Assembly: GCA_004794655.1 (NCBI GenBank)
Contig: SMMW01000524.1
Coordinates: forward strand, 62,001-126,000
DNA: 64,000 nt
Direction: 5' to 3'
Source of the DNA: Marisa cornuarietis
Lineage: Eukaryota > Mollusca > Gastropoda > Architaenioglossa > Ampullariidae
Shown: positions 1-64,000 of the stretch, piece after piece
Layout: the number at the start of each line of letters is the position of its first letter
How positions within the stretch are numbered: position 1 is the first letter of the stretch
Notes under the pieces: generated by a model
What the model was told of the DNA's origin: nothing
What the model saw: the letters and a program-made list of their open reading frames with translations, nothing else
Databases searched by the model: none
Position numbers and translations under genes: made by a program

Positions 1-509
1 TGAAATGAATTGCAGACGCCGGCAGCCTGGAAATCTGAAGAAGTGGGGGGGGGGGTGGGGGTAAGGAAACGAGGTGAAGAGGCTAGGTTAGGTGCCGGGA
101 GGTTGGCTGGCTGGCTGGCTAGTGGAGGTGGTGATGGAAACTTGAATGAATCATTACTGTGACACAAAAGTGTTTACTTAAGAACGTTACAAACAGTTTA
201 TTTTAATAAGGCGAACTCTTAGCGCCGACATGAATTGAAGTGTTAAAAGATGGCGGGAAGCTGGCGGCCTGTTAACAGATGTTTCTTACAACTCGCACGG
301 AAGAAGGGAAGAGACTAATAAGGTAGCCAAGTGAACAGCATCGGCCTCTTCTCGTTCACTCTTTTCGTCTCTCGACCTTTAACTCCATTTAAAAATGACG
401 AAGACGACACTAAAACCAGATCGCTGGATACCTCAGTGTGTGTGTGTTACATTAAAGAATATCCGTGTAGGACAACGAACTTTTTTCTAATCGATTCAAC
501 TGTTGAAAA

Positions 510-645
510 TGGGATACCTAACTCTCTGGGTACCTGACTCCATAGAGGGTTTGGAAAGGTAAGGCAGCGAGGGCGAGAAGTACACCACCGTCACAAAAAA
601 GCTGACCTCGAGGAAAGTGGAGTATCTAATAAGATAAGGCTAAAT
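510..645 (+). mobile_element. SINE family B fragment
   Basis: GGTACCTGACTCCATAGAGG, GGCAGCGAGGGCGAGAAG and CACCACCGTCAC match the body of the inverted copy at 695-790. The two together form a spaced inverted repeat. Confidence 0.6.
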
Positions 646-694
646 GTCATCCCCTAAACTTTTCAGGTCGTTGGAGGTTGAGGTGTTAGAGACC

Positions 695-910
695 TCACTT
701 TTTGAATTTCTCGGGGGCCAGCTTTACGTGAGGGCGGTGCCCATCTCCTCTCCCTCGCTACCTGACTTTTTCCGACCTTCTACGGAGTCAGGTACCATTC
801 CCGCCAGCTGGCTCGACTGGGGGCGACTTTGTTGCGCTAATCGGGTATTGAACCAGAGCGCATTTAGTTCGAACGCCATAACCATCTATCAAGCATACAT
901 CTCTGTGTGG
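695..910 (-). mobile_element. tRNA-derived SINE, family B
   Basis: Minus strand: box B GGTTCAATACC, then TGGTACCTGACTCCGTAGAA, GTAGCGAGGGAGAGGAGATG and GGGCACCGCCCTCACGTAAA. The 529-640 copy shares this body in the opposite orientation. Confidence 0.65.
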
Positions 911-1440
911 TATCTAATACCTCGCTCCCCATCGACCGAAAGGTTACGGGGCTACCTTGACCTACATTTTATAATAACACTTGCATTCGTGTACATGCAT
1001 GCTCGACCACACACACACACACATAAGTTTTACAATCACACATGGCTATTTACTTATATATGCGCGAGCAAGAATGCACGCACACACAGATTCGCACCCA
1101 CTTACCGATTGTAATTTTGACAACAGACGGATGTTCAGTGTTGACAGGTCACTGGCCGTAGCGAGGTTTTCGTGCAGTGACCTCAGCAAGTCAGCCCGTC
1201 AGGTGAGGTCAGCCCCTGCCTTGTCTACTCACTATACAGTGTTTCCCAATAAAGCCAGCGCACAGGACACTGGGCCAGTACCTGTTGTATACCTGCGCCG
1301 AGTAACGGTGAGGCCAGCCCACGTGACCTACTTTGACGTCCATACTTAATTCTCTCTCCTTTCTACCTGTCTACCTGTCTACCCCGAATTCACAACTGGT
1401 GGCATTTGATGATCGCATGGATTTGTTTCTCTCCCTCTCT

Positions 1441-1527
1441 CATTTTTTTTTTTTTTTTTTTTTTTGCAATGTCTGTCTGAGACGTGTTCTGTGTGTGTGT
1501 GTGTGAGAGAGAAAGAGAGAGAGAGAG

Positions 1528-1579
<52 letters not shown>

Positions 1580-1585
1580 TGTGTG
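1441..1585. repeat. poly-T and GT/GA microsatellite cluster
   Basis: A poly-T tract (1442-1465) and interleaved (GT)n and (GA)n runs (1491-1585). Short His/Thr or Cys/Val frames here are repeat artefacts. Confidence 0.95.
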
Positions 1586-2698
1586 TTTTTTGAGAGAAAA
1601 AGAGAATGTGTTTATTTTCGCGTGCTTGTGTGTGCATGTGTTTAGTTTCTTCTTTTTTTTTAAAAAAAAAAACTCTTTCCCCCTCATTTCTGCCTTTCAT
1701 TTTCTCTTTCGCTTGTCTGTCCGTCTATCCATCTCTATCCATCTGTTTTGTCTATAAATAAAGGAGATAAGATGAAATCAACAAGCATTGGTGTAAAATC
1801 GACTTGCTGTACGTGCAAGTCCTCATGTTTCGAGGTGGAGAGTTCGTGCGAGGGTGCCCTTTCGCACCAGGTATGCGCTTATCGGGGTGGCCAACGCTGC
1901 AACATCAAAACACGACGATCTGTATGTACTACATACCTCCGTGATCAAATGTTTTATGGAGAGATCTCGAGAGTGGCTGAGGGGGGGGGGACTGTTTGCT
2001 TACACATCGACAACACCTTGCACAGTCCTTCGTCACATCGATTAATTCATGGGATGGGAGACGGTTGCACTTTTTCTCCAGCTTGCGTCAGGAGGTTTGG
2101 ATTCAGCTTTAAAGGATGAGGGTGCCTGAAGTGTAACACAGTTACAGAAGTCTCTTCTGTTGACGATAGATGATATGGCTGGTTAAAGATTAGAAAGAGA
2201 GGGGAGATTACGTGCGAGTAGCTGCACATGCACGTCGATGGACCTTAACCCTATTTCAAGACCCTTTACTTTTTTGTGTGCAGAGAGATGATGTAGTTTC
2301 TTCTTCAGGCATAGCGAAAGCTAAGGGAACGATCAAGGGAGTCTCGTGGGGAAATGAGACCGCAAGAATGAAAGAAAGGCGAGAATTAAAATAAAATCGC
2401 GAAGAAAGAATCACGGATGGAAGGAAAAAGTCAAGGAGTGGCAGACTCCAACCTATTGGGTGCAGTAAAGGTGATATGATGGAGCACAACGCACAAAGTC
2501 CAGCTTGAACGTGAAAGAATTTTTCAAAAAAACTTTTAAAAGTCATACAGTAGTAACAAAGTAATTTCTTATCTTGTTTTAGACACTTGCGGTCAAAGAT
2601 AACAAATGGGATATGGGAAACATAGTTATGTGTTAAAAGTGTGAATGAAATCGTCAAAATAATTTATTTGGCCTGTCCTTCTGTTTCTTTGTTTCCAT

Positions 2699-2699
2699 G

Positions 2700-2766
<67 letters not shown>
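2699..2766. repeat. (GT)n microsatellite
   Basis: Nearly uninterrupted GT run ending in GAGAGAG. Confidence 0.97.
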
Positions 2767-2768
<2 letters not shown>

Positions 2769-3304
2769 CTTATACGTTATCACGTATTATAGAACGTGGC
2801 ATCATTATCACGTATTACTATGACGCTAGTTAAATTCTATCGAAGTAATACACTGTATATATCTATATATATAATGAGAATCATTTTAAAGTTTCCTTCC
2901 TTTCTCTTAAACACTCCACCCTTTAGATGGTTTAACTGGCTCGGGTACCTATAGTTACCAGTGACTAATTTCATGTGCGTGGACTTCCGGTGTGTCCGAC
3001 AACGATCCGAAGCCATGAAGATCCCAGAGAGATTGATTGAGCGGTAGACCGAGCTACGATGAAAAGTGGCGGCTCCCTCAAAGGCTAACCTCTGATCTTT
3101 TAATATTTCTTGGGGCTATGGTCGAGATCGAAGATGAAAGATTGATTCCCGAACATGTGCTTGCCGCTGGGGTATACTTCCAAATAATTTCCTCCTTCTC
3201 CTCTACCCTCTCTCTCTTTCTTCGACCTCCAGGTCTCTCCATCCTTTTGCCCACCTTTTGGTAATGATTTTGAACAGGTATATTTTAGTATTTAGTAAAC
3301 AAGT

Positions 3305-3365
3305 GTTGATAGAGAGGAGATGGGCACCGCCTTCACATAAACCTGACCCCGAGAAATGTGCGGTC
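3305..3365 (+). mobile_element. SINE family B short fragment
   Basis: GAGAGGAGATGGGCACCGCC and TTCACATAAACCTGACCCCG match the middle of the copy at 695-760. Only about 50 bp remain. Confidence 0.5.
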
Positions 3366-5761
3366 ACTTATATCTCACTTTCACAACAACTAGAAAATGG
3401 GAAAATAGAAACACGCCCCCCCCCCACCACCACCACACGAACACATCATCATCATCATAGTGACACATCCATTCTCTAAAGTCGTAAGTTTTCGTGCGTA
3501 CTGTATATATATATATATACTGCTCTAGTAACTTTCCAGGCCACAGTTAATGTTTTGTGCGCACTAAAAACACATTTGTTCCCCGACCAGTACTCCTTAC
3601 ACCAATCAACATAGTCGTCAGTAGTTGTGATGATAGTCAATTGACCAGTCCGCCTGCTCGTCTCCCTCTGCAGTTTTATGACACTCTCCATCCTTACTGT
3701 TTGTTCCTCGATTCCTCTTTGTGTCTTCCATGTTTGTCTTTTATTACTTGCCTGCATAGTTGTATTTCCTTCTTCCTTCGTATTCTGTCCATGTCTCCTA
3801 CTTTTTTCAGCTGAGAGCATCCTACTTCCTGGCTGGCAGTTTTTGTGGCTTACCTTGTATACTCCTTACAAAATTTTGGGTCAAAACACACATTTTACGG
3901 CAAAGTATTGTGAGCAAGGGGTATAGCAGTTGTACCACCTGCTCGCCCTCTCTCTCCCCCCCCCCCCCCACACACACACTCGCCATGTGTCAACATCGCC
4001 AGGACCCGTTCTGATGACTACGTCAGACTAGTGCTGCACGTGGAGAGAAGAGCAAGTCTGCATGACGATCAACACTGTATTGATTTGTATCTCCACCTGT
4101 CGGCAAGACCAGATCTAGGGGGAAAGGGTCAGTGTGGGAGTTTGGATACAGACCATGAACATGGTGATCTTCTAAAAGGACCCCCCCCCCCACACACACA
4201 CACACACACATACGTACGTGAGGACAGAGATTCGGTTTCGAGATGCGTTCCACATTTTCTTCATCACTAACTACGCGAAGAAGCGAGAAGGGCTCGGAGA
4301 GAAAAGATGATCGTCTGCTTTCCACAAAAACGTTAGAAACCCATTTGTTTAAACCTGAAAAAAAATCTTGTACTTTTAGTCGTGTAATGTTAATTAACCA
4401 TGAAAACCACCATTAATACGGCGACGACGACGACGACGATAATGAAAATTCTAAAAGCAGTACAAAAGCAAAAATCCAAACTTAACATTAATATCCATGT
4501 CAATCTGCGGCAAAATGAATCAAGGCTCCGTAGAAGGTTTTCTCAAAAATACTGTCAACCATTTTTGTGTTGTTTTAATGCTTCATCTTTGTCTATGAAA
4601 TATCAGCTACAAGCAAACGATATGTGCCGTTGAACTTTCATGTCTATTACTGATGAAGACTGCACCTCAATTATCATCATCTGCAGCAGCCAGTATCCCC
4701 CCCTCCCCCGAGCAGAATGCTTAAGCCTTACTCGCGAGATACATGTAGCTTGCTCGACCTGACTAGACAAGGGATAAAACTCAGAGCGACAAAGTCCAGT
4801 TGAATGTTATATTACCTCCCTTGCACTACTCTTTATTTCTTTCTTCAAGCAAAATGGATTGATCTGAGCAACAATAAATACTTAATGTTCTACTGGTTTT
4901 CCGTGATAATTAATCCAAACTATATATACAATGCTATATTATATATTACATATCTATATACACACTTGAAATAATAGAATTGGGTTTTCTCATCACTTCT
5001 TGGTTGTCTCACTTCCTTTATTTATTTATTTTTTTGTTTCGTTTTTTTTTTTCCATATAAGAACATGCGTCACGGTCCCGTCCGTTCTTGTATAAGCCAC
5101 ATCGAACCAAAACCACGGACAAACACCACCGGGTTTGCTTGCTTGTTTGTTTCTGTGATTGAAATTTCACCTCTTGGTTCCACCTTTCTCCATCTCTTCT
5201 TCACAGTTCCTCCTGGGCTGTGTTTTCTCGAAGAGTTATGTAACGTAACAGCTGGTGTCACCAACACGCCAGTAACACTTTATTTTGCACACCACATCTG
5301 AGAAGCTAAGTTTGTCAGAAGGGAGGAAAGAGGTGAAACGGACAAGTCTGTGGAGGTGACGAGTCAAGAGGAGGCACGCACGTGGTTGCTGCCTACACTG
5401 GTGGTCACATCGAGTCGCCTCAGTGGCCCAAACGGGTGGCCTAGCCCTGCCTCCGTTGTCCAGTACAGGCGTGATAACTTGTTATCCTGTCTCTCTATAT
5501 GGTTTTGTTATAGCCTCTCATACCAGCTTTCGCAATTTTTCCGCTGAGAAGGAAAAACAGCAACACACAAACACCGCCAAAGAACACTACTCCTCAGAAG
5601 AGCTGTGTTTTCCTCCGTTTTCACAAGTTCATGCCTACGACTTTTCAGGCAATACTGCCAATTGATTTGAACAAACTTAAATACTGATGTTTTAAAAGAA
5701 ATTGGAAGGTGCAGGAGAAAATAAGAAAATAGAAACTATTCCCCCCAAGTGGCCCCCCCAT

Positions 5762-5798
5762 ACACACACACTTTCTCTCTCTCTCTATCTCTCTATCG

Positions 5799-5842
<44 letters not shown>
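5762..5842. repeat. CA / TCTC / CA compound microsatellite
   Basis: Short CA run, CT-rich middle, then a longer CA run, lying beyond the mucin-like gene's last exon (its 3' UTR or downstream). Confidence 0.95.
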
Positions 5843-5844
<2 letters not shown>

Positions 5845-6167
5845 TGAAAACAGAGTGGCAATTAAAAATTCTTAAAAAAGAGTCAGATATGAGTGGGGAA
5901 ACTATATGTCTAAAGAAGGTACAAATAAGTCCGACAGACCGACCGACAGAAATCTGGCGACAGACAGACAGACAGACTCGGGCACAAACAAATATCTGAT
6001 GCACCATCGTCAGAGACTGGCAAACTCGACAGATATGCGACATCTAATTGCTGAAGACTCTGGTAGGCTTTGCAGACATACGGACACATCCAGAGAATCC
6101 AACATGCGTGCACGATTACGAATCCAAGCGCAATAACTGAGCCTTCACACAGGCCCTGCAGCCATCT

Positions 6168-6455
6168 CTACTCTACTTCCTGCTCGCTCCACGAAATAGT
6201 TCTCTCTCCTGCTGCGTCGTTGTGCAGACCATCCGCAGGGTCGGGGCTGTAAGAAAAGGACGTCGACCGCTCGCTACCCCCGGGTGGGAGATCTCCTTTG
6301 AACGAGTTCATAATGAACGGGGTGGCGTTGTCCTCGCTAGCGCCCCTGTCGGACGACATGGCATTGTAGTCATTCTCTATGTCGCTGCGCGAAAACTTCC
6401 GGTTGAAGAAGTTGACGATGGAGATGGGCCTGAAGGGATCTCTAGAACGTTCAAT
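6168..6455 (-). CDS. mucin-like gene last exon, cytoplasmic tail
   Basis: Acceptor gttttacag, phase 0, 95 codons and stop at 6168-6170. Encodes IERSRDPFRPISIVNFFNRK, ENDYNAMSSD and a Ser/Glu-rich end. Charged, without hydrophobic segment. YNAM fits the YxxM consensus for the p85 SH2 domain. Its codon usage is unlike the Thr-rich exons. Confidence 0.65.
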   Translation of the reverse strand: MERSRDPFRPISIVNFFNRKFSRSDIENDYNAMSSDRGASEDNATPFIMNSFKGDLPPGGSERSTSFSYSPDPADGLHNDAAGERTISWSEQEVE

Positions 6456-6646
6456 CTGTAAAACACAATGGAAGAGTCCACTAGAGGTCGTCATGCAGCT
6501 ACTGACCGGCTGACTGTTTGACGGTCCTATATAAGCCTGCTTGTTTGAAAGACGAACATGAACACGATAGTTAACTTAAACTAGAAGGATCCTTGTAACT
6601 CTACTAGTCTGCTCTTCAGAATGTCTGGTGTCATGCACAATTGCTT

Positions 6647-6700
<54 letters not shown>

Positions 6701-9700
6701 ACGTTCGTGCACGCGCACATGCCCGCACAAGCTGCTTGCTTGCACGAACAGAAACTTCTCCTTAATTTATGTCAGTAGTGTAAATAAATAAATTTTACAG
6801 ACCGCAAGTTCTTCAATCGAATGTGCCGAAGACATCAGTGGAAACTTTTTTCTGCGAATCAAAATGCATAAAAAAGAAAGTGAGATATATCGGTAAGTAG
6901 TCCATCTAATGCTGTTAACAGCCAAGGACTTTCCCATCCCTGTGTGTAGTATCATTAGTTAAGCTATTGTTCAAACAGAAAAAACAGCAACCATAGATTC
7001 TGTCTGATCTTTGTAGATTCATTCACATAAGTTCTGATTTTACATGTAAATGCATTGGGAAGTCGACATAAGTGAGACAGATATAGAGAGGTTCAGAATT
7101 ATCTCACACAGAGAGACAGATATAGAGAGGGTCAAAAGTATCACACACAGAGACACAGATATAGAGAGGGTCAGAATGTATCACACAAAGAGACACAGAT
7201 ATAGAGAGGGTCAGAATGTATCACACACAGAGACACAGATATAGAGAGGGTCAGAATGTATCACGCACAGAGAGACAGATATAGAGAGGGTCAGAATGTA
7301 TTTAAACACAGAGAGACAGATATAGAGAGGGTCAGAATGTATCACACACAGAGACACAGATATAGAGAGGGTCAGAATGTATCACACACAGAGAGACAGA
7401 TATTGAGAGGGTCAGAATTATCTCACACAGAGAGACAGATATAGAGAGGGTCAGAATTATCTCACACAGAGAGACAGATATAGAGAGGGTCAGAATTATC
7501 TCACACAGAGAGACAGATATAGAAAGGGTCAGAATTATCTCACACAGAGAGACAGATATAGAGAGGGTCAGAATGTATCACACACAGTGAGACAGATATA
7601 GAGAGGTTCAGAATTATCTCACACAGAGAGACAGATATAGAGAGGGTCAGAATGTATCACACACAGAGAGACAGATATAGAGAGGGTCAGAATGTATCAC
7701 ACACAGAGAGACAGATATAGAGAGGGTCAGAATGTATCACACACAGAGACACAGATATAGAGAGGGTCAGAATGTATCACACACAGAGACACAGATATAG
7801 AGAGGGTCAGAATGTATCACGCACAGAGAGACAGATATAGAGAGGGTCAGAATGTATTTAAACACAGAGAGACAGATATAGAGAGGGTCAGAATGTATCA
7901 CACACAGAGACACAGATATAGAGAGGGTCAGAATGTATCACACACAGAGAGACAGATATAGAGAGGGTCAGAATTATCTCACACAAAGAGACAGATATTG
8001 AGAGGGTCAGAATTATCTCACACAGAGAGACAGATATAGAGAGGGTCAGAATTATCTCACACAGAGAGACAGATATAGAGAGGGTCAGAATTATCTCACA
8101 CAGAGAGACAGATATAGAAAGGGTCAGAATTATCTCACACAGAGAGACAGATATAGAGAGGGTCAGAATGTATCACACACAGTGAGACAGATATAGAGAG
8201 GTTCAGAATTATCTCACACAGAGAGACAGATATAGAGAGGGTCAGAATGTATCACACACAGAGAGACAGATATAGAGAGGGTCAGAATGTATCACACACA
8301 GAGAGACAGATATAGAGAGGGTCAGAATGTATCACACACAGAGACACAGATATAGAGAGGGTCAGAATGTATCACACACAGAGACACAGATATAGAGAGG
8401 GTCAGAATGTATCACGCACAGAGAGACAGATATAGAGAGGGTCAGAATGTATTTAAACACAGAGAGACAGATATAGAGAGGGTCAGAATGTATCACACAC
8501 AGAGACACAGATATAGAGAGGGTCAGAATGTATCACACACAGAGAGACAGATATTGAGAGGGTCAGAATTATCTCACACAGAGAGACAGATATAGAGAGG
8601 GTCAGAATTATCTCACACAGAGAGACAGATATAGAGAGGGTCAGAATTATCTTACACAGAGAGACAGATATAGAGAGGGTCAGAATTATCTTACACAGAG
8701 AGACAGATATTGAGAGGTTCAGAATTATCTCACACAGAGAGACAGATATAGAGAGGGTCAGAATGTATCACACACAGAGACACAGATATAGAGAGGGTCA
8801 GAATTATCTCACACAAAGAGACAGATATTGAGAGGGTCAGAATTATCTCACACAGAGACACAGATATAGAGAGGGCAGAATTATCTCACACAGAGAGACA
8901 GATATAGAGAGGGTCAGAATGTATCACACACAGAGAGACAGATATAGAGAGGGTCAGAATGCATCACACACAGGCAGAAAGATTGGAAAAAGGGCAAACA
9001 AAAGAATTAAATCTGTCTTCAAACCTTCTTATGACCAGGATGAGGATTATGACAATGACGACACACACCACGCCGACAACAACCCCTACAGCGATGAAGA
9101 TACCCTTCTTCTGGCTGGCATCTCCTAGAATAGCAACAGTAGGAGTATTGCTTTAGCTGTGACTATTCCTGACAGCAAAATAGCTTAGCTCCTGCTAGGG
9201 AAATACATAAGTGATGATAATAACTGAATGTATTAATGTTATGTCTGCAATGTATGTCGATATACCTGCCGTTGTGCCCCAAATTAATAAACATGATTGT
9301 AACTGATACCACTACCATTTTTACTATAGTCATGAACACATAGAACATTTTACAGTTGACAGTTTCTCTCTCGTTCATGCCAAGTGGATGTGATATATCA
9401 ATTACTGAAATTCGAGTAAAGAGTTCACCAGTGCTATGTAATCTTTGTGAGTCAGTCAGGAACCATCTACACGAGTACATACATGTAACCATTAGGCTAG
9501 TGCATAACAAAGCTTCAATCATTCTGTCCATTAAAATAAACATTTACTGAATAATTTTCCACTCTGGTGCGCAAGCAGATCAAAAGTAATAAACCGAAAA
9601 TAGAACAAGAAAGAACAATAAAAAAATTAATTGATAAAATTGTAAAGTCGGCAAATAAGGAATTTCAGATCAAGCAAATCACTGTATCAAAGAGAGGTGT

Positions 9701-10508
9701 GTACTGTTTGCTTCAGGAATATGGCGGCAATGTTTCTTTTTTGTTATCTTACTTCTCCCAGTTAGGGAAGTAGGTAAACACTGTTTTTAATAAAGCCCTT
9801 TCTGTAAACGGAGTCAACAACGCATACAAAACATTTACCTGTGTTATCAACTCTGGGCCTAGGAGACTGTGTAATCTGACGAGGACAACGGGAAACTACT
9901 TATAAGGTAAGATGGCCAAGTAACCTGCCAGCCGCTGGGAGACTGAGCCAGCCCTTACTTAGGGCCAGCTGTTTCAGGAGAGTGCTGCCCATCTCTTGTC
10001 ACACACCCCTCCTTCCCATGGCCTATGTTCATCTTTCAACCCGTTGGTCAAATATCCGTTCAACCACGGACGTGTACAGGTGGACTGCTGTCTGTCTACC
10101 GAGACCAATGCTGAGCCTCTTGCGAAGTCCTCCGCTGTTAGTCTCGGCAATGAATGTGACTAAACCGGCAGATTTGTAGTCAAAAGCCTCGTTCTAGTAG
10201 TTAAGTGGGAAAAAATCGTCTGTAAGCAGTCCAAGTTCGTGGTTCAACAGCTGAGTTCATTGGAGGGGTGCGGAGGAGGGAGTAGGCTGCGCCCCTCGGG
10301 TATCGAACCCGCTAGTGTGCGGCTCTTTGCTTCACAGCGTTTGTTGGGGCATCTATGAAAATGGTTTATTGATCAGGAAAACGTCTTTGCCAGGACTGCT
10401 TTCGATACTGTTTTATCTTTACACTGATCAATAATATCTGATAAAAACCGAAATGATACTACCTTTATATATTGTACCTTATTGCTATATTTGAAAATAA
10501 CGCGCGCC

Positions 10509-10571
<63 letters not shown>

Positions 10572-13500
10572 ATGCAAAAATTCAATAAAGACAGGAAGCA
10601 ATTGTTATCTCTAGTCCGATTACTAATCACTAATCACTTTGGCTAGAAAATAAGGGCAGAAGGAAAATTTGACTGTAACCGTCTGCGGCTGATTTTTTTT
10701 AAAAAACATACTAATTAGAAGTATTATTCAGTCCACAAAATATGGTTTTTCTTTTGGTACCTTCTTTATGAGTTAACAACTAAAGATATGGGTCGCATTT
10801 GTTTCCTTGATATGCTTAGTATTAAACGATATGCGAAGTCATTAAACAAAAAGTCGGTCATGTCGCTGGTTTTGTTAGGGTCATTAGGATCTAGGAACTT
10901 CCTTACTCTGCATATTTTCCAGACTGTCACTCAAGATAACAATGTCAGATGTTACACCCTTTGGTCAGATAACCAGCCTTTTTCAGAACTCACTCCAGAT
11001 ACATTTGTTTCCTCAATTTGTTATCGATTTCATAATTACTAGTCATTGAAATATGAAGCTAGTCGGACACAGCTAATTTGTCTGCGGGGTGTTCAAGTTT
11101 ATTTTATTTGCTTGAGTATACCGAAAACACATCTATAAATTTATAAAGTTTAATAAATAAATGTATAAGGGAATGAAATAGGATTTATGAATAGCATTTC
11201 AGGGGAGAGAGCTGACACACATTTTCATTTCCATCCATTTTTTTTCGATGTTTCAGGAGGGGATAGCGGGTGATATAACTGAAAACCTAGGAATAAGAGA
11301 GGCCTGGCATGCTCAAGGTGTCAAGTTTAGAATAACCTGAGTTGACCTGTCGGTACCTTCAGAAAGGGGCTGCGTCTTAGAGTCTGAGGTGCTTCCATGG
11401 GAAAGGGGCGAGGTGCGAGCGGGACTCGTATCGCTGGTGGGACCGGCAGTCGTATCCAAGGACGTCTTTGAGGTCTGGACGACGGCAGGCTCGCTCGATC
11501 CTGTGGATGCAACAGCCGCAGTGGGCTGTGTAGTCATGTGATCTGGAAATATGATGACAACTTATTTTTTAAAAAAACTCAGAGAATGTAAAATATAAAC
11601 TTCGATATGATAGCACCAGAGATAATACATCCAAAGGGACAGGAAAGGGTCAAACCTCTGACGTCACTTTCGTGGACAAAGACTCTCCCGTTTTGAGAGT
11701 TACCGATGGCAGCACACGGATAGAGGTGTATGCACACTTAAAAAGCACAGTGGAATGCAGGCTGACAGACAAACAAATCAGATACAGAGGTAGATAGAAG
11801 TCATATAGTACCTGAAGAGGTAAAACTGTCATGCTCAGATGATGTTGCTTGCAAAGAGGACGATTCCTCCTTTGAGACCGAAGTAGAGCTGACATACGTA
11901 CTACCTTCGGAAGGAATGAAAGTTTGGGAGGTTAAGGCTGCATGCAAAGAGGACGATTTTTCGGTCCCCGGGTAGCTGGCATGGGTCGTGAAAGGCGAGT
12001 GTGTACCGGAAGAAGACCCTGCATGCAAAGAGGAGTCGTCAATCGCGGCGGAAGTAGTATAGCTGGCATGCGCAGTGCTACCAACGGTCGTGAAGGTTGG
12101 GTAAGCAGTAGAAATGGAAGCGGTGCTGCCAGAGGTTTCAGGTATCAGTGTCGTCGCTGCTGTGGTTAGAATTCCAGCAGCGGAAGTGACGTTCTTCGGA
12201 GGCGAAGTGGATCTAGCATCAGCAGCCTCACTGCTGTATCTGCCCATTTCGCCAGAGGTAGAGACGGTCGAGTCATGCGCATGCCAAGTGCTCGAGCCGC
12301 TGACTGTCGAACCGGAAGTACTCGCATCAGTTGACGTTATACCTGCTCGTGATGACGTCCTCGGTGACGTCACCAAGGTAGACGTAGTGGTAGCAGGGGT
12401 GGTGGACGTGGTGGTGATGGCGGTGATGGTCGTGGTGGCGGTGGTGGTGGTGGCGGCGGCGATGGTAGTTGTGGTTTTGGTGGTGGCGATTGTGGCGGTG
12501 GTAGTAGTAGTGGTGGTGGTGGTGGCGGCGGCTGCTGTGCTTCGGAAAGAGGTGCTCTCCTCTGCAGCTGTTGACGGTTTTGTTGCATTTGGACCTGGCA
12601 CAGATCACAAGTCATACACTATTTGATTCCTTCCACAGTGGCGTTGCCGTCACAGAGGTTCTATCGTTAACGTTTAACTTGATTTTGAAAAAGTGGACAT
12701 TTTAATCACTCATTCACTCACTCACTTACTCAGGTGGCCAGAAGACAGATTAGTAACATGACAGGTCGAGGTCAAACAACACCGACTTCAGAACTGTACA
12801 TGGATACGTTTACGTTGTAAAGCCCTCAGCTAATAGGAGAGATCGGAACATAGGTTAATTAGGCGTATCCGTGTATAAGTGTGATGTGGCCTCTTTCTGC
12901 GCTTAGTGACGTTTCTAGGAGTGTATCTCGAGAACGGAAGAGGGTGTGTTTACCCAAATGTGAGGAAATAGTATTTATAGTTTTACCCAATAAGAAGAAA
13001 AATAGTAATGTAAGACTTTTACACGTGCTGTAATGAAGAAATAATACCCAGACGGATACATGGTAATAAAGATAAAGACAATGAAGTAACAAAAATTAAA
13101 GACCAACCCCACGAAGCTGACGCAGTGGCTGCGGGGCTTGTGCCTGCACCTGCTTCGGTCGCTGTGACACTGAGAGTTGTGCCGGAAGTGACGTGGGTGT
13201 CAGCGGAAGTGATGGCATTCGTGACTATAGAGCTGGTGGTACTGTAGATTGTAGTAGCGATAGGGGTGAGAGTGATGCTGGCGAGTTCAGAGGGCGACGC
13301 CTCAGTTGCACGAGCTGAGGTCACGGAGTTCGTTGACGACAGGGTTGTGCTGGAAGTAGCCAGATCCACGGTGGTTGTTAAAGACACCAGGGAAGCAGCT
13401 TCTGTCGTGAAGTTAGTGGCATTCAACTGCGAGACAACCCTTGTAACTGAAAACACTGCAAATGATAAATCACTGACGAGAGATCACCAAAACAGAACTT

Positions 13501-14893
13501 TACTCAGCATACACAATTCTGTCCTTTCTGTCTGCTCGTTATACTTCTTCTTTGTTACTAATCTGGCATGATTGTCTGAAGGAACAGGCTTAGATAACGA
13601 GGCATCAAAATTGTACCCTGCAGATCGCTTTAAACAGAGAAAAAGAAATAAAAAAATAAATGTCATTTGTGAGACATCTCGTTGCAGTGGTCAAAGGTCT
13701 AGTGGTGGCTCAAATATGAGGCGGCCGGGACTTATTTAGTGGCAATGACCTACTGAACTTTGGATACTGTCTTTTATTTGTCTTAATATGTCTTAATTTG
13801 TCTTAATATATCAACCAATCAGAGCCCTCGAAACATGGCCTCACGTTCTTGATGTTCTCTGATTGGTTGATCTTTGACCTTCTTGTCCCATATACAAATG
13901 AGCCAGCCTCGTTCGGTACAGACATCATCCTGTCGCTAGAGAAATCTTCTCTGTACGTAGAGAAATCTTTGTAGCTAGAGAAAGCTACAGAGAAATTTCT
14001 CTAAGCACAGAAAGCTTTCTCTAGCTACAGAATGGAATTATATATATGTATAATGAATTTGCTAGCAATTTCTAAGTATAAGATAAATGAATGCATTGCC
14101 TAGCTAGAGAGAGAAAGTAGAGAAAATTCCCCTCTTGGCGCCCCATAGTTGGCTGTCCTTTCCTTTAGTATCTCTGGTCTGAATCACGGAATTATGGTCT
14201 GAATAGTCTCATGCAGCCTGCTTTCCTTCCTCATACCGCACTCTGCTTATCATGCAGACATAATTCCTTCTGTTACCGCATTACAGCTCATCGTCCAAGC
14301 ATGGGTCTCTCTCTTTTTACCGCATTACCTGTTCATCATGCCAGGAAGGTTACCTCCTTTAAGGCATTACCTGCTCATCGTACAGCCATGGTTACGTCCC
14401 TTATTGCATTTGTCTGGACAGTGATAACCATTGGTATCATGCGCAGGGAAAGAGAGTTTCAAAACAGAGTTTAAAAAAAATAAACGAGCAGACACATATG
14501 CATACCAAAGAGTGTACTGAGAAAAAACCAGCAGGAAGCCATTGTAAAGGTGACAAAACGGACCCAAGATGAAGGGGCTGGCACGCGATGCTCGCCTTCA
14601 AAACCAGGAAGAGTTGTGTCCTCCGTCACGGTCACGTGGACAAACCTGAAACATAGAAAGGTCATGAGGAAGAAAATCTTCCTTGCCTAGCATCCATAGA
14701 GCTAATAAAGCAAAATACAAAGAAACGTGAAGCACTCAAACGCTACCTCTTTCTCTACCAACAATGTAAGCTATGAAACTGAAATAAAATACAGCTGACA
14801 AAGCATCAAAGATTCTCGAAATATTCTAGTAATTACTAATATTATTTTTGCTATCATTAAAGATAGTTGGACGTTTTTGATAGCAATGTTACG

Positions 14894-14955
<62 letters not shown>

Positions 14956-16325
14956 GCTAGTTATAGCTAACTAACGAGCTTTGTTTGTCAGACCTAGCAT
15001 GGTTACACAAGAATTATGGCCGTGATAAACGGGTGGAGGCGGGTAGTGCATTGAACAGACTCACAGATACAAGTAAATCTGACGTCAGCCACCCTGTACT
15101 CCAGCAGTCATTTAAATAATGTTTGTACTGCTACATACGGGACTTCTAATCCCCCAAAACCTCACTTAAAAACGTTTTGACTGAGATTAGGGTCCATAGA
15201 ACATGTCTTCTTACCGGCTAGCACAAGTTCACACAAATTATGTTAAAATGAGTGAGCTTGATTCATTTTAAATCCCTCAGTCTTACTATCTCTTCCCTGT
15301 TTGGAAGATTCATGTCTTTAAACGCCGTAGTTGTGACTGGTTTAACGGGGTAGGGTTTTAGCCACGGGTTTCGGTCAACGGGTTATTTTCCTTGATGTAA
15401 AATAAGCAGGTTCTCTGATATGGCAGCATCCAATTAGCAGTAGTAGACTCTCAAAGATCTCGGAATGGCTGCAGTCTTTAGTGTCTTTAAATTCACAAGT
15501 TTTTGACAACCTAACGACAGCACTTTACAGGTCCTGCTAATCTATCAGCAAATCTGGGGGTAATATCATATTAGTCCTTTAAAGATCGGACAAGTAGAGT
15601 AAACTTCGAAACGTCCTCCTTAATCCATATCACACTTAATCCTTTTCTCGTTGCAAGTTAATTAAAACATCTTTAACATCATCAGAGTCCTCTCATTCAT
15701 ATCACCAATACATTTAGGATTGACTGTCCTGGGTTCAGATATCGTCTCGGGCACGCTGTTCTTTTTCGGCATGTGGCACCTGTTTAGAGGGCCAGCTGCT
15801 TTGCCAGGATGTAGCCTTATAGCTGTTAACGGTGTAAAACATCAATTTGCGCCTCGTCCTTTTATTCACATGACACCAGAGATCACGATGTAACCTTTTC
15901 GTCGTTTCAGGTTAGTGAGTTTATCATAATCAGTTTGACATCCTCAACGACACACAACTCATTTTTGTATTTTTAAAATCTACGTAGAATTTAAAAAAAA
16001 AATTGTGAATGCGTGCATCAAACATGAACAGGGCAAAATCAGACAAGGTGAAAAATAGTTTATGTACTACGTTTGTAAGTAAACAAACTTGAATTTACTT
16101 TCGTCCCGCTGCCTGTCAAACGCATGGCACTGCAAGATTCTGTCGATGAAATCCTAAGAGCAGGGAACTGTCACCATACTCCTGCTGACCGAAAATGCAC
16201 TGCGAACTTTTTCTCCTCGGTCCTCACTGGCCGTCTACTGACCGGCGGCGGGAGGAGGTGCAGCGCCCTGCGGTGGTCACCGACAGTTTCACGGATGACG
16301 ACGTTGTCAACAAATGGCGCTTCAT
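6168..16325 (-). CDS. mucin-like single-pass membrane glycoprotein, unrecognised family
   Basis: Eight minus-strand exons join without frame break into roughly 650-664 codons. Five of the seven junctions, including all those between the Ser/Thr-rich exons, are in phase 1 or could be. The ectodomain is extremely Thr/Ser/Ala-rich, with NAT, NFT and NVT N-glycosylation sequons and a long Thr run, as in mucins and other O-glycosylated stalks. A single hydrophobic segment (GIFIAVGVVVGVV and VIVIILILVI) is followed by RRKK as a stop-transfer signal, predicting type I topology. The tail of about 115 residues has Ser-rich patches and YNAM (a YxxM motif). I do not recognise a family. The five 3' exons are well supported; the two most 5' exons rest only on splice phase, and no convincing signal peptide is seen. 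Confidence 0.65.
6649..6698. repeat. (AC)n microsatellite
   Basis: Uninterrupted AC run in the last intron of the mucin-like gene. Confidence 0.97.
6803..6851 (-). CDS. mucin-like gene 49-nt juxtamembrane exon
   Basis: Acceptor attcgcag, donor gtctgt, phase 2 to 0. Encodes RKKFPLMSSAHSIEELA. It completes the RRKK stop-transfer and is the piece that brings the transmembrane exon (phase 2) into phase with the last exon (phase 0), which is the main argument for it. Confidence 0.6.
7072..8978. repeat. minisatellite of 39/40-bp units with higher-order repeat
   Basis: About 48 tandem copies of an AGAGAGACAGATATAGAGAG-type unit. Two variants alternate: one ends GTATCACACAC (40 bp), one ends TATCTCACAC (39 bp). 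Rare variants (CACGCAC at 7265, 7821, 8416; TTTAAAC at 7301, 7857, 8452) recur at 556 and 595 bp, showing amplification of blocks of about 14-15 units. The array lies in an intron of the mucin-like gene. Short open frames in it are artefacts. Confidence 0.97.
9025..9124 (-). CDS. mucin-like gene transmembrane exon
   Basis: Acceptor attctag, donor gtttga, phase 1 to 2. Encodes DASQKK, then about 25 hydrophobic residues (GIFIAVGVVVGVV...ILILVI) and the first Arg of the stop-transfer signal. The minisatellite begins about 50 bp beyond its donor. Confidence 0.75.
10250..10350 (-). mobile_element. tRNA-like SINE head, probably family B
   Basis: Minus strand carries CGGGTTCGATACCCG, a perfect T-arm (box B GGTTCGATACC), followed by GAGGGGCGCAGCC. 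There is no cloverleaf to make a real tRNA, so a SINE head is more likely. Confidence 0.4.
10510..10568. repeat. (AC)n microsatellite
   Basis: Uninterrupted CA run preceded by CGCGCGCC, in an intron of the mucin-like gene. Confidence 0.97.
11357..11542 (-). CDS. mucin-like gene exon, membrane-proximal stalk
   Basis: Acceptor atttccag, donor gtaccg, phase 1 to 1. Encodes HMTTQPTAAVASTGSSEPA, then a Ser/Thr/Pro stalk ending PLSEG. Two further in-frame GT sites follow, but only this one matches the phase of the transmembrane exon. Confidence 0.65.
11812..12594 (-). CDS. mucin-like gene large exon, Thr-run ectodomain
   Basis: Acceptor gtgccag, donor gtacta, 783 nt, phase 1 to 1. Starts GPNATKPST, then a Thr/Ala/Ile tract made by an imperfect ACC/ACT-type trinucleotide repeat (about 12370-12535), then degenerate SSLHA/SSLQA-containing repeats. 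Almost no Cys; compatible with a heavily O-glycosylated rod. The antisense frames also stay open because of the triplet repeat. Confidence 0.7.
13108..13455 (-). CDS. mucin-like gene exon, Ser/Thr-rich ectodomain
   Basis: Acceptor atttgcag, phase 1 start. Encodes a Ser/Thr-rich segment with NATNFTT (two sequons). Two phase-1 donors are possible: gttggt after 13108 or gtgcag after 13150; both keep the frame into the next exon. Beyond the donors the open frame ends at 13019. Confidence 0.6.
13810..13871. repeat. perfect 15-bp inverted repeat with paired CCAAT boxes
   Basis: Arms ATCAACCAATCAGAG (13810-13824) and its exact complement (13857-13871) flank a 32-bp loop. Each arm holds a CCAATCAG box, the NF-Y consensus, in opposite orientation. 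It lies in an intron of the mucin-like gene; promoter role is speculative. Confidence 0.85.
13971..14028. repeat. perfect 16-bp inverted repeat hairpin
   Basis: Arms GTAGCTAGAGAAAGCT (13971-13986) and AGCTTTCTCTAGCTAC (14013-14028). The loop holds the palindrome AGAGAAATTTCTCT. Related CTAGAGAAA words continue from 13935 to 14120, so it may be the core of a small hairpin-rich element. Confidence 0.85.
14506..14645 (-). CDS. possible second exon of mucin-like gene
   Basis: Acceptor gtttcag, donor gtatgc, phase 2 to 1. Encodes FVHVTVTEDTTLPGFEGE and WVRFVTFTMASCWFFLS. The phases fit both neighbours; no domain is recognised. A second frame is open over part of it. Confidence 0.4.
14894..14956. 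repeat. (TGTC)n microsatellite
   Basis: About 15 perfect TGTC units, upstream of the 14506-14645 exon on the minus strand. Confidence 0.97.
15715..15875 (+). mobile_element. SINE family A fragment
   Basis: GACTGTCCTGGGTTCAGATA, then GGCACGCTGTTC, GCATGTGGCACCTGTTTAGA and GGTGTAAAACATCAATT. Head truncated just before box B. In the left-hand, CpG-richer part of the window. Confidence 0.7.
16228..16325 (-). CDS. possible first coding exon of mucin-like gene
   Basis: ATG in a good context (CCCGCCATGA) opens 32 codons ending at donor gtgagg in phase 2, which fits the next exon. The encoded start MKRHLLTTSSSVKLSVTT is a poor signal peptide. Another frame across 16171-16413 is also open, so the assignment is weak. 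Confidence 0.3.
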
Positions 16326-18052
16326 GGCGGGCAGCCGTAGACTTGAAACCAGCCGGCGAAAAATCAGCTTCGATCTGACTACACTGTGAGACTACACTTC
16401 CTCGTCGTAGCAAATCCTAGCACACACGCTGGACAGGGATTACGGGAGATGTGTGGCGCACAGATAAGCTTTAGGGGCTAGGTTTACTAAGGAAGGAAGG
16501 AAGGAGGGAGTTCTGCGGAGGTGTGTGTGTGTGGGGAGGGGAGAAGAACGCATGTCTATGACAAGACAATTATGAAGGTAAAACACTGCACCAAATGACC
16601 TCTCTCTTTCTACTGCTGTTTGTGTCTGTCCCTTTCTGTCTCTCTCCTTCTCGGTTTCTCTCTCTCTGTTTCACTCCATCTTCTCTCCGCAAACACATTC
16701 ACCCTCTCTCTCTTTAGACTGCCAGTGGCGGGTTTATCCGAAGCGACAGGGGTATTTTCAAAGCAAACACCAGATAAGACTTACGATGAAACTGCATGAT
16801 GACTTTTTAAAATTCATTCTCTTCTCTATAATACATGAAAATAGACCGGGAGTGACCCTCATGCTGTGCCTGTAGCAAAATTAACAGCGTGTACTCTCTG
16901 CAGTCCAGCTGCTCAACCGTTAGATGCATTGTCAGCTGTGTGTGCATGGATGTGTGATGTAACTGAGCACACTTCCCTTGTGACAACTGCCTACTGGGAT
17001 TAACAAAGTAAGTCATTTGTCATTCGGGCAAGGAAGCAGAATTTTTCATCACCCAGCCACCCAGCCACTGCCCTCTCACTTCCCACAATCCCTTTATGGC
17101 CACGCGAACACCAGAGTTCCTTCATTCATACTTTCAATTTTTTTTGGGGGGGAGGGGAGAGAAGGGGAATGGGCAAACCATTTTTGTCCCTTCCCATATG
17201 AATGCCACTATTAAAACAAGCAGTTAATGTTTGGATGATGATGATGGAGGACGAAGTTGGGTGGGGGGGGGGAGAGGAACGAGCGATATGAGCGAGGAAG
17301 ATATTCGCGCTTTCTTAAAAAAGAGAATCGGTGTCAACGGAAAACAAATCTTCCGGGCAGCAGCAAGATTTGCTTTACGAGTAGTTGGTGATCTGAAAAG
17401 AACGGAAAGGGTGTATCCTCCACATTTAGGGAAATAGTATTTTGTACTTAATTTTGCCCACTCCTTCGAATAAAATTTTGCACCATATTAGTTCTTTACA
17501 TTGTATGGCACTCCGCGATCAATCTTATCAATAAGGAAAATTAAAAACAATTTTTATCACGTTAACGGTTTTCTAGAAATAACGGTTTTCCCATTCTGGT
17601 TTTAAAGAGAAGCTGTTTGTTAAGCTCCACGACATGAAGTATCTGTCCAAATCTCTTTCTTCACAATGGTCATGTTATGCAGCCTCTATCAGCACAGTCA
17701 CTGCCTTGTATACCATTAAAAACTTCATTAACAGAGGAAGTTCACTTTGAGACTTAAGTAGTTTGCTCTATGTGTGATTTAGTCAGAGCTCTGACTTCCG
17801 GAAAACTTGAGGAAGGATCTGCAGTTATGAAAATGTTTCAGTAGGTCAGAAGCTGTTGTTTCTGTGTCAGAATATAAAATATTGTGTAAAAGAGGTGCTT
17901 TTGAGGTGGTGAATAAACATCATGAAGAAATAATCGAGAACGAGGGAACGAGTGGGTAAGCCAGTGAGAGAAAGAGAGAGATACCGTTTGGAGGGGGTGG
18001 AGGTGCGTGCGTGGAAATGAAGAAACAATGAAGACGCTTCTTTTCTTTCCTT

Positions 18053-18061
<9 letters not shown>

Positions 18062-18108
<47 letters not shown>

Positions 18109-18130
18109 CACACAACACACAACACACACA
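18062..18130. repeat. (AC)n microsatellite with AACAC interruptions
   Basis: CA run preceded by a CT-rich stretch and ending in repeated ACAACAC units. Confidence 0.95.
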
Positions 18131-20339
18131 TGAGAGCGGGAGAAGGAAAGAGATAGCAAGAGGAAAATAGAAACAATCAGTGGTGTAGGAACCAGGTGCC
18201 AGTTGCACATGTTTCTAAACCTTAAAACTGTTCTAAAGAAGCAAAATCTCTTCTATGTCATTGAGATGCATTGCACAAGAACATTCAAAACATTGTACTG
18301 ACAGGACGGAAAATCAGACTTAAACAACTTGATCTTACTTAAAGCAGTTTTAGTTTTAAAAATTCTGAAATTGTGGTGTGCACTTTAAACTGATTATCTA
18401 ACTAGAGTTAAGGCCTAAAAGTGTTTAAAATTAGAAATGTGTTGTGCAACTGGCCCCAGCTGGGGGGCAAGAGGGGGAGCCATCCCCTCATAAAAGATTC
18501 TGATGTGGTAAGAATATCTTTTCGGTCCCCTTTTCTGTTTGAGACGTGGTTCTTCAAAAAAAAAAAAAAAAAAAATACAAAAGGTAGAGGAACCGAGAAA
18601 GAGACAGAATAAGCAAAAGTTATTCTCTTTTACATCTATCCCTTGATTTAAAAAAAGGAAAAAGAAGCCCTAGAAAACAAATGCACTAATCAAAGAAGAC
18701 AGGGTTTTTTGTGCACACTGGCTTGCAAACCTTAAATATGACCAATATTATCATAAAGTTTATATTTTTCTCAATATTACATCATTTCGTGTGATTGCGA
18801 TAACCGGGTGAGTCCTTTATCAATGAGTTTTGTTTTTTGTTAAAAGTGTTGCTTTGTTGTTTAGTTTATGTTTAAAGCAGCATATGTTGTGAGCTACCAC
18901 CGTGTGTGTGAGTGTGCAATGAAGTTTGCCCTCCCCACCAAATCCGAGCATCTTTCTACGCCACTGACAATTACAGACACTGTATTTATTTGGTTTTACT
19001 TGGTTGTGTGTAGTTGGTTGGATTACTGATTTGCATGCTGGCTAATATACACAGAACGAATCCCTGCCATTGGTAAGGATGATTTTAAAGCAAGACAGAC
19101 GATAATTCACCGCAAGGACGAGCGATCTTGTTTATGCAGGGGTGGAGGAGATGGAATGAGGGGGGAGTCGAGTTTTTTTCCGCCGAAACGAACATCTGAT
19201 TCACTTTTAAATCGAAATTGTGTCCGCATCCTGCTCACACTGATCTTGACCATCTGTTTCATTCTACTTTAGTCCAACATGTGTAAAAGCGAGCGAGCGA
19301 GCGACAGCGAGAGAGGTAGGAGAAGAAAAGTCAGTTTTATGAGTAGTTCGTCCATACTGATATTGTGATAAACCCTCGTTACCAGTCGATGCTTATACTT
19401 ACTGGAGGTAAGACACGGGATCTTAAAAAAACACACTTTTTGCAATGGCTGTCTACTGGCCTGACGTGGCGGTTGCGGTCCTGTCTGCGAGCGTGTAATG
19501 AGAATTCTTCATTCCCCATTCGTTTACGCAGATCCGCTCATTCGTAGTCGAGCACATATAGATCTGTCAGTCTGTCTGTTTTAATTTCTCAAGTCTCCCT
19601 TACTTTCTCTTTCGTACACATTTATATAAGTTCTAGCCGGGTTGATCCGCTGTTTACAAGGCTAACTAAACACTGTGGCCCGACCATCGGTTTGTTGCGG
19701 CTCCTAAAAACCCTGGTGCCAATCAATCCTTTTAATAATAGTTTTTTGTTGTTTCAGGGAAGGGAACGGAAGTTCCCAAGAAGAATTTTTTCACTAAAAT
19801 TCTAGCTTTTAACTTGCCGGGTATGCTATCTAGTCTAATATACCTCGCGTTGTGATTTTTGTTTCCTTCCCTCTACTACACACCCGTATTTAGTCGACCT
19901 TGGAGTCCACAAAAGACCTTGCTTGTTTTGAAAATATATTCTCTTTGGTACCTTCTTCAGCTCCGTATCGGACAGGTTCTATGCCTCATCGTGTCCGTTC
20001 TACGACTGTTTTAATTATAGAGCTTAATGTGCACGTGATGACAGTTCTCACGAGGGTGGACGTACAATACGCAAACATTCGTGCTGACTGGCACTCTCAC
20101 ACAGGTATACAAATTTAAAATGAATTTATTTACATTATTTACATATACGCGCCAACTCTGTTCTGTCCTATAGCTCGTGTCCAATACCTAGCCTGTGAAT
20201 ACTTAGAACCTAATCTTTCCGAAAGCTTAAGTGTTAAAGCCTAGCACATAACGGTACCCGGGCATCCGTACGAACTTAATTACAAGCGTTCAGCATTTTG
20301 TAGGACTAGGACAGCCTGTAGTAACTAAGCTATTACTGT

Positions 20340-20763
20340 TACCAGAGCTGGTCTTCTTTCAATAAGCGATTGAACTGTCTGTCATTTTGTTGGTCAGGTC
20401 TTGCAGTTCTCGATTAGTGTCTCTGGCTCCCAGTCCCGCTTCTGTCTCCCTGCAGTGGAAGACACAAACAAGAAGCGCACTGGAGCCAGGGCCTTCAAAA
20501 ACGCGGCACCTAAACTGTGGAATGCTCTGCCATCGTCACTGTCCACCATCACCTCAGCAACCACGTTTCGGAAAAGACTGAAGACCCATCTGTTTATTTA
20601 AGACGGACTTAAACTTAAACAACCAAGCAACACTTCTGTCTTTATTTTTTACTTTCTTGGTGTTTTATCTATTTATTTACTTTTTTTATTATATTTCTTT
20701 TTTTTTTGTTTTTGCTGCGCAATGAGCATTCTTCTGAATGGATACCTGCGCATTAAAAATGGA

Positions 20764-20818
<55 letters not shown>

Positions 20819-22240
20819 TATGATGTCGATGTCGTCTAAGTGTAGGCTGCAAATCGGCCTTCCATCGATGGAAACAGAAGCGTGATGGTCGCGGATGATT
20901 TCACGCATAATGTTCTCCAGACAAATGTTGAACAGCAGAGGCGGTAGGAGGCAGGAGGCACCCTTGACGGACCCCTACTTTACTGTCAAATAAAACTCCC
21001 ATTTAATTATTTAGAACTCGTTGAGCTTTTACACAGACCTTCGATTGCTTGGACAAGATTCTCTTCGATGTTGAATTTTCGCATCATATGCCATAGTCCT
21101 TCGTGCTGGACTATGTCAAAAAACTTTTTGAAGTTGTGCTAGAGCTCCTACTGATGCTGTATGTATTTCTCTATCAGGATGGGACGGGTAAAGAGCTGAT
21201 TAACTTTGCTCCTACCTGGTCTGAAGCCAGCCTGTTCTTCTGCTAGCAGTTCCCCAGCAGTAGTGCTGATGCGATTCTGTATTACTTTCACCATGACTTT
21301 ACTTAGGTGGGTGCTTCGGCTAATGGTTATATAGTTCTGCCACTATTTGCTCTTTCCTCTTTTCGGAAGGGGTGTGACTAGTGACTGCGTCTATTCTTTG
21401 GGACATTCCTTGTGTTCACAGACTCTTTGGCACAGAGCAGTGAGGGGCTTTGTTGTTTTATCCCCAGCTTGCTTGAGTACCTCAGCTGGGACGTTAATTG
21501 TCACCACCAGGTGACTTTCCTCCCTTCTGATCGTGACCGCTCTTTCGATCTCTTTCCGTAGGACTGCAGTGACCCTCGATCCATTCTCCCTTGCTACCTT
21601 CATCTCCTTACCAGTAGAATAAGTCACTTCTTTGTACTTGAAAGGTGCTTCGGGTTTGATAGTAGGCGTCTGGGGCGACTTTGGTATTCAAGCACAACGA
21701 GAATGTCCTTTGTATAACGTTGTCTTGTCGCTGGTAAAACTCTTCCACTTCATTGTCTTCATGCGTGGAGGTCGGAGCATATACTTGGACAATGGTGACA
21801 TTGTGAGGCTTGACTGAGACACGTATGGAGATAAGCCTGCTGGATATGAGTGTACAGCTGATGAAGGCTCTGACCATTTTCCTATGTACGAGGAAGCCTT
21901 CGACATGTTCGTGTTTCTCCCCAGATCCTGGATATCTGACCACCGCCAGTCCCACCTGTCTCACCGGTGCCGTTCTAGCTCATGGGTGAGTTGTTTCCCT
22001 TTGCCGCACTGGTGTAATCATAAAAAATCTGTGAGTGTAACGAGCGTAAGCTCCATGTACCAAGCGATCTTCCTTCTCTCTTCGATCTCTTCCTTCTCGC
22101 CGTTTTGCAAATTGACACTTCTCCCGTACTCGGGGTGTCATATCTAGTCACCTTGCGACAAGAAGGCCGTTGGGGACGGATACCGATCTGCCAAGCCACA
22201 GAAAAGGACCAAGAAAGAAAGCAAAGGGAAAGCCTTATCA
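20340..22240 (-). mobile_element. decayed LINE (endonuclease and reverse transcriptase), interrupted
   Basis: Read on the minus strand: GTWSLRSL (about 22090), an endonuclease region with VQVYAPTSTHEDNEVEEFY (about 21750), EEQAGFRPGR-like RT motif (about 21230), VGVRQGCLL, DHHASVSIDGRPICSLH and LDDID in place of FADDID (about 20830). Many frameshifts and stops. It is the family of APE-type non-LTR elements in which FADDID and QAGFR motifs are typical. Bases 20417-20819 are a separate later insertion. Confidence 0.8.
20417..20819 (+). mobile_element. 5'-truncated LINE 3' end with (CAT)n tail
   Basis: Encodes the RT C-terminal end [13 protein letters not shown] and [11 protein letters not shown], a short 3' UTR with GAATGGATACCTGCGCATTA, and a (CAT)n tail at 20764-20818. 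Same family as 27335-27990. The last-residue pattern is typical of CR1/Jockey-like elements. It sits inside the older minus-strand LINE. Confidence 0.85.
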
Positions 22241-23889
22241 ACTTCCGACAACTGAGACTTTTAGTGCTCTATTAATCAAGACATGTCACAACTTAGGTCT
22301 TTGGACAAGGTGGGGGGGGGGGAATGGGAGAACGGAAAATCCTTGTCACCTTGCTGCAAGCGAGCTTTCTACCAAGTAGAACCTGTCAGCTCACAGCAAG
22401 TCAGATGCAAACACCAATTTCTGCCCGCTATTTATACTCAGTGATATTCTGCTTCAAGCTGCGCCCCTCGAGAGACCAGGTACACCTATAGCTATATATA
22501 GGCTTGGAAGGGGGTGAAAGGGGTGCAGGGATGAGCGGACAGACCCTAATTGCACCTGTTGTAATAAGCGCTCCCGCTACAATAAGTACTATATCCTATA
22601 TCCACCCCCTTCTCTAGCTCTAACACGCACACACGCACAAATTAGCACACACACACACACACACACACACAGATACAGTGTACAAATCAAGAGTTTTGTG
22701 AAAATTAGAATAATATAAATTAGAATAACAAGCCAGACAAACCTCTAATCTTAGTTCCAGTTCCATCGAAAGAAGCTCACACTCGAGCATGTATTTCCTG
22801 GTACAGTTTCGTCAGCATTGACACTCCTGGCTGTAGGTGCCGTCTCTTGAAAACACGGTTGGTGTGTAGATACTATATATATATATACTCGATCATCTAT
22901 CTGTCAGTACATTGACCACTCTTGTTCAGTTATCAGTACTTTCTTTTACTGAAGATGAAATGTTTAGCAGTTATAATCAGTCCAAAGTACCTTCACTGGT
23001 TTTGTCTTCAGTACGGAAACGCTTTCCTTGCAGTTAAAAAAAAAAAAAAATGCCCGTCACAGGCAGAGATTTATAGACGGAAGTATGACATCCGGAAGGA
23101 AAATACTGTTAAAGTGTCGACACTGGTTTTACCCGGGGGCTGATCGCTTGCCTTCAAGCATCAGGTTATGGCCACGTGCGCCCATGGAGTTCGCACGCTT
23201 GCATGATCGCACATACCCGCATGCACACACAGACCCACTTAAAAACCTTCTAATGCGCGCCTCCACACGCACACATGGAAAGTAGGGAGAAATACTCATT
23301 TATTCGGGGAACTCGACACATAAATGTTTCTTAATTTAGCCAAACCATAGCTTAAGCCAGAAGTCTGTGGCTTATGCACTGTTATGTGCATCTTAATAAA
23401 ACATGAAACAGTGTATATCTACTTTTGATGTAACGAGTGCACAAGGGAAATAACTCTTAATCTTTCGGAGAATTTCGTGATCACCTCCCGTGAAAAATCC
23501 CGAAGCTTACACCCATATTATATTAACGAAAATTGATCGTGATACGTGATTCCTTTTAAACCATTTTTAAAAGAAACCTGCCTTGCCATATAACAGGCGT
23601 GTGCTTTTACTGTAACACGGTGATCACATTGTAACAACTTACTAGAAATTTCCTTTAATGTTGTAGAACCAAGCCATAGATCTTTAGAATTACAAATTCA
23701 TCGATGGATTCAATAACAATCTTTTAACATTAAATTTATGTGAAGATTATGGCAACATTTTTATCAGTAGTAAGTGTAATTATTGATCGGATCCTTTGTA
23801 TATTTAGTTTTTTTTCGCAGTTTGCAGTACATTTTTTAAAGCACAGTAGGTTCGACAGAACGCGCAAAGAAAGCCGTCTGCTGCAATGC

Positions 23890-23954
23890 AAATATCGCGA
23901 GATTTTGGGATAATTTAGGAGGTCACGTGATCAGACCCCATCAAAGTAGGTAAT
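23890..23954 (+). promoter_or_regulatory. RAF 5' region: CGCG element, octamer, E-box, YY1-like start
   Basis: Just upstream of the RAF start codon lie an octamer-like ATGCAAAT, a TCGCGAGA element (CGCG-type core-promoter motif) and TCACGTGA, a palindromic E-box of the USF/TFE3 (CLEAR) type. The start itself sits in AATATGGCGG, resembling a YY1 site. This fits a TATA-less housekeeping promoter or very short 5' UTR. The transcription start is not visible. Confidence 0.5.
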
Positions 23955-24053
23955 ATGGCGGTCGTACAACCTAGTATGAATGGAGACATACCAAATTTTT
24001 CCATGGGTCACAAAGAGGAGGAGACGTTTGTCGGTGGGAATTTGCAGGAAGAG
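23955..24053 (+). CDS. BRAF: RAF exon 1 (start codon, 33 codons)
   Basis: ATG GCG GTC opens the frame and the exon ends GAA GAG before gtaaaag, phase 0. It encodes an acidic N-terminus ([14 protein letters not shown]). No upstream in-frame alternative was found; a further 5' non-coding exon cannot be excluded. Confidence 0.8.
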
Positions 24054-27000
24054 GTAAAAGTTGTTCAATTACTGTTGTGCTCGGTGATAACTTGACAGGT
24101 GCAAAGATATCTTGCTGCTGGTTGAATCCAAAAAATAGAAACAATGATATTTTTGCAAGCCAGTCTGCTAAAAATCACTGAATTATCATTATCATTATTC
24201 TGCACAGCTTAGAGGTATAATTTAACAACATTCAGCGTAGTAACAAAAGTATATTATTCCATTAATCTGAAAGAGGTTTGCTTAGATGTTCATGTGTTTT
24301 ATGTTATTTCTGAGGTAACATTTACACTAGATGTCTGCTTCGAAGGTCATTTCTGAAACGTCTGAGCGACTAACGTTAATACTAAAGAAAATATAATACT
24401 ATTATTTGTTTATTCGTTCATTAACTGGTTCAGAGATTTCAAAATTTCTGTTCAAGTGTACACATAAGTTGCAACAGATAACAGTCTGATTTCTGTTAGT
24501 ATGCTTGCTTTGGCAAAGTCAAGCTAGTATTTTTGTAACTTATCGAATCAAAATGGTCATTGTGGTTAATGATTAGATTATTCAATAATTCTACAAATCT
24601 TGCGACTGTTTTGCATACTTTGGACCTTACGAAATAAAACAGATAAAACATATAACTGTAATTATGCTCTTAGGTATGGCTTCATACAGCCTTATAATAC
24701 ATAATACAAGTCTAAACTTTTTTCCATTGTACGAATAAGAGGTTCTGTAATTTTTATTTGGCTGCAAGATAGGTTGTCTTGTGAAATATATCTGGTCTGT
24801 CACATAGTCTACACAGCACTTAAGAAGTTTGTCCACATCATTTTTTCAAAACCTCTCTAGAAAGGGTTTTATAATGCATCTACCCATAGAACATTTAGAC
24901 AAGACAGTAATTAGAATCGTTGCAAATAAATACCTAATAAAAAGAAATGTAAATAAAAACCAGTCATTGTTATTCCCTTTTTGTTTCTTTTCTTAGTTGC
25001 TTTACCTCTATTTATTTCAGGCCCAGAAGGTTCCTATATAATTAGTTTTGTTACATCATATCATGTATTATCATATCATGTTTAATACAACAAAAGCTGC
25101 ACATCTAGTTGCAGAGTTTCTGTATTAAATGAGGCCTTAATCAACTTATATTACTATTTGTTAATGCATTGTTTGGATGTTTCATGAAAATTTTGCTTCT
25201 TTCAAGATTTAAAAAAAAATTATATTGTTGTCAAAGGTATCTTAGCTACTTGTTTGTGTATAGTATTTTTCAAAAATACCTCTTATGGTAACTCCATTTT
25301 TGCTGTAGTCCTGTGTTGTCTGTGGTTAAGGGGTGGGTCGGTGGGTGGGGGTATGTATGAGAGAGAGTAGTATTATCTTACACCCTTCCCCTATCAGTTA
25401 CTTTCCATATTCTTAGCCTGTAATGTTGAGCATGGGAAACCTGACCATACGCTCTGCTGTACAAGCATCTTCATTATTAATATTATTAATTTATACAGAT
25501 TGAAAATATACAGCGTGTAATCAAAGTCACACGCAAGAAACTGGAGGAAATGAATGAAGAATTTGGCAAGCATCAACATCCCCCATCAATTTATGTCCAG
25601 GTAGGCTACTTTTGTCATCTACATTACCTCTATCAAGCATTATTATTAAAAGTCTTTACAAGATTAATATAAAGATACCCTTTTCCTTTCTTTGTGAATT
25701 CTTTGTGACTGCTAAATTTAAAATGTGTTAATTGACCTACATATTCAGTAGGGGTGGGTGAAACAGGAGATGCATAACAACTAACAAGTCTCTCCAGTGT
25801 TATCTGCTATATGCATTAGGTTATATAAGTGTGTCCTGTCTCTGAGATATATATATATATATGTGTGTCACCCTCTTTCTGATTCCTTCTGGAATTCCGT
25901 GCAAGACAGCAAGGCTTGTAGAGTATTCTGGCTAAACCATGACAGATTTCTTTCCCCTGTTATGTATTGGATTTTTGGGATTGGCTTCTTTTTAATGAGG
26001 TGATAACAATATAAATACTTTATGCTTTATCAACATTCATTTCTGTCTTGGGTTGTGGAAAATATGCATAGAAATATGAGGTTTTTACAAGATCTTTAAA
26101 TATAACTGTTAACAATGAAGCTGCATGATATGGTTTACTTTAAAAATGTTGGTGTGGCTAACTTGAGTTGCTGCTTAAGATTGGTTGATCATTGTTACAG
26201 CTTTTTCACTGAAATTGCCTATATTTATTAAGTTACTAACTAGATGATGCTACAACTGCTCTTTGACCAAACGAATTACGAGTTAGCTTGGCGGCCTGGT
26301 GGTGCAACGGTTAGTGCCGGTCACCAATACAGTGAAGGTTGGTTGTCCTGAGTTCAGCTCTTGTCTTGGGCACGCTGTTCTTTCTTTGCATGTGGCATCT
26401 GTTTACAGGGCTGGCTGCCTTGCTGTGATATAGCCTTAGTTGCTGGTTCAGCATAAAACACCAATTCCTCCTGAGGAGTTAGCTGTCCTGACTGCTAAGG
26501 CCTCTGCTGTACCCAGGTGCATCTGCTCTCAACTGCTGTATAAGGTTCTGTAAAAAAAAAAAAAAAGTTTAGCGGCCTTTTCCTTTATTTAAGAGCTACA
26601 GTACACATGCACTTTACTGTCGTCACTCTTTAGCCTGCCTACCTGGGCTATGTTCTTTTTATTGACAAGATCATCATGGAGGATTTTTTTGGGGGAGGAA
26701 GTCACTGCTCTGTGTGCTGCTGCTGTTTATTGCAACATGACTGACATTTGCGCCAGATGGTCAGAGGCATGATGGGCTCAGGTTTGAAGAGACAAGCTGC
26801 CACAGGTTGGGTTGTGCTTGTAGTGGTAGGTGTCAGAAAGTAAGACCAGTTTTTTTGTTGGAAGGTTTTTTCTCAGTGCAGTGGCAGGCCTCTGTCCATG
26901 GGTCTGATTTTTATGTGGTCCCTGCAGTAATCACTCCCACACCAGTAACATTCATCTTCAGGCTCTCTCACTCTCCACAATCTGGCAGCTGTCTCCATAT

Positions 27001-30000
27001 ATGTTTTGGACCAAATAGACAGACCTTGGTTTCTCCTTCATAACCCTCCAGTCTGCCTCAAGCTTTGCTTTGATGAAAGGATTGCAGACACTTTCAGAAG
27101 TGTGTGCCACGCTCAAGACCTTCTCAGTCAAGGTCCTGGTGGTTCCAGTCTGATGGAGGCAAGCTTCCTGTATATTCATGCCTCCTGAAGCTGCTGTGAG
27201 TGTCCCTGTCTCTCTTCCATCCAGCTCCAAAGTAGTTAACCTTCATGCCTAGGCATTATCTGCACAGCCTTTAGAAAGAATTGCAGCCCCTTAAAGATCC
27301 TCTACTTTAAAGATAAGGACTTTGGGTAGATTACGGCCCATGCTGACCCAGGCTGCTGCCAACTCACTTGCTCTGGCTACCATCATATCGAGATTAGACT
27401 ACTGTAACAGTGCATTATGGGGTATACCTGCTACGTAGTTAGATCGACTCAAAGAGTTCAGAACACAGCCGCCAGCATTGTCACCCATGCAAAGTCGTCC
27501 ACTGAGCACATCACCCCTATCCTACAGAGCCTTCACTGGCTCCCATTGAAAAAGTGCATTGATCACAAAGTGCTTTCGATTGCTCAGTCCTTCATGTTCA
27601 GAACTTCTCCTGACTATTTGCAAGAGGTTCTTCCTTACCAGCTGTCACGTCACCTGTGCTCTGGCTCCCAGTCACGCTTCTGTCTCCCTGCAGTGGAAGA
27701 CACAAACAAGAAGCACACTGGAGCCAGGGCCTTCAAAAATGCTGTGCCTAAACTGTGGAATGCTCTACCATTGTCATTGTCCACCATCACCTCAGCAACC
27801 ACGTTTCGGAAAAGACTGAAGACCCATTTGTTTACTTAAGATGGACTTAAACAACCAAGCAACGCTTTTGTCTTTATTTTTTTACTTTCCTGTTGTTTTA
27901 TTTTTTCTTCTCTTCTGTTTTTTGCTGCGCAGTGAGCATTCTTCTGAATGGATACCTGTGCATTACAAATGGACACCATCATCATGTATTTAGCCATGTG
28001 GAGTCTTTACATGCTAGCACTTGCTGGTGGCTAACTTCTTCCTATGGGTTTTCAATGAGAAGTACCTGGCTTCCATCACAATTAAGGGATACTGGGCCAT
28101 GCTTTGTCATGTGAGCCCTCTGCTGATAATGGTTCAATCGCTACATTCATCCAGACATTATGACCCAGTGTGTCATGACTTACCTTCAAGCATTCCTTCT
28201 GTGGTTTGAATGATCCCAGCTGTTCCTTCCTCTTAGGCTGGACCTTAGATGTGTTTCTTCTCAGACCTTGTTCTTTTGGATCAAGTCTGTCATGAAGGAT
28301 GCTTATAAACAGCTTAAGATGTTTAAGGCACAAGCACATGAAGTGCAGATGGTGACTGCTAGCCTTGGATTGTGGTTCTGGTCAATATTGTGACCTCCTT
28401 CAGATGGTTCTGTGACTCTTCCCTTTGGTGTGTTCTACATCTGTAATTTTTCTGCATGTGGTCAGCCCCATCTTGCCTGTACAGCACACCACAGCCTAAA
28501 ATTGCTGCATGTTGGTTGGACAGCTGAGTGTGATTTTGGCAGAGTCCATTTCCTTGTAGTTATTCTCTCAATGGGTCATCTGGCAAAGTTAATGAAGAAA
28601 TGAAATTTTCTTTTATATTCTCGTTCTTTAATACTAACCAGATGGCCTGACACAAATGCCTTGCCATCCCCCATCTCCCAGCCCATCTGCAAGAGGGGTT
28701 GACAGACAGACTGCTGAGCTCTTTTTGTGGAGCCTTGTATTATTGTTTAAGAGCAGATGCACTTGGGTACAGTGGAGCTCCTAGCAGCCAGGACCAATAA
28801 GCCCACTAAGCCCACTGACCAGTAATGTGTTTGGTTATAGAGCAGTTGTAGCCCCAAAGTTCCTAATAGTTGGCTTTTCTGGTAATCATTGAAGAAAAAG
28901 AATTTACAAGAAAACTTTCATTTTTACAATTATGGTGTTGAGTGCAGTGACCTTTATTGGATAAAGATCGTGTGTTCAAGATATATTGAGCAGGCCTATG
29001 GGTGAAACTAGACACAAATTTAGTGGACAGATCAAAAGGTCAAATGCCAGTCAGTTACCTGTGCTGTTCCAGACACTCCACAGGCAAGTCAGTCAATCTT
29101 TTTGACATGCTGATGGCTGAGTGGTGTTAAGTGGTTGCTGCTACTGGGGTGGGGGGTGACAATATATGGCTTGTCTATAAAATTATAGGCAGTGGTAGGC
29201 TGAAGTTTTCAGTTCAGAACGATCTTTTGCATGTTTCTCACAATTCCTATACGTAACTGTTTCCAGGAGTATGAAGAGCTGGCCAGCAAGATCCATGAGT
29301 ACCAGCTGCGAGAGCAGCGTCTACAGGAGCAGCTGTCCCTCTGGAGCGAGTCCCCACCTCCTTCCCCTGTGCATAGTCACCCCTATGTGCACCCTAAACC
29401 CCAGGCACCAGAAGACCCACTCTTATCTCCAGGCCCTCCCCTCACCCCCAGCACCAATGCCTCGAGCACGCAGAGACATCCGTACAGACAGCGATCACCA
29501 CAGGCTGGGCGGCCTGCTGGCTCCTTTATCAAGGCATACCTTCCGAACAATCAGGTGACCGCGGTAAGCATTCAGTGTTCCTATTCCTAAATGCTTCGTT
29601 TTGTTAAGTATGCAAGGTAAGAGAGTAAGAGAACAAACAAGCTTCATTTAACAGATCTGATTTTTCTTTAGAAGCTTCAGTGAAGATGAATATTCTTGGT
29701 TTTGTCAAGTGAGACGACAGACTAAGAGAACGAAGTTGTGCAAACAGTAGAGTTCAGCTGGTATCTTCCGTTTGCAGCTTACTCTCCTCCCCCTCCCTAA
29801 CTCCAAAAGCCTAGCAGTGAAGAATATTTTAGTATTGTAATGATATCACTGTATATGTTTATAACATTTCATGTCAGTTGTTCAAGATCAAGATTTCATT
29901 TTACAATAATTAGAAAAATAAATAGCTTTGAACTGTTTGTCTGTGACATTATTATCAGTTCTGTATGTATTTGAGAAAATAACTTTTGCTTCAAAATAAC

Positions 30001-33000
30001 AAAACCTTTGAAATATGATGGTGTAGAAAGAAGGAATAAGCACGAAAAAGTGGGGAAGATAAAGATAAAATGAACATGATGAGTTTAAGATAACAGTTCT
30101 GTTTGATTAGTCAGGGCATTGTGTGCATATGTGTACTAATCACTTTCCTCTTAAGCCTCCCTTTTCCATGATTTTCTTAGCGAAAATCATTTGGCAAAGA
30201 TAATAAGCTGCCAAAAAATCCCTTTCTCTCATTGCATATAAAGTCTTGCTGCGTGGTTTGATGATTGGAATGCTTAAGAGCAAACAGTTCTCCGAGAGAC
30301 ATATAGTTTTCTGTTCTTCTTGGACTTGATCATATTCCAGGTTCCCGTCACGCCAGGAATGCCTCTGCGTGATGGACTGGCCAAAGCATTGCGTTTGAGG
30401 ATGCTAGACAGAGACAAGTGTCATGTTTTTCGCTACAACACAAGGTAGTGCTTTCCCTCCTTCACCCCCTTCCTCCACCTCACAACCAACATATTCTGAA
30501 AAGTCTTTTCAAATCTGCACGTTCCTGACTTTTGGGCTTGCTGTCAGTTTAGAATAATAAATTCCACATTAAAAGTTATGTGAAATTTGATGAGTTTTTA
30601 CAGAAATCTTGTTTGTGTCCTCTAAAATTTCTTCTCATTATTAAGCACTGTTATTTCTTACAGTGTTAATAGCTTCACTAATGCCAGTTATCCCAGCTTT
30701 ATTTAACTGGCTTTCCTACTACTATAGGGAAAGGATTTTTTGTTCGAATACTACCGAATTGAGGTTTCTAAGTTAATGAAAGGAAGTTGTAGATTTAAAT
30801 AAAAAGTCAGTGCACTTTTGGGAGCTATTTAAAATTTGACAGGTTAAAGAATAAAAGACTTGCCAGTGAGAACCAGGCTATTGCGGCTTATTTGTTCCAC
30901 ATGAAACTTCTGGGGATACAAGGATTTAATCACTTTTTTCCAGTAATCAGAAGCATTTAAGTTTTAAAAATCAGGTGAACTTAAAGTTCAAGAAATCTTC
31001 TATTTTGCTAGTTCCTAGTTTATTAAAAGTTTATGTTTATTTTGTATAAATACCAGACCATAAAACAGCAATAATCTCAATAACCTAGTTATCCCAGGGA
31101 GTGGCAGAAAACCAAGAAAGTTGGCAATAGTAGGTCTGTACTCTTATGGCCAATCAGGGTCTAAAGGACTAATCACAACGAGAGTCATCATATCCAGTTT
31201 ATCTTTAGTTTCATCTACCAGTAAAACAAGAGCACTGTTTTCCATCATTTTATTTTTAAAGAAAATTAATGATGCTAATCCTGTGAGCAAACAGAGTGGT
31301 TGACCCAGGAAGACTTTTGATGATGATTACTATTTACCTGTGGCTTGATGCTGTCTTTTTGAACTCAGTCTTCGATTTCTAAAATCTCTAGAAACTGCCC
31401 TGAAAGAAATTGTAAACAAAATTAATGCTGGTCTTGACTTTCTGGTCTATTAGGAGCCCTTTGCTCTACCATATGCTATTGATGTAGCTCAGTTGTGTAA
31501 AAAAAGAGGAACGTCAAGGGGGTACCTGGTTTATTGGAAATGGTGCAAGACACAGGTGGGTGATTGCTGAGCTACTGTGTAACACAAATTGATGGTGGAC
31601 CCTTAAGTGGACCTTTATCTTGTATTTTTTTAAAGCCATGAAAGGCATACATAACTACCTGGGAGTAGTAAATAAAAATTGGTACATGGATTATGCAGAA
31701 TTCCACTCACCTGGAACACAGATATGGCAGAACTAGCAGGCCAGGAAGTGTCAGTAGAACTAATTGAGAGCGACGACGACAACAGCCGCCTTTCTAGAAA
31801 TGCACCCAGAGCTGTGGTTTTGTCACACAATTTTGTAAGTAAGAATAGATGTTCTGGGGAAGTGTGTGTATAGGGGAAGAGGGTAAAAAAGTAGGGAAAA
31901 TGGTATTTTGTTCCTGTGTAGCAGGATAAATTAATGCAATGTTTTGAATATTTATTATCATAATGGAAGAACTTTATAAGGTTTGCTCATGATTTATCCA
32001 GAATTGAGACAAAATATTGCTGTTGCTATGCTTTTCTCATTTATTTTGTCTTGGTTCATGAATAACGAGCTTGTTTGTGATTCATTGCGTTAAGTTGGTG
32101 ATTGAGTGATGCTAGCATTATGTATAAATGCAATTCATTTTTACATAGCATTTTATAAGTTAAGTGTATTATTTTATACTTAATTTTTTACTTTAAATTT
32201 CATCACCTCCTGTGTATTCTTAAGCCTGTGCATTTTGTGTATTGAAGGATGTCATTGGTAGCTAGTGTTTATAATGTTATTTCTTTATTATTGTTGATCA
32301 GTACAGTTTTGTTATTATTGCTTTGTGTGGTGTGTAATAAAGTGCTCAAATAAATTAACACTACAAAGTGTATTTTCATGTGTTAAAGCCTAGGAATGTA
32401 GTATATTGGTTATAATTTATATTGTTCACCTATTCAGGGGCGGAAGACCTACTTCTCATTGACCTTCTGTGATATGTGCCGAAACCTGCTGTTTCAAGGC
32501 ATCCGTTGTCAGACGTGTGGTCTCAAATTTCACCAACGCTGTGAAGATAAAGCTCCACGCACTTGCCAAGGAGATCTGGAAATTTACTTTCGTCAACAGC
32601 GGGAGGGCTCCCGTGAACAACCCAAACAGTAAGCTTATTCGCTTGATTAGCTCTTTACTCCTTTAGCTGCCAAGCTGATAGGAGGTTTTCAACCATATTT
32701 GTCCAAGAAAGCTGTAAACAGTTTAGCAGTAGAAGAACAGGTCTACTGAAAAAAACTTCTGCAAATCTGGTGTGTTGTAGATGGTTTGATGGCAAAAAGT
32801 TTGTTGCTAAATATGGAAGAAATTCTATCAACAGTCTGTCCTCATCAAAAAAAGGAAAACCTTAAAGCAAATAGATGATGGTGCTCTTTTTATTCCATTA
32901 ATTTTCTTACATTTATATTGACACTATAGTATTACATTTATATGAACACAACAGTATTATATTAATATCGACACCATAGTATTACATTTAGATTAGATTA

Positions 33001-36000
33001 TCCAACAAGCCAAACTTTTCAAAAGTCATTTAAAAGAGACAGCCATTTAGCACTATTTTCAAGGTTACTTAAAGACTAAATTAACAAATAAACCAGGCTG
33101 ATAAAAAAATATTCTGCTGAATATTTCAAGTCATGCAAGAATACTATGCACTGTAACATTTTCTATGAACTTCAAGTCAAGGATGGCAGGCAGATGACCA
33201 CATCCTGCTGTTGGTTCTCAACTGATAAGGGAATTTCCTTTCACTTTGTTTCCTTCCTGAAGTACTCTAAAGTCATCATAGATCCCTTGTACATGTCACA
33301 ATGTTGATGCCCAAACACCAGCTGCATAGTAAAACCAAGAAACAAGTGGATGAGTGTACACTGTTCAAAACATTGCAACACTGTGTTATAAGCTGAAACT
33401 TCCAAACCTGCTTGCCTTGAGTGACCCTATAGTTCTACATCTTGTCAGTCAACAGGTTTTATAGTCAATAGACCTGATGCTGTGAACTACTGTATAGTTC
33501 TACATTTTGTCAGATATGATTAACAGTATAGTTTTACATTTTGTCCAATATGGTTAACATTTTAGTTCTACAATTTGTCAATCCACAGGTGGATAATAGA
33601 CCTGACACTGTAAAATATGAGAAGTTTTCATGCCTTCTGTTTTGTAGCCTCAAACAGATTATAAATATCTAAGTTTTTTGGGTGGGGTGGGTAATGTGCT
33701 TATAGAAAGTCTGGAATTTCTTTGCCAACAAATAGAGATAGAGCAGATAAAGGCAGATAGGAAATAGCTGTTTTGGTTTTTATTGTATGAGAAATATCAG
33801 TTAATTTGCCATTCTCATTAGCAGCCAGTACAACAAGTTGTGAACAAGGATGACTTTCCCTGGACTTTGAATAAAACAATAATTATAAAAAAAAGTAGGT
33901 GGGGTTTAAAATGGTCCCTACCTTGAGTCATTGAAAAGAGAACTTAGCTGTTATAGACCACACCTATGTGTTGGGTCCATTGTTTTTTTGTTTTTTGTTT
34001 TTTAAGCACTGTGCCTATCTCTCCTATGCTTCATTTCCACCTCCGTTCCCCATCCCTATAAGGGTTAGGTACCTGTTCAACCATGTCGTTAGAATGGCTA
34101 GTGTGAGTGCCTCCAGCCTCAGATGATTTTGCTCTACCCACATAGCTATCTGCTACTTCTTTTAATATCTTCTCCCATAACAGTTGAAGCAGTGCTGATC
34201 ACACAAATGCTTTAAGCAGTCCCTTTTTTTGGTCAGAGATGGGCAGAATGCAGTCTATATTATCTGTCTGACTGTTGAACAGGTCACCTCGAACCACCCA
34301 CCAGTCTCGCCCCCCAGCACCTGGCATGGGACAAAGGGCTCGCTCTACATCCGCTCCTAATGTTTCCGTCAATCTGGTGAACATCCCCGATGACATGCAA
34401 GAGGTAGGAAGATGGGTAGGCTTTGTAGTGTGTGGGTCGTGCTTATTGTGTGAGGTGGACTTGAGCCACAGGATTTGTTGTCTGACATAACTGTTAAAGT
34501 GCCTTTGGGCATTCATATGCTTTTTCTGTAGTTCCAAAAGACAGTTCAGAGAAATATTAATTGTAGACACTGTAAAAAAATTTTTTAATTTAAATCTGTG
34601 TCATGTCGTGTACACAGCATTCTCTTGCTTTTTTGTTTTTTTCTTCCCTTTCAGGTGGGCATGCATTTTACACATGGTCACATGTGTGTGTGTAAATATG
34701 TGAGTGAGTGTAAGATCCAGGAAAATAGCATTGGTGCATTGTTCATGCTAATTAACTAATTCCTAGAACAATTGTGAAAGTACAGGTGTCCTGCACTTAG
34801 GGATTTTAGTGTGGAAGATATTCATTCCACTGTGTCCACGTGGCATTGACTTCCTAAAGAAAACACAGATTCTTGATATTTTTGTAGGATACATATTCAA
34901 GACGAAGTCAGGCCAAACATTATACAGGTTGGTTTTTTTCAAATGTTTTTTTTTTCTATTTTTGTTCAATTAAAGTTTCATTCTATGTAGTGTATGTGTA
35001 CACATCTGTGCGTGCGTATATATATATATGTGATAGTATGCATGAGTATACATCTAGCCAAGATATCCATAGATGTGTTACCAGTCTTTGATAAGTGTTA
35101 AGATACATACACTTCCTGCATCTCAAAAAAGGCAGTGTTGCTTTTTTTTACATCTTGACTATAATAAAGTTGTAAGCAACATTGCTGATAATGCTATTTT
35201 CATTTGCAATTTAATTATTGAACTTAGATATTCAGACTACTTGACATTGCTGAAAATGGTCATTGGCTCATCATGTGGCAAAACATGAGCAACCAAAGCT
35301 TTCTGCTTAGGTTTTCCATGTATAGAATAAAATGCCATTTTTTCAGATACCCCTTTGGGTTCACGGTTTAACTTTTACAAAGAAAAACGTCATGCTAGTG
35401 ACAGCCACGCCACCATCATCAAAAATCCTCTTGTGCACAAAGGTATCACGGACTTTCTTCGGTCCGATCACCTCTAGAGCATGAGCCATCTACCTTTGAT
35501 GATCCCTGTCAGTGCAAAGTTTGGGTGTGCCTGCATGAATTGCCTTAAATCTCAGTGACACCCTTTTGATGATCTGCCCTATCTTTGAAGAAATGGCAGT
35601 TATCAGAAGCACAAGAACAAATTCTTGGTTAGGAAGGAAACTTTTCTAAAATGTTAGATTTTCTTTGCTTCTCTTCACCTTCTCCCCACATGACCTGGTA
35701 CATCATTGTTTCCATTTAAATTTCCAAGTGGTTCCTGCTTATTACGCCTGCTGATTATATGGTTTTAGCTTAATCTTCGGGCCTCGCCATCAGTGTTAAC
35801 TTTGAACGGGACTTTGTTTTTCTTTTCTCCTTTTTCGCTTTCTTTGCCAGAAAGTTTTATGGGGAGTGGGATTAAATACCTAGAGTCAAATTAAGTTTTT
35901 AAAAAGCCTGTATTTACAAATATTTTAGATTCTTAAACTACTTTTATGCCAAAATTGCCCATTATAATATATTTTTTTAAGTTGCAAAACATTCATTGTT

Positions 36001-39000
36001 TGGTTAGAGGTTTCCCCAAACAAACTGTTTCAACATTTCATTATTTTGTCTTGCATACTAACATTAAAATGTTAGAAATTGTGATGTTCAGTTGAGTTTA
36101 TATTAAAAGTTTTTTCAATAATACGACCTTCCACTAAAGCTACATTTTGACCTGTAACTCTCTGGAAAGTAACTGTTCCTCAGAATGCACAGTCTTGATT
36201 AATCTGACTTTCTGCTCTGGCATGTGGGTTGACGCAGATGTGCATCTCGTTTACTTGGAGCCTTTTGCAGTCCACTAACCTTCAGTATTACAGTTTTTAG
36301 TCCTCAGTGACCATTGCTGTTATATGCTGCTATTTCTGGCATTTTCAGTGGTGTATTCTTGGGAAATAAGTATTTCGTGTTAATTGTGAAGCCAGACTAG
36401 CTTGTGGGAAATTGGCTGTCTTGTTGATCCTTTTGGAGATGGTTATCCTGCAGAACCATCACCAGAGAAAGCTTATAACACTGAATAGTGTTACATAGCC
36501 ATTGTGGATAATCAGGGCCAGCAGAAATTGTTTGTTGTCAACTTTTGTTTTTTTTTGTGTGTTAAGGGGTTTAAAGAGGAATAGAGGTAGTGTTATGATA
36601 TTGATCTTTAGAAAATTGTGGTAAATCTCTTGGATGCAAAGATCGGAGCTAACAGAAGTATGTCTAATATTATTCAAATTTAAAATACACATTTTTTCTA
36701 TGTGTTTTTATATTTAATCTGCTACTGAATTCTCTTTCTCACCACCTATTTTAGTATTCACCTAGCTCATAAACAGTACTTGGCAGCTGTGGTAAATTAA
36801 CTGGAAAATACTGGTTTCCTCAGATCTCCAGTGCCCAGTCTCAAGATTGACTCCTCCTGTTCCTAGCCCAGGTGGTTCACCCACGAAAATTCCCCATTCT
36901 TCTCCATCCACCGGTGCCAAGCCACGTACACGAGATGTAGAAAAACGACAGGTAACAAAACAATCAATTCTGTACATAGATGCAAGATTTTAAATTGTGT
37001 AACACAATGAAGTTTTTTTTCTTTTTACTTTAGCATCTAGAATCAGGTTTAGGACAGGTCAGGTGATATTTAAGACATCACCTGACACCTAGCAAGTAAA
37101 GATTTCCTTTCTATTACAGTTACTTTGAGGAAATGCTTTATTGTTCTTTCCCTATTGGAGTCTGAACTTTTTTCATGGTTCTCTTAACAGATAATATGGA
37201 AAAACATGAGCTTGTTTCATCATAGTTAATATCAGACAAAATTTCATTCCTTTTGCGCAGCGTATCCGGCGTGATTCTAACGAGGACTGGGAGATTCCAA
37301 ACGATGAGATTGTTTATGATCAGCGTATCGGCTCGGGTTCCTTTGGGACAGTGTTCAAGGCACATTGGCATGGGCCAGTTGCAGTGAAGAAGCTCAACGT
37401 TTCAGACCCGACCCCATCTCAGATGCAAGCATTCAAGAATGAAGTTGGGGTCCTGCGGAAGACAAGGCACTGCAACATTCTGTTATTCATGGGGCTGGTG
37501 TCAAAGCCACACTTGGCCATTGTCACACAGTGGTGCGATGGACATTCTCTCTACCAGCATCTTCATGTGAAAGAAACCAAGTTCCGTATGGACCAGCTCA
37601 TCATGATTGCCAAACAAACAGCCCAGGGGATGGAGTGAGTGCCTTCATAGCGGACGTAATAGTGGTAGCATTGACTTTTATTACATACTAGAATTTTTTT
37701 TTTGGTGGGAATCTGTTAAATTTGGACGGAATACTTAGAACTCCTACACTTCTTTTTATGTTATTGATATATTTGTGAGGGTGTCATTATTTTCTTTTTT
37801 TTATTTTTTTATTTTGTAGATACAGTTATTCAAAGCTTGTCAGAAAAACATGTTGCAAGGGAGATAACAAGAACAGTTGGTATTTGGGGAGAGACAATTC
37901 TTTGTGACTTTTAGGAGTTCAAGAACCAAGAACTTTTTTAAGTACAACAGAGGGTTTTCATTTGATATTTAGCATCTAAATATTTGGATTGTTCAAGATT
38001 GTGGATGTTCATTCTTGCAGCTACCTTCATGCGAAGTCAATAATTCACAGAGATCTGAAGTCAAACAGTATCCTTTGAATGAAAGAAGAAAAAGAACTTC
38101 TGTATTACATTTGAAAAGTATTTTGACATCTTGTATGTATGTGCATCTTAGCTTTAACAAACATTAATTTTCATTATTTTCTTTTTAGTTTAGCTCATTC
38201 TTCCATACTCAGTTTCCAAAGAAAGCTATCGTTTTAAAGGCAAATATACTCTGTTGGTGCATAATGACTGTAAATGTCTGTGGTCATGCAAGAAGCAGTA
38301 TCTACCTTCATAGTTCCTCCATTCTTTCTGCCATTTGAAGGCAGAAGTGAAACTTTAGGCAGGTTTCATAGATGAATCTTATGTCTTTAACAGTAAAACA
38401 GACATATTCTTGACAGAGGTGATGACAGAGAATATGCAGGTAAAGATAGGTGACTTTGGCCTGGCCACAGTGAAGACAAGATGGAGTGGTTCTCACCAGT
38501 TTCAGCAGCCCTCAGGATCAATATTGTGGATGGTAAATGTTCACTTCAATATTAGAACCGCTTTTGCATCTGGTTAACAATAGGCCAAGAGATATATGGG
38601 GGAAAATTTGACTTTAACACTTTATAGACATTTTTTTGACGGAGGTGATGACAGAGAACATGCAGGTAAAAATCGGTGATTTTGGTCTGGCCACTGTCAA
38701 GACAAGATGGAGTGGTTCCCATCAGTTCCAGCAACCCTCTGGCTCAATATTATGGATGGTAAACTTTAAATTTCTTAAATGTGTGTGAAGTTTTCCTTCT
38801 CCACTGTTTGTGTTAGTTCCAAGAATCTAACCTGCAGTAACGATGTTTTTAACAAGATATTGCTGCATTTCTTATTACAAGTAATGTAGAATATCTTCAA
38901 ATGTTTCCAATGATTTTTGCCACTCGTTGCTACATATAGTAAACTCATTTGATACGGACATTAATGATGCACTTAAGCTGTAGCTATAAAGATTTTTGCA

Positions 39001-41507
39001 TTCACAGGTGCGAACTGTACAGAAGGAGTTAAACTTCTCATTATCATTTTTATCATTTAAATGTAGTGATGACTTTTTTCTTTAAATCATCAGAAATCAG
39101 AGTAAAAGCTTATTTGCAGAGTTCTTGTGTTAGTGTAATATAATGTGATCCTTTAGTGTTGTTTTACTGCTTGCATGTTTCACAAATTGCATAAGCATAC
39201 CTTTGTCAGGTAACCCTGTGTCATCTGACCATGTGGAAAGGAAGGTGTCAAGAAATACTCTTGATCATGCAGCATGGTTTGTCAGAGTGTCATTGGTACT
39301 GTGTGGTTTTTTTTTTCAAGGCTCCAGAGGTGATCCGTATGAAGGAACAGAATCCTTACACATTCCAGTCTGATGTTTATGCCTTTGGAATCGTGATGTA
39401 CGAACTGGCTACAGGAGAGCTTCCCTATACGAACATCAACAACAAAGATCAGGTGTGTGGCACCATTAGGAGCTTCTTTTTTATTATTCTCTTTCCTTCT
39501 GTTTCAGGTAAGTCAGGCTATGCTGCAGCAAGTGTAAATTGTGCATTTTATCATTATTAAAAAGTCTTAGTAGTGTTTTAGCATTTATTATTTTCTATTC
39601 TAAGCATGGCAAAGTTGTCAAATGTTTGAGCAGGTGTGAGATGTGGGTGTACAGCATCCTGTGCTTGCGATAGTTTGCATTGCCTTGCTCACCTGGCATT
39701 TATTAAGCATTTCCAAGAATGTGATGCATCTTTGATGCAGAACTGCTGCTAATTCAACGTGTGGGTTCTTGAAGTCCCTTTGCTAACTGCTTTCTCCCTT
39801 TCTCTCTCTCACACAAACATGTTGAGAGCATGTTCCTTCGTGATCGTGATCATGTGTTATATAAATCCCACAGTATTATTATTACTACATATAATACACA
39901 CACACACACACACAGGCTCTCCCCTATGAAATGCAATTATTGTCAGTACTAGATTTTAAAAAAAAAATTTCAATTTCACATCATGAACTTTGGCAGAATT
40001 TGTTCTGTGTTGATTTTCTTTTGTAGCCAGTGGCAGCACATCATTTGACACATTTCATAGCTCTACTTTATAAGATGTGCAGAGCAATGCATTTTACTGA
40101 ATGTAAAACTTAAAAACATTTTTCTTTCATGCTTGCATCTCTGCCAGATTGAAACAAGGATCTCAAATAGACCTTCTATTCAGAAATGGTGGCTGTGATA
40201 AAATGTAACCTAGTGAGGGGAATGGCTTGGCTGTCTAAAAATATTACAGCATGCCGTACTTGAAAGTGAGAACAGGCATTGGCAGTCTGTGTCAATATAC
40301 AACACATGCAGAATGTTTTAGTACTTGGTTTTAGATAAGATTCAGGTCAGTTTGCCGTCTTAATATCATTTTTTCCATATTTGTGGATTCTTTAACAGAT
40401 ACTTTTTATGGTGGGAAAAGGATACCTTCGGCCTGATATTTCGCATTGCCGTTCAGACACACCCAAACAGTTCAAGCGCCTTATCCAAGACTGTGTTCAA
40501 TTTGTTCGGGAGGAACGGCCTCTCTTTTGGCAGGTTAGTGCGAGTGAGAATGCAGGCTTGTGTGCAACCGGAGAGTGTGGAAATGCCCATTACATAACTC
40601 TACTGAGACCTCAAGCCACATCTCGCTCCCCAGGCAAAATTTATGTGAAAAACCAACAGTTGTAAGAGAATTCATGGTAAAGCAAAGTAACTTCTCTGGT
40701 CTGGATAGTGGAAGTGTGTGCTTGAATGAAAGCAGGAAGGAGGAACTACAAGTGTATATGTATCAGAATGGGTGTTTGTGATTGAAGGTGGCTGTTGCAA
40801 GGGGGATGGTGGGAATAGGGATGTGTGTTTTATATACAAATGTAGAAAAAATATTTGAATAAGACAGCTCAGGGAATATCTAAGCTAAATGGGTTTGTAA
40901 CATTAGTAGGTTACTTTTTCTTTAAGATATTTTATCATTTGTCCCTTGTTACTGTTTTTTCTGTGAAAAAAGCAATAATTGTTGCCAAACAGTTTACATG
41001 CAGGCATAAAGCTTGGTGTGGAAGAAAGGGAAAGACAGTAAAGGTTTACCAAACTGTTAGCAACAAGCATACAACCACATGACACAGTCTGACTCTAGAT
41101 CATCTCTTTTAAAACTGCTGCTTCTCCAGCTCTACCTATCACTTTATGTAGGAGCCACTTTAAGTATCTATATATATACCTGCAGGGATTTGTAGGTGTA
41201 TGTTTGCCTACAGGGATATGCCGGCATATATCTGCATCCAAGGATATGTGGGCGTATGTGTGCTTGCTAGTTAAGCTCTGTTAGTGGTTGATAGCACTGA
41301 TCTGATGCCTTTGTTGTTTGTCCCCAGTTGCTGGCCTCCCTGGAGTCGCTGTACATGTCCATCCCCAAGATAAAACGAAGTCAGTCAGAGCCTGCCATTC
41401 ACCGCACAGATTCATTTGACTCAGACTTCAAGTACATGTGTGCATCTCCCAAGACTCCCATCAATAGTCAGTTCACCAATTTTGTATTCACCGGTGGCAT
41501 GTACTGA
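23955..41507 (+). CDS. BRAF: RAF-family serine/threonine kinase (B-Raf-like), complete gene
   Basis: MAP kinase kinase kinase that binds Ras-GTP at the plasma membrane and phosphorylates MEK. Fourteen coding exons join in phase to about 722 codons (human B-Raf 766, fly Raf 739). Domains in order: B-Raf-specific region (about 34-85, HPPSIY motif), Ras-binding domain (about 154-227), C1 zinc finger (about 244-292), CR2 14-3-3 site RSTSAP (Ser about 333), acidic N-region DSNEDW, and kinase (about 405-670) with GSGSFG, VAVK Lys about 433, HRDLKSN, DFG 548-550 and APE. The C-terminal 14-3-3 site is RSQSEP (Ser about 683). The B-Raf-specific region and acidic N-region favour B-Raf over C-Raf; many invertebrates have a single RAF gene, so orthology to the vertebrate paralogues is inferred. 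Odd points: a tandem-duplicated DFG exon and a 4-residue insertion before VKIGDFG. Listed exons are separate entries. Confidence 0.95.
25499..25600 (+). CDS. BRAF: RAF exon 2, B-Raf-specific region
   Basis: Acceptor ttatacag, donor gtaggc, phase 0 to 0, 34 codons. Encodes a helical segment ending [10 protein letters not shown], matching the NPPSIYLE segment of the B-Raf-specific dimerisation region, which C-Raf lacks. Confidence 0.9.
26285..26565 (+). mobile_element. tRNA-derived SINE, family A, longest copy
   Basis: Box A-like TGGTGCAACGG and degenerate box B GAGTTCAGCTC at the head, then a body shared with other copies (GGGCACGCTGTTC, GCATGTGGCATCTGTTTACA, CAGCATAAAACACC) and a poly-A tail near 26550. 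In RAF intron 2. Confidence 0.75.
27335..27990 (+). mobile_element. 5'-truncated LINE 3' end in RAF intron 2
   Basis: Encodes [16 protein letters not shown], then one stop, then [30 protein letters not shown] and [10 protein letters not shown]...KTHLFT, the usual C-terminal end of CR1/Jockey-like reverse transcriptases. The 3' UTR matches 20417-20819 with a much shorter CATCAT end. A 140-codon frame remains open. Confidence 0.85.
28745..28800 (-). mobile_element. SINE family A 3' fragment
   Basis: GAGCAGATGCACTTGGGTAC and CAGCCAGGAC are the reverse complement of the 3' body at about 26480-26530. Only the 3' part is present, in RAF intron 2. Confidence 0.5.
29267..29563 (+). CDS. BRAF: RAF exon 3, coiled helix, linker and start of RBD
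   Basis: Acceptor gtttccag, donor gtaagc, phase 0 to 0, 99 codons. Starts [19 protein letters not shown] (second half of the B-Raf-specific region), then a Pro/Ser-rich linker, and ends with [10 protein letters not shown], the first strand of the Ras-binding domain. Confidence 0.92.
30341..30444 (+). CDS. BRAF: RAF exon 4, Ras-binding domain
   Basis: Acceptor atattccag, donor gtagtg, phase 0 to 2. Encodes [19 protein letters not shown]; the LRDGLAKAL helix keeps the Arg corresponding to the Ras-contacting Arg of human RBDs. Confidence 0.92.
31699..31834 (+). CDS. BRAF: RAF exon 5, end of RBD
   Basis: Acceptor ttatgcag, donor gtaagt, phase 2 to 0. Encodes [21 protein letters not shown], matching the end of the B-Raf RBD, then an acidic loop (ESDDDNSR) and SHNF, whose His is the first C1 zinc ligand. 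Confidence 0.92.
32438..32628 (+). CDS. BRAF: RAF exon 6, C1 zinc finger
   Basis: Acceptor ttcag, donor gtaagc, phase 0 to 2. Encodes [27 protein letters not shown] and a final RTC, so all Cys/His zinc ligands of the atypical C1 domain are present. It ends in a hydrophilic linker. Confidence 0.95.
34283..34403 (+). CDS. BRAF: RAF exon 7, CR2 with inhibitory 14-3-3 site
   Basis: Acceptor gaacag, donor gtagga, phase 2 to 0. Contains [15 protein letters not shown], matching the RSSSAPN 14-3-3 site (Ser365 in human B-Raf) that holds the kinase autoinhibited. Confidence 0.93.
34655..34699 (+). other. possible alternative small exon of RAF
   Basis: A very strong polypyrimidine tract and AG end at 34654, followed by an open frame. 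Donor gtgagt after 34699 gives a 45-nt phase 0-0 exon; donor gtaaat after 34691 gives a 37-nt exon ending in phase 1. I see no matching segment in known RAF proteins, so this may be a decoy site. Confidence 0.25.
35347..35442 (+). other. possible 96-nt cassette exon of RAF
   Basis: Flanked by ttttttcag and aaag/gtatca, length 96 nt. It is open in two frames. Phase 0 reads [13 protein letters not shown]... and phase 1 reads [15 protein letters not shown]..., joining the first AG of exon 8 at 36823. It sits where RAF paralogues have a variable, alternatively spliced linker. No homology supports it. Confidence 0.3.
36832..36951 (+). CDS. BRAF: RAF exon 8, CR2-CR3 linker
   Basis: Donor gtaaca, ends phase 0. 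Using the AG at 36831 keeps phase with exon 7 and gives [19 protein letters not shown], a Ser/Pro linker resembling the B-Raf LSATPPASLPG segment. A competing AG at 36823 would need an upstream exon ending in phase 1. Confidence 0.78.
37261..37634 (+). CDS. BRAF: RAF exon 9, N-lobe of kinase
   Basis: Acceptor tgcgcag, donor gtgagt, phase 0 to 2. Encodes [11 protein letters not shown] (acidic N-region), GSGSFGTVF glycine loop, VAVKKLN with the catalytic Lys, [13 protein letters not shown] (the dimer-interface Arg region) and hinge [14 protein letters not shown]. Confidence 0.97.
38021..38067 (+). CDS. BRAF: RAF exon 10, catalytic loop
   Basis: Acceptor cttgcag, donor gtatcc, phase 2 to 1. A 47-nt exon encoding [15 protein letters not shown] with the catalytic Asp of HRD. 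Its phase-1 end obliges the next exon to begin with two codon-completing bases, as both copies of exon 11 do. Confidence 0.97.
38402..38532 (+). CDS. BRAF: RAF exon 11a, DFG/activation segment, first copy
   Basis: Acceptor aaaacag, donor gtaaat, 131 nt, phase 1 to 0. Encodes [13 protein letters not shown], then [17 protein letters not shown] and GSILWM. Thr553-Val554 correspond to human Thr599-Val600. The sequence is 87% identical to exon 11b with no amino-acid change. Its upstream pyrimidine tract is poor and a second AG at 38393 would lead to a stop. Confidence 0.95.
38628..38758 (+). CDS. BRAF: RAF exon 11b, DFG/activation segment, second copy
   Basis: Acceptor tttatag, donor gtaaac, 131 nt, phase 1 to 0, only 95 nt after exon 11a. 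Encodes exactly the same residues as 11a with 17 third-position differences in 43 codons. If spliced after 11a the frame reads ACA TTT TTT TGA, an immediate stop, so the two must be mutually exclusive. Confidence 0.95.
39321..39452 (+). CDS. BRAF: RAF exon 12, APE and C-lobe
   Basis: Acceptor ttttttcaag, donor gtgtgt, phase 0 to 0, 44 codons. Begins [20 protein letters not shown], with the APE glutamate and the alpha-F Asp, and ends [12 protein letters not shown], all standard RAF C-lobe. Confidence 0.96.
40399..40533 (+). CDS. BRAF: RAF exon 13, C-lobe
   Basis: Acceptor tttaacag, donor gttagt, phase 0 to 0, 45 codons. Begins [15 protein letters not shown] and ends REERPLFWQ, matching IIFMVGRGYLSPDLS and DERPLFPQ of B-Raf. 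The frame stays open past the donor by chance. Confidence 0.96.
41328..41507 (+). CDS. BRAF: RAF exon 14, C-terminus and stop
   Basis: Acceptor tccccag; stop TGA at 41505-41507; 59 codons plus stop. Encodes [21 protein letters not shown], where RSQSEP is the C-terminal 14-3-3 site (Ser729 in human B-Raf) that stabilises active dimers, then CASPKTP as in B-Raf and a divergent tail. Confidence 0.96.
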   Translation: MLASLESLYMSIPKIKRSQSEPAIHRTDSFDSDFKYMCASPKTPINSQFTNFVFTGGMY

Positions 41508-43514
41508 GTCATCCTGCCAATCACCTGTCTTTCATTCTCGCAGAGCAGGCTGTGTCCAAAAGCGATCTGCAGAGATTGTTCGTGTATCAAACAAGCAAGC
41601 AAGCCAGTGTCTAGAGCTGGGTGTCTGGAAAGTGTGTGAATGGTTCAAAGTGACGATTTGTCTTTTAAGTGTTGTTCTTTGATTGGCGGTGTTGCGCCAT
41701 GACTTAAAGTTCAAGGGCTGATTACTGTGACACACAGTGTATGTATGCACCGGTGTTTCTCTTGAGCCAGAATGTTGATTGCAAGTGAGAAGAACTTTGC
41801 ATCTCAGCCTGACCTCTCAAGTTATTGATCTGAAAAACATGAATATTAAGTAAATGTGATTTTTTTTTAAGCAACAAAAGTATGTTTTGGTGGCTTTTCA
41901 TCCTGTCTGCACAATTTTATTTTCTCCCCTTTGTTGTCTCTGTGTATGTGCAAAAAAAGAAAAGTCAGCAAGCCATTGCGATAAAATAACCCTTGTCCGG
42001 TAACCTGAAGAAAGGATTATTGCTATTGCTTTTTAGCATATACGCTGACTTGTGTCGACAAGGCTTTCATCTTCAAGTGGTGATTCAGTTCTGTTTCACA
42101 TACACTCACTTCTGGAGGCTCTTTCCATTTCTGTCTCAGAAAGAGGCACATCTCAGATTGGTCTCCTGCTGTTGTCACATTGCTAAAAATAGATCCGAGA
42201 GAGGAGTGCATATCATGTCTTGGGTGCACTTGTAAAGTGTTTGGGTGCATTTTAAAGTGTTTGGGGAAAAAATGGATTCTAAGGTTCAGAGAAATGCGAG
42301 AAAAAAGGGATTTTGAATATCATTATTCGCAAATGGCAACAGACTTTAAATCCACATGCCTCAACTCTTTACAGTTCAGTTGAATATTTATAGCCCAAGA
42401 ACCACATTTACTTGGTTGACCAAGAAACTAAACTGTGAAGAGTTAATGTGCATGCACCTTGGTTTAGTTAAATAAGCACTACAATTTAAAAAGACTGCGA
42501 AGTTGAATATTTATTCATTATGGTGCGGTGGTGGCATTTGTGTTGTCAGCTAAGTGCTTTCTAATTTCTTTGATTTTTCTTTTTGGAAGGGGTAAGGATT
42601 TGAGAGGTGTAAGCTTTCAGTCTTGTCAGACCAGGATTTGCTCCAAACATAAGCCATTGGCCCCCAAAAATATACCTTGTCTTTCTTACGTTGTCTGACC
42701 TCATTCCATATCTGCGCTAACTGTGATGGTTGAGAATGATGGACTTACTTTAGCTAAGCTGCTTGGCCCATACTGGCCCCGTCTGTCTTTCTATAGACTG
42801 TCCTGACTCTCATCTCTCCCACCCCAAAATTTCTCTTCCTTATAATTGGAGTTCCGTTGAACTTTTGAGGATCAGTATGTCGCCTTTTTAGCAGCTATCC
42901 ACACAATGTTTTATATTTAATAATTTTTACTCTTAAAATATGTAAACAAAACAGGATGAAATCCAGTTGTTTCTTGGGGGGAAGGGGGACCGCTTTTGAA
43001 TGGAGTTGAATCCCTTAACACAGAAACAAGAACATGTTGATTTGAAGATTTGATATACTTTTCAGAGAAGGTTGGCAACACAAGGACATAGTTATTTTTT
43101 GACTATTTTGGAGCATGTTTCCAATACTAATGTTCTTTTGCTTCGCCATAAGTTATGTTTATTCATTTCTACATGTGATCATTAGAATATGCTACCTAGA
43201 GAACTAGACATCACAGTGATAATACCTTACCATTACTCTATAAGAAAGTTCTGTCCTAATTTAGATTCATTCAGAAAGTGCTGTTTCATGATGGATTAAG
43301 GTAGAAACAGTTTATTTCTCCTTGTGTTGAACTTATAATTTTGATTTGTCTTCTTTTATCATGTAAAATTTATTTTATATGATTTTTTTTAATGCATCAA
43401 ATTCCTGTTTATCAGGTATCAGCAGAAGGGCCAAGGTCTATGCCTAATGAATTAAAGAGCTTGATTATACTCTTTTAATAATTTGCATTAAAAAAATTTA
43501 AAAATGCAACTGGC

Positions 43515-43520
43515 AATAAA
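43515..43520 (+). terminator. candidate RAF polyadenylation signal
   Basis: AATAAA about 2 kb after the RAF stop, the first clear canonical signal noticed in the CpG-poor, gene-free sequence from 41508. Cleavage could be earlier with a variant signal or later. Confidence 0.35.
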
Positions 43521-43849
43521 ATATGGGGCTCTATCAATCTTTTGTAATTAGGGTTTAATACAGTGATTGTGACATCAAGCAGTAAAATAAATTCATTTTA
43601 TTGAGGATGCAAAAGGGTGAGGTAGGTAAACATAAAAAATTTGCAAAAGCTTCAAAAGAATGCAAGTTATTATGATTTGAAAAGAGCAGTTTATTGTGAA
43701 TGGTCATCGAGTTGGGGGAGAGCACATGGTTAAATGTAGCACCAGCCAAGGCCTGCCACTACTTATGCCTGTTTTAAACAATAGTGAGCAGGTACTGCAC
43801 AGGACAACCAGTTAATTTCTCTTTCATAACCCAGTTTTTTCCTCTGGCC

Positions 43850-45420
43850 ACTGCAGCATTGATGATCTTCCAAGATACCTTGAAGAACAGTCTTTGACAA
43901 GGTTTCATGCATGGTTAGATGGCCAAATAGACTACTTCACTCTTACAAGTAGGGGTTCCTGGTGTCCAACGACTGTGGCAACCATGCTTTGTACGAAGTT
44001 GTTGGTCATGTTTTCTGTATGTGACCCAGAACAGTCTACCCAGGCACTTGGTTTTGAATGCCTGGATTCTCCAAGTAAGCAGAGTCCACGTTATACATCC
44101 ATAAAGCAGAATCTGTACTATGAGAGATTTGTACAGATTGTACTTGGTAGTAAGTAAACCTGTTGCTATGGCTGCGCCAGACCTTGTCCAGCCTAGCCAT
44201 TGCCGCTGATGCTGTTGCAATCCTGATGCGGATGTCTATTGTGGAGCTGCTGTCTGCTAGCTCCCAAGTACTTAAAACTGTTCACCACTTTGAGCCATAT
44301 CCCGTTTATGTAGATCTCTGCTTTGCCATTGACAATAACTATGACTTAACATTTGTCAGTGCTGGTCTCCATTCCATATGCGTTTGAACATTGGTAAGGT
44401 CTTGCAGTTCTGTGTTAGTGTCTTCTCTAAGATTGATGTCATCTACAAAGTACAGGTTACAAATCCACCTTCTACTGATGGAAATGGAAGAATGATGGTC
44501 ATGGAGGGTGTGAGGATCTCCAAGATGTTCAACAACACAGGTGATAGGGGGCACCCTTAGTGTACGCCTACTGTCAAGTTTTCCAGCAGTACTGCGCTCG
44601 TTAAGCTATTATGCAGCGCTTTAATAACTTGGTCGGGACCTTTTTCATTGTTAAATTTTTGTGTCACATGCCATAACAGTTCCTCAGCAGTGGTGCTGAT
44701 GCAGTGCTATATTACTTTCAGCATGACTTTGCTTGAGTGACTGATTAGGCTAAGGTTCTGCAGTTCTGGCACTGTTTGCTGTTCCCTTTTTATTTATTTA
44801 TTTATTTATTTTTTTTTTTGGAAGGGGTATAATGAGAGACTGTCAATTCTTTGCATTCCCAGGCTCTTTGGCACAGAGGCGTGTTGTTTCATCCCCTACC
44901 TTGCTTAACCAGCTCAGCTGGGATGTTGTCAACACTAGGTGACGTTCTTCCCTTCAGACAGCATATCACTCTTTCAACTTCTTCCTGTAGTACTGGTAGG
45001 TTTGCAGGTTCGCTGCTTCTAGTCTGGTTGTTTTGAAGGATGTTAGCATTTGTCTTTAGCTAGAAGTTGTTCAGATCTTTGCTATATTTAGTCCCTTGGT
45101 TGTGTACAGCAGTGCTTTCTGTGAAAATGTGGCCATTGCTGTCTTTGATGAGCAGCTTTGGTGACTGAGGTCTTGTGTTGACATGTTTTGGCGAGGGTCC
45201 TTAGTTCCTAGGTCTTTTTGTTGTCACCCAATGATATTCTGTCTGCCATGGTCAAGCATTGGCCCCGCTCCAGACCTCCCTAGCTGCCTTCATTCCTTTC
45301 CTGATGGTGCAGCTCACTTCTTGGTATGTGGAAGCTCCAGGTTTGCCTTTTCCTTTTCTCTTAAGGTCCAACAGCACTCTATGACAGCTAGTTCTATAGT
45401 TTCTATAGTATAACTCAGTT
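43850..45420 (-). mobile_element. decayed LINE remnant, same family as 20340-22240
   Basis: Minus strand contains DHHSSISISRRWICNLYFVDDI (FADDID degenerate), NTELQDLTN, YKSLIVQILLYGC and RIQAFKTKCLGRLF. Plus-strand bases 44374-44480 align with 20343-20416 and 20820-20860. Lies after the RAF 3' UTR. Confidence 0.8.
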
Positions 45421-48400
45421 CTGACATTACATAAGTAGTTGTCATGGTATTTAACTCTTTAGAGAATGTATTCCACTATAGAATGCAGCAGTTCATTCAC
45501 TAAAATGGTCAATAGTTACTGAATAGAAGGTTTTGAAAATAACTGTTCAGCTGTTGGTCAGCAACATTCAGGTCTTACTGAAATTTGCATTTCATTTGTC
45601 AGGACGGACTTAGGGCTCAGTGCCACAGGAGTTAACATTATTTCTTACTGCTTTTTTTCTACGTCTTTTGAAATTTGCCAAACTAATGTTTTTTTGTGCA
45701 TTGCATATTAATTATTTACATGCTTACTTATTATCATGTTTCTAACTCCTGTCTCCATTTCATGACTCCAGAAGCTGCAGAGGTAGTGCAGCACATGATG
45801 GTGTTAGACAGGCAGTTTCTTCATTGCATATCTTGGTCAACCCTGCAGGCAGCTTTGCTTATGCAGTTCTATAACGTATTTTATTTCTGGTCAATACATG
45901 CATCCAAAAGTACACAGTTTTATGTTGAGACAAAGTGTGATGGTTGACCTGTTTAGAGGGATGGGAAAAAAAGGTGTAGACCATTTAAGACATAAAAAAA
46001 AAAAAATTCAGTTTGGCAGATATGGGGCTTATGGTCATTTTTCATTGATTAAGTATCTTTTTTTAACTATATGAGCTTGGTTTTTTTATATTGTCTCTGG
46101 TATACTTAAGTACTAGAACATAAAGACATACTTTTAAATACAAGGATTTTGTGGATGGGTATGGTTTTATAACTATTAGAGGAGAATTAACTTTGTGTGA
46201 ACTTGAAACCCATCAGAAGAAATTGTTATAAGGGTTAGGGATGGCATGACATTTCACCCCTGCTTTTAGTTTAAAGGACAGGTAAATGAGAAGATGATTG
46301 GATGAAGCAGTTTGTCAAGGAAGTCCTAATAGAAATGTTCACATTTTTAAAATCCTCATTCATTTGAAAACTTTCTCTCACGTGTGTCTGTCTCCTTCCC
46401 TCTCAGATGGCCATTTGTTTACTGTATATTTACCATCTCATAGTTTTTCTGCGTCACCAGAAATTAAGGTCTGTCTGTTCCAGCTCTGCCCATTTGTAGC
46501 CATCTAGGGGTTTCTACATTAAAAAAAATGCTTTTCTTTTTCTGTGTTCTGCAAAGAGAGAGGAAAACAGCGAATGAAGGGAAAGTTCAGTTTTACTTTA
46601 TTTAACTAATGTTTTTTCTTTGTGACTCACCAAATTCGTGACTTATATATATATGTTTTGAAGCCTACGTCATTTTCCTTCTATGTTGGTTGTGTTGGCT
46701 GTCAGGCATAGCCTGGGCTGACAGCGGTAAGTGGCTTCTAGCTTCAGCATACAACAGCCCTATTGACACAAAATCATTTCTTTGATTCCCTGTGCAGCAA
46801 GACTGCAGAGAAAAGGAAGATGTAATATATATTGATGAGACAGGAAGTGTTCAGCTCTGTGCAATAGTAGAGAATGAGCGGTCGGTGTGCAGGAATGCAT
46901 GCAAATGTGCAGACGTGCGTGTATGTGTGCATTCATGTGGATTAGAAACACTGCGTGGAGGATTCTTATCATGCAGTTCTTGAAATGATTTTTATATGGA
47001 TGCTTCTCAACAGACTGTTAAAATACATCAGGGGGTGATTGGATGTGAAACCTGACCATGAAAGGTTTTTGTAATATACACATATATAAATATATCACAT
47101 TTTGTATATTTTTATGTTTGTAAGTAGGCGTTATAATTTATTGTGTCCCTGCTCTTCTGTAAGGATAGAGGGGAGGTAAGGCACCAGGGTTTCATATGTA
47201 CGTCTCTGCAAATTTTTGTGCATGCACAGCATCCAAACAAACTTGTGTGAACAAAGGATTCATTTTCCACACTTCAGAATAATGACCGCAGCACGTATAA
47301 CAAAATGTGGGTTCTGTTGTGGGCACTTTTGCTTTGATATCAAAAAGTGGAGTCTTGATAGGCTGAATTGTTTTATGCCAGGTGTGTTTTAATTGTTCAT
47401 AGATGTTTTAAAGTAGAGATTCTTGACAACTCGGTGATCTTGTCTTGGCTGATATAATTTGTCATTCTCTGCCATTGGCCTGGAAATACCATGATCTGAT
47501 GAAAAATAGGACAGAGAAAGTTAAGGGCAGAGTTGTTTGTACAATTTTTTCATATTTTATACAGAAAATAAGACAGGATACAGAAAAGAGATTTTTTATC
47601 TTTAATAAAATTTTAGTGGAATAGATATGTGTTAGTCATGCTTCACATCATTGCTAAATTTAACATGCTGTTGTCAGCAGCTGGTGCAATAAGCCAAAGC
47701 AGTGAAGCAAGTGTTGTTGGACTCAGATGGCATAGAAATCCCAGCTTAGACATAAGAAGTCAACTTGCTTTGTGAAAGAGCATTCTTAAATACACTTGCT
47801 TGACCAAAGAAAAGAGCGTATTCAGTGGGTTTTTTTCTCATCCTTTTTTTTTCTTCTCTTTCAGATATGTCTATTCAGTATATACTGTATCATTTTCTAA
47901 TCTTTTTAAATTTTGGGTCAGTAAACCAAAAACACTTTTTTTGTAAACAGAATACAATTTTTCTTAATTGGCCTCTTTAACTTTAGTTAAACCTACTCAT
48001 AATTTGGCACTTTGCAGACCTGTTTTCCCTTACATAATCATTATGGGAAATTCTTGCACATTGCGGGAATTATGGCTAAGGCCAAAATTTATAAGATTTT
48101 TTTTAAAGTGCTTTGTTTTCATTCTTTTCCCTTTGAAATCATTTGTTTACTTTGTTCTGTTTGATAGTTTCAAACTCTCTGTTGTCGACTTACTAATTTC
48201 TGCTGTGGAAATTGGTGAAGCATTAGCACTGGAAACTAAGACGTGTCACCATCCTTAAGGCTTTTAACACAAAAATGTTGGGAGATGTGTTGAGGCAATG
48301 TCTGTAAATGTTTTGAAGTTCTGCCAACTAACCTAGTGTTCTGCCCCTCTCATCCCAGGTGGATCAAAGGCTGATGAAGTCCTAGGGAGTTGACAGGTTG

Positions 48401-49369
48401 CAGATTTGATGGTGGTGGTGGCTTGATGGCCTAATAACAAAAAAATCAGGTCTACATTTGGGACAGCCACCATGTCTCACAATGAGACAGGTCATTTCAG
48501 TTCAAATAGGACAAATTGAGCAATAATGAAGATGCAACACAGAATGTGTTAATGTAATATAGTGTTAATAATGTTTTTCATAGAGTAATCACAGCTACTT
48601 TCATATTTTAATAGAATAGCAATCTCTGCAACCTTACTATGTAAAATTCAGAGTGAATTTCAGAAAGGGTTAGACAGCAGCACCTTGGAGTATTTGTTCT
48701 TTGCTTTAAAATTCATCTGATTAAAGAAGAAAGTTTTCCATCCTTTTTTCTGCATCATGATAATGACGTTTTTTTTATTTAATGACAAATGGTAGAGCGT
48801 TTCAGTTTTGGATCAGCAAGAACACTTAATTCCTCCTTACCCACTATCTGGAAGCATGGCTAGACCTTCCCTGACCCCCGCCTCTTTGCATCACTGGAAA
48901 TCTAAACTGTTCTTTCTTAGATATAATGTTAGGAGAGTATCAGGCCTAATTGGTATCAATAAACAAAGTAAAAAACATGACCATAGCTTTGGAACAATTT
49001 AACCACAGTTTAAAGAGTGAAGTCAAAGGTTGAGAGGATGTGTAGATGTACTGGAAATTTGTTGCTCTGAACAGCAACATTTCCTCCCTTGATTTAGTAG
49101 CCCAGGCTTAGTGTCTGCAAGAAACATAATCTGGCATTAACCTCCTCTCTTCTTGTTTTTAAAGGAGTTATTTGTGCTCCTAAAGCCTTTCATTGCCAAC
49201 AAGGTAGCTGATGTGCTGTTTTTTTTTGTGCTGTTTCTTTTGTCTCTTAGTATTGCGTTGGAAAGTGCTGGATAGTTTAGTGATCATTTGATATCTAGCC
49301 ATTGTTGTTCTCACAACCTCCTTCACTTTGCTTGTTCAGCTGTCCTGCTTTTCACACTCCTTGCACAGG

Positions 49370-49495
49370 GCAGTCTAGTGGCTTGTCACCACTACAGTGA
49401 GAATCAGATATCTTGGGTTCAGTTCTCACCTTAGGGCTGCCTGTTGTACCAGGTTATAGCTGCTGGCTTTGCATAAAACACCAGTCCCCACCGCC
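49370..49495 (+). mobile_element. SINE family A fragment with internal deletion
   Basis: Box B-like GGGTTCAGTTCTCACC then GCTGCTGGCTTTGCATAAAACACC, lacking the middle of the body. Head partly preserved (TGTCACCACTACAGTGAGAA). Confidence 0.6.
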
Positions 49496-51289
49496 TCCAC
49501 ATTTTGCCCTCTGTTACATTCTTCAAGTTCGTCAAATGTGTCAGTTCTTGTCCAGATTGTAGCTGCTTATGTTTGGATGCTTGCTATTTCCACTGCAGGT
49601 CAGGCTAGTTGTAATCTCATCTTTCAAGCTCTAGCATCCTGCAAACTTGACAGAAGAGAGTTGCTGTTTGAAAAGTGGTGTTGTTCATGCTAAGCCCACA
49701 GATGTTCTGCCTGGGAACCCAGCGTTGCTGGTTGATGACACAACAGGCTGCCCCACAATGGCCAGTAATGCTGGTGCAATATTTTAGAGGAAATGAAGTG
49801 TGTTTGTGTTTTAATCACCTTATGGGCTTATCGGTCTTTTTCTGATTTTTAAAAATGATCTTTTGCTGATCTTTTACTCTTTCCCATTTCTTGATAGTAA
49901 TGTCAAAAAATTGCACTGGTGACGCGTTTTTATAAACAAGTTAGTGAGGAGTAGGAAGAGATGTACTTTATGTGTGGCAAAGATGCTGGATAGTTTGAAT
50001 TGATCATTTTGTTGCTAGTCCATAAAATTTTAGAAGCTGACAACAATGGTAGGTTGAAGGATTTCAATCCTAGACAAGTTTTACACTTTCTTAACTGAGC
50101 TTATATGTCCCTGTTTTGTAAAGCAAATGCAAATTCATTTTATTTCAAGCACAAACTTCTCATGCCATAGTGCGTTGTCTGAAAACCTGTCTTCACTGCC
50201 TCATGGCTTAAGTGTTTGTTTCTGAAGTCACAGCAGTTTTTTTTGTGTGTGTGTGTCACCTGGTTGCCTGATAAGACTAATCTACAATAGCATTAGAGTT
50301 GGCATTTCACCTGTGTGTAGATTTACCATCACAGTTCCCAGAAATTTGTTGCTGACACAAGAACAGGTAAATGCAACAAAACATGTTTCCAACAGTAAAG
50401 GCCAACAAGAGAACTTCCTGCAGCACCTTGGTTTAAAGCATGCTCAAGTAGTGCTATTCTATTGTCGAGTTGTTTTTGTTTGTATTAGCCTCAGGAATGA
50501 TTTAGGGGGAGAGCTGTAGCTAGGTACTCACCTAAGGCCTATTGTGTGGTTCAGTTCATTTCCTGTCCACTGTGATATAATCTGTATTGTATGGTGCATG
50601 TCTTTATGTGCACTTGTGGCCACAGGCTGGGAATATGGTCCTCTTCTTGGAGGGCTCAGAACAATGCAGTTGTTTCTGTATGTAATGCCTGGTCATGTTA
50701 ACAAGGAGAATCTTACCCTGGTTTTGTACATACTATGCTGTGTGAATATGTATTATAAACAAGACATCTTGACATGGGCAAGTCACACTGTATGTTTGTT
50801 AGTCTGTCCTGATGATGTATTGAGTATTTAACGAGCTGACTGTAGCTCAAATCATGACACAAATTGAGGCCCAAAGTTCTGGACGTGCAAATTTGTAAAG
50901 ACTTATTGATGGTCTCTCTGTTTTCCTGTTGCCCTGCCACTCCCCTTGTTTCTGTCTTCTCTGACACCTGATGTATTTCTTGTCCACGGGTTTAACTTAA
51001 AGATGAGCATGAATGTTTTGCCTTAACTTATTGTACACTTTGTTTCTTCTTTTTGAGTGGCCACGGTTACCCCTGCATCATTGTGAGGCTTTGTAAGGAA
51101 GCCCTGACGGGGGGAGTAGGGAAAGGGAACTCAAAGAATTTTCTGACCAGCAGATCTTCTTATGTCTTCTACCTGCTTGCCCCTTCCATTGCATTAGTCA
51201 CAGACTCTTTCACCTGACCTTTCATCATCTTTACCTGACAATTCTTCATCTTTATTCAGCATGCCCTCCATTTCCATAATTTGTCTGTT

Positions 51290-51480
51290 GCAGTCCTGTG
51301 GCACAATGGTTCACACCTGTCACCAATCTAGTAAAGATTGGCTGTCCTTGGTTCAAATCTCGCCTTGGAAACACTGTTTTTTTCTCTGCAAGTAACATCT
51401 GTTTATGGGGCTGGCTGCTTTGCCGTAATATATAGCCTTGGTTGCTGGCTCGGTGCAAATCACCAGTTCCCCCCACCGTA
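51290..51480 (+). mobile_element. tRNA-derived SINE, family A
   Basis: Box A TGGCACAATGG and box B GGTTCAAATCTC, both close to pol III consensus, followed by the body (AACATCTGTTTATGGGGCTG, TTGCTGGCTCGGTGCAAATC). No tail is evident. Confidence 0.72.
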
Positions 51481-53419
51481 ATCTATCATGTGCACCAGTA
51501 CACCCATCAGCTTTACAAGAGCAGTCCTAAAAGACTTTTAGTTATTGTTACCATGCATGTCACCCCAACACACCCTCTGCCACTTTCACTGCAGTTCTTG
51601 CCACCTTATTCAGTTTCTATCAGCATGGCAGTCCTGTCACTTTAACACCTTCACAGCTTCTGTCGGCCTCACGTCCTGTCACTTGTCAGCTGCCAGGACC
51701 TTCACTACTGCTGACTATTGTTCTTGGGACTTGTTTTCCCATCCTTCCAACCAACCTTTCACCCTTCCTGATCTTCTCCCATCAACACTTTATGTTCACT
51801 GGGTATTTCTACATCTGGAATTCAAAAGTGGTTGTGGGGATTGAGCAGGTAGAAGAGAAATCTAAATAACCTTTGAGCTTGTGTGGAGCATGTTAACCCA
51901 GCCTGTTACGTTACCCGAGCGCCATAAATCTGCTACCTGCAGATAATGGCTAAACCTCTGAATTCATACAACTTACCAGCCAGTAATTTATTGGAGACAC
52001 CTTTCTGGTGACTTTCTCCTGGGTAGGGCAAATAGGTGAGAGGTGATTAGTTTAACAGAATGAACACAGTATTTTTCTAGACCTAACAAATAAACTGAAC
52101 AGATATAATGGTGCAGAACTGTTGGGTACAGCCGTTTTTTTTATATTGAATTCATAATCTAAGGGTAGCAGACGCCACCAAATAAAAAAAAGGAATTTTA
52201 CGATCAGCATGGTGCCCTTCAGTCCCCTTCCCCCCCTTGGCTTTTTTTTTTTCTGGTTTTGTTTTGTTTCTGAATGAAATTGAATCAGTATTTTTGTCTT
52301 TTAATACTTGTTTGAGGAGCATCATTTTGTCAGAATGAATAAATTCTACTTTCCACAGCTTCTTGATTGCTTTTTTGATTTGTTAATGTCTCTTATTTTT
52401 GTTGTAGGTTTCCTGCATCATCCTTTAAATGAATTATGCATGCACAGTGGCACCTTTTTTTTAGGAATTCTTGCTGATCAGTTAGGTAACTTCATCTGCT
52501 TAGCAGCTCATGAGTTGGGAGTTAGCTTGCCAGACCCAGTTTTGGGCAATTTTTACCCATGGGATAAATAAATATGAGTCTTGGAGGCTCTCTGCCTCTC
52601 TTCACCTCTTCCTAGCAGCTGCCTAGGATGTGGTTTGCAGAGGGGCCTTCACAGTGATATAGATGATGGTGTGAAGAAAGATGACACTCAGCTTTGTCTG
52701 TGCTGCTAGCACAATTTAGGAACTCATGGAGATAGAATATAGTGCAGGGTTCTTCTTTTTCGCTCAAATAATAATACAAAAAATGTGATGGGTATCTACA
52801 TGTCATCCTGAACCATTGCATATTCCTTTCGGCTTGAATAAGCAGCAGGTGAGGATTTAAACATTATTTGGTTGATGAAAAGGTGAAGTCAGCAAAAACT
52901 TAAGTTACATTTCCATTTCACCAAATTTTTCAGGCAGACAAAAAGTCCTGAATCCTGGGGGCCTAGCAGTCAGCTAAACTGCTAATATTTCATAAGCATT
53001 TTCATTGATTGCTGAATTAACTTGCAGGACTCGATGTACCCAGCCCCTGGTCACCCAGTTCCCATAAGGAGCCATAGCTGCTGGCCTACCAGATATCGAG
53101 ACTTCTTTGTAAACCTTTGCAAGGCTGTGAGAACAGTGGATATTTATTATTCATTTATTCATCCATTCATTCCTTGATTAGCACCAGCTAACGACCAGCT
53201 ATGCTGGTCCACTGGGACTGGTTGTTGGGGAGAACTGGATAGATGCAGTAGTTGACAAGTAACACTCGCTTTGAGTGGTGGTAAGCAAGTCCTGCATACT
53301 GTGGCCAGTCCTTTTTTTTTTTCTTTTTGCCAGCCAGTTTTTTTCTGCCTCTCTCAGCATCAACCACCCTCCAAGGAACTGTGAAGGACAGTCAATATCA
53401 TGCCAGGTCACATGGCTAA

Positions 53420-53960
53420 ACTAGATAAGATTGAACTGCTTTGCTGTTACCAGAAGCGTACCCCACCAGGTTGTCAGCCTTGCTTATACATATTCCATGG
53501 TTATTTTATGTAGGACATTGTTCTCAGGCACTTAGTCTTGAATACCTACATTCTTTTTTTCTGTATCAGCAGTTTGCCTCACATCCATGCAGCAGGATAA
53601 GACTTGTACAGTGAGTGCTTGGTAACAAATTTGATGGTATTGCTGCACCAAATTGTTATCCCCTGGCCTAGCCTTTGCTTCTGCCTTTTTAAAAAAAAAA
53701 ATATGAGGCATCCAAAAGTCCAGTCAAAATAGTGATCTGGCTCAAGCTCACACCCTTCTGCTGTTTATTTACTGCTTTATGCATTGTCCCATCAATGTAC
53801 AACTTGGCCCTTCCTTCCATGCTTATTTTTTAACCTGAATGACAAACTAAAGCTCAAGCTTATATTTTCCATATATTTTATAATCCATTCTGTCCAAGCA
53901 AGTCGGAACCAGTTATTTCATGTTGGACTAGGTGGTAGAGCACTTATTGGCTGGTTCATT
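53420..53960 (-). mobile_element. short LINE remnant, third copy of the same family
   Basis: Bases 53520-53680 (GCACTTAGTCTTGAATACCT, then TTGTACAGTGAGTGCTTGG) align with 44040-44200 of the copy at 43850-45420. No open frame remains. The limits are approximate. Confidence 0.55.
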
Positions 53961-54617
53961 TCTAGTAGGATTTGAAATAGGTTCTAAGATGTTCCCATCA
54001 CCAGAGTTAGTTCTTAGCTGGTACTGATTTCCAAGAAAATCTGTCTCGTTGATCTCCCTGTCTCATTGCTTTTCTCATGTTTCTCAAGGGAGCCAGGGCA
54101 TTTAAATTTTGATGACTTCTGCATCGCCAGCAACATGATGTATTCTCACAGGCAATGTTGCAATTTGTGTTCCCAAGGTGGGTTTCCTATTGTGCTCAGC
54201 CAGAACTTGGAGGTGGGGGTGGGGGGAGGTTCAAGAATAATATGATGATCTGTGTGCAATTATGAGATGGAAAAACTGTTTTCAGATGGGATTTTATATG
54301 CATGGGAAATCTTTGCTGCCTATTTATTGAGCCAATGGTCTTCATACATTACCCTACATGCAGTGTCTTTTGCAACTCTTTTTTGTTTCATGAATTTTAA
54401 AGTGAAAAGCTTTTTAATTATTTTTGTTTTTGTGAAGAAGAGGGGAGGGGATTTTGCTGTATTTAATTGCCTACATTTGTAGGTTTGTCCGCCAGTATGT
54501 GGGTGCTACAGAAGTTGGTCGGGTGGTTTTTTTTTTTTTTTTGGTTTTGTTTTCTATTTGGAAAATGGTTGCACTGTGTATTGTTAACTGAATGAGAGGT
54601 AGAGAGAGAAAAAGGGA

Positions 54618-54623
54618 CTTTAT
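54618..54623 (-). terminator. candidate SERAC1 polyadenylation signal
   Basis: TTTATT on the plus strand reads AATAAA on the minus strand, about 840 nt beyond the SERAC1 stop. Other AT-rich hexamers nearby could serve instead. Confidence 0.25.
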
Positions 54624-55459
54624 TTTTAAGCATCAGATGTGAAATGAAAGTGTTGTCAAATGTTCCCATCTCTTATAAACCATCAATAAAGATGATGTAA
54701 CATCCATTGTGAATTGTGGAGGGGAGAGAGTGTGTGTGTGATAATTGATGCAAGAAGATTCAAAACCAAAGATTTTTTTGTGGCAGCAAATTAAGACCAA
54801 GAGCTGACTCAACATACAGATAATCAAAGTCAGCTGCACCAAAGAAAACTGGACTATGCATGATAGCTCACTCAAGACGAGTTGAACACTGCTCTTTTTT
54901 GGACAACGCTTGCTAGCTCACTCTAGATGACTAGCTGAACACTGCTCTGTTTGGACGCAATCTCTTACACTGCTGCATAATGCTGTCTCAGAATTTACTG
55001 CCATGGAATTTTGATGAAAAATCAAAATAAACAGACATTCTACCACTTCAAAATTTTAATATGACTTCAATAAAAAAAAGAATTATGCTGCTGAAAAACA
55101 AGGCAGAAATCTTTAACAAAAGTGGTTTCTAAGTTGAATACAAACAGTATGCACCAGTTCTACGGTATTCACAGAATACGTTTCACTCATGGCATTTTAA
55201 CAAAACAGCATAATGAATAAAGTTAACAATAAAGGTACATCACAATATTAAAAAATAGGTACAACCAAACGTGGACGCAAGTAATGGTTTAAAATTCTTT
55301 AAACTGTTAAACATGCAGACCTGTCTAGAAAAAAGTTATATACTCTACTGAGGATGAACACCTTACTCACATGTTTAGAATCCTGCTCAAAATGCTGCAT
55401 ATCTTGTAAAATGTCAAGACATTTCATCCTCTCAAAATGTGACCAACCTAAGCAAAGTG

Positions 55460-55671
55460 TCAAGAAACTTTTGTTTTCGCATCCTGTCTTGTTTCAAGCG
55501 TTTCTTCTGCATCTCTCATCACACCCTGGCGAATTCTGTGCATGAGTGATAAAAGAATGCAGCGCTGAATGAAGCCCAAAGTCTGCTCATACAGCACACT
55601 CTCATGGCTGCTGGGTTTACAGATGTTGATGTGATTCAGAGGCATGGTTTGAAACTCACCAACACCTGGAT
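55460..55671 (-). CDS. SERAC1: SERAC1 last exon and stop
   Basis: Acceptor caatag, phase 1 start, stop at 55460-55462. Encodes [20 protein letters not shown] and [10 protein letters not shown], matching human VDVNHLNICKP and LYQRTLQFI; the conserved His is the probable triad His. About 25 C-terminal residues extend beyond the human end. Confidence 0.94.
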
Positions 55672-57403
55672 CTATTGAAAAACGCAAAGCATAACAGTGA
55701 TACTGTGGCCAGCGTTACAACTACACAATCTGACACTATATGGCTCACATCACAGTCTGTATTCAAAGGTTTTTACATAGACTAAATAAGGATAACATGA
55801 AATTTCTGGATACGTTGTTTTTTTAAATTATAATACAAGTTTAAAACCTTATTCTACATAAGTAATAAAGCCTGTTATTCAGCCTTCACAAAATAACGAT
55901 TAACTCATAGGAGTTTGACTTCTTACGCTGCTAGAGGGCAGTTGCTCATCTGACTAATGGAATGCTCTGCATGTCAGGCACGGGCTAGCTCACTGTCGTA
56001 GCACCCAGCTATTCCTGTATAAATACCAGAGAAACGTCGGTCTCTGGACCTGCTTGTCAAAAGACGACTGGTCAGTACAAGAGAGGTACCTGTTTGCCGA
56101 AAGGTGACTGGACCAGGCTGAAAAGCACTCTCATCACTCAACCCCCTCTTCCCCTCCCCCAAGGGAGTTAGGTGTTAGGATTTAGCTAGGTAGGTTAGTT
56201 AGAATAGGAATTATAGCAGCTGTAGGTGTAAATTATGTAAATAAATCTGTCTTTGAACTTACTCATTTGTGTAAGCATCTTAGTCTGTATGCGAGCGTGA
56301 TGTGTGTGTCCTCGTCGTGTGAACGAGATGAATGAAAATCAGTAGAGAGAAAGAAATTGTGTCGTCCATTGTAATTGTGTCGAGCAGCAGAACACACACA
56401 AAGATCAACGAGCAGAGAGATACACCGCAGAGAACACACTTTGGTTTAGAGTAAAGCAGGGTCTTTTGTTGACTCCAAGGTCGGCTGAGTGCGGGTGCAG
56501 TAGATGGAAAAAAGAACACAACGCGAGGCAGTATATGAGACAATGCACCCGACTAACGAGAGCCAGAACTTTAGGAAGAAAGTTCTCCTTGGTAACTTCC
56601 GTCCTCTCCCCTGGAACTAAAAAGAGGAACGGACTGATTTATGGCGCTAGGGCAGTGTGAGTGTAACGACCGTCAGTCCGGTTACAGTTGTTTCCTGGAG
56701 GTAATTTAATATTTTCTAGATCTAGTCACAGGCTTTCAAAAATGGCATCAGAGATCAGACATCGATCCTCAGTGCTAAAAGCACTCAAAGTTTAGGCATA
56801 TGAAACACTTATTTGTGTGTTTAGATTTGTTATGGATCATCCCACATATATTTTTGATATATAAACCGGATCTCTGGCAAGATTTGTGGTGATAGGACCT
56901 AGTAGGTGTGGTAGCCTACTTCACGATAACCTTATTTTTTTACCATATTTACTTACCTTTCTCAATATCTAGCTGTGAAAAAAACCAAGCTTGAAGTAAA
57001 TTCGCTTAAGAAAATTTGAATTCTAGTAATATTCATCTATGTAAAAAAAACTAACATTGCACCTTACATAGTTAATACGTGTTTTCACAATTTTTTGAAA
57101 ATGAAAATTCATGCATCCAGAGGAAAAAGCCTGTGCCAAAGGGGCACAACTCTGGTCAGCTAAAGAAAAAGGTATTGACTTGAGAGACACACCACTGGAC
57201 TGAGTAGGAACCAGCAGAATCTTGGGCAGTGTCTTGCTTATCTGGGTCTTCAAGGTTTCACCAAAACTCAGGCATGGAATATTCCTGCTTCTCACAAAAT
57301 TCTGGAAATGGCTGTGGAGTCTCTGCAGCTTCTTAGAGTCTAGACAGAAGAAAATGATGGTGGTGGTGATGAAATTAGCAAAAGTTAAAAACAATACTAT
57401 GTG

Positions 57404-57441
<38 letters not shown>

Positions 57442-60400
57442 TTGTGTATAAATCTACAGGACCAAGAAGAGTCAAATCCAGAAAAAAGGTCTTCAAAAAA
57501 ACAAAATACATCAACACAAATATAAAAATAAATGACAGTTACTCATTAATGGAAATCTGCTTCTCAGTCTTTCTCATCCCTTCTCTAATACACACATACA
57601 CACGGCTTTCTCATACCCCTGCTGAGTTCCTGCACCTCAACTGATGGATACAGGAGATAGTGGGCCTGGTTAGACAAGGCAGCCCACGATAGTCCATGAT
57701 GAGGTACTCCATAGAACAACAGTCCACAGGTGCTGGTCTGTATGACTGAGTATCTAGCATTACCTTCTGCAAGTTCCAGCATCTGCTTGATCAGCAGCCC
57801 TGGAAAAAGAAAGGTGAATCAAAGGCTGATGGTCAAGAAGAGGTAGAAACGACCACATTAAGGACAAGTAGGCACACATGACTGCAGTAAAAACAGGTAG
57901 GCAGAAACGACTGCAACAAGCACAGCCACAAAGCTGTGATGGATAGCTATGCAGATGTGATAGCTCAGTAGATCCGACTACAGTTAATATAGCAAAGCGT
58001 GCATGATCAAAAGTAGGAATAGCAAAGCAGGCATGATTACAATATTTATAGCTACATAGATATATTTATATGCAGGATAGCTAGGTAGAATTGTATTATA
58101 AAACAGCTATAGGCTGACAACAGCATGGTAAAAATGGTGGGGCATGAATGACTGAGCCTGAGGCAGGTGAGGCAGGTAAGACAGTGAGGAAGACATGCTG
58201 ACGATCACCTCACCTTAAGTGAGGCACACTTAATCACCTAAAGGAGATAGCTGGGCAAAAATGGTCAAAATAGGATTATATTAGGCACTGATATACTTTT
58301 GGTCACAAAGACCAGAGGTTACCTCCCATGGAGTGTCCAACCCATATGATGGGCCTTGAGCCCACCCCAGCCTGACGTAGCTTCTCTAGCATGTCTTTGC
58401 TGCGACCTTCCAAAGTTCGTCTTGAATAGCAAGGTCATTTAAAAACAGAGTGTAAGTAGAATTGCTCAATGAGAGATCCTCCACCTTTAAAATGAGCTGT
58501 TACTAATCATGCCTTTCAGATAAGCATATTTGTGTAAATTCTGTGTAGACATTTCTCCAATTCCTATGCAAGCTGGAGTTTTATAGTTTTCTCAGATTTG
58601 TGTACACACATCCACACAAAGTACCCATGTATACACATGCACACACACACAAACACACATGAATACACAATAAAACACATCCACTTGCACACAGAGACAG
58701 AGATGATAAGGAAATAATTCAGCTACACAGTGAAATCAAGGAAGTATTTCATACTTGTCTCTCTCATAACGCTGCCCACTCCAGGTGCTTAAGGATGTGT
58801 CGTAATGAAGGCTAAGTATTCGAGTGTGTGGACAATCTTCAGCCAGCCAGTCCTAAAAACATGTGACACATTTTCTTCAACAATATATGAACATGCCCTC
58901 AGACATTTGCCAAAACATGTAATGGTGTAGCCTTCCTGAGGATTCCTGCAAGCACTGATGCTACCGAAACTACTTCCACTCTGCTACAAATGACTGCAGA
59001 TCAATGGCTTAAGCTACAGTTTAGAGGTCTTCCCATTTAAAATTCTTTGCAGTAAATAAGAAGCAACGATCCACATAATCAATTAAAAATTTCAAAGATT
59101 AAGTTTAAAGTTCTGAGGTTTCAAGACAAGCAGCATATTAGGAATCATGGTTCCATCCCTAGCATAATTCTACATGAATTTATTAAAATCCTGTAGACAT
59201 GTATGCATGCACAAATCAATAGTCTACCCCCACATCTATATAGTTTTTATGTAACAGTTGTTTCTTCAGAATATATAAATCTATGAAGGGTGCAGTCAGA
59301 TCATATTAAGCATACACAAACCTTTGGCCAGCAGGCTGTGTGCACTTGAGATGGACTGTCAGCAGGTGCAGACGCAGGCATGTCTTGCTGCCTCCATGTC
59401 TTGATGGCACCACCCAGAAGGCCATGAATAAAGACTATATCAGCATGCATAGTTTTCCTGAAATGGTGAGACAAGCTGCTCCTAGCAATACTTTCAAAAA
59501 ATGGTGATATATCTCAAACCGATCCATTTTTAAAGCAGCCTTTTAAAAATTTATTTATAGTAGTAATGAACCAACTGCACTATTTTATTATCTACAGGCT
59601 TGAACTAGAATTCTAAGCAAAACATAAAAGTGGCATTGTACATCACAGCATTATAGTTAAGTAGCATCTTGAATATATTTCATGATCAATTCGCCACAGA
59701 TACATGTATGTATACAGCACCAACAGAAAGATTTCAAATACTACACGGGTCTCTTACCTATCCACCAACCATAACTCTCTGAGGAAGCTGCCAAATAAGA
59801 ACATAAAACAGAAAAGGACAAAGTTCACTCATTCCTCTATATGTACTGGGATCACAGAAGCAAATAAGGTCTATTACAGGTGTGCACAAGTACACAGAAT
59901 TCAAACTCACTTTGAACGGTAGAGAGGATGAAGCAGAAACACTCCATCACCAAGAACATCTGGTGACCAGTCTCTATCAAAGTTAGCCAAAGCTCGCAGG
60001 GCTAAAAGTGCCAAAGTAACGTTTCTATCCTCTGACCACTTTTTTAAGACTCCAAGCCATCCTACAAAACATCAAGTGACTTTTGACAGGTAAAGTAAAA
60101 TAGATACCTCTAAAACAAAGCAATCGCATACATGACCTCATACCAGCCATTAAAAGAGGTTGATGTTTTATTTTTCCCCTATATTATTTTGGTGAAACTG
60201 TCTTTTGACTTAGATAGCTTGAGGGCCAATAACTAAGGAATGTGCTTTGTGTGAAACACGGGAAACTTTGTGCACACACACACACAGCCGACACATACAG
60301 AAAGATGCCTTTACATTCATATTCTTCTTCTTCTTATTATTCCTTTTCGTCCCCAGTGGAGCATAAGGCTGCAACTACACCACGCCAGCGAACCCGGTTC

Positions 60401-63400
60401 TGGGCCTCCCTCCCCAGTTGGGTCCATGTCATTCCAGCTGCCTCCGCCTCGCCGTGGACCGATCTTCTCCACGTCTGTCTGGGTCTCCCAACCCTGCGTC
60501 TCCCCTGTGGGTTCCAGTCCAGAGCTTGTCGTGTTAGATTTTCGGCCGGCTTTCGCAGGGTGTGGCCCATCCAGCCCCACTTTTGCTTCTTGATGTCTTG
60601 GCTGGCAGGTTTCTGGTTGGCTCTCTCCCACAGGTATGCATTGGAGATTCTCTCGGGCCATCTGATGTTGAAAATGTGCCGCAGACATCTGTTTATGAAT
60701 GTTTGAATCTTCCTGGTGATGTTGTTTGTTACACGCCATGTCTCAGACCCATATAGAAGGACAGATTTTACGTTCGTATGAAAGATGCGGATCTTGGTAT
60801 GTTGAGATAGTGCCTTGGAATTCCAGATGGGTCGCAGGATGTGGAATGCTTGCCTGGCTTTATTTATTCTGCTTCTTACATCTTCATCAGCACCTCCATC
60901 CTTGGTGACTATGCTGCCTAGGTAGGTGAAGCGGTCAGTCTCTGTAATACATTCCCCGTGTAGCTGAAGTGGGGCTTCTTGCTTGTTGTTGATCCGCATT
61001 ACCTCTGTCTTCTTGATGTTGATTGTCAGGCCAGTTGTCGCTGCTTCTTCTGAGAGCCGAGTGAGCTTTGTCTGTGCATGTTGTTGCTTGTGGGACAGCA
61101 GGCTGATGTCGTCTGCAAAGTCGAGATCCTCAAGTTGCATGGCAAAGGTCCATTGAATGCCTGTGTTGCTGTTAGAGGTTGTTCTTCTCATGATCCAGTC
61201 TATGACAATCAGGAAGATTGTCGGCGAGAGCATGCAACCTTGCCTTACTCCAGTCCTCACTGCAAAGGGGTCCGTCAGCTTCCTATTGTGGATCACCTGG
61301 CATGTCGAGTCCTCATACAGCTGTTGGATGATGGCAATGAACTTTGGTGGAAATCCGTAGTGCTGCATCAACTTCCAGATGGTCTCTCTGTCTACGGAGT
61401 CAAATGCCTTCTCAAAGTCCACAAATGTCATGTATAGTGGGGACTGCCATTTGATGGACTGTTCAATAATGATTCGCAATGTAGCAATATGGTCTGTGCA
61501 TGATTTACATTCATATGCTGAGACTCTATTATGGCCACTTTGTAGAGGTCTTACATTTACATCTCACAGAGGTCTCTCACCCCTGCTCTTCATGTGTATA
61601 TATACATATATCTCACATCTACAAGTAGAGTCACCTGCACGAACAACAGATTGGTGCACCTCCGACTCTGAGAAAGCAGCCAGATTGCCAAGAATGGCTG
61701 CTGTGACTGCTGCCACTTCCTGGTCAGGCTTCATCTTGTTCACCCTCTGTAATGTGGCTAGTCCATGGTTCTTCATAAAAACAGCTGCTTGTTCTTGCTT
61801 CTGTCATTTTTGGGTTTTAAGAAAAAAAAAACAAACTTGCCTGAATGAAGGTATCAGATGGACATCATTAAAAGACATATTTAATGATCTTAAAAGAAAC
61901 TGTTATTTTCACCACCAGCTATATTTTTATGGAAAGTCAATACAATGGACAACTCAACTTCAAGGAACTCACTGTTCAGACTAATTCCTTGAAATTAAAA
62001 CCAAGTGATATGTGATTCTTGCTGAAAAATTCATATGAACAAAAATACTAGAAAAATGGAATAAAAGGCTTTTCAGCAAGATAAATACATTGTGGAGACA
62101 ATTTTAACACAATCTGATCTTCTGAAGAGCCGTATACGTACTAGCACAGCCATAACGTATTTGGTTCATGGCACAGAAACTCACATTAATCAATCTCTTG
62201 ATGGTGTAGAGAAAAATCAGTTCTAAGTTTTCATTAATAGGCAAATTTCTGTCAATGGTAACATCAATCGTTGAACTGTCAAAGTCCCAGAACATATTCT
62301 GAAACAAATCCAGGTCTCCATGTAAAGATGTTGCTCTAAACATTTTTTGAAATATTACAGCTACACAGGCTAAGAGTCAAAAGAAAAGGGAAATAGCACA
62401 TTGGTCATAAATGATTGGATTTTAATTTTGGTTTTAAATGAATCATTTACTTGCAATGATGTCTAAAACAAAGCTGCATGCTGATTCTTAGAGGCTGACA
62501 TGGTTCATTCTCTTTCACAAATAACAAACAAACTGATGGTAAGTCATGACATAGAAGGAACCATTTGACAAGACAACCATTCTCTGTCACGACAGTCTTC
62601 TCCACGTTGCTCAGCTATTCTTTGCTAATATCGAGTTCAAAATTGTATGGTACGATTCCCAGAGCCATGATGACAGCGTTTAAACAACCACTTTAGAGAC
62701 TGAAAGTTAAGTCACAATCTGAATGGTTTTGATAACCTAGCTGTCTCCTTGTAAGAGCTGTGTTTTATATGCAACTGTAAATGATTGCAACCCAAACATC
62801 TGACCAGAAACAATTCACAACATCAGTATCTATCATTTTAAGTCCAAGATGCCATTTTACTTGCCATTTCCTTTACAAAAAAAAACAAAAACTCTCAACT
62901 GAAGTAAATTGCCATAGACACACACACACACACACACACTGATGCCTACTGATAGACCAACGCTATTCCTGTCAATAAAACAAAACAAACAGTTAGTCAC
63001 AACAACTGTGTAGTGTAGTTGTTATGATGCAGACTAAACACTGGTCACTGTCTCACGCTTTGCTTAACTGGCTTAAAAAATCAAAATCCATGTCTACAGA
63101 CACCTTCTCATCTGCAGTATGGTCCTTAGTCTCAAGATAATGCTCAGCCAGTATGCAGGCATTCCTATATGTATTCTGCTCAAGAGTAATTTGTTGAGGC
63201 TTGGAGGTGTTAATGCATGTGTCTTCCTCAACATTACAGAGAACAATCAGCAGATTAGCCAGCTCTTCTGCAACTGTTTTCTGCAGCACACATTAAAAGA
63301 TCAGATTCCCAGAAATTTTTAAAATAAAAACATTGAAGAGTTTACCCAACCCCCTCCCCCCAAAAGAAAATGCTGCGGTAGGAAGTAATATCTACCCTGA

Positions 63401-63812
63401 ATGAGGTAAATCTTAATTATATGAGCTTACTTAATAAATACAAAATCATTTGGACAAAGTAAATAAGCTGTCATATTTGAATTATATATTTTTAAAACCT
63501 ACAAATTTCTTTGCTATACTGAAAAATCTTTTCATAAAAAAGTTAAAGTAATTTGAAAATTATAAAATAGTAGGAAAACAAACTGCATAAAACATATCGT
63601 AGTTAAAACAAAAATGAAGAACTGTGCAATCTGCAAGTTTGATAAATACCTTGGAAGACACTAAGGCTGGTTGTGGAAGAAAAAACCTGGGATCACTGCC
63701 CTGGGAATGAGCCAAACCAATCAAAGTACGGTAATCTGCAGCTTGTGCCACAAAGCGATACTGGTGAGCTGCCATGATGAGAGTCAAGATGCACAGAAAT
63801 GATTGATCTCTG
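55460..63812 (-). CDS. SERAC1: SERAC1-like serine lipase, 3' eleven exons
   Basis: SERAC1 acts at mitochondria-ER contacts in phosphatidylglycerol remodelling, affecting bis(monoacylglycerol)phosphate and cholesterol traffic. Eleven minus-strand exons join in phase to about 575 codons. They cover an ARM-like region (about human 200-390: [40 protein letters not shown]), then an alpha/beta-hydrolase domain with [27 protein letters not shown], nucleophile elbow [11 protein letters not shown], and [10 protein letters not shown]. The C-terminus has [10 protein letters not shown] as in human VNHLNICKP. Human SERAC1 has 654 residues, so roughly 190 N-terminal residues, including the membrane-targeting start, lie beyond base 64000. 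The gene converges with RAF. Confidence 0.95.
55930..56690. other. possible LTR-like insertion in SERAC1 intron
   Basis: A CpG-richer block in the last SERAC1 intron with TATA-like GTATAAATACC (about 56017), AATAAA (about 56239) and an end GGTTACA, an arrangement seen in solo LTRs. Termini and target duplication were not found. Confidence 0.25.
57193..57339 (-). CDS. SERAC1: SERAC1 exon, late hydrolase domain
   Basis: Acceptor ctgtctag, donor gtgtgt, phase 1 to 1. Encodes [27 protein letters not shown] and ILLVPTQSS, matching human TLQDDFLEFA, LNFVETLPTYI and LHVVPVESA. Confidence 0.92.
57405..57438. repeat. (GT)n microsatellite
   Basis: GT run in a SERAC1 intron, about 65 bp upstream of the 57193-57339 exon in gene direction. 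Confidence 0.95.
57617..57799 (-). CDS. SERAC1: SERAC1 exon, hydrolase core
   Basis: Acceptor tttccag, donor gtatga, phase 1 to 1. Encodes [25 protein letters not shown] and [14 protein letters not shown], matching human LLVKKMLLEA, GIIFYSVPHHG and RYLLFPSLEVKELS. Confidence 0.96.
58323..58420 (-). CDS. SERAC1: SERAC1 exon, nucleophile elbow
   Basis: Acceptor ttcaag, donor gtaacc, phase 2 to 1. Encodes [25 protein letters not shown] is the lipase elbow with the catalytic Ser. Human has WISHSMGG; here Gly gives the canonical GxSxG. Confidence 0.96.
58755..58852 (-). CDS. SERAC1: SERAC1 exon, hydrolase domain
   Basis: Acceptor tttttag, donor gtatga, phase 0 to 2. Encodes [20 protein letters not shown], matching human [20 protein letters not shown]. 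Confidence 0.95.
59322..59457 (-). CDS. SERAC1: SERAC1 exon, start of hydrolase domain
   Basis: Acceptor atttcag, donor gtttgt, phase 2 to 0. Encodes [21 protein letters not shown] (human [21 protein letters not shown]), the first core strand and oxyanion-loop HG, and ends TACWPK. Confidence 0.95.
59911..60061 (-). CDS. SERAC1: SERAC1 exon, ARM-like repeat
   Basis: Acceptor ttttgtag, donor gtgagt, phase 1 to 2. Encodes [22 protein letters not shown] and [12 protein letters not shown], matching human SGWVSIM, ARILANLDRE and DGVYVLHPQYRT. Confidence 0.94.
60317..61540 (-). mobile_element. LINE fragment with open RT frame in SERAC1 intron
   Basis: A 380-codon open frame (60337-61479, readable upstream to about 61520 as [16 protein letters not shown]) encodes RT motifs [41 protein letters not shown] and [11 protein letters not shown], then LLYGSETW and the C-terminal WMGHTLRKP and [11 protein letters not shown]. 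Endonuclease and N-terminal RT parts are missing, so it is 5'-truncated. The 3' end is an AAGAAGAAGAAT-type simple tail. Same orientation as SERAC1; the intact frame suggests recent insertion. Confidence 0.9.
61635..61800 (-). CDS. SERAC1: SERAC1 exon, ARM-like repeat
   Basis: Acceptor atgacag, donor gtgact, phase 0 to 1. Encodes [19 protein letters not shown] and [19 protein letters not shown], matching human GGLQLLQRL and VIGNMALNEHLHSSIV. Confidence 0.93.
62185..62335 (-). CDS. SERAC1: SERAC1 exon
   Basis: Acceptor atgtttag, donor gtgagt, phase 2 to 0. Encodes [12 protein letters not shown] and [16 protein letters not shown], aligning with human GLWCFGG and ATVEMFCLEAIVKHSE. The acceptor was chosen because only it keeps phase; a nearer cag would shift the frame. 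Confidence 0.8.
62917..62939. repeat. (CA)n microsatellite
   Basis: Short CA run in a SERAC1 intron. Confidence 0.9.
63057..63280 (-). CDS. SERAC1: SERAC1 exon
   Basis: Acceptor gctgcag, donor gtgaga, phase 0 to 2. Encodes [14 protein letters not shown], matching the human STEEELRQLLASL helix, then a poorly conserved acidic stretch ending FDFLSQLSK. Confidence 0.85.
63650..63812 (-). CDS. SERAC1: SERAC1 exon (first in window)
   Basis: Encodes [20 protein letters not shown] and DPRFFLPQP, donor gtattt, phase 0 end. The 5' boundary is ambiguous: ttagcag gives two acceptors 3 nt apart. A further exon may lie at about 63920-63990, where TSVDMSDIVF resembles human STVDIEDHE, but phase and donor are unresolved. 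Confidence 0.85.
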
Positions 63813-64000
63813 CTAACATACAATGCTTTTTTTCCATTTTGAGAAAATGTTACTCAAGCTGACAGGCTTCCAGAAATATTTTAATGGGGCTTTTTTGTTT
63901 ATACAAGTATTCAAACATTACCATGCAAGAAAGAGTGAAGACTATGTCACTCATGTCCACAGATGTGGCTAATCAACATACAATCTTAGTTCTCTCAATA

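Follow-up and report, generated by a model that had tools for sequence, protein, structure and literature searches.

We describe two tandem copies of a RAF exon in the snail Marisa cornuarietis. The copies encode the same 43 amino acids, and we consider it probable that they are mutually exclusive exons, kept apart by the class of their splice sites. The RAF gene lies on the forward strand of the window, by which we mean the whole 64,000-nucleotide stretch of DNA analysed. The two copies are designated exons A and B. The gene and its relevant exons are listed below.

25499..41507, forward strand: RAF gene in which the pair lies; the span opens at the earliest coding exon identified and closes with the stop codon, and the exon with the start codon was not located.
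38021..38067, forward strand: upstream constant exon (exon 10), 47 nt, encoding HAKSIIH and holding the best match of the mouse Braf_U12_intron primer.
38402..38532, forward strand: exon A, 131 nt, encoding the DFG motif and activation segment.
38628..38758, forward strand: exon B, 131 nt, encoding a peptide identical to that of A, with 17 synonymous differences.
39321..39452, forward strand: downstream constant exon (exon 12), encoding APEVIRM...; its acceptor is U2-type (T10 CAAG; T content 0.71) and ranks last of the 16 acceptors for U12 branch score.

When joined, the 14 constant exons and exon A form a single open frame from position 25499 to the stop at 41507; in this reading exon 2 was begun 3 nt early, which adds one Q. 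In the PDB, the kinase part is matched best by human B-Raf, with E 8.4e-136 over residues 3-272 of the 273 submitted. Overall, the top-ranking relative is P0001, an A-Raf-like protein of Pomacea canaliculata, with 87% identity over 83% of the incomplete query. Per exon, identity to this protein ranges from ~78 to 100% (tblastn against the whole window). These matches bear out the initial annotation, which had assigned the exon to the DFG and activation segment of a RAF kinase. In addition to a RAF-type kinase domain, the gene contains N-terminal Ras-binding and C1 domains, as judged from the alignment of window exons along P0001, whose precomputed Pfam list holds PF02196 and PF00130. A protein search with the N-terminal part returned 5 matches, none from a closer relative of the species. 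Among the 120 RAF homologues listed, 12 did not fit the pattern HRD(L/I)K...DFG, and the six inspected are without the string HRDLK. Elsewhere, the window contains a minisatellite (7074-8973; 40-bp unit, 48 copies, 94% matches) and, on the reverse strand, a 408-residue open frame (60337-61563) whose translation looks like a non-LTR retrotransposon reverse transcriptase. No Rfam family passed its gathering threshold anywhere in the window.

Exons A and B are separated by 95 nt. They differ at 17 of 131 bases; every difference is at a third codon position and is synonymous, so all 43 residues are identical and exchanging one exon for the other would not diversify the protein. Each copy has its own AG acceptor and its own GT donor, and the two have equal phase. 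The frame is kept with A alone or with B alone. Conversely, joining A to B gives ...LWM-TFF-stop, and joining exon 10 directly to exon 12 gives 17 further codons, including the junction codon, and then a stop. The pair thus has the sequence properties of mutually exclusive exons, being tandem, homologous and in frame only singly. The initial annotation had described the pair in these terms and had argued that the frame requires exactly one copy per transcript; both points hold. No third copy was found in a repeat scan of 37800-39600 or by tblastn of P0001 against the whole window.

Two features escaped the initial annotation: exon 10 ends at a U12-type donor, and A and B are each preceded by a U12-like branch site. 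The splice-site elements around the pair are as follows.

38068..38076, forward strand: U12-type 5' splice site GTATCCTTT, donor of exon 10, matching RTATCCTTT at 9 of 9 positions.
38383..38391, forward strand: U12-like branch site of A, GTCTTTAAC, whose branch A lies 12 nt before the exon; best of 16 acceptors.
38533..38541, forward strand: U2-type 5' splice site of A, ATG followed by GTAAATGTT (GTAAAT); U2 match 7/9, U12 match 5/9, no TCC core.
38610..38618, forward strand: U12-like branch site of B, GACTTTAAC, whose branch A lies 11 nt before the exon; second of 16 acceptors.
38759..38767, forward strand: 5' splice site of B, ATG followed by GTAAACTTT (GTAAAC), read as U2-type but less clear-cut; U2 match 6/9, U12 match 7/9.

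Among the gene's 15 donors, GTATCCTTT alone exceeds a 7/9 match to the U12 consensus, and the next best is the donor of B at 7/9. In the window, GTATCCTTT accounts for 2 of 7641 GT 9-mers on both strands, the exon 10 donor included. This is not rare, since shuffled sequences predict 1.35 occurrences. The weight of the motif lies in its position at a donor.

Both acceptors of the pair carry candidate U12 branch sites. With the branch-site weights used, for which ranks count for more than scores, A scores 8.6 and B 5.5 (next acceptor 4.1); these values are equalled by 0.38% and 1.7%, respectively, of the 8504 AGs in the window. The branch-to-exon spacing of 11-12 nt is usual for U12 introns. Aligned in register, the two branch sites match at 10 of 11 positions; of 200000 AG pairs drawn at random, 0.15% did as well. 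In a local alignment of the introns preceding A and B this stretch comes out best, while the surrounding 60 nt are 33% identical. The acceptor of A has no pyrimidine tract (47% pyrimidine) and that of B is 65% pyrimidine. On the other side of the exons, the donor of B is without the T at +4 and the C at +5 of U12 donors, and has no TCC core. The class of B appears less certain than that of A because its branch score is modest, its acceptor is 65% pyrimidine and its donor matches the U12 consensus at 7/9. Even so, motifs place U12-type sites on the upstream side of both exons, more weakly for B, and U2-type sites on the downstream side, with the donor of B less clear-cut. This is the arrangement expected of a U2/U12-incompatible pair.

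From these motifs we infer that the minor spliceosome acts at this locus, where it would join the U12-type donor of exon 10 to the U12-type acceptor of either A or B. The major spliceosome would then join the U2-type donor of A or B to the U2-type acceptor of exon 12. An intron from A to B would pair a U2 donor with a U12 acceptor, and one from exon 10 to exon 12 a U12 donor with a U2 acceptor; both would be hybrids, and would not be spliced. Only 10-A-12 and 10-B-12 would be permitted, each containing one of the two copies and reading through in the same frame. Since the frame is broken by these two hybrid joins and by no others, every permitted product would be productive if the site classes hold. 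For the same reason the switch between productive transcripts and nonsense-mediated decay, which the initial annotation had offered as an option, is unlikely given the predicted classes.

An ordinary tandem pair of exclusive exons could also be envisaged, with U2-type acceptors throughout and exclusivity arising only from the frame and from nonsense-mediated decay of double and skipped products. The stop codons reached with both copies or with neither are a real frame result, and the acceptor of B is fairly rich in pyrimidines. However, such an arrangement leaves unexplained a perfect U12 donor at exon 10, the top two U12 branch scores of the gene falling to A and B, and the lack of a pyrimidine tract at A. 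We judge it improbable, though it is the most serious competitor to exclusivity by splice-site class.

The divergence between the copies bears on whether both are used. In the exon, A and B are identical at 114 of 131 bases, but in the adjoining 60 nt at only 20 on the upstream side and 21 on the downstream side; their resemblance is therefore not due to chance. No significant homology was detected between the flanking introns: the local alignment of the upstream introns was equalled by 14% of 300 shuffles, and that of the whole intron by 52%. The flanks are at chance identity, in line with the initial annotation, which had called the flanking introns largely unalike. A random change in the exon is synonymous with a probability of 0.20 to 0.25, so that 17 of 17 changes would all be synonymous with a probability of ~2e-12 to 7e-11. 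The dN/dS comparison that the annotation had called for gave a synonymous divergence (NG86/JC dS) of 1.48, with a codon bootstrap of 0.59 to saturation, against zero amino-acid differences. Of 17 fourfold sites, 7 differ, which gives a JC distance of 0.60. The proposal of purifying selection on both copies is supported. Since dS is high and the flanks are at chance identity, the duplication is old.

These figures also weigh against one copy being unused, with the other the source of all RAF protein. If one copy were unconstrained, ~8 changes would have fallen on it, and the probability that all were synonymous is ~3e-6 to 2e-5. Splice sites have moreover been kept in both copies at a synonymous distance of ~0.6 or more. 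We regard a silent copy as very unlikely. The identity of the two peptides would instead imply that both copies are used, in which case amino-acid changes in either would be removed.

Exon choice might alternatively depend on competing RNA structures, or on steric closeness of a donor and a branch point. An inverted-repeat scan found 5 inverted-repeat pairs in 38068-39320. The donor stretch of A pairs with 38344-38357 (14 nt, 86%), its acceptor stretch (38391-38400) pairs with 39160-39169 (10 nt, 100%), and an inverted repeat links A to B (12 nt, 92%). However, the fold of 38068-38900 is no stabler than those of shuffled sequences (z 0.52; 14 of 20 shuffles as good), and the donor of A is 85 nt from the branch point of B, beyond the 50-nt limit used in the relevant passage of PMC5740500. 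Steric closeness is an unlikely cause, and we would give this explanation as a whole slightly less credence still than a silent copy. RNA structure is not needed for exclusivity, and the single fold considered is ordinary.

We compared the exon peptide with 15 gastropod proteins. It does not differ from that of P. canaliculata at any of 43 residues. One residue differs in each of Batillaria, Nucella, Littorina and Gigantopelta, two in Haliotis, 3 to 5 in seven heterobranch proteins, five in Lottia and ten in Patella, whose exon start is misjoined. With a single residue of 43 changed in each of three other caenogastropods, the identity of A and B needs no special cause. The Q of ENMQ is found in A, B and Pomacea; in the other 14 gastropod proteins the residue is T in 13 and M in one. 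On the simplest reading, the duplication followed the change to Q in the apple-snail lineage, although the shared Q may reflect independent change or conversion. Each of the other listed gastropod proteins shows a single version of the exon peptide, in a database clustered at 90%, where protein-identical exons are invisible.

Gene conversion limited to coding bases, suggested in the initial annotation, becomes unnecessary. The synonymous sites of A and B are far apart, and so the coding bases have not been homogenised; the peptide is also nearly constant in the three other caenogastropods. Nor is the pair an obvious assembly duplicate, in agreement with that annotation: with only the best candidates scored, the exon pair and the N-lobe kinase exon each have 1 match in the 534 Mb, 572-contig assembly. 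A young duplication, or an artefact of assembly, whose copies gene conversion has kept similar would fit the identical peptides and a Q shared, among the 15 gastropod proteins compared, with Pomacea alone, but is barely credible in view of a dS of 0.6 to saturation, flanks at chance identity and a 3.66 Mb contig.

The alignment has two further features. A 4-residue insertion before VKIGDFG (38419-38430 in A, 38645-38656 in B) is common to the 15 gastropod RAF proteins. It takes the form TEVxTENM, or VLSDNM in two limpets, one of them with the misjoined exon start; human B-Raf and the bivalve sequences compared are without it. Where exon 10 meets the DFG exon, public gene models are irregular in Nucella (P0003), Patella (P0016) and Plakobranchus (P0121), with SNTSDIFL, SNKVLSDNM and one model that continues without the exon. 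Such irregularities might, as a weak indication, mark a U12 intron overlooked by predictors.

Why two exons for one peptide should persist is a separate matter. We considered 16 critical acceptor positions, namely the AG and TTTAAC of the two copies. Were either acceptor free to be lost, these positions should have collected 4.7 to 11.8 substitutions, and the probability of finding none is 0.009 to 7e-6; this estimate relies on an uncertain dS and counts any change as a loss. The result suggests that having two acceptors may be useful. Two minor-class acceptors could add to the rate or reliability with which a slow minor intron is removed from the transcript of a dosage-sensitive kinase. It is also possible that the synonymous differences matter, through exonic enhancers or RNA-binding proteins, or that the second copy serves as a splicing backup. 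A passive alternative is a further possibility, in which each copy is kept since damage spoils the transcripts that use it. A broken donor might be eliminated by selection on account of the bad transcripts it produces, without any need for both exons. Tentatively, and with rather less confidence than we attach to exclusivity itself, we propose a long-lived exclusive pair that differs at the RNA level only. Its two acceptors and synonymous versions would be selected to set the amount or place of RAF, with splice-site class ensuring that the same kinase is always made.

The usual explanation for a mutually exclusive pair is that its exons yield two different proteins. The snail RAF pair makes one, and protein diversity cannot therefore explain its retention. 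The pair offers a ready-made natural experiment on splicing throughput, on redundancy or on regulation by synonymous sites, and its 17 diagnostic bases tell the copies apart in ordinary short reads. Duplication of an exon that is preceded by a U12-type intron and followed by a U2-type one would be harmless, and would make the copies exclusive from birth. A border between minor and major introns could in this way make exon duplication safe from the first generation, and offers a simple route to such pairs in genes of the MAPK pathway.

The position of the minor intron has a counterpart in mammals. Passages of a 2025 study (PMC12332006) name BRAF and RAF1 as minor-intron genes and list a primer pair called 'Braf_U12_intron'. 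In the window, the forward primer of that pair fits best at 38027-38050, with 19 of 24 bases matching against 16 at the runner-up position; primer and window both code for HAKSIIH there. Most likely, then, the mouse Braf minor intron follows the same HAKSIIH exon. Mammalian Braf would accordingly resemble the snail gene in having a minor intron directly after this exon, as judged from the primer match, but the passages of PMC12332006 consulted do not mention a duplicated downstream exon. A survey describes a relative enrichment of minor introns in molluscs among protostomes (PMC10639083).

The principle of exclusivity is itself established. U2/U12 incompatibility is held responsible for 5 human exon clusters (0.79%) in the portion of PMC5740500 consulted, and is also stated as a principle in excerpts of PMC6071210 and PMC6865273. 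The human clusters share this principle with the snail pair and have exactly two exons; the same portion of PMC5740500 neither names their genes nor mentions protein-identical exons. In the open-access literature seen in excerpt, which includes PMC6865273, PMC5740500, PMC12332006, PMC9013439, PMC8329584, PMC9741552, PMC6071210, PMC10639083 and PMC5896119, we found no description of a protein-identical exclusive pair or of an exclusive pair in RAF. Exons 4a and 4b of OGDH resemble the snail pair in that exclusivity resides in the intron between them. However, the sections of PMC7969005 used here attribute it to distant branch points near the donor, rather than to spliceosome class, and the OGDH products differ in their Ca2+ response.

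The closest parallel is provided by exons 6a and 6b of MAPK8 and MAPK9 (JNK), which form an exclusive pair at a border between major and minor introns, one exon being included by competing spliceosomes, and give tissue-specific isoforms (PMC8329584). As in the snail, the gene belongs to the MAP-kinase pathway and two alternative exons sit at the border of a major- and a minor-class intron. On the same account, exons 6a and 6b have two U2-type acceptors and two U12-type donors, of which the snail RAF pair is the mirror image. The JNK isoforms made from 6a and 6b differ in protein; unlike the JNK exons, the snail RAF pair encodes identical protein. Taken together, the predicted site classes and the frame are consistent with the pair being a variant of U2/U12-incompatible mutually exclusive exons, mirrored with respect to JNK and silent in protein.
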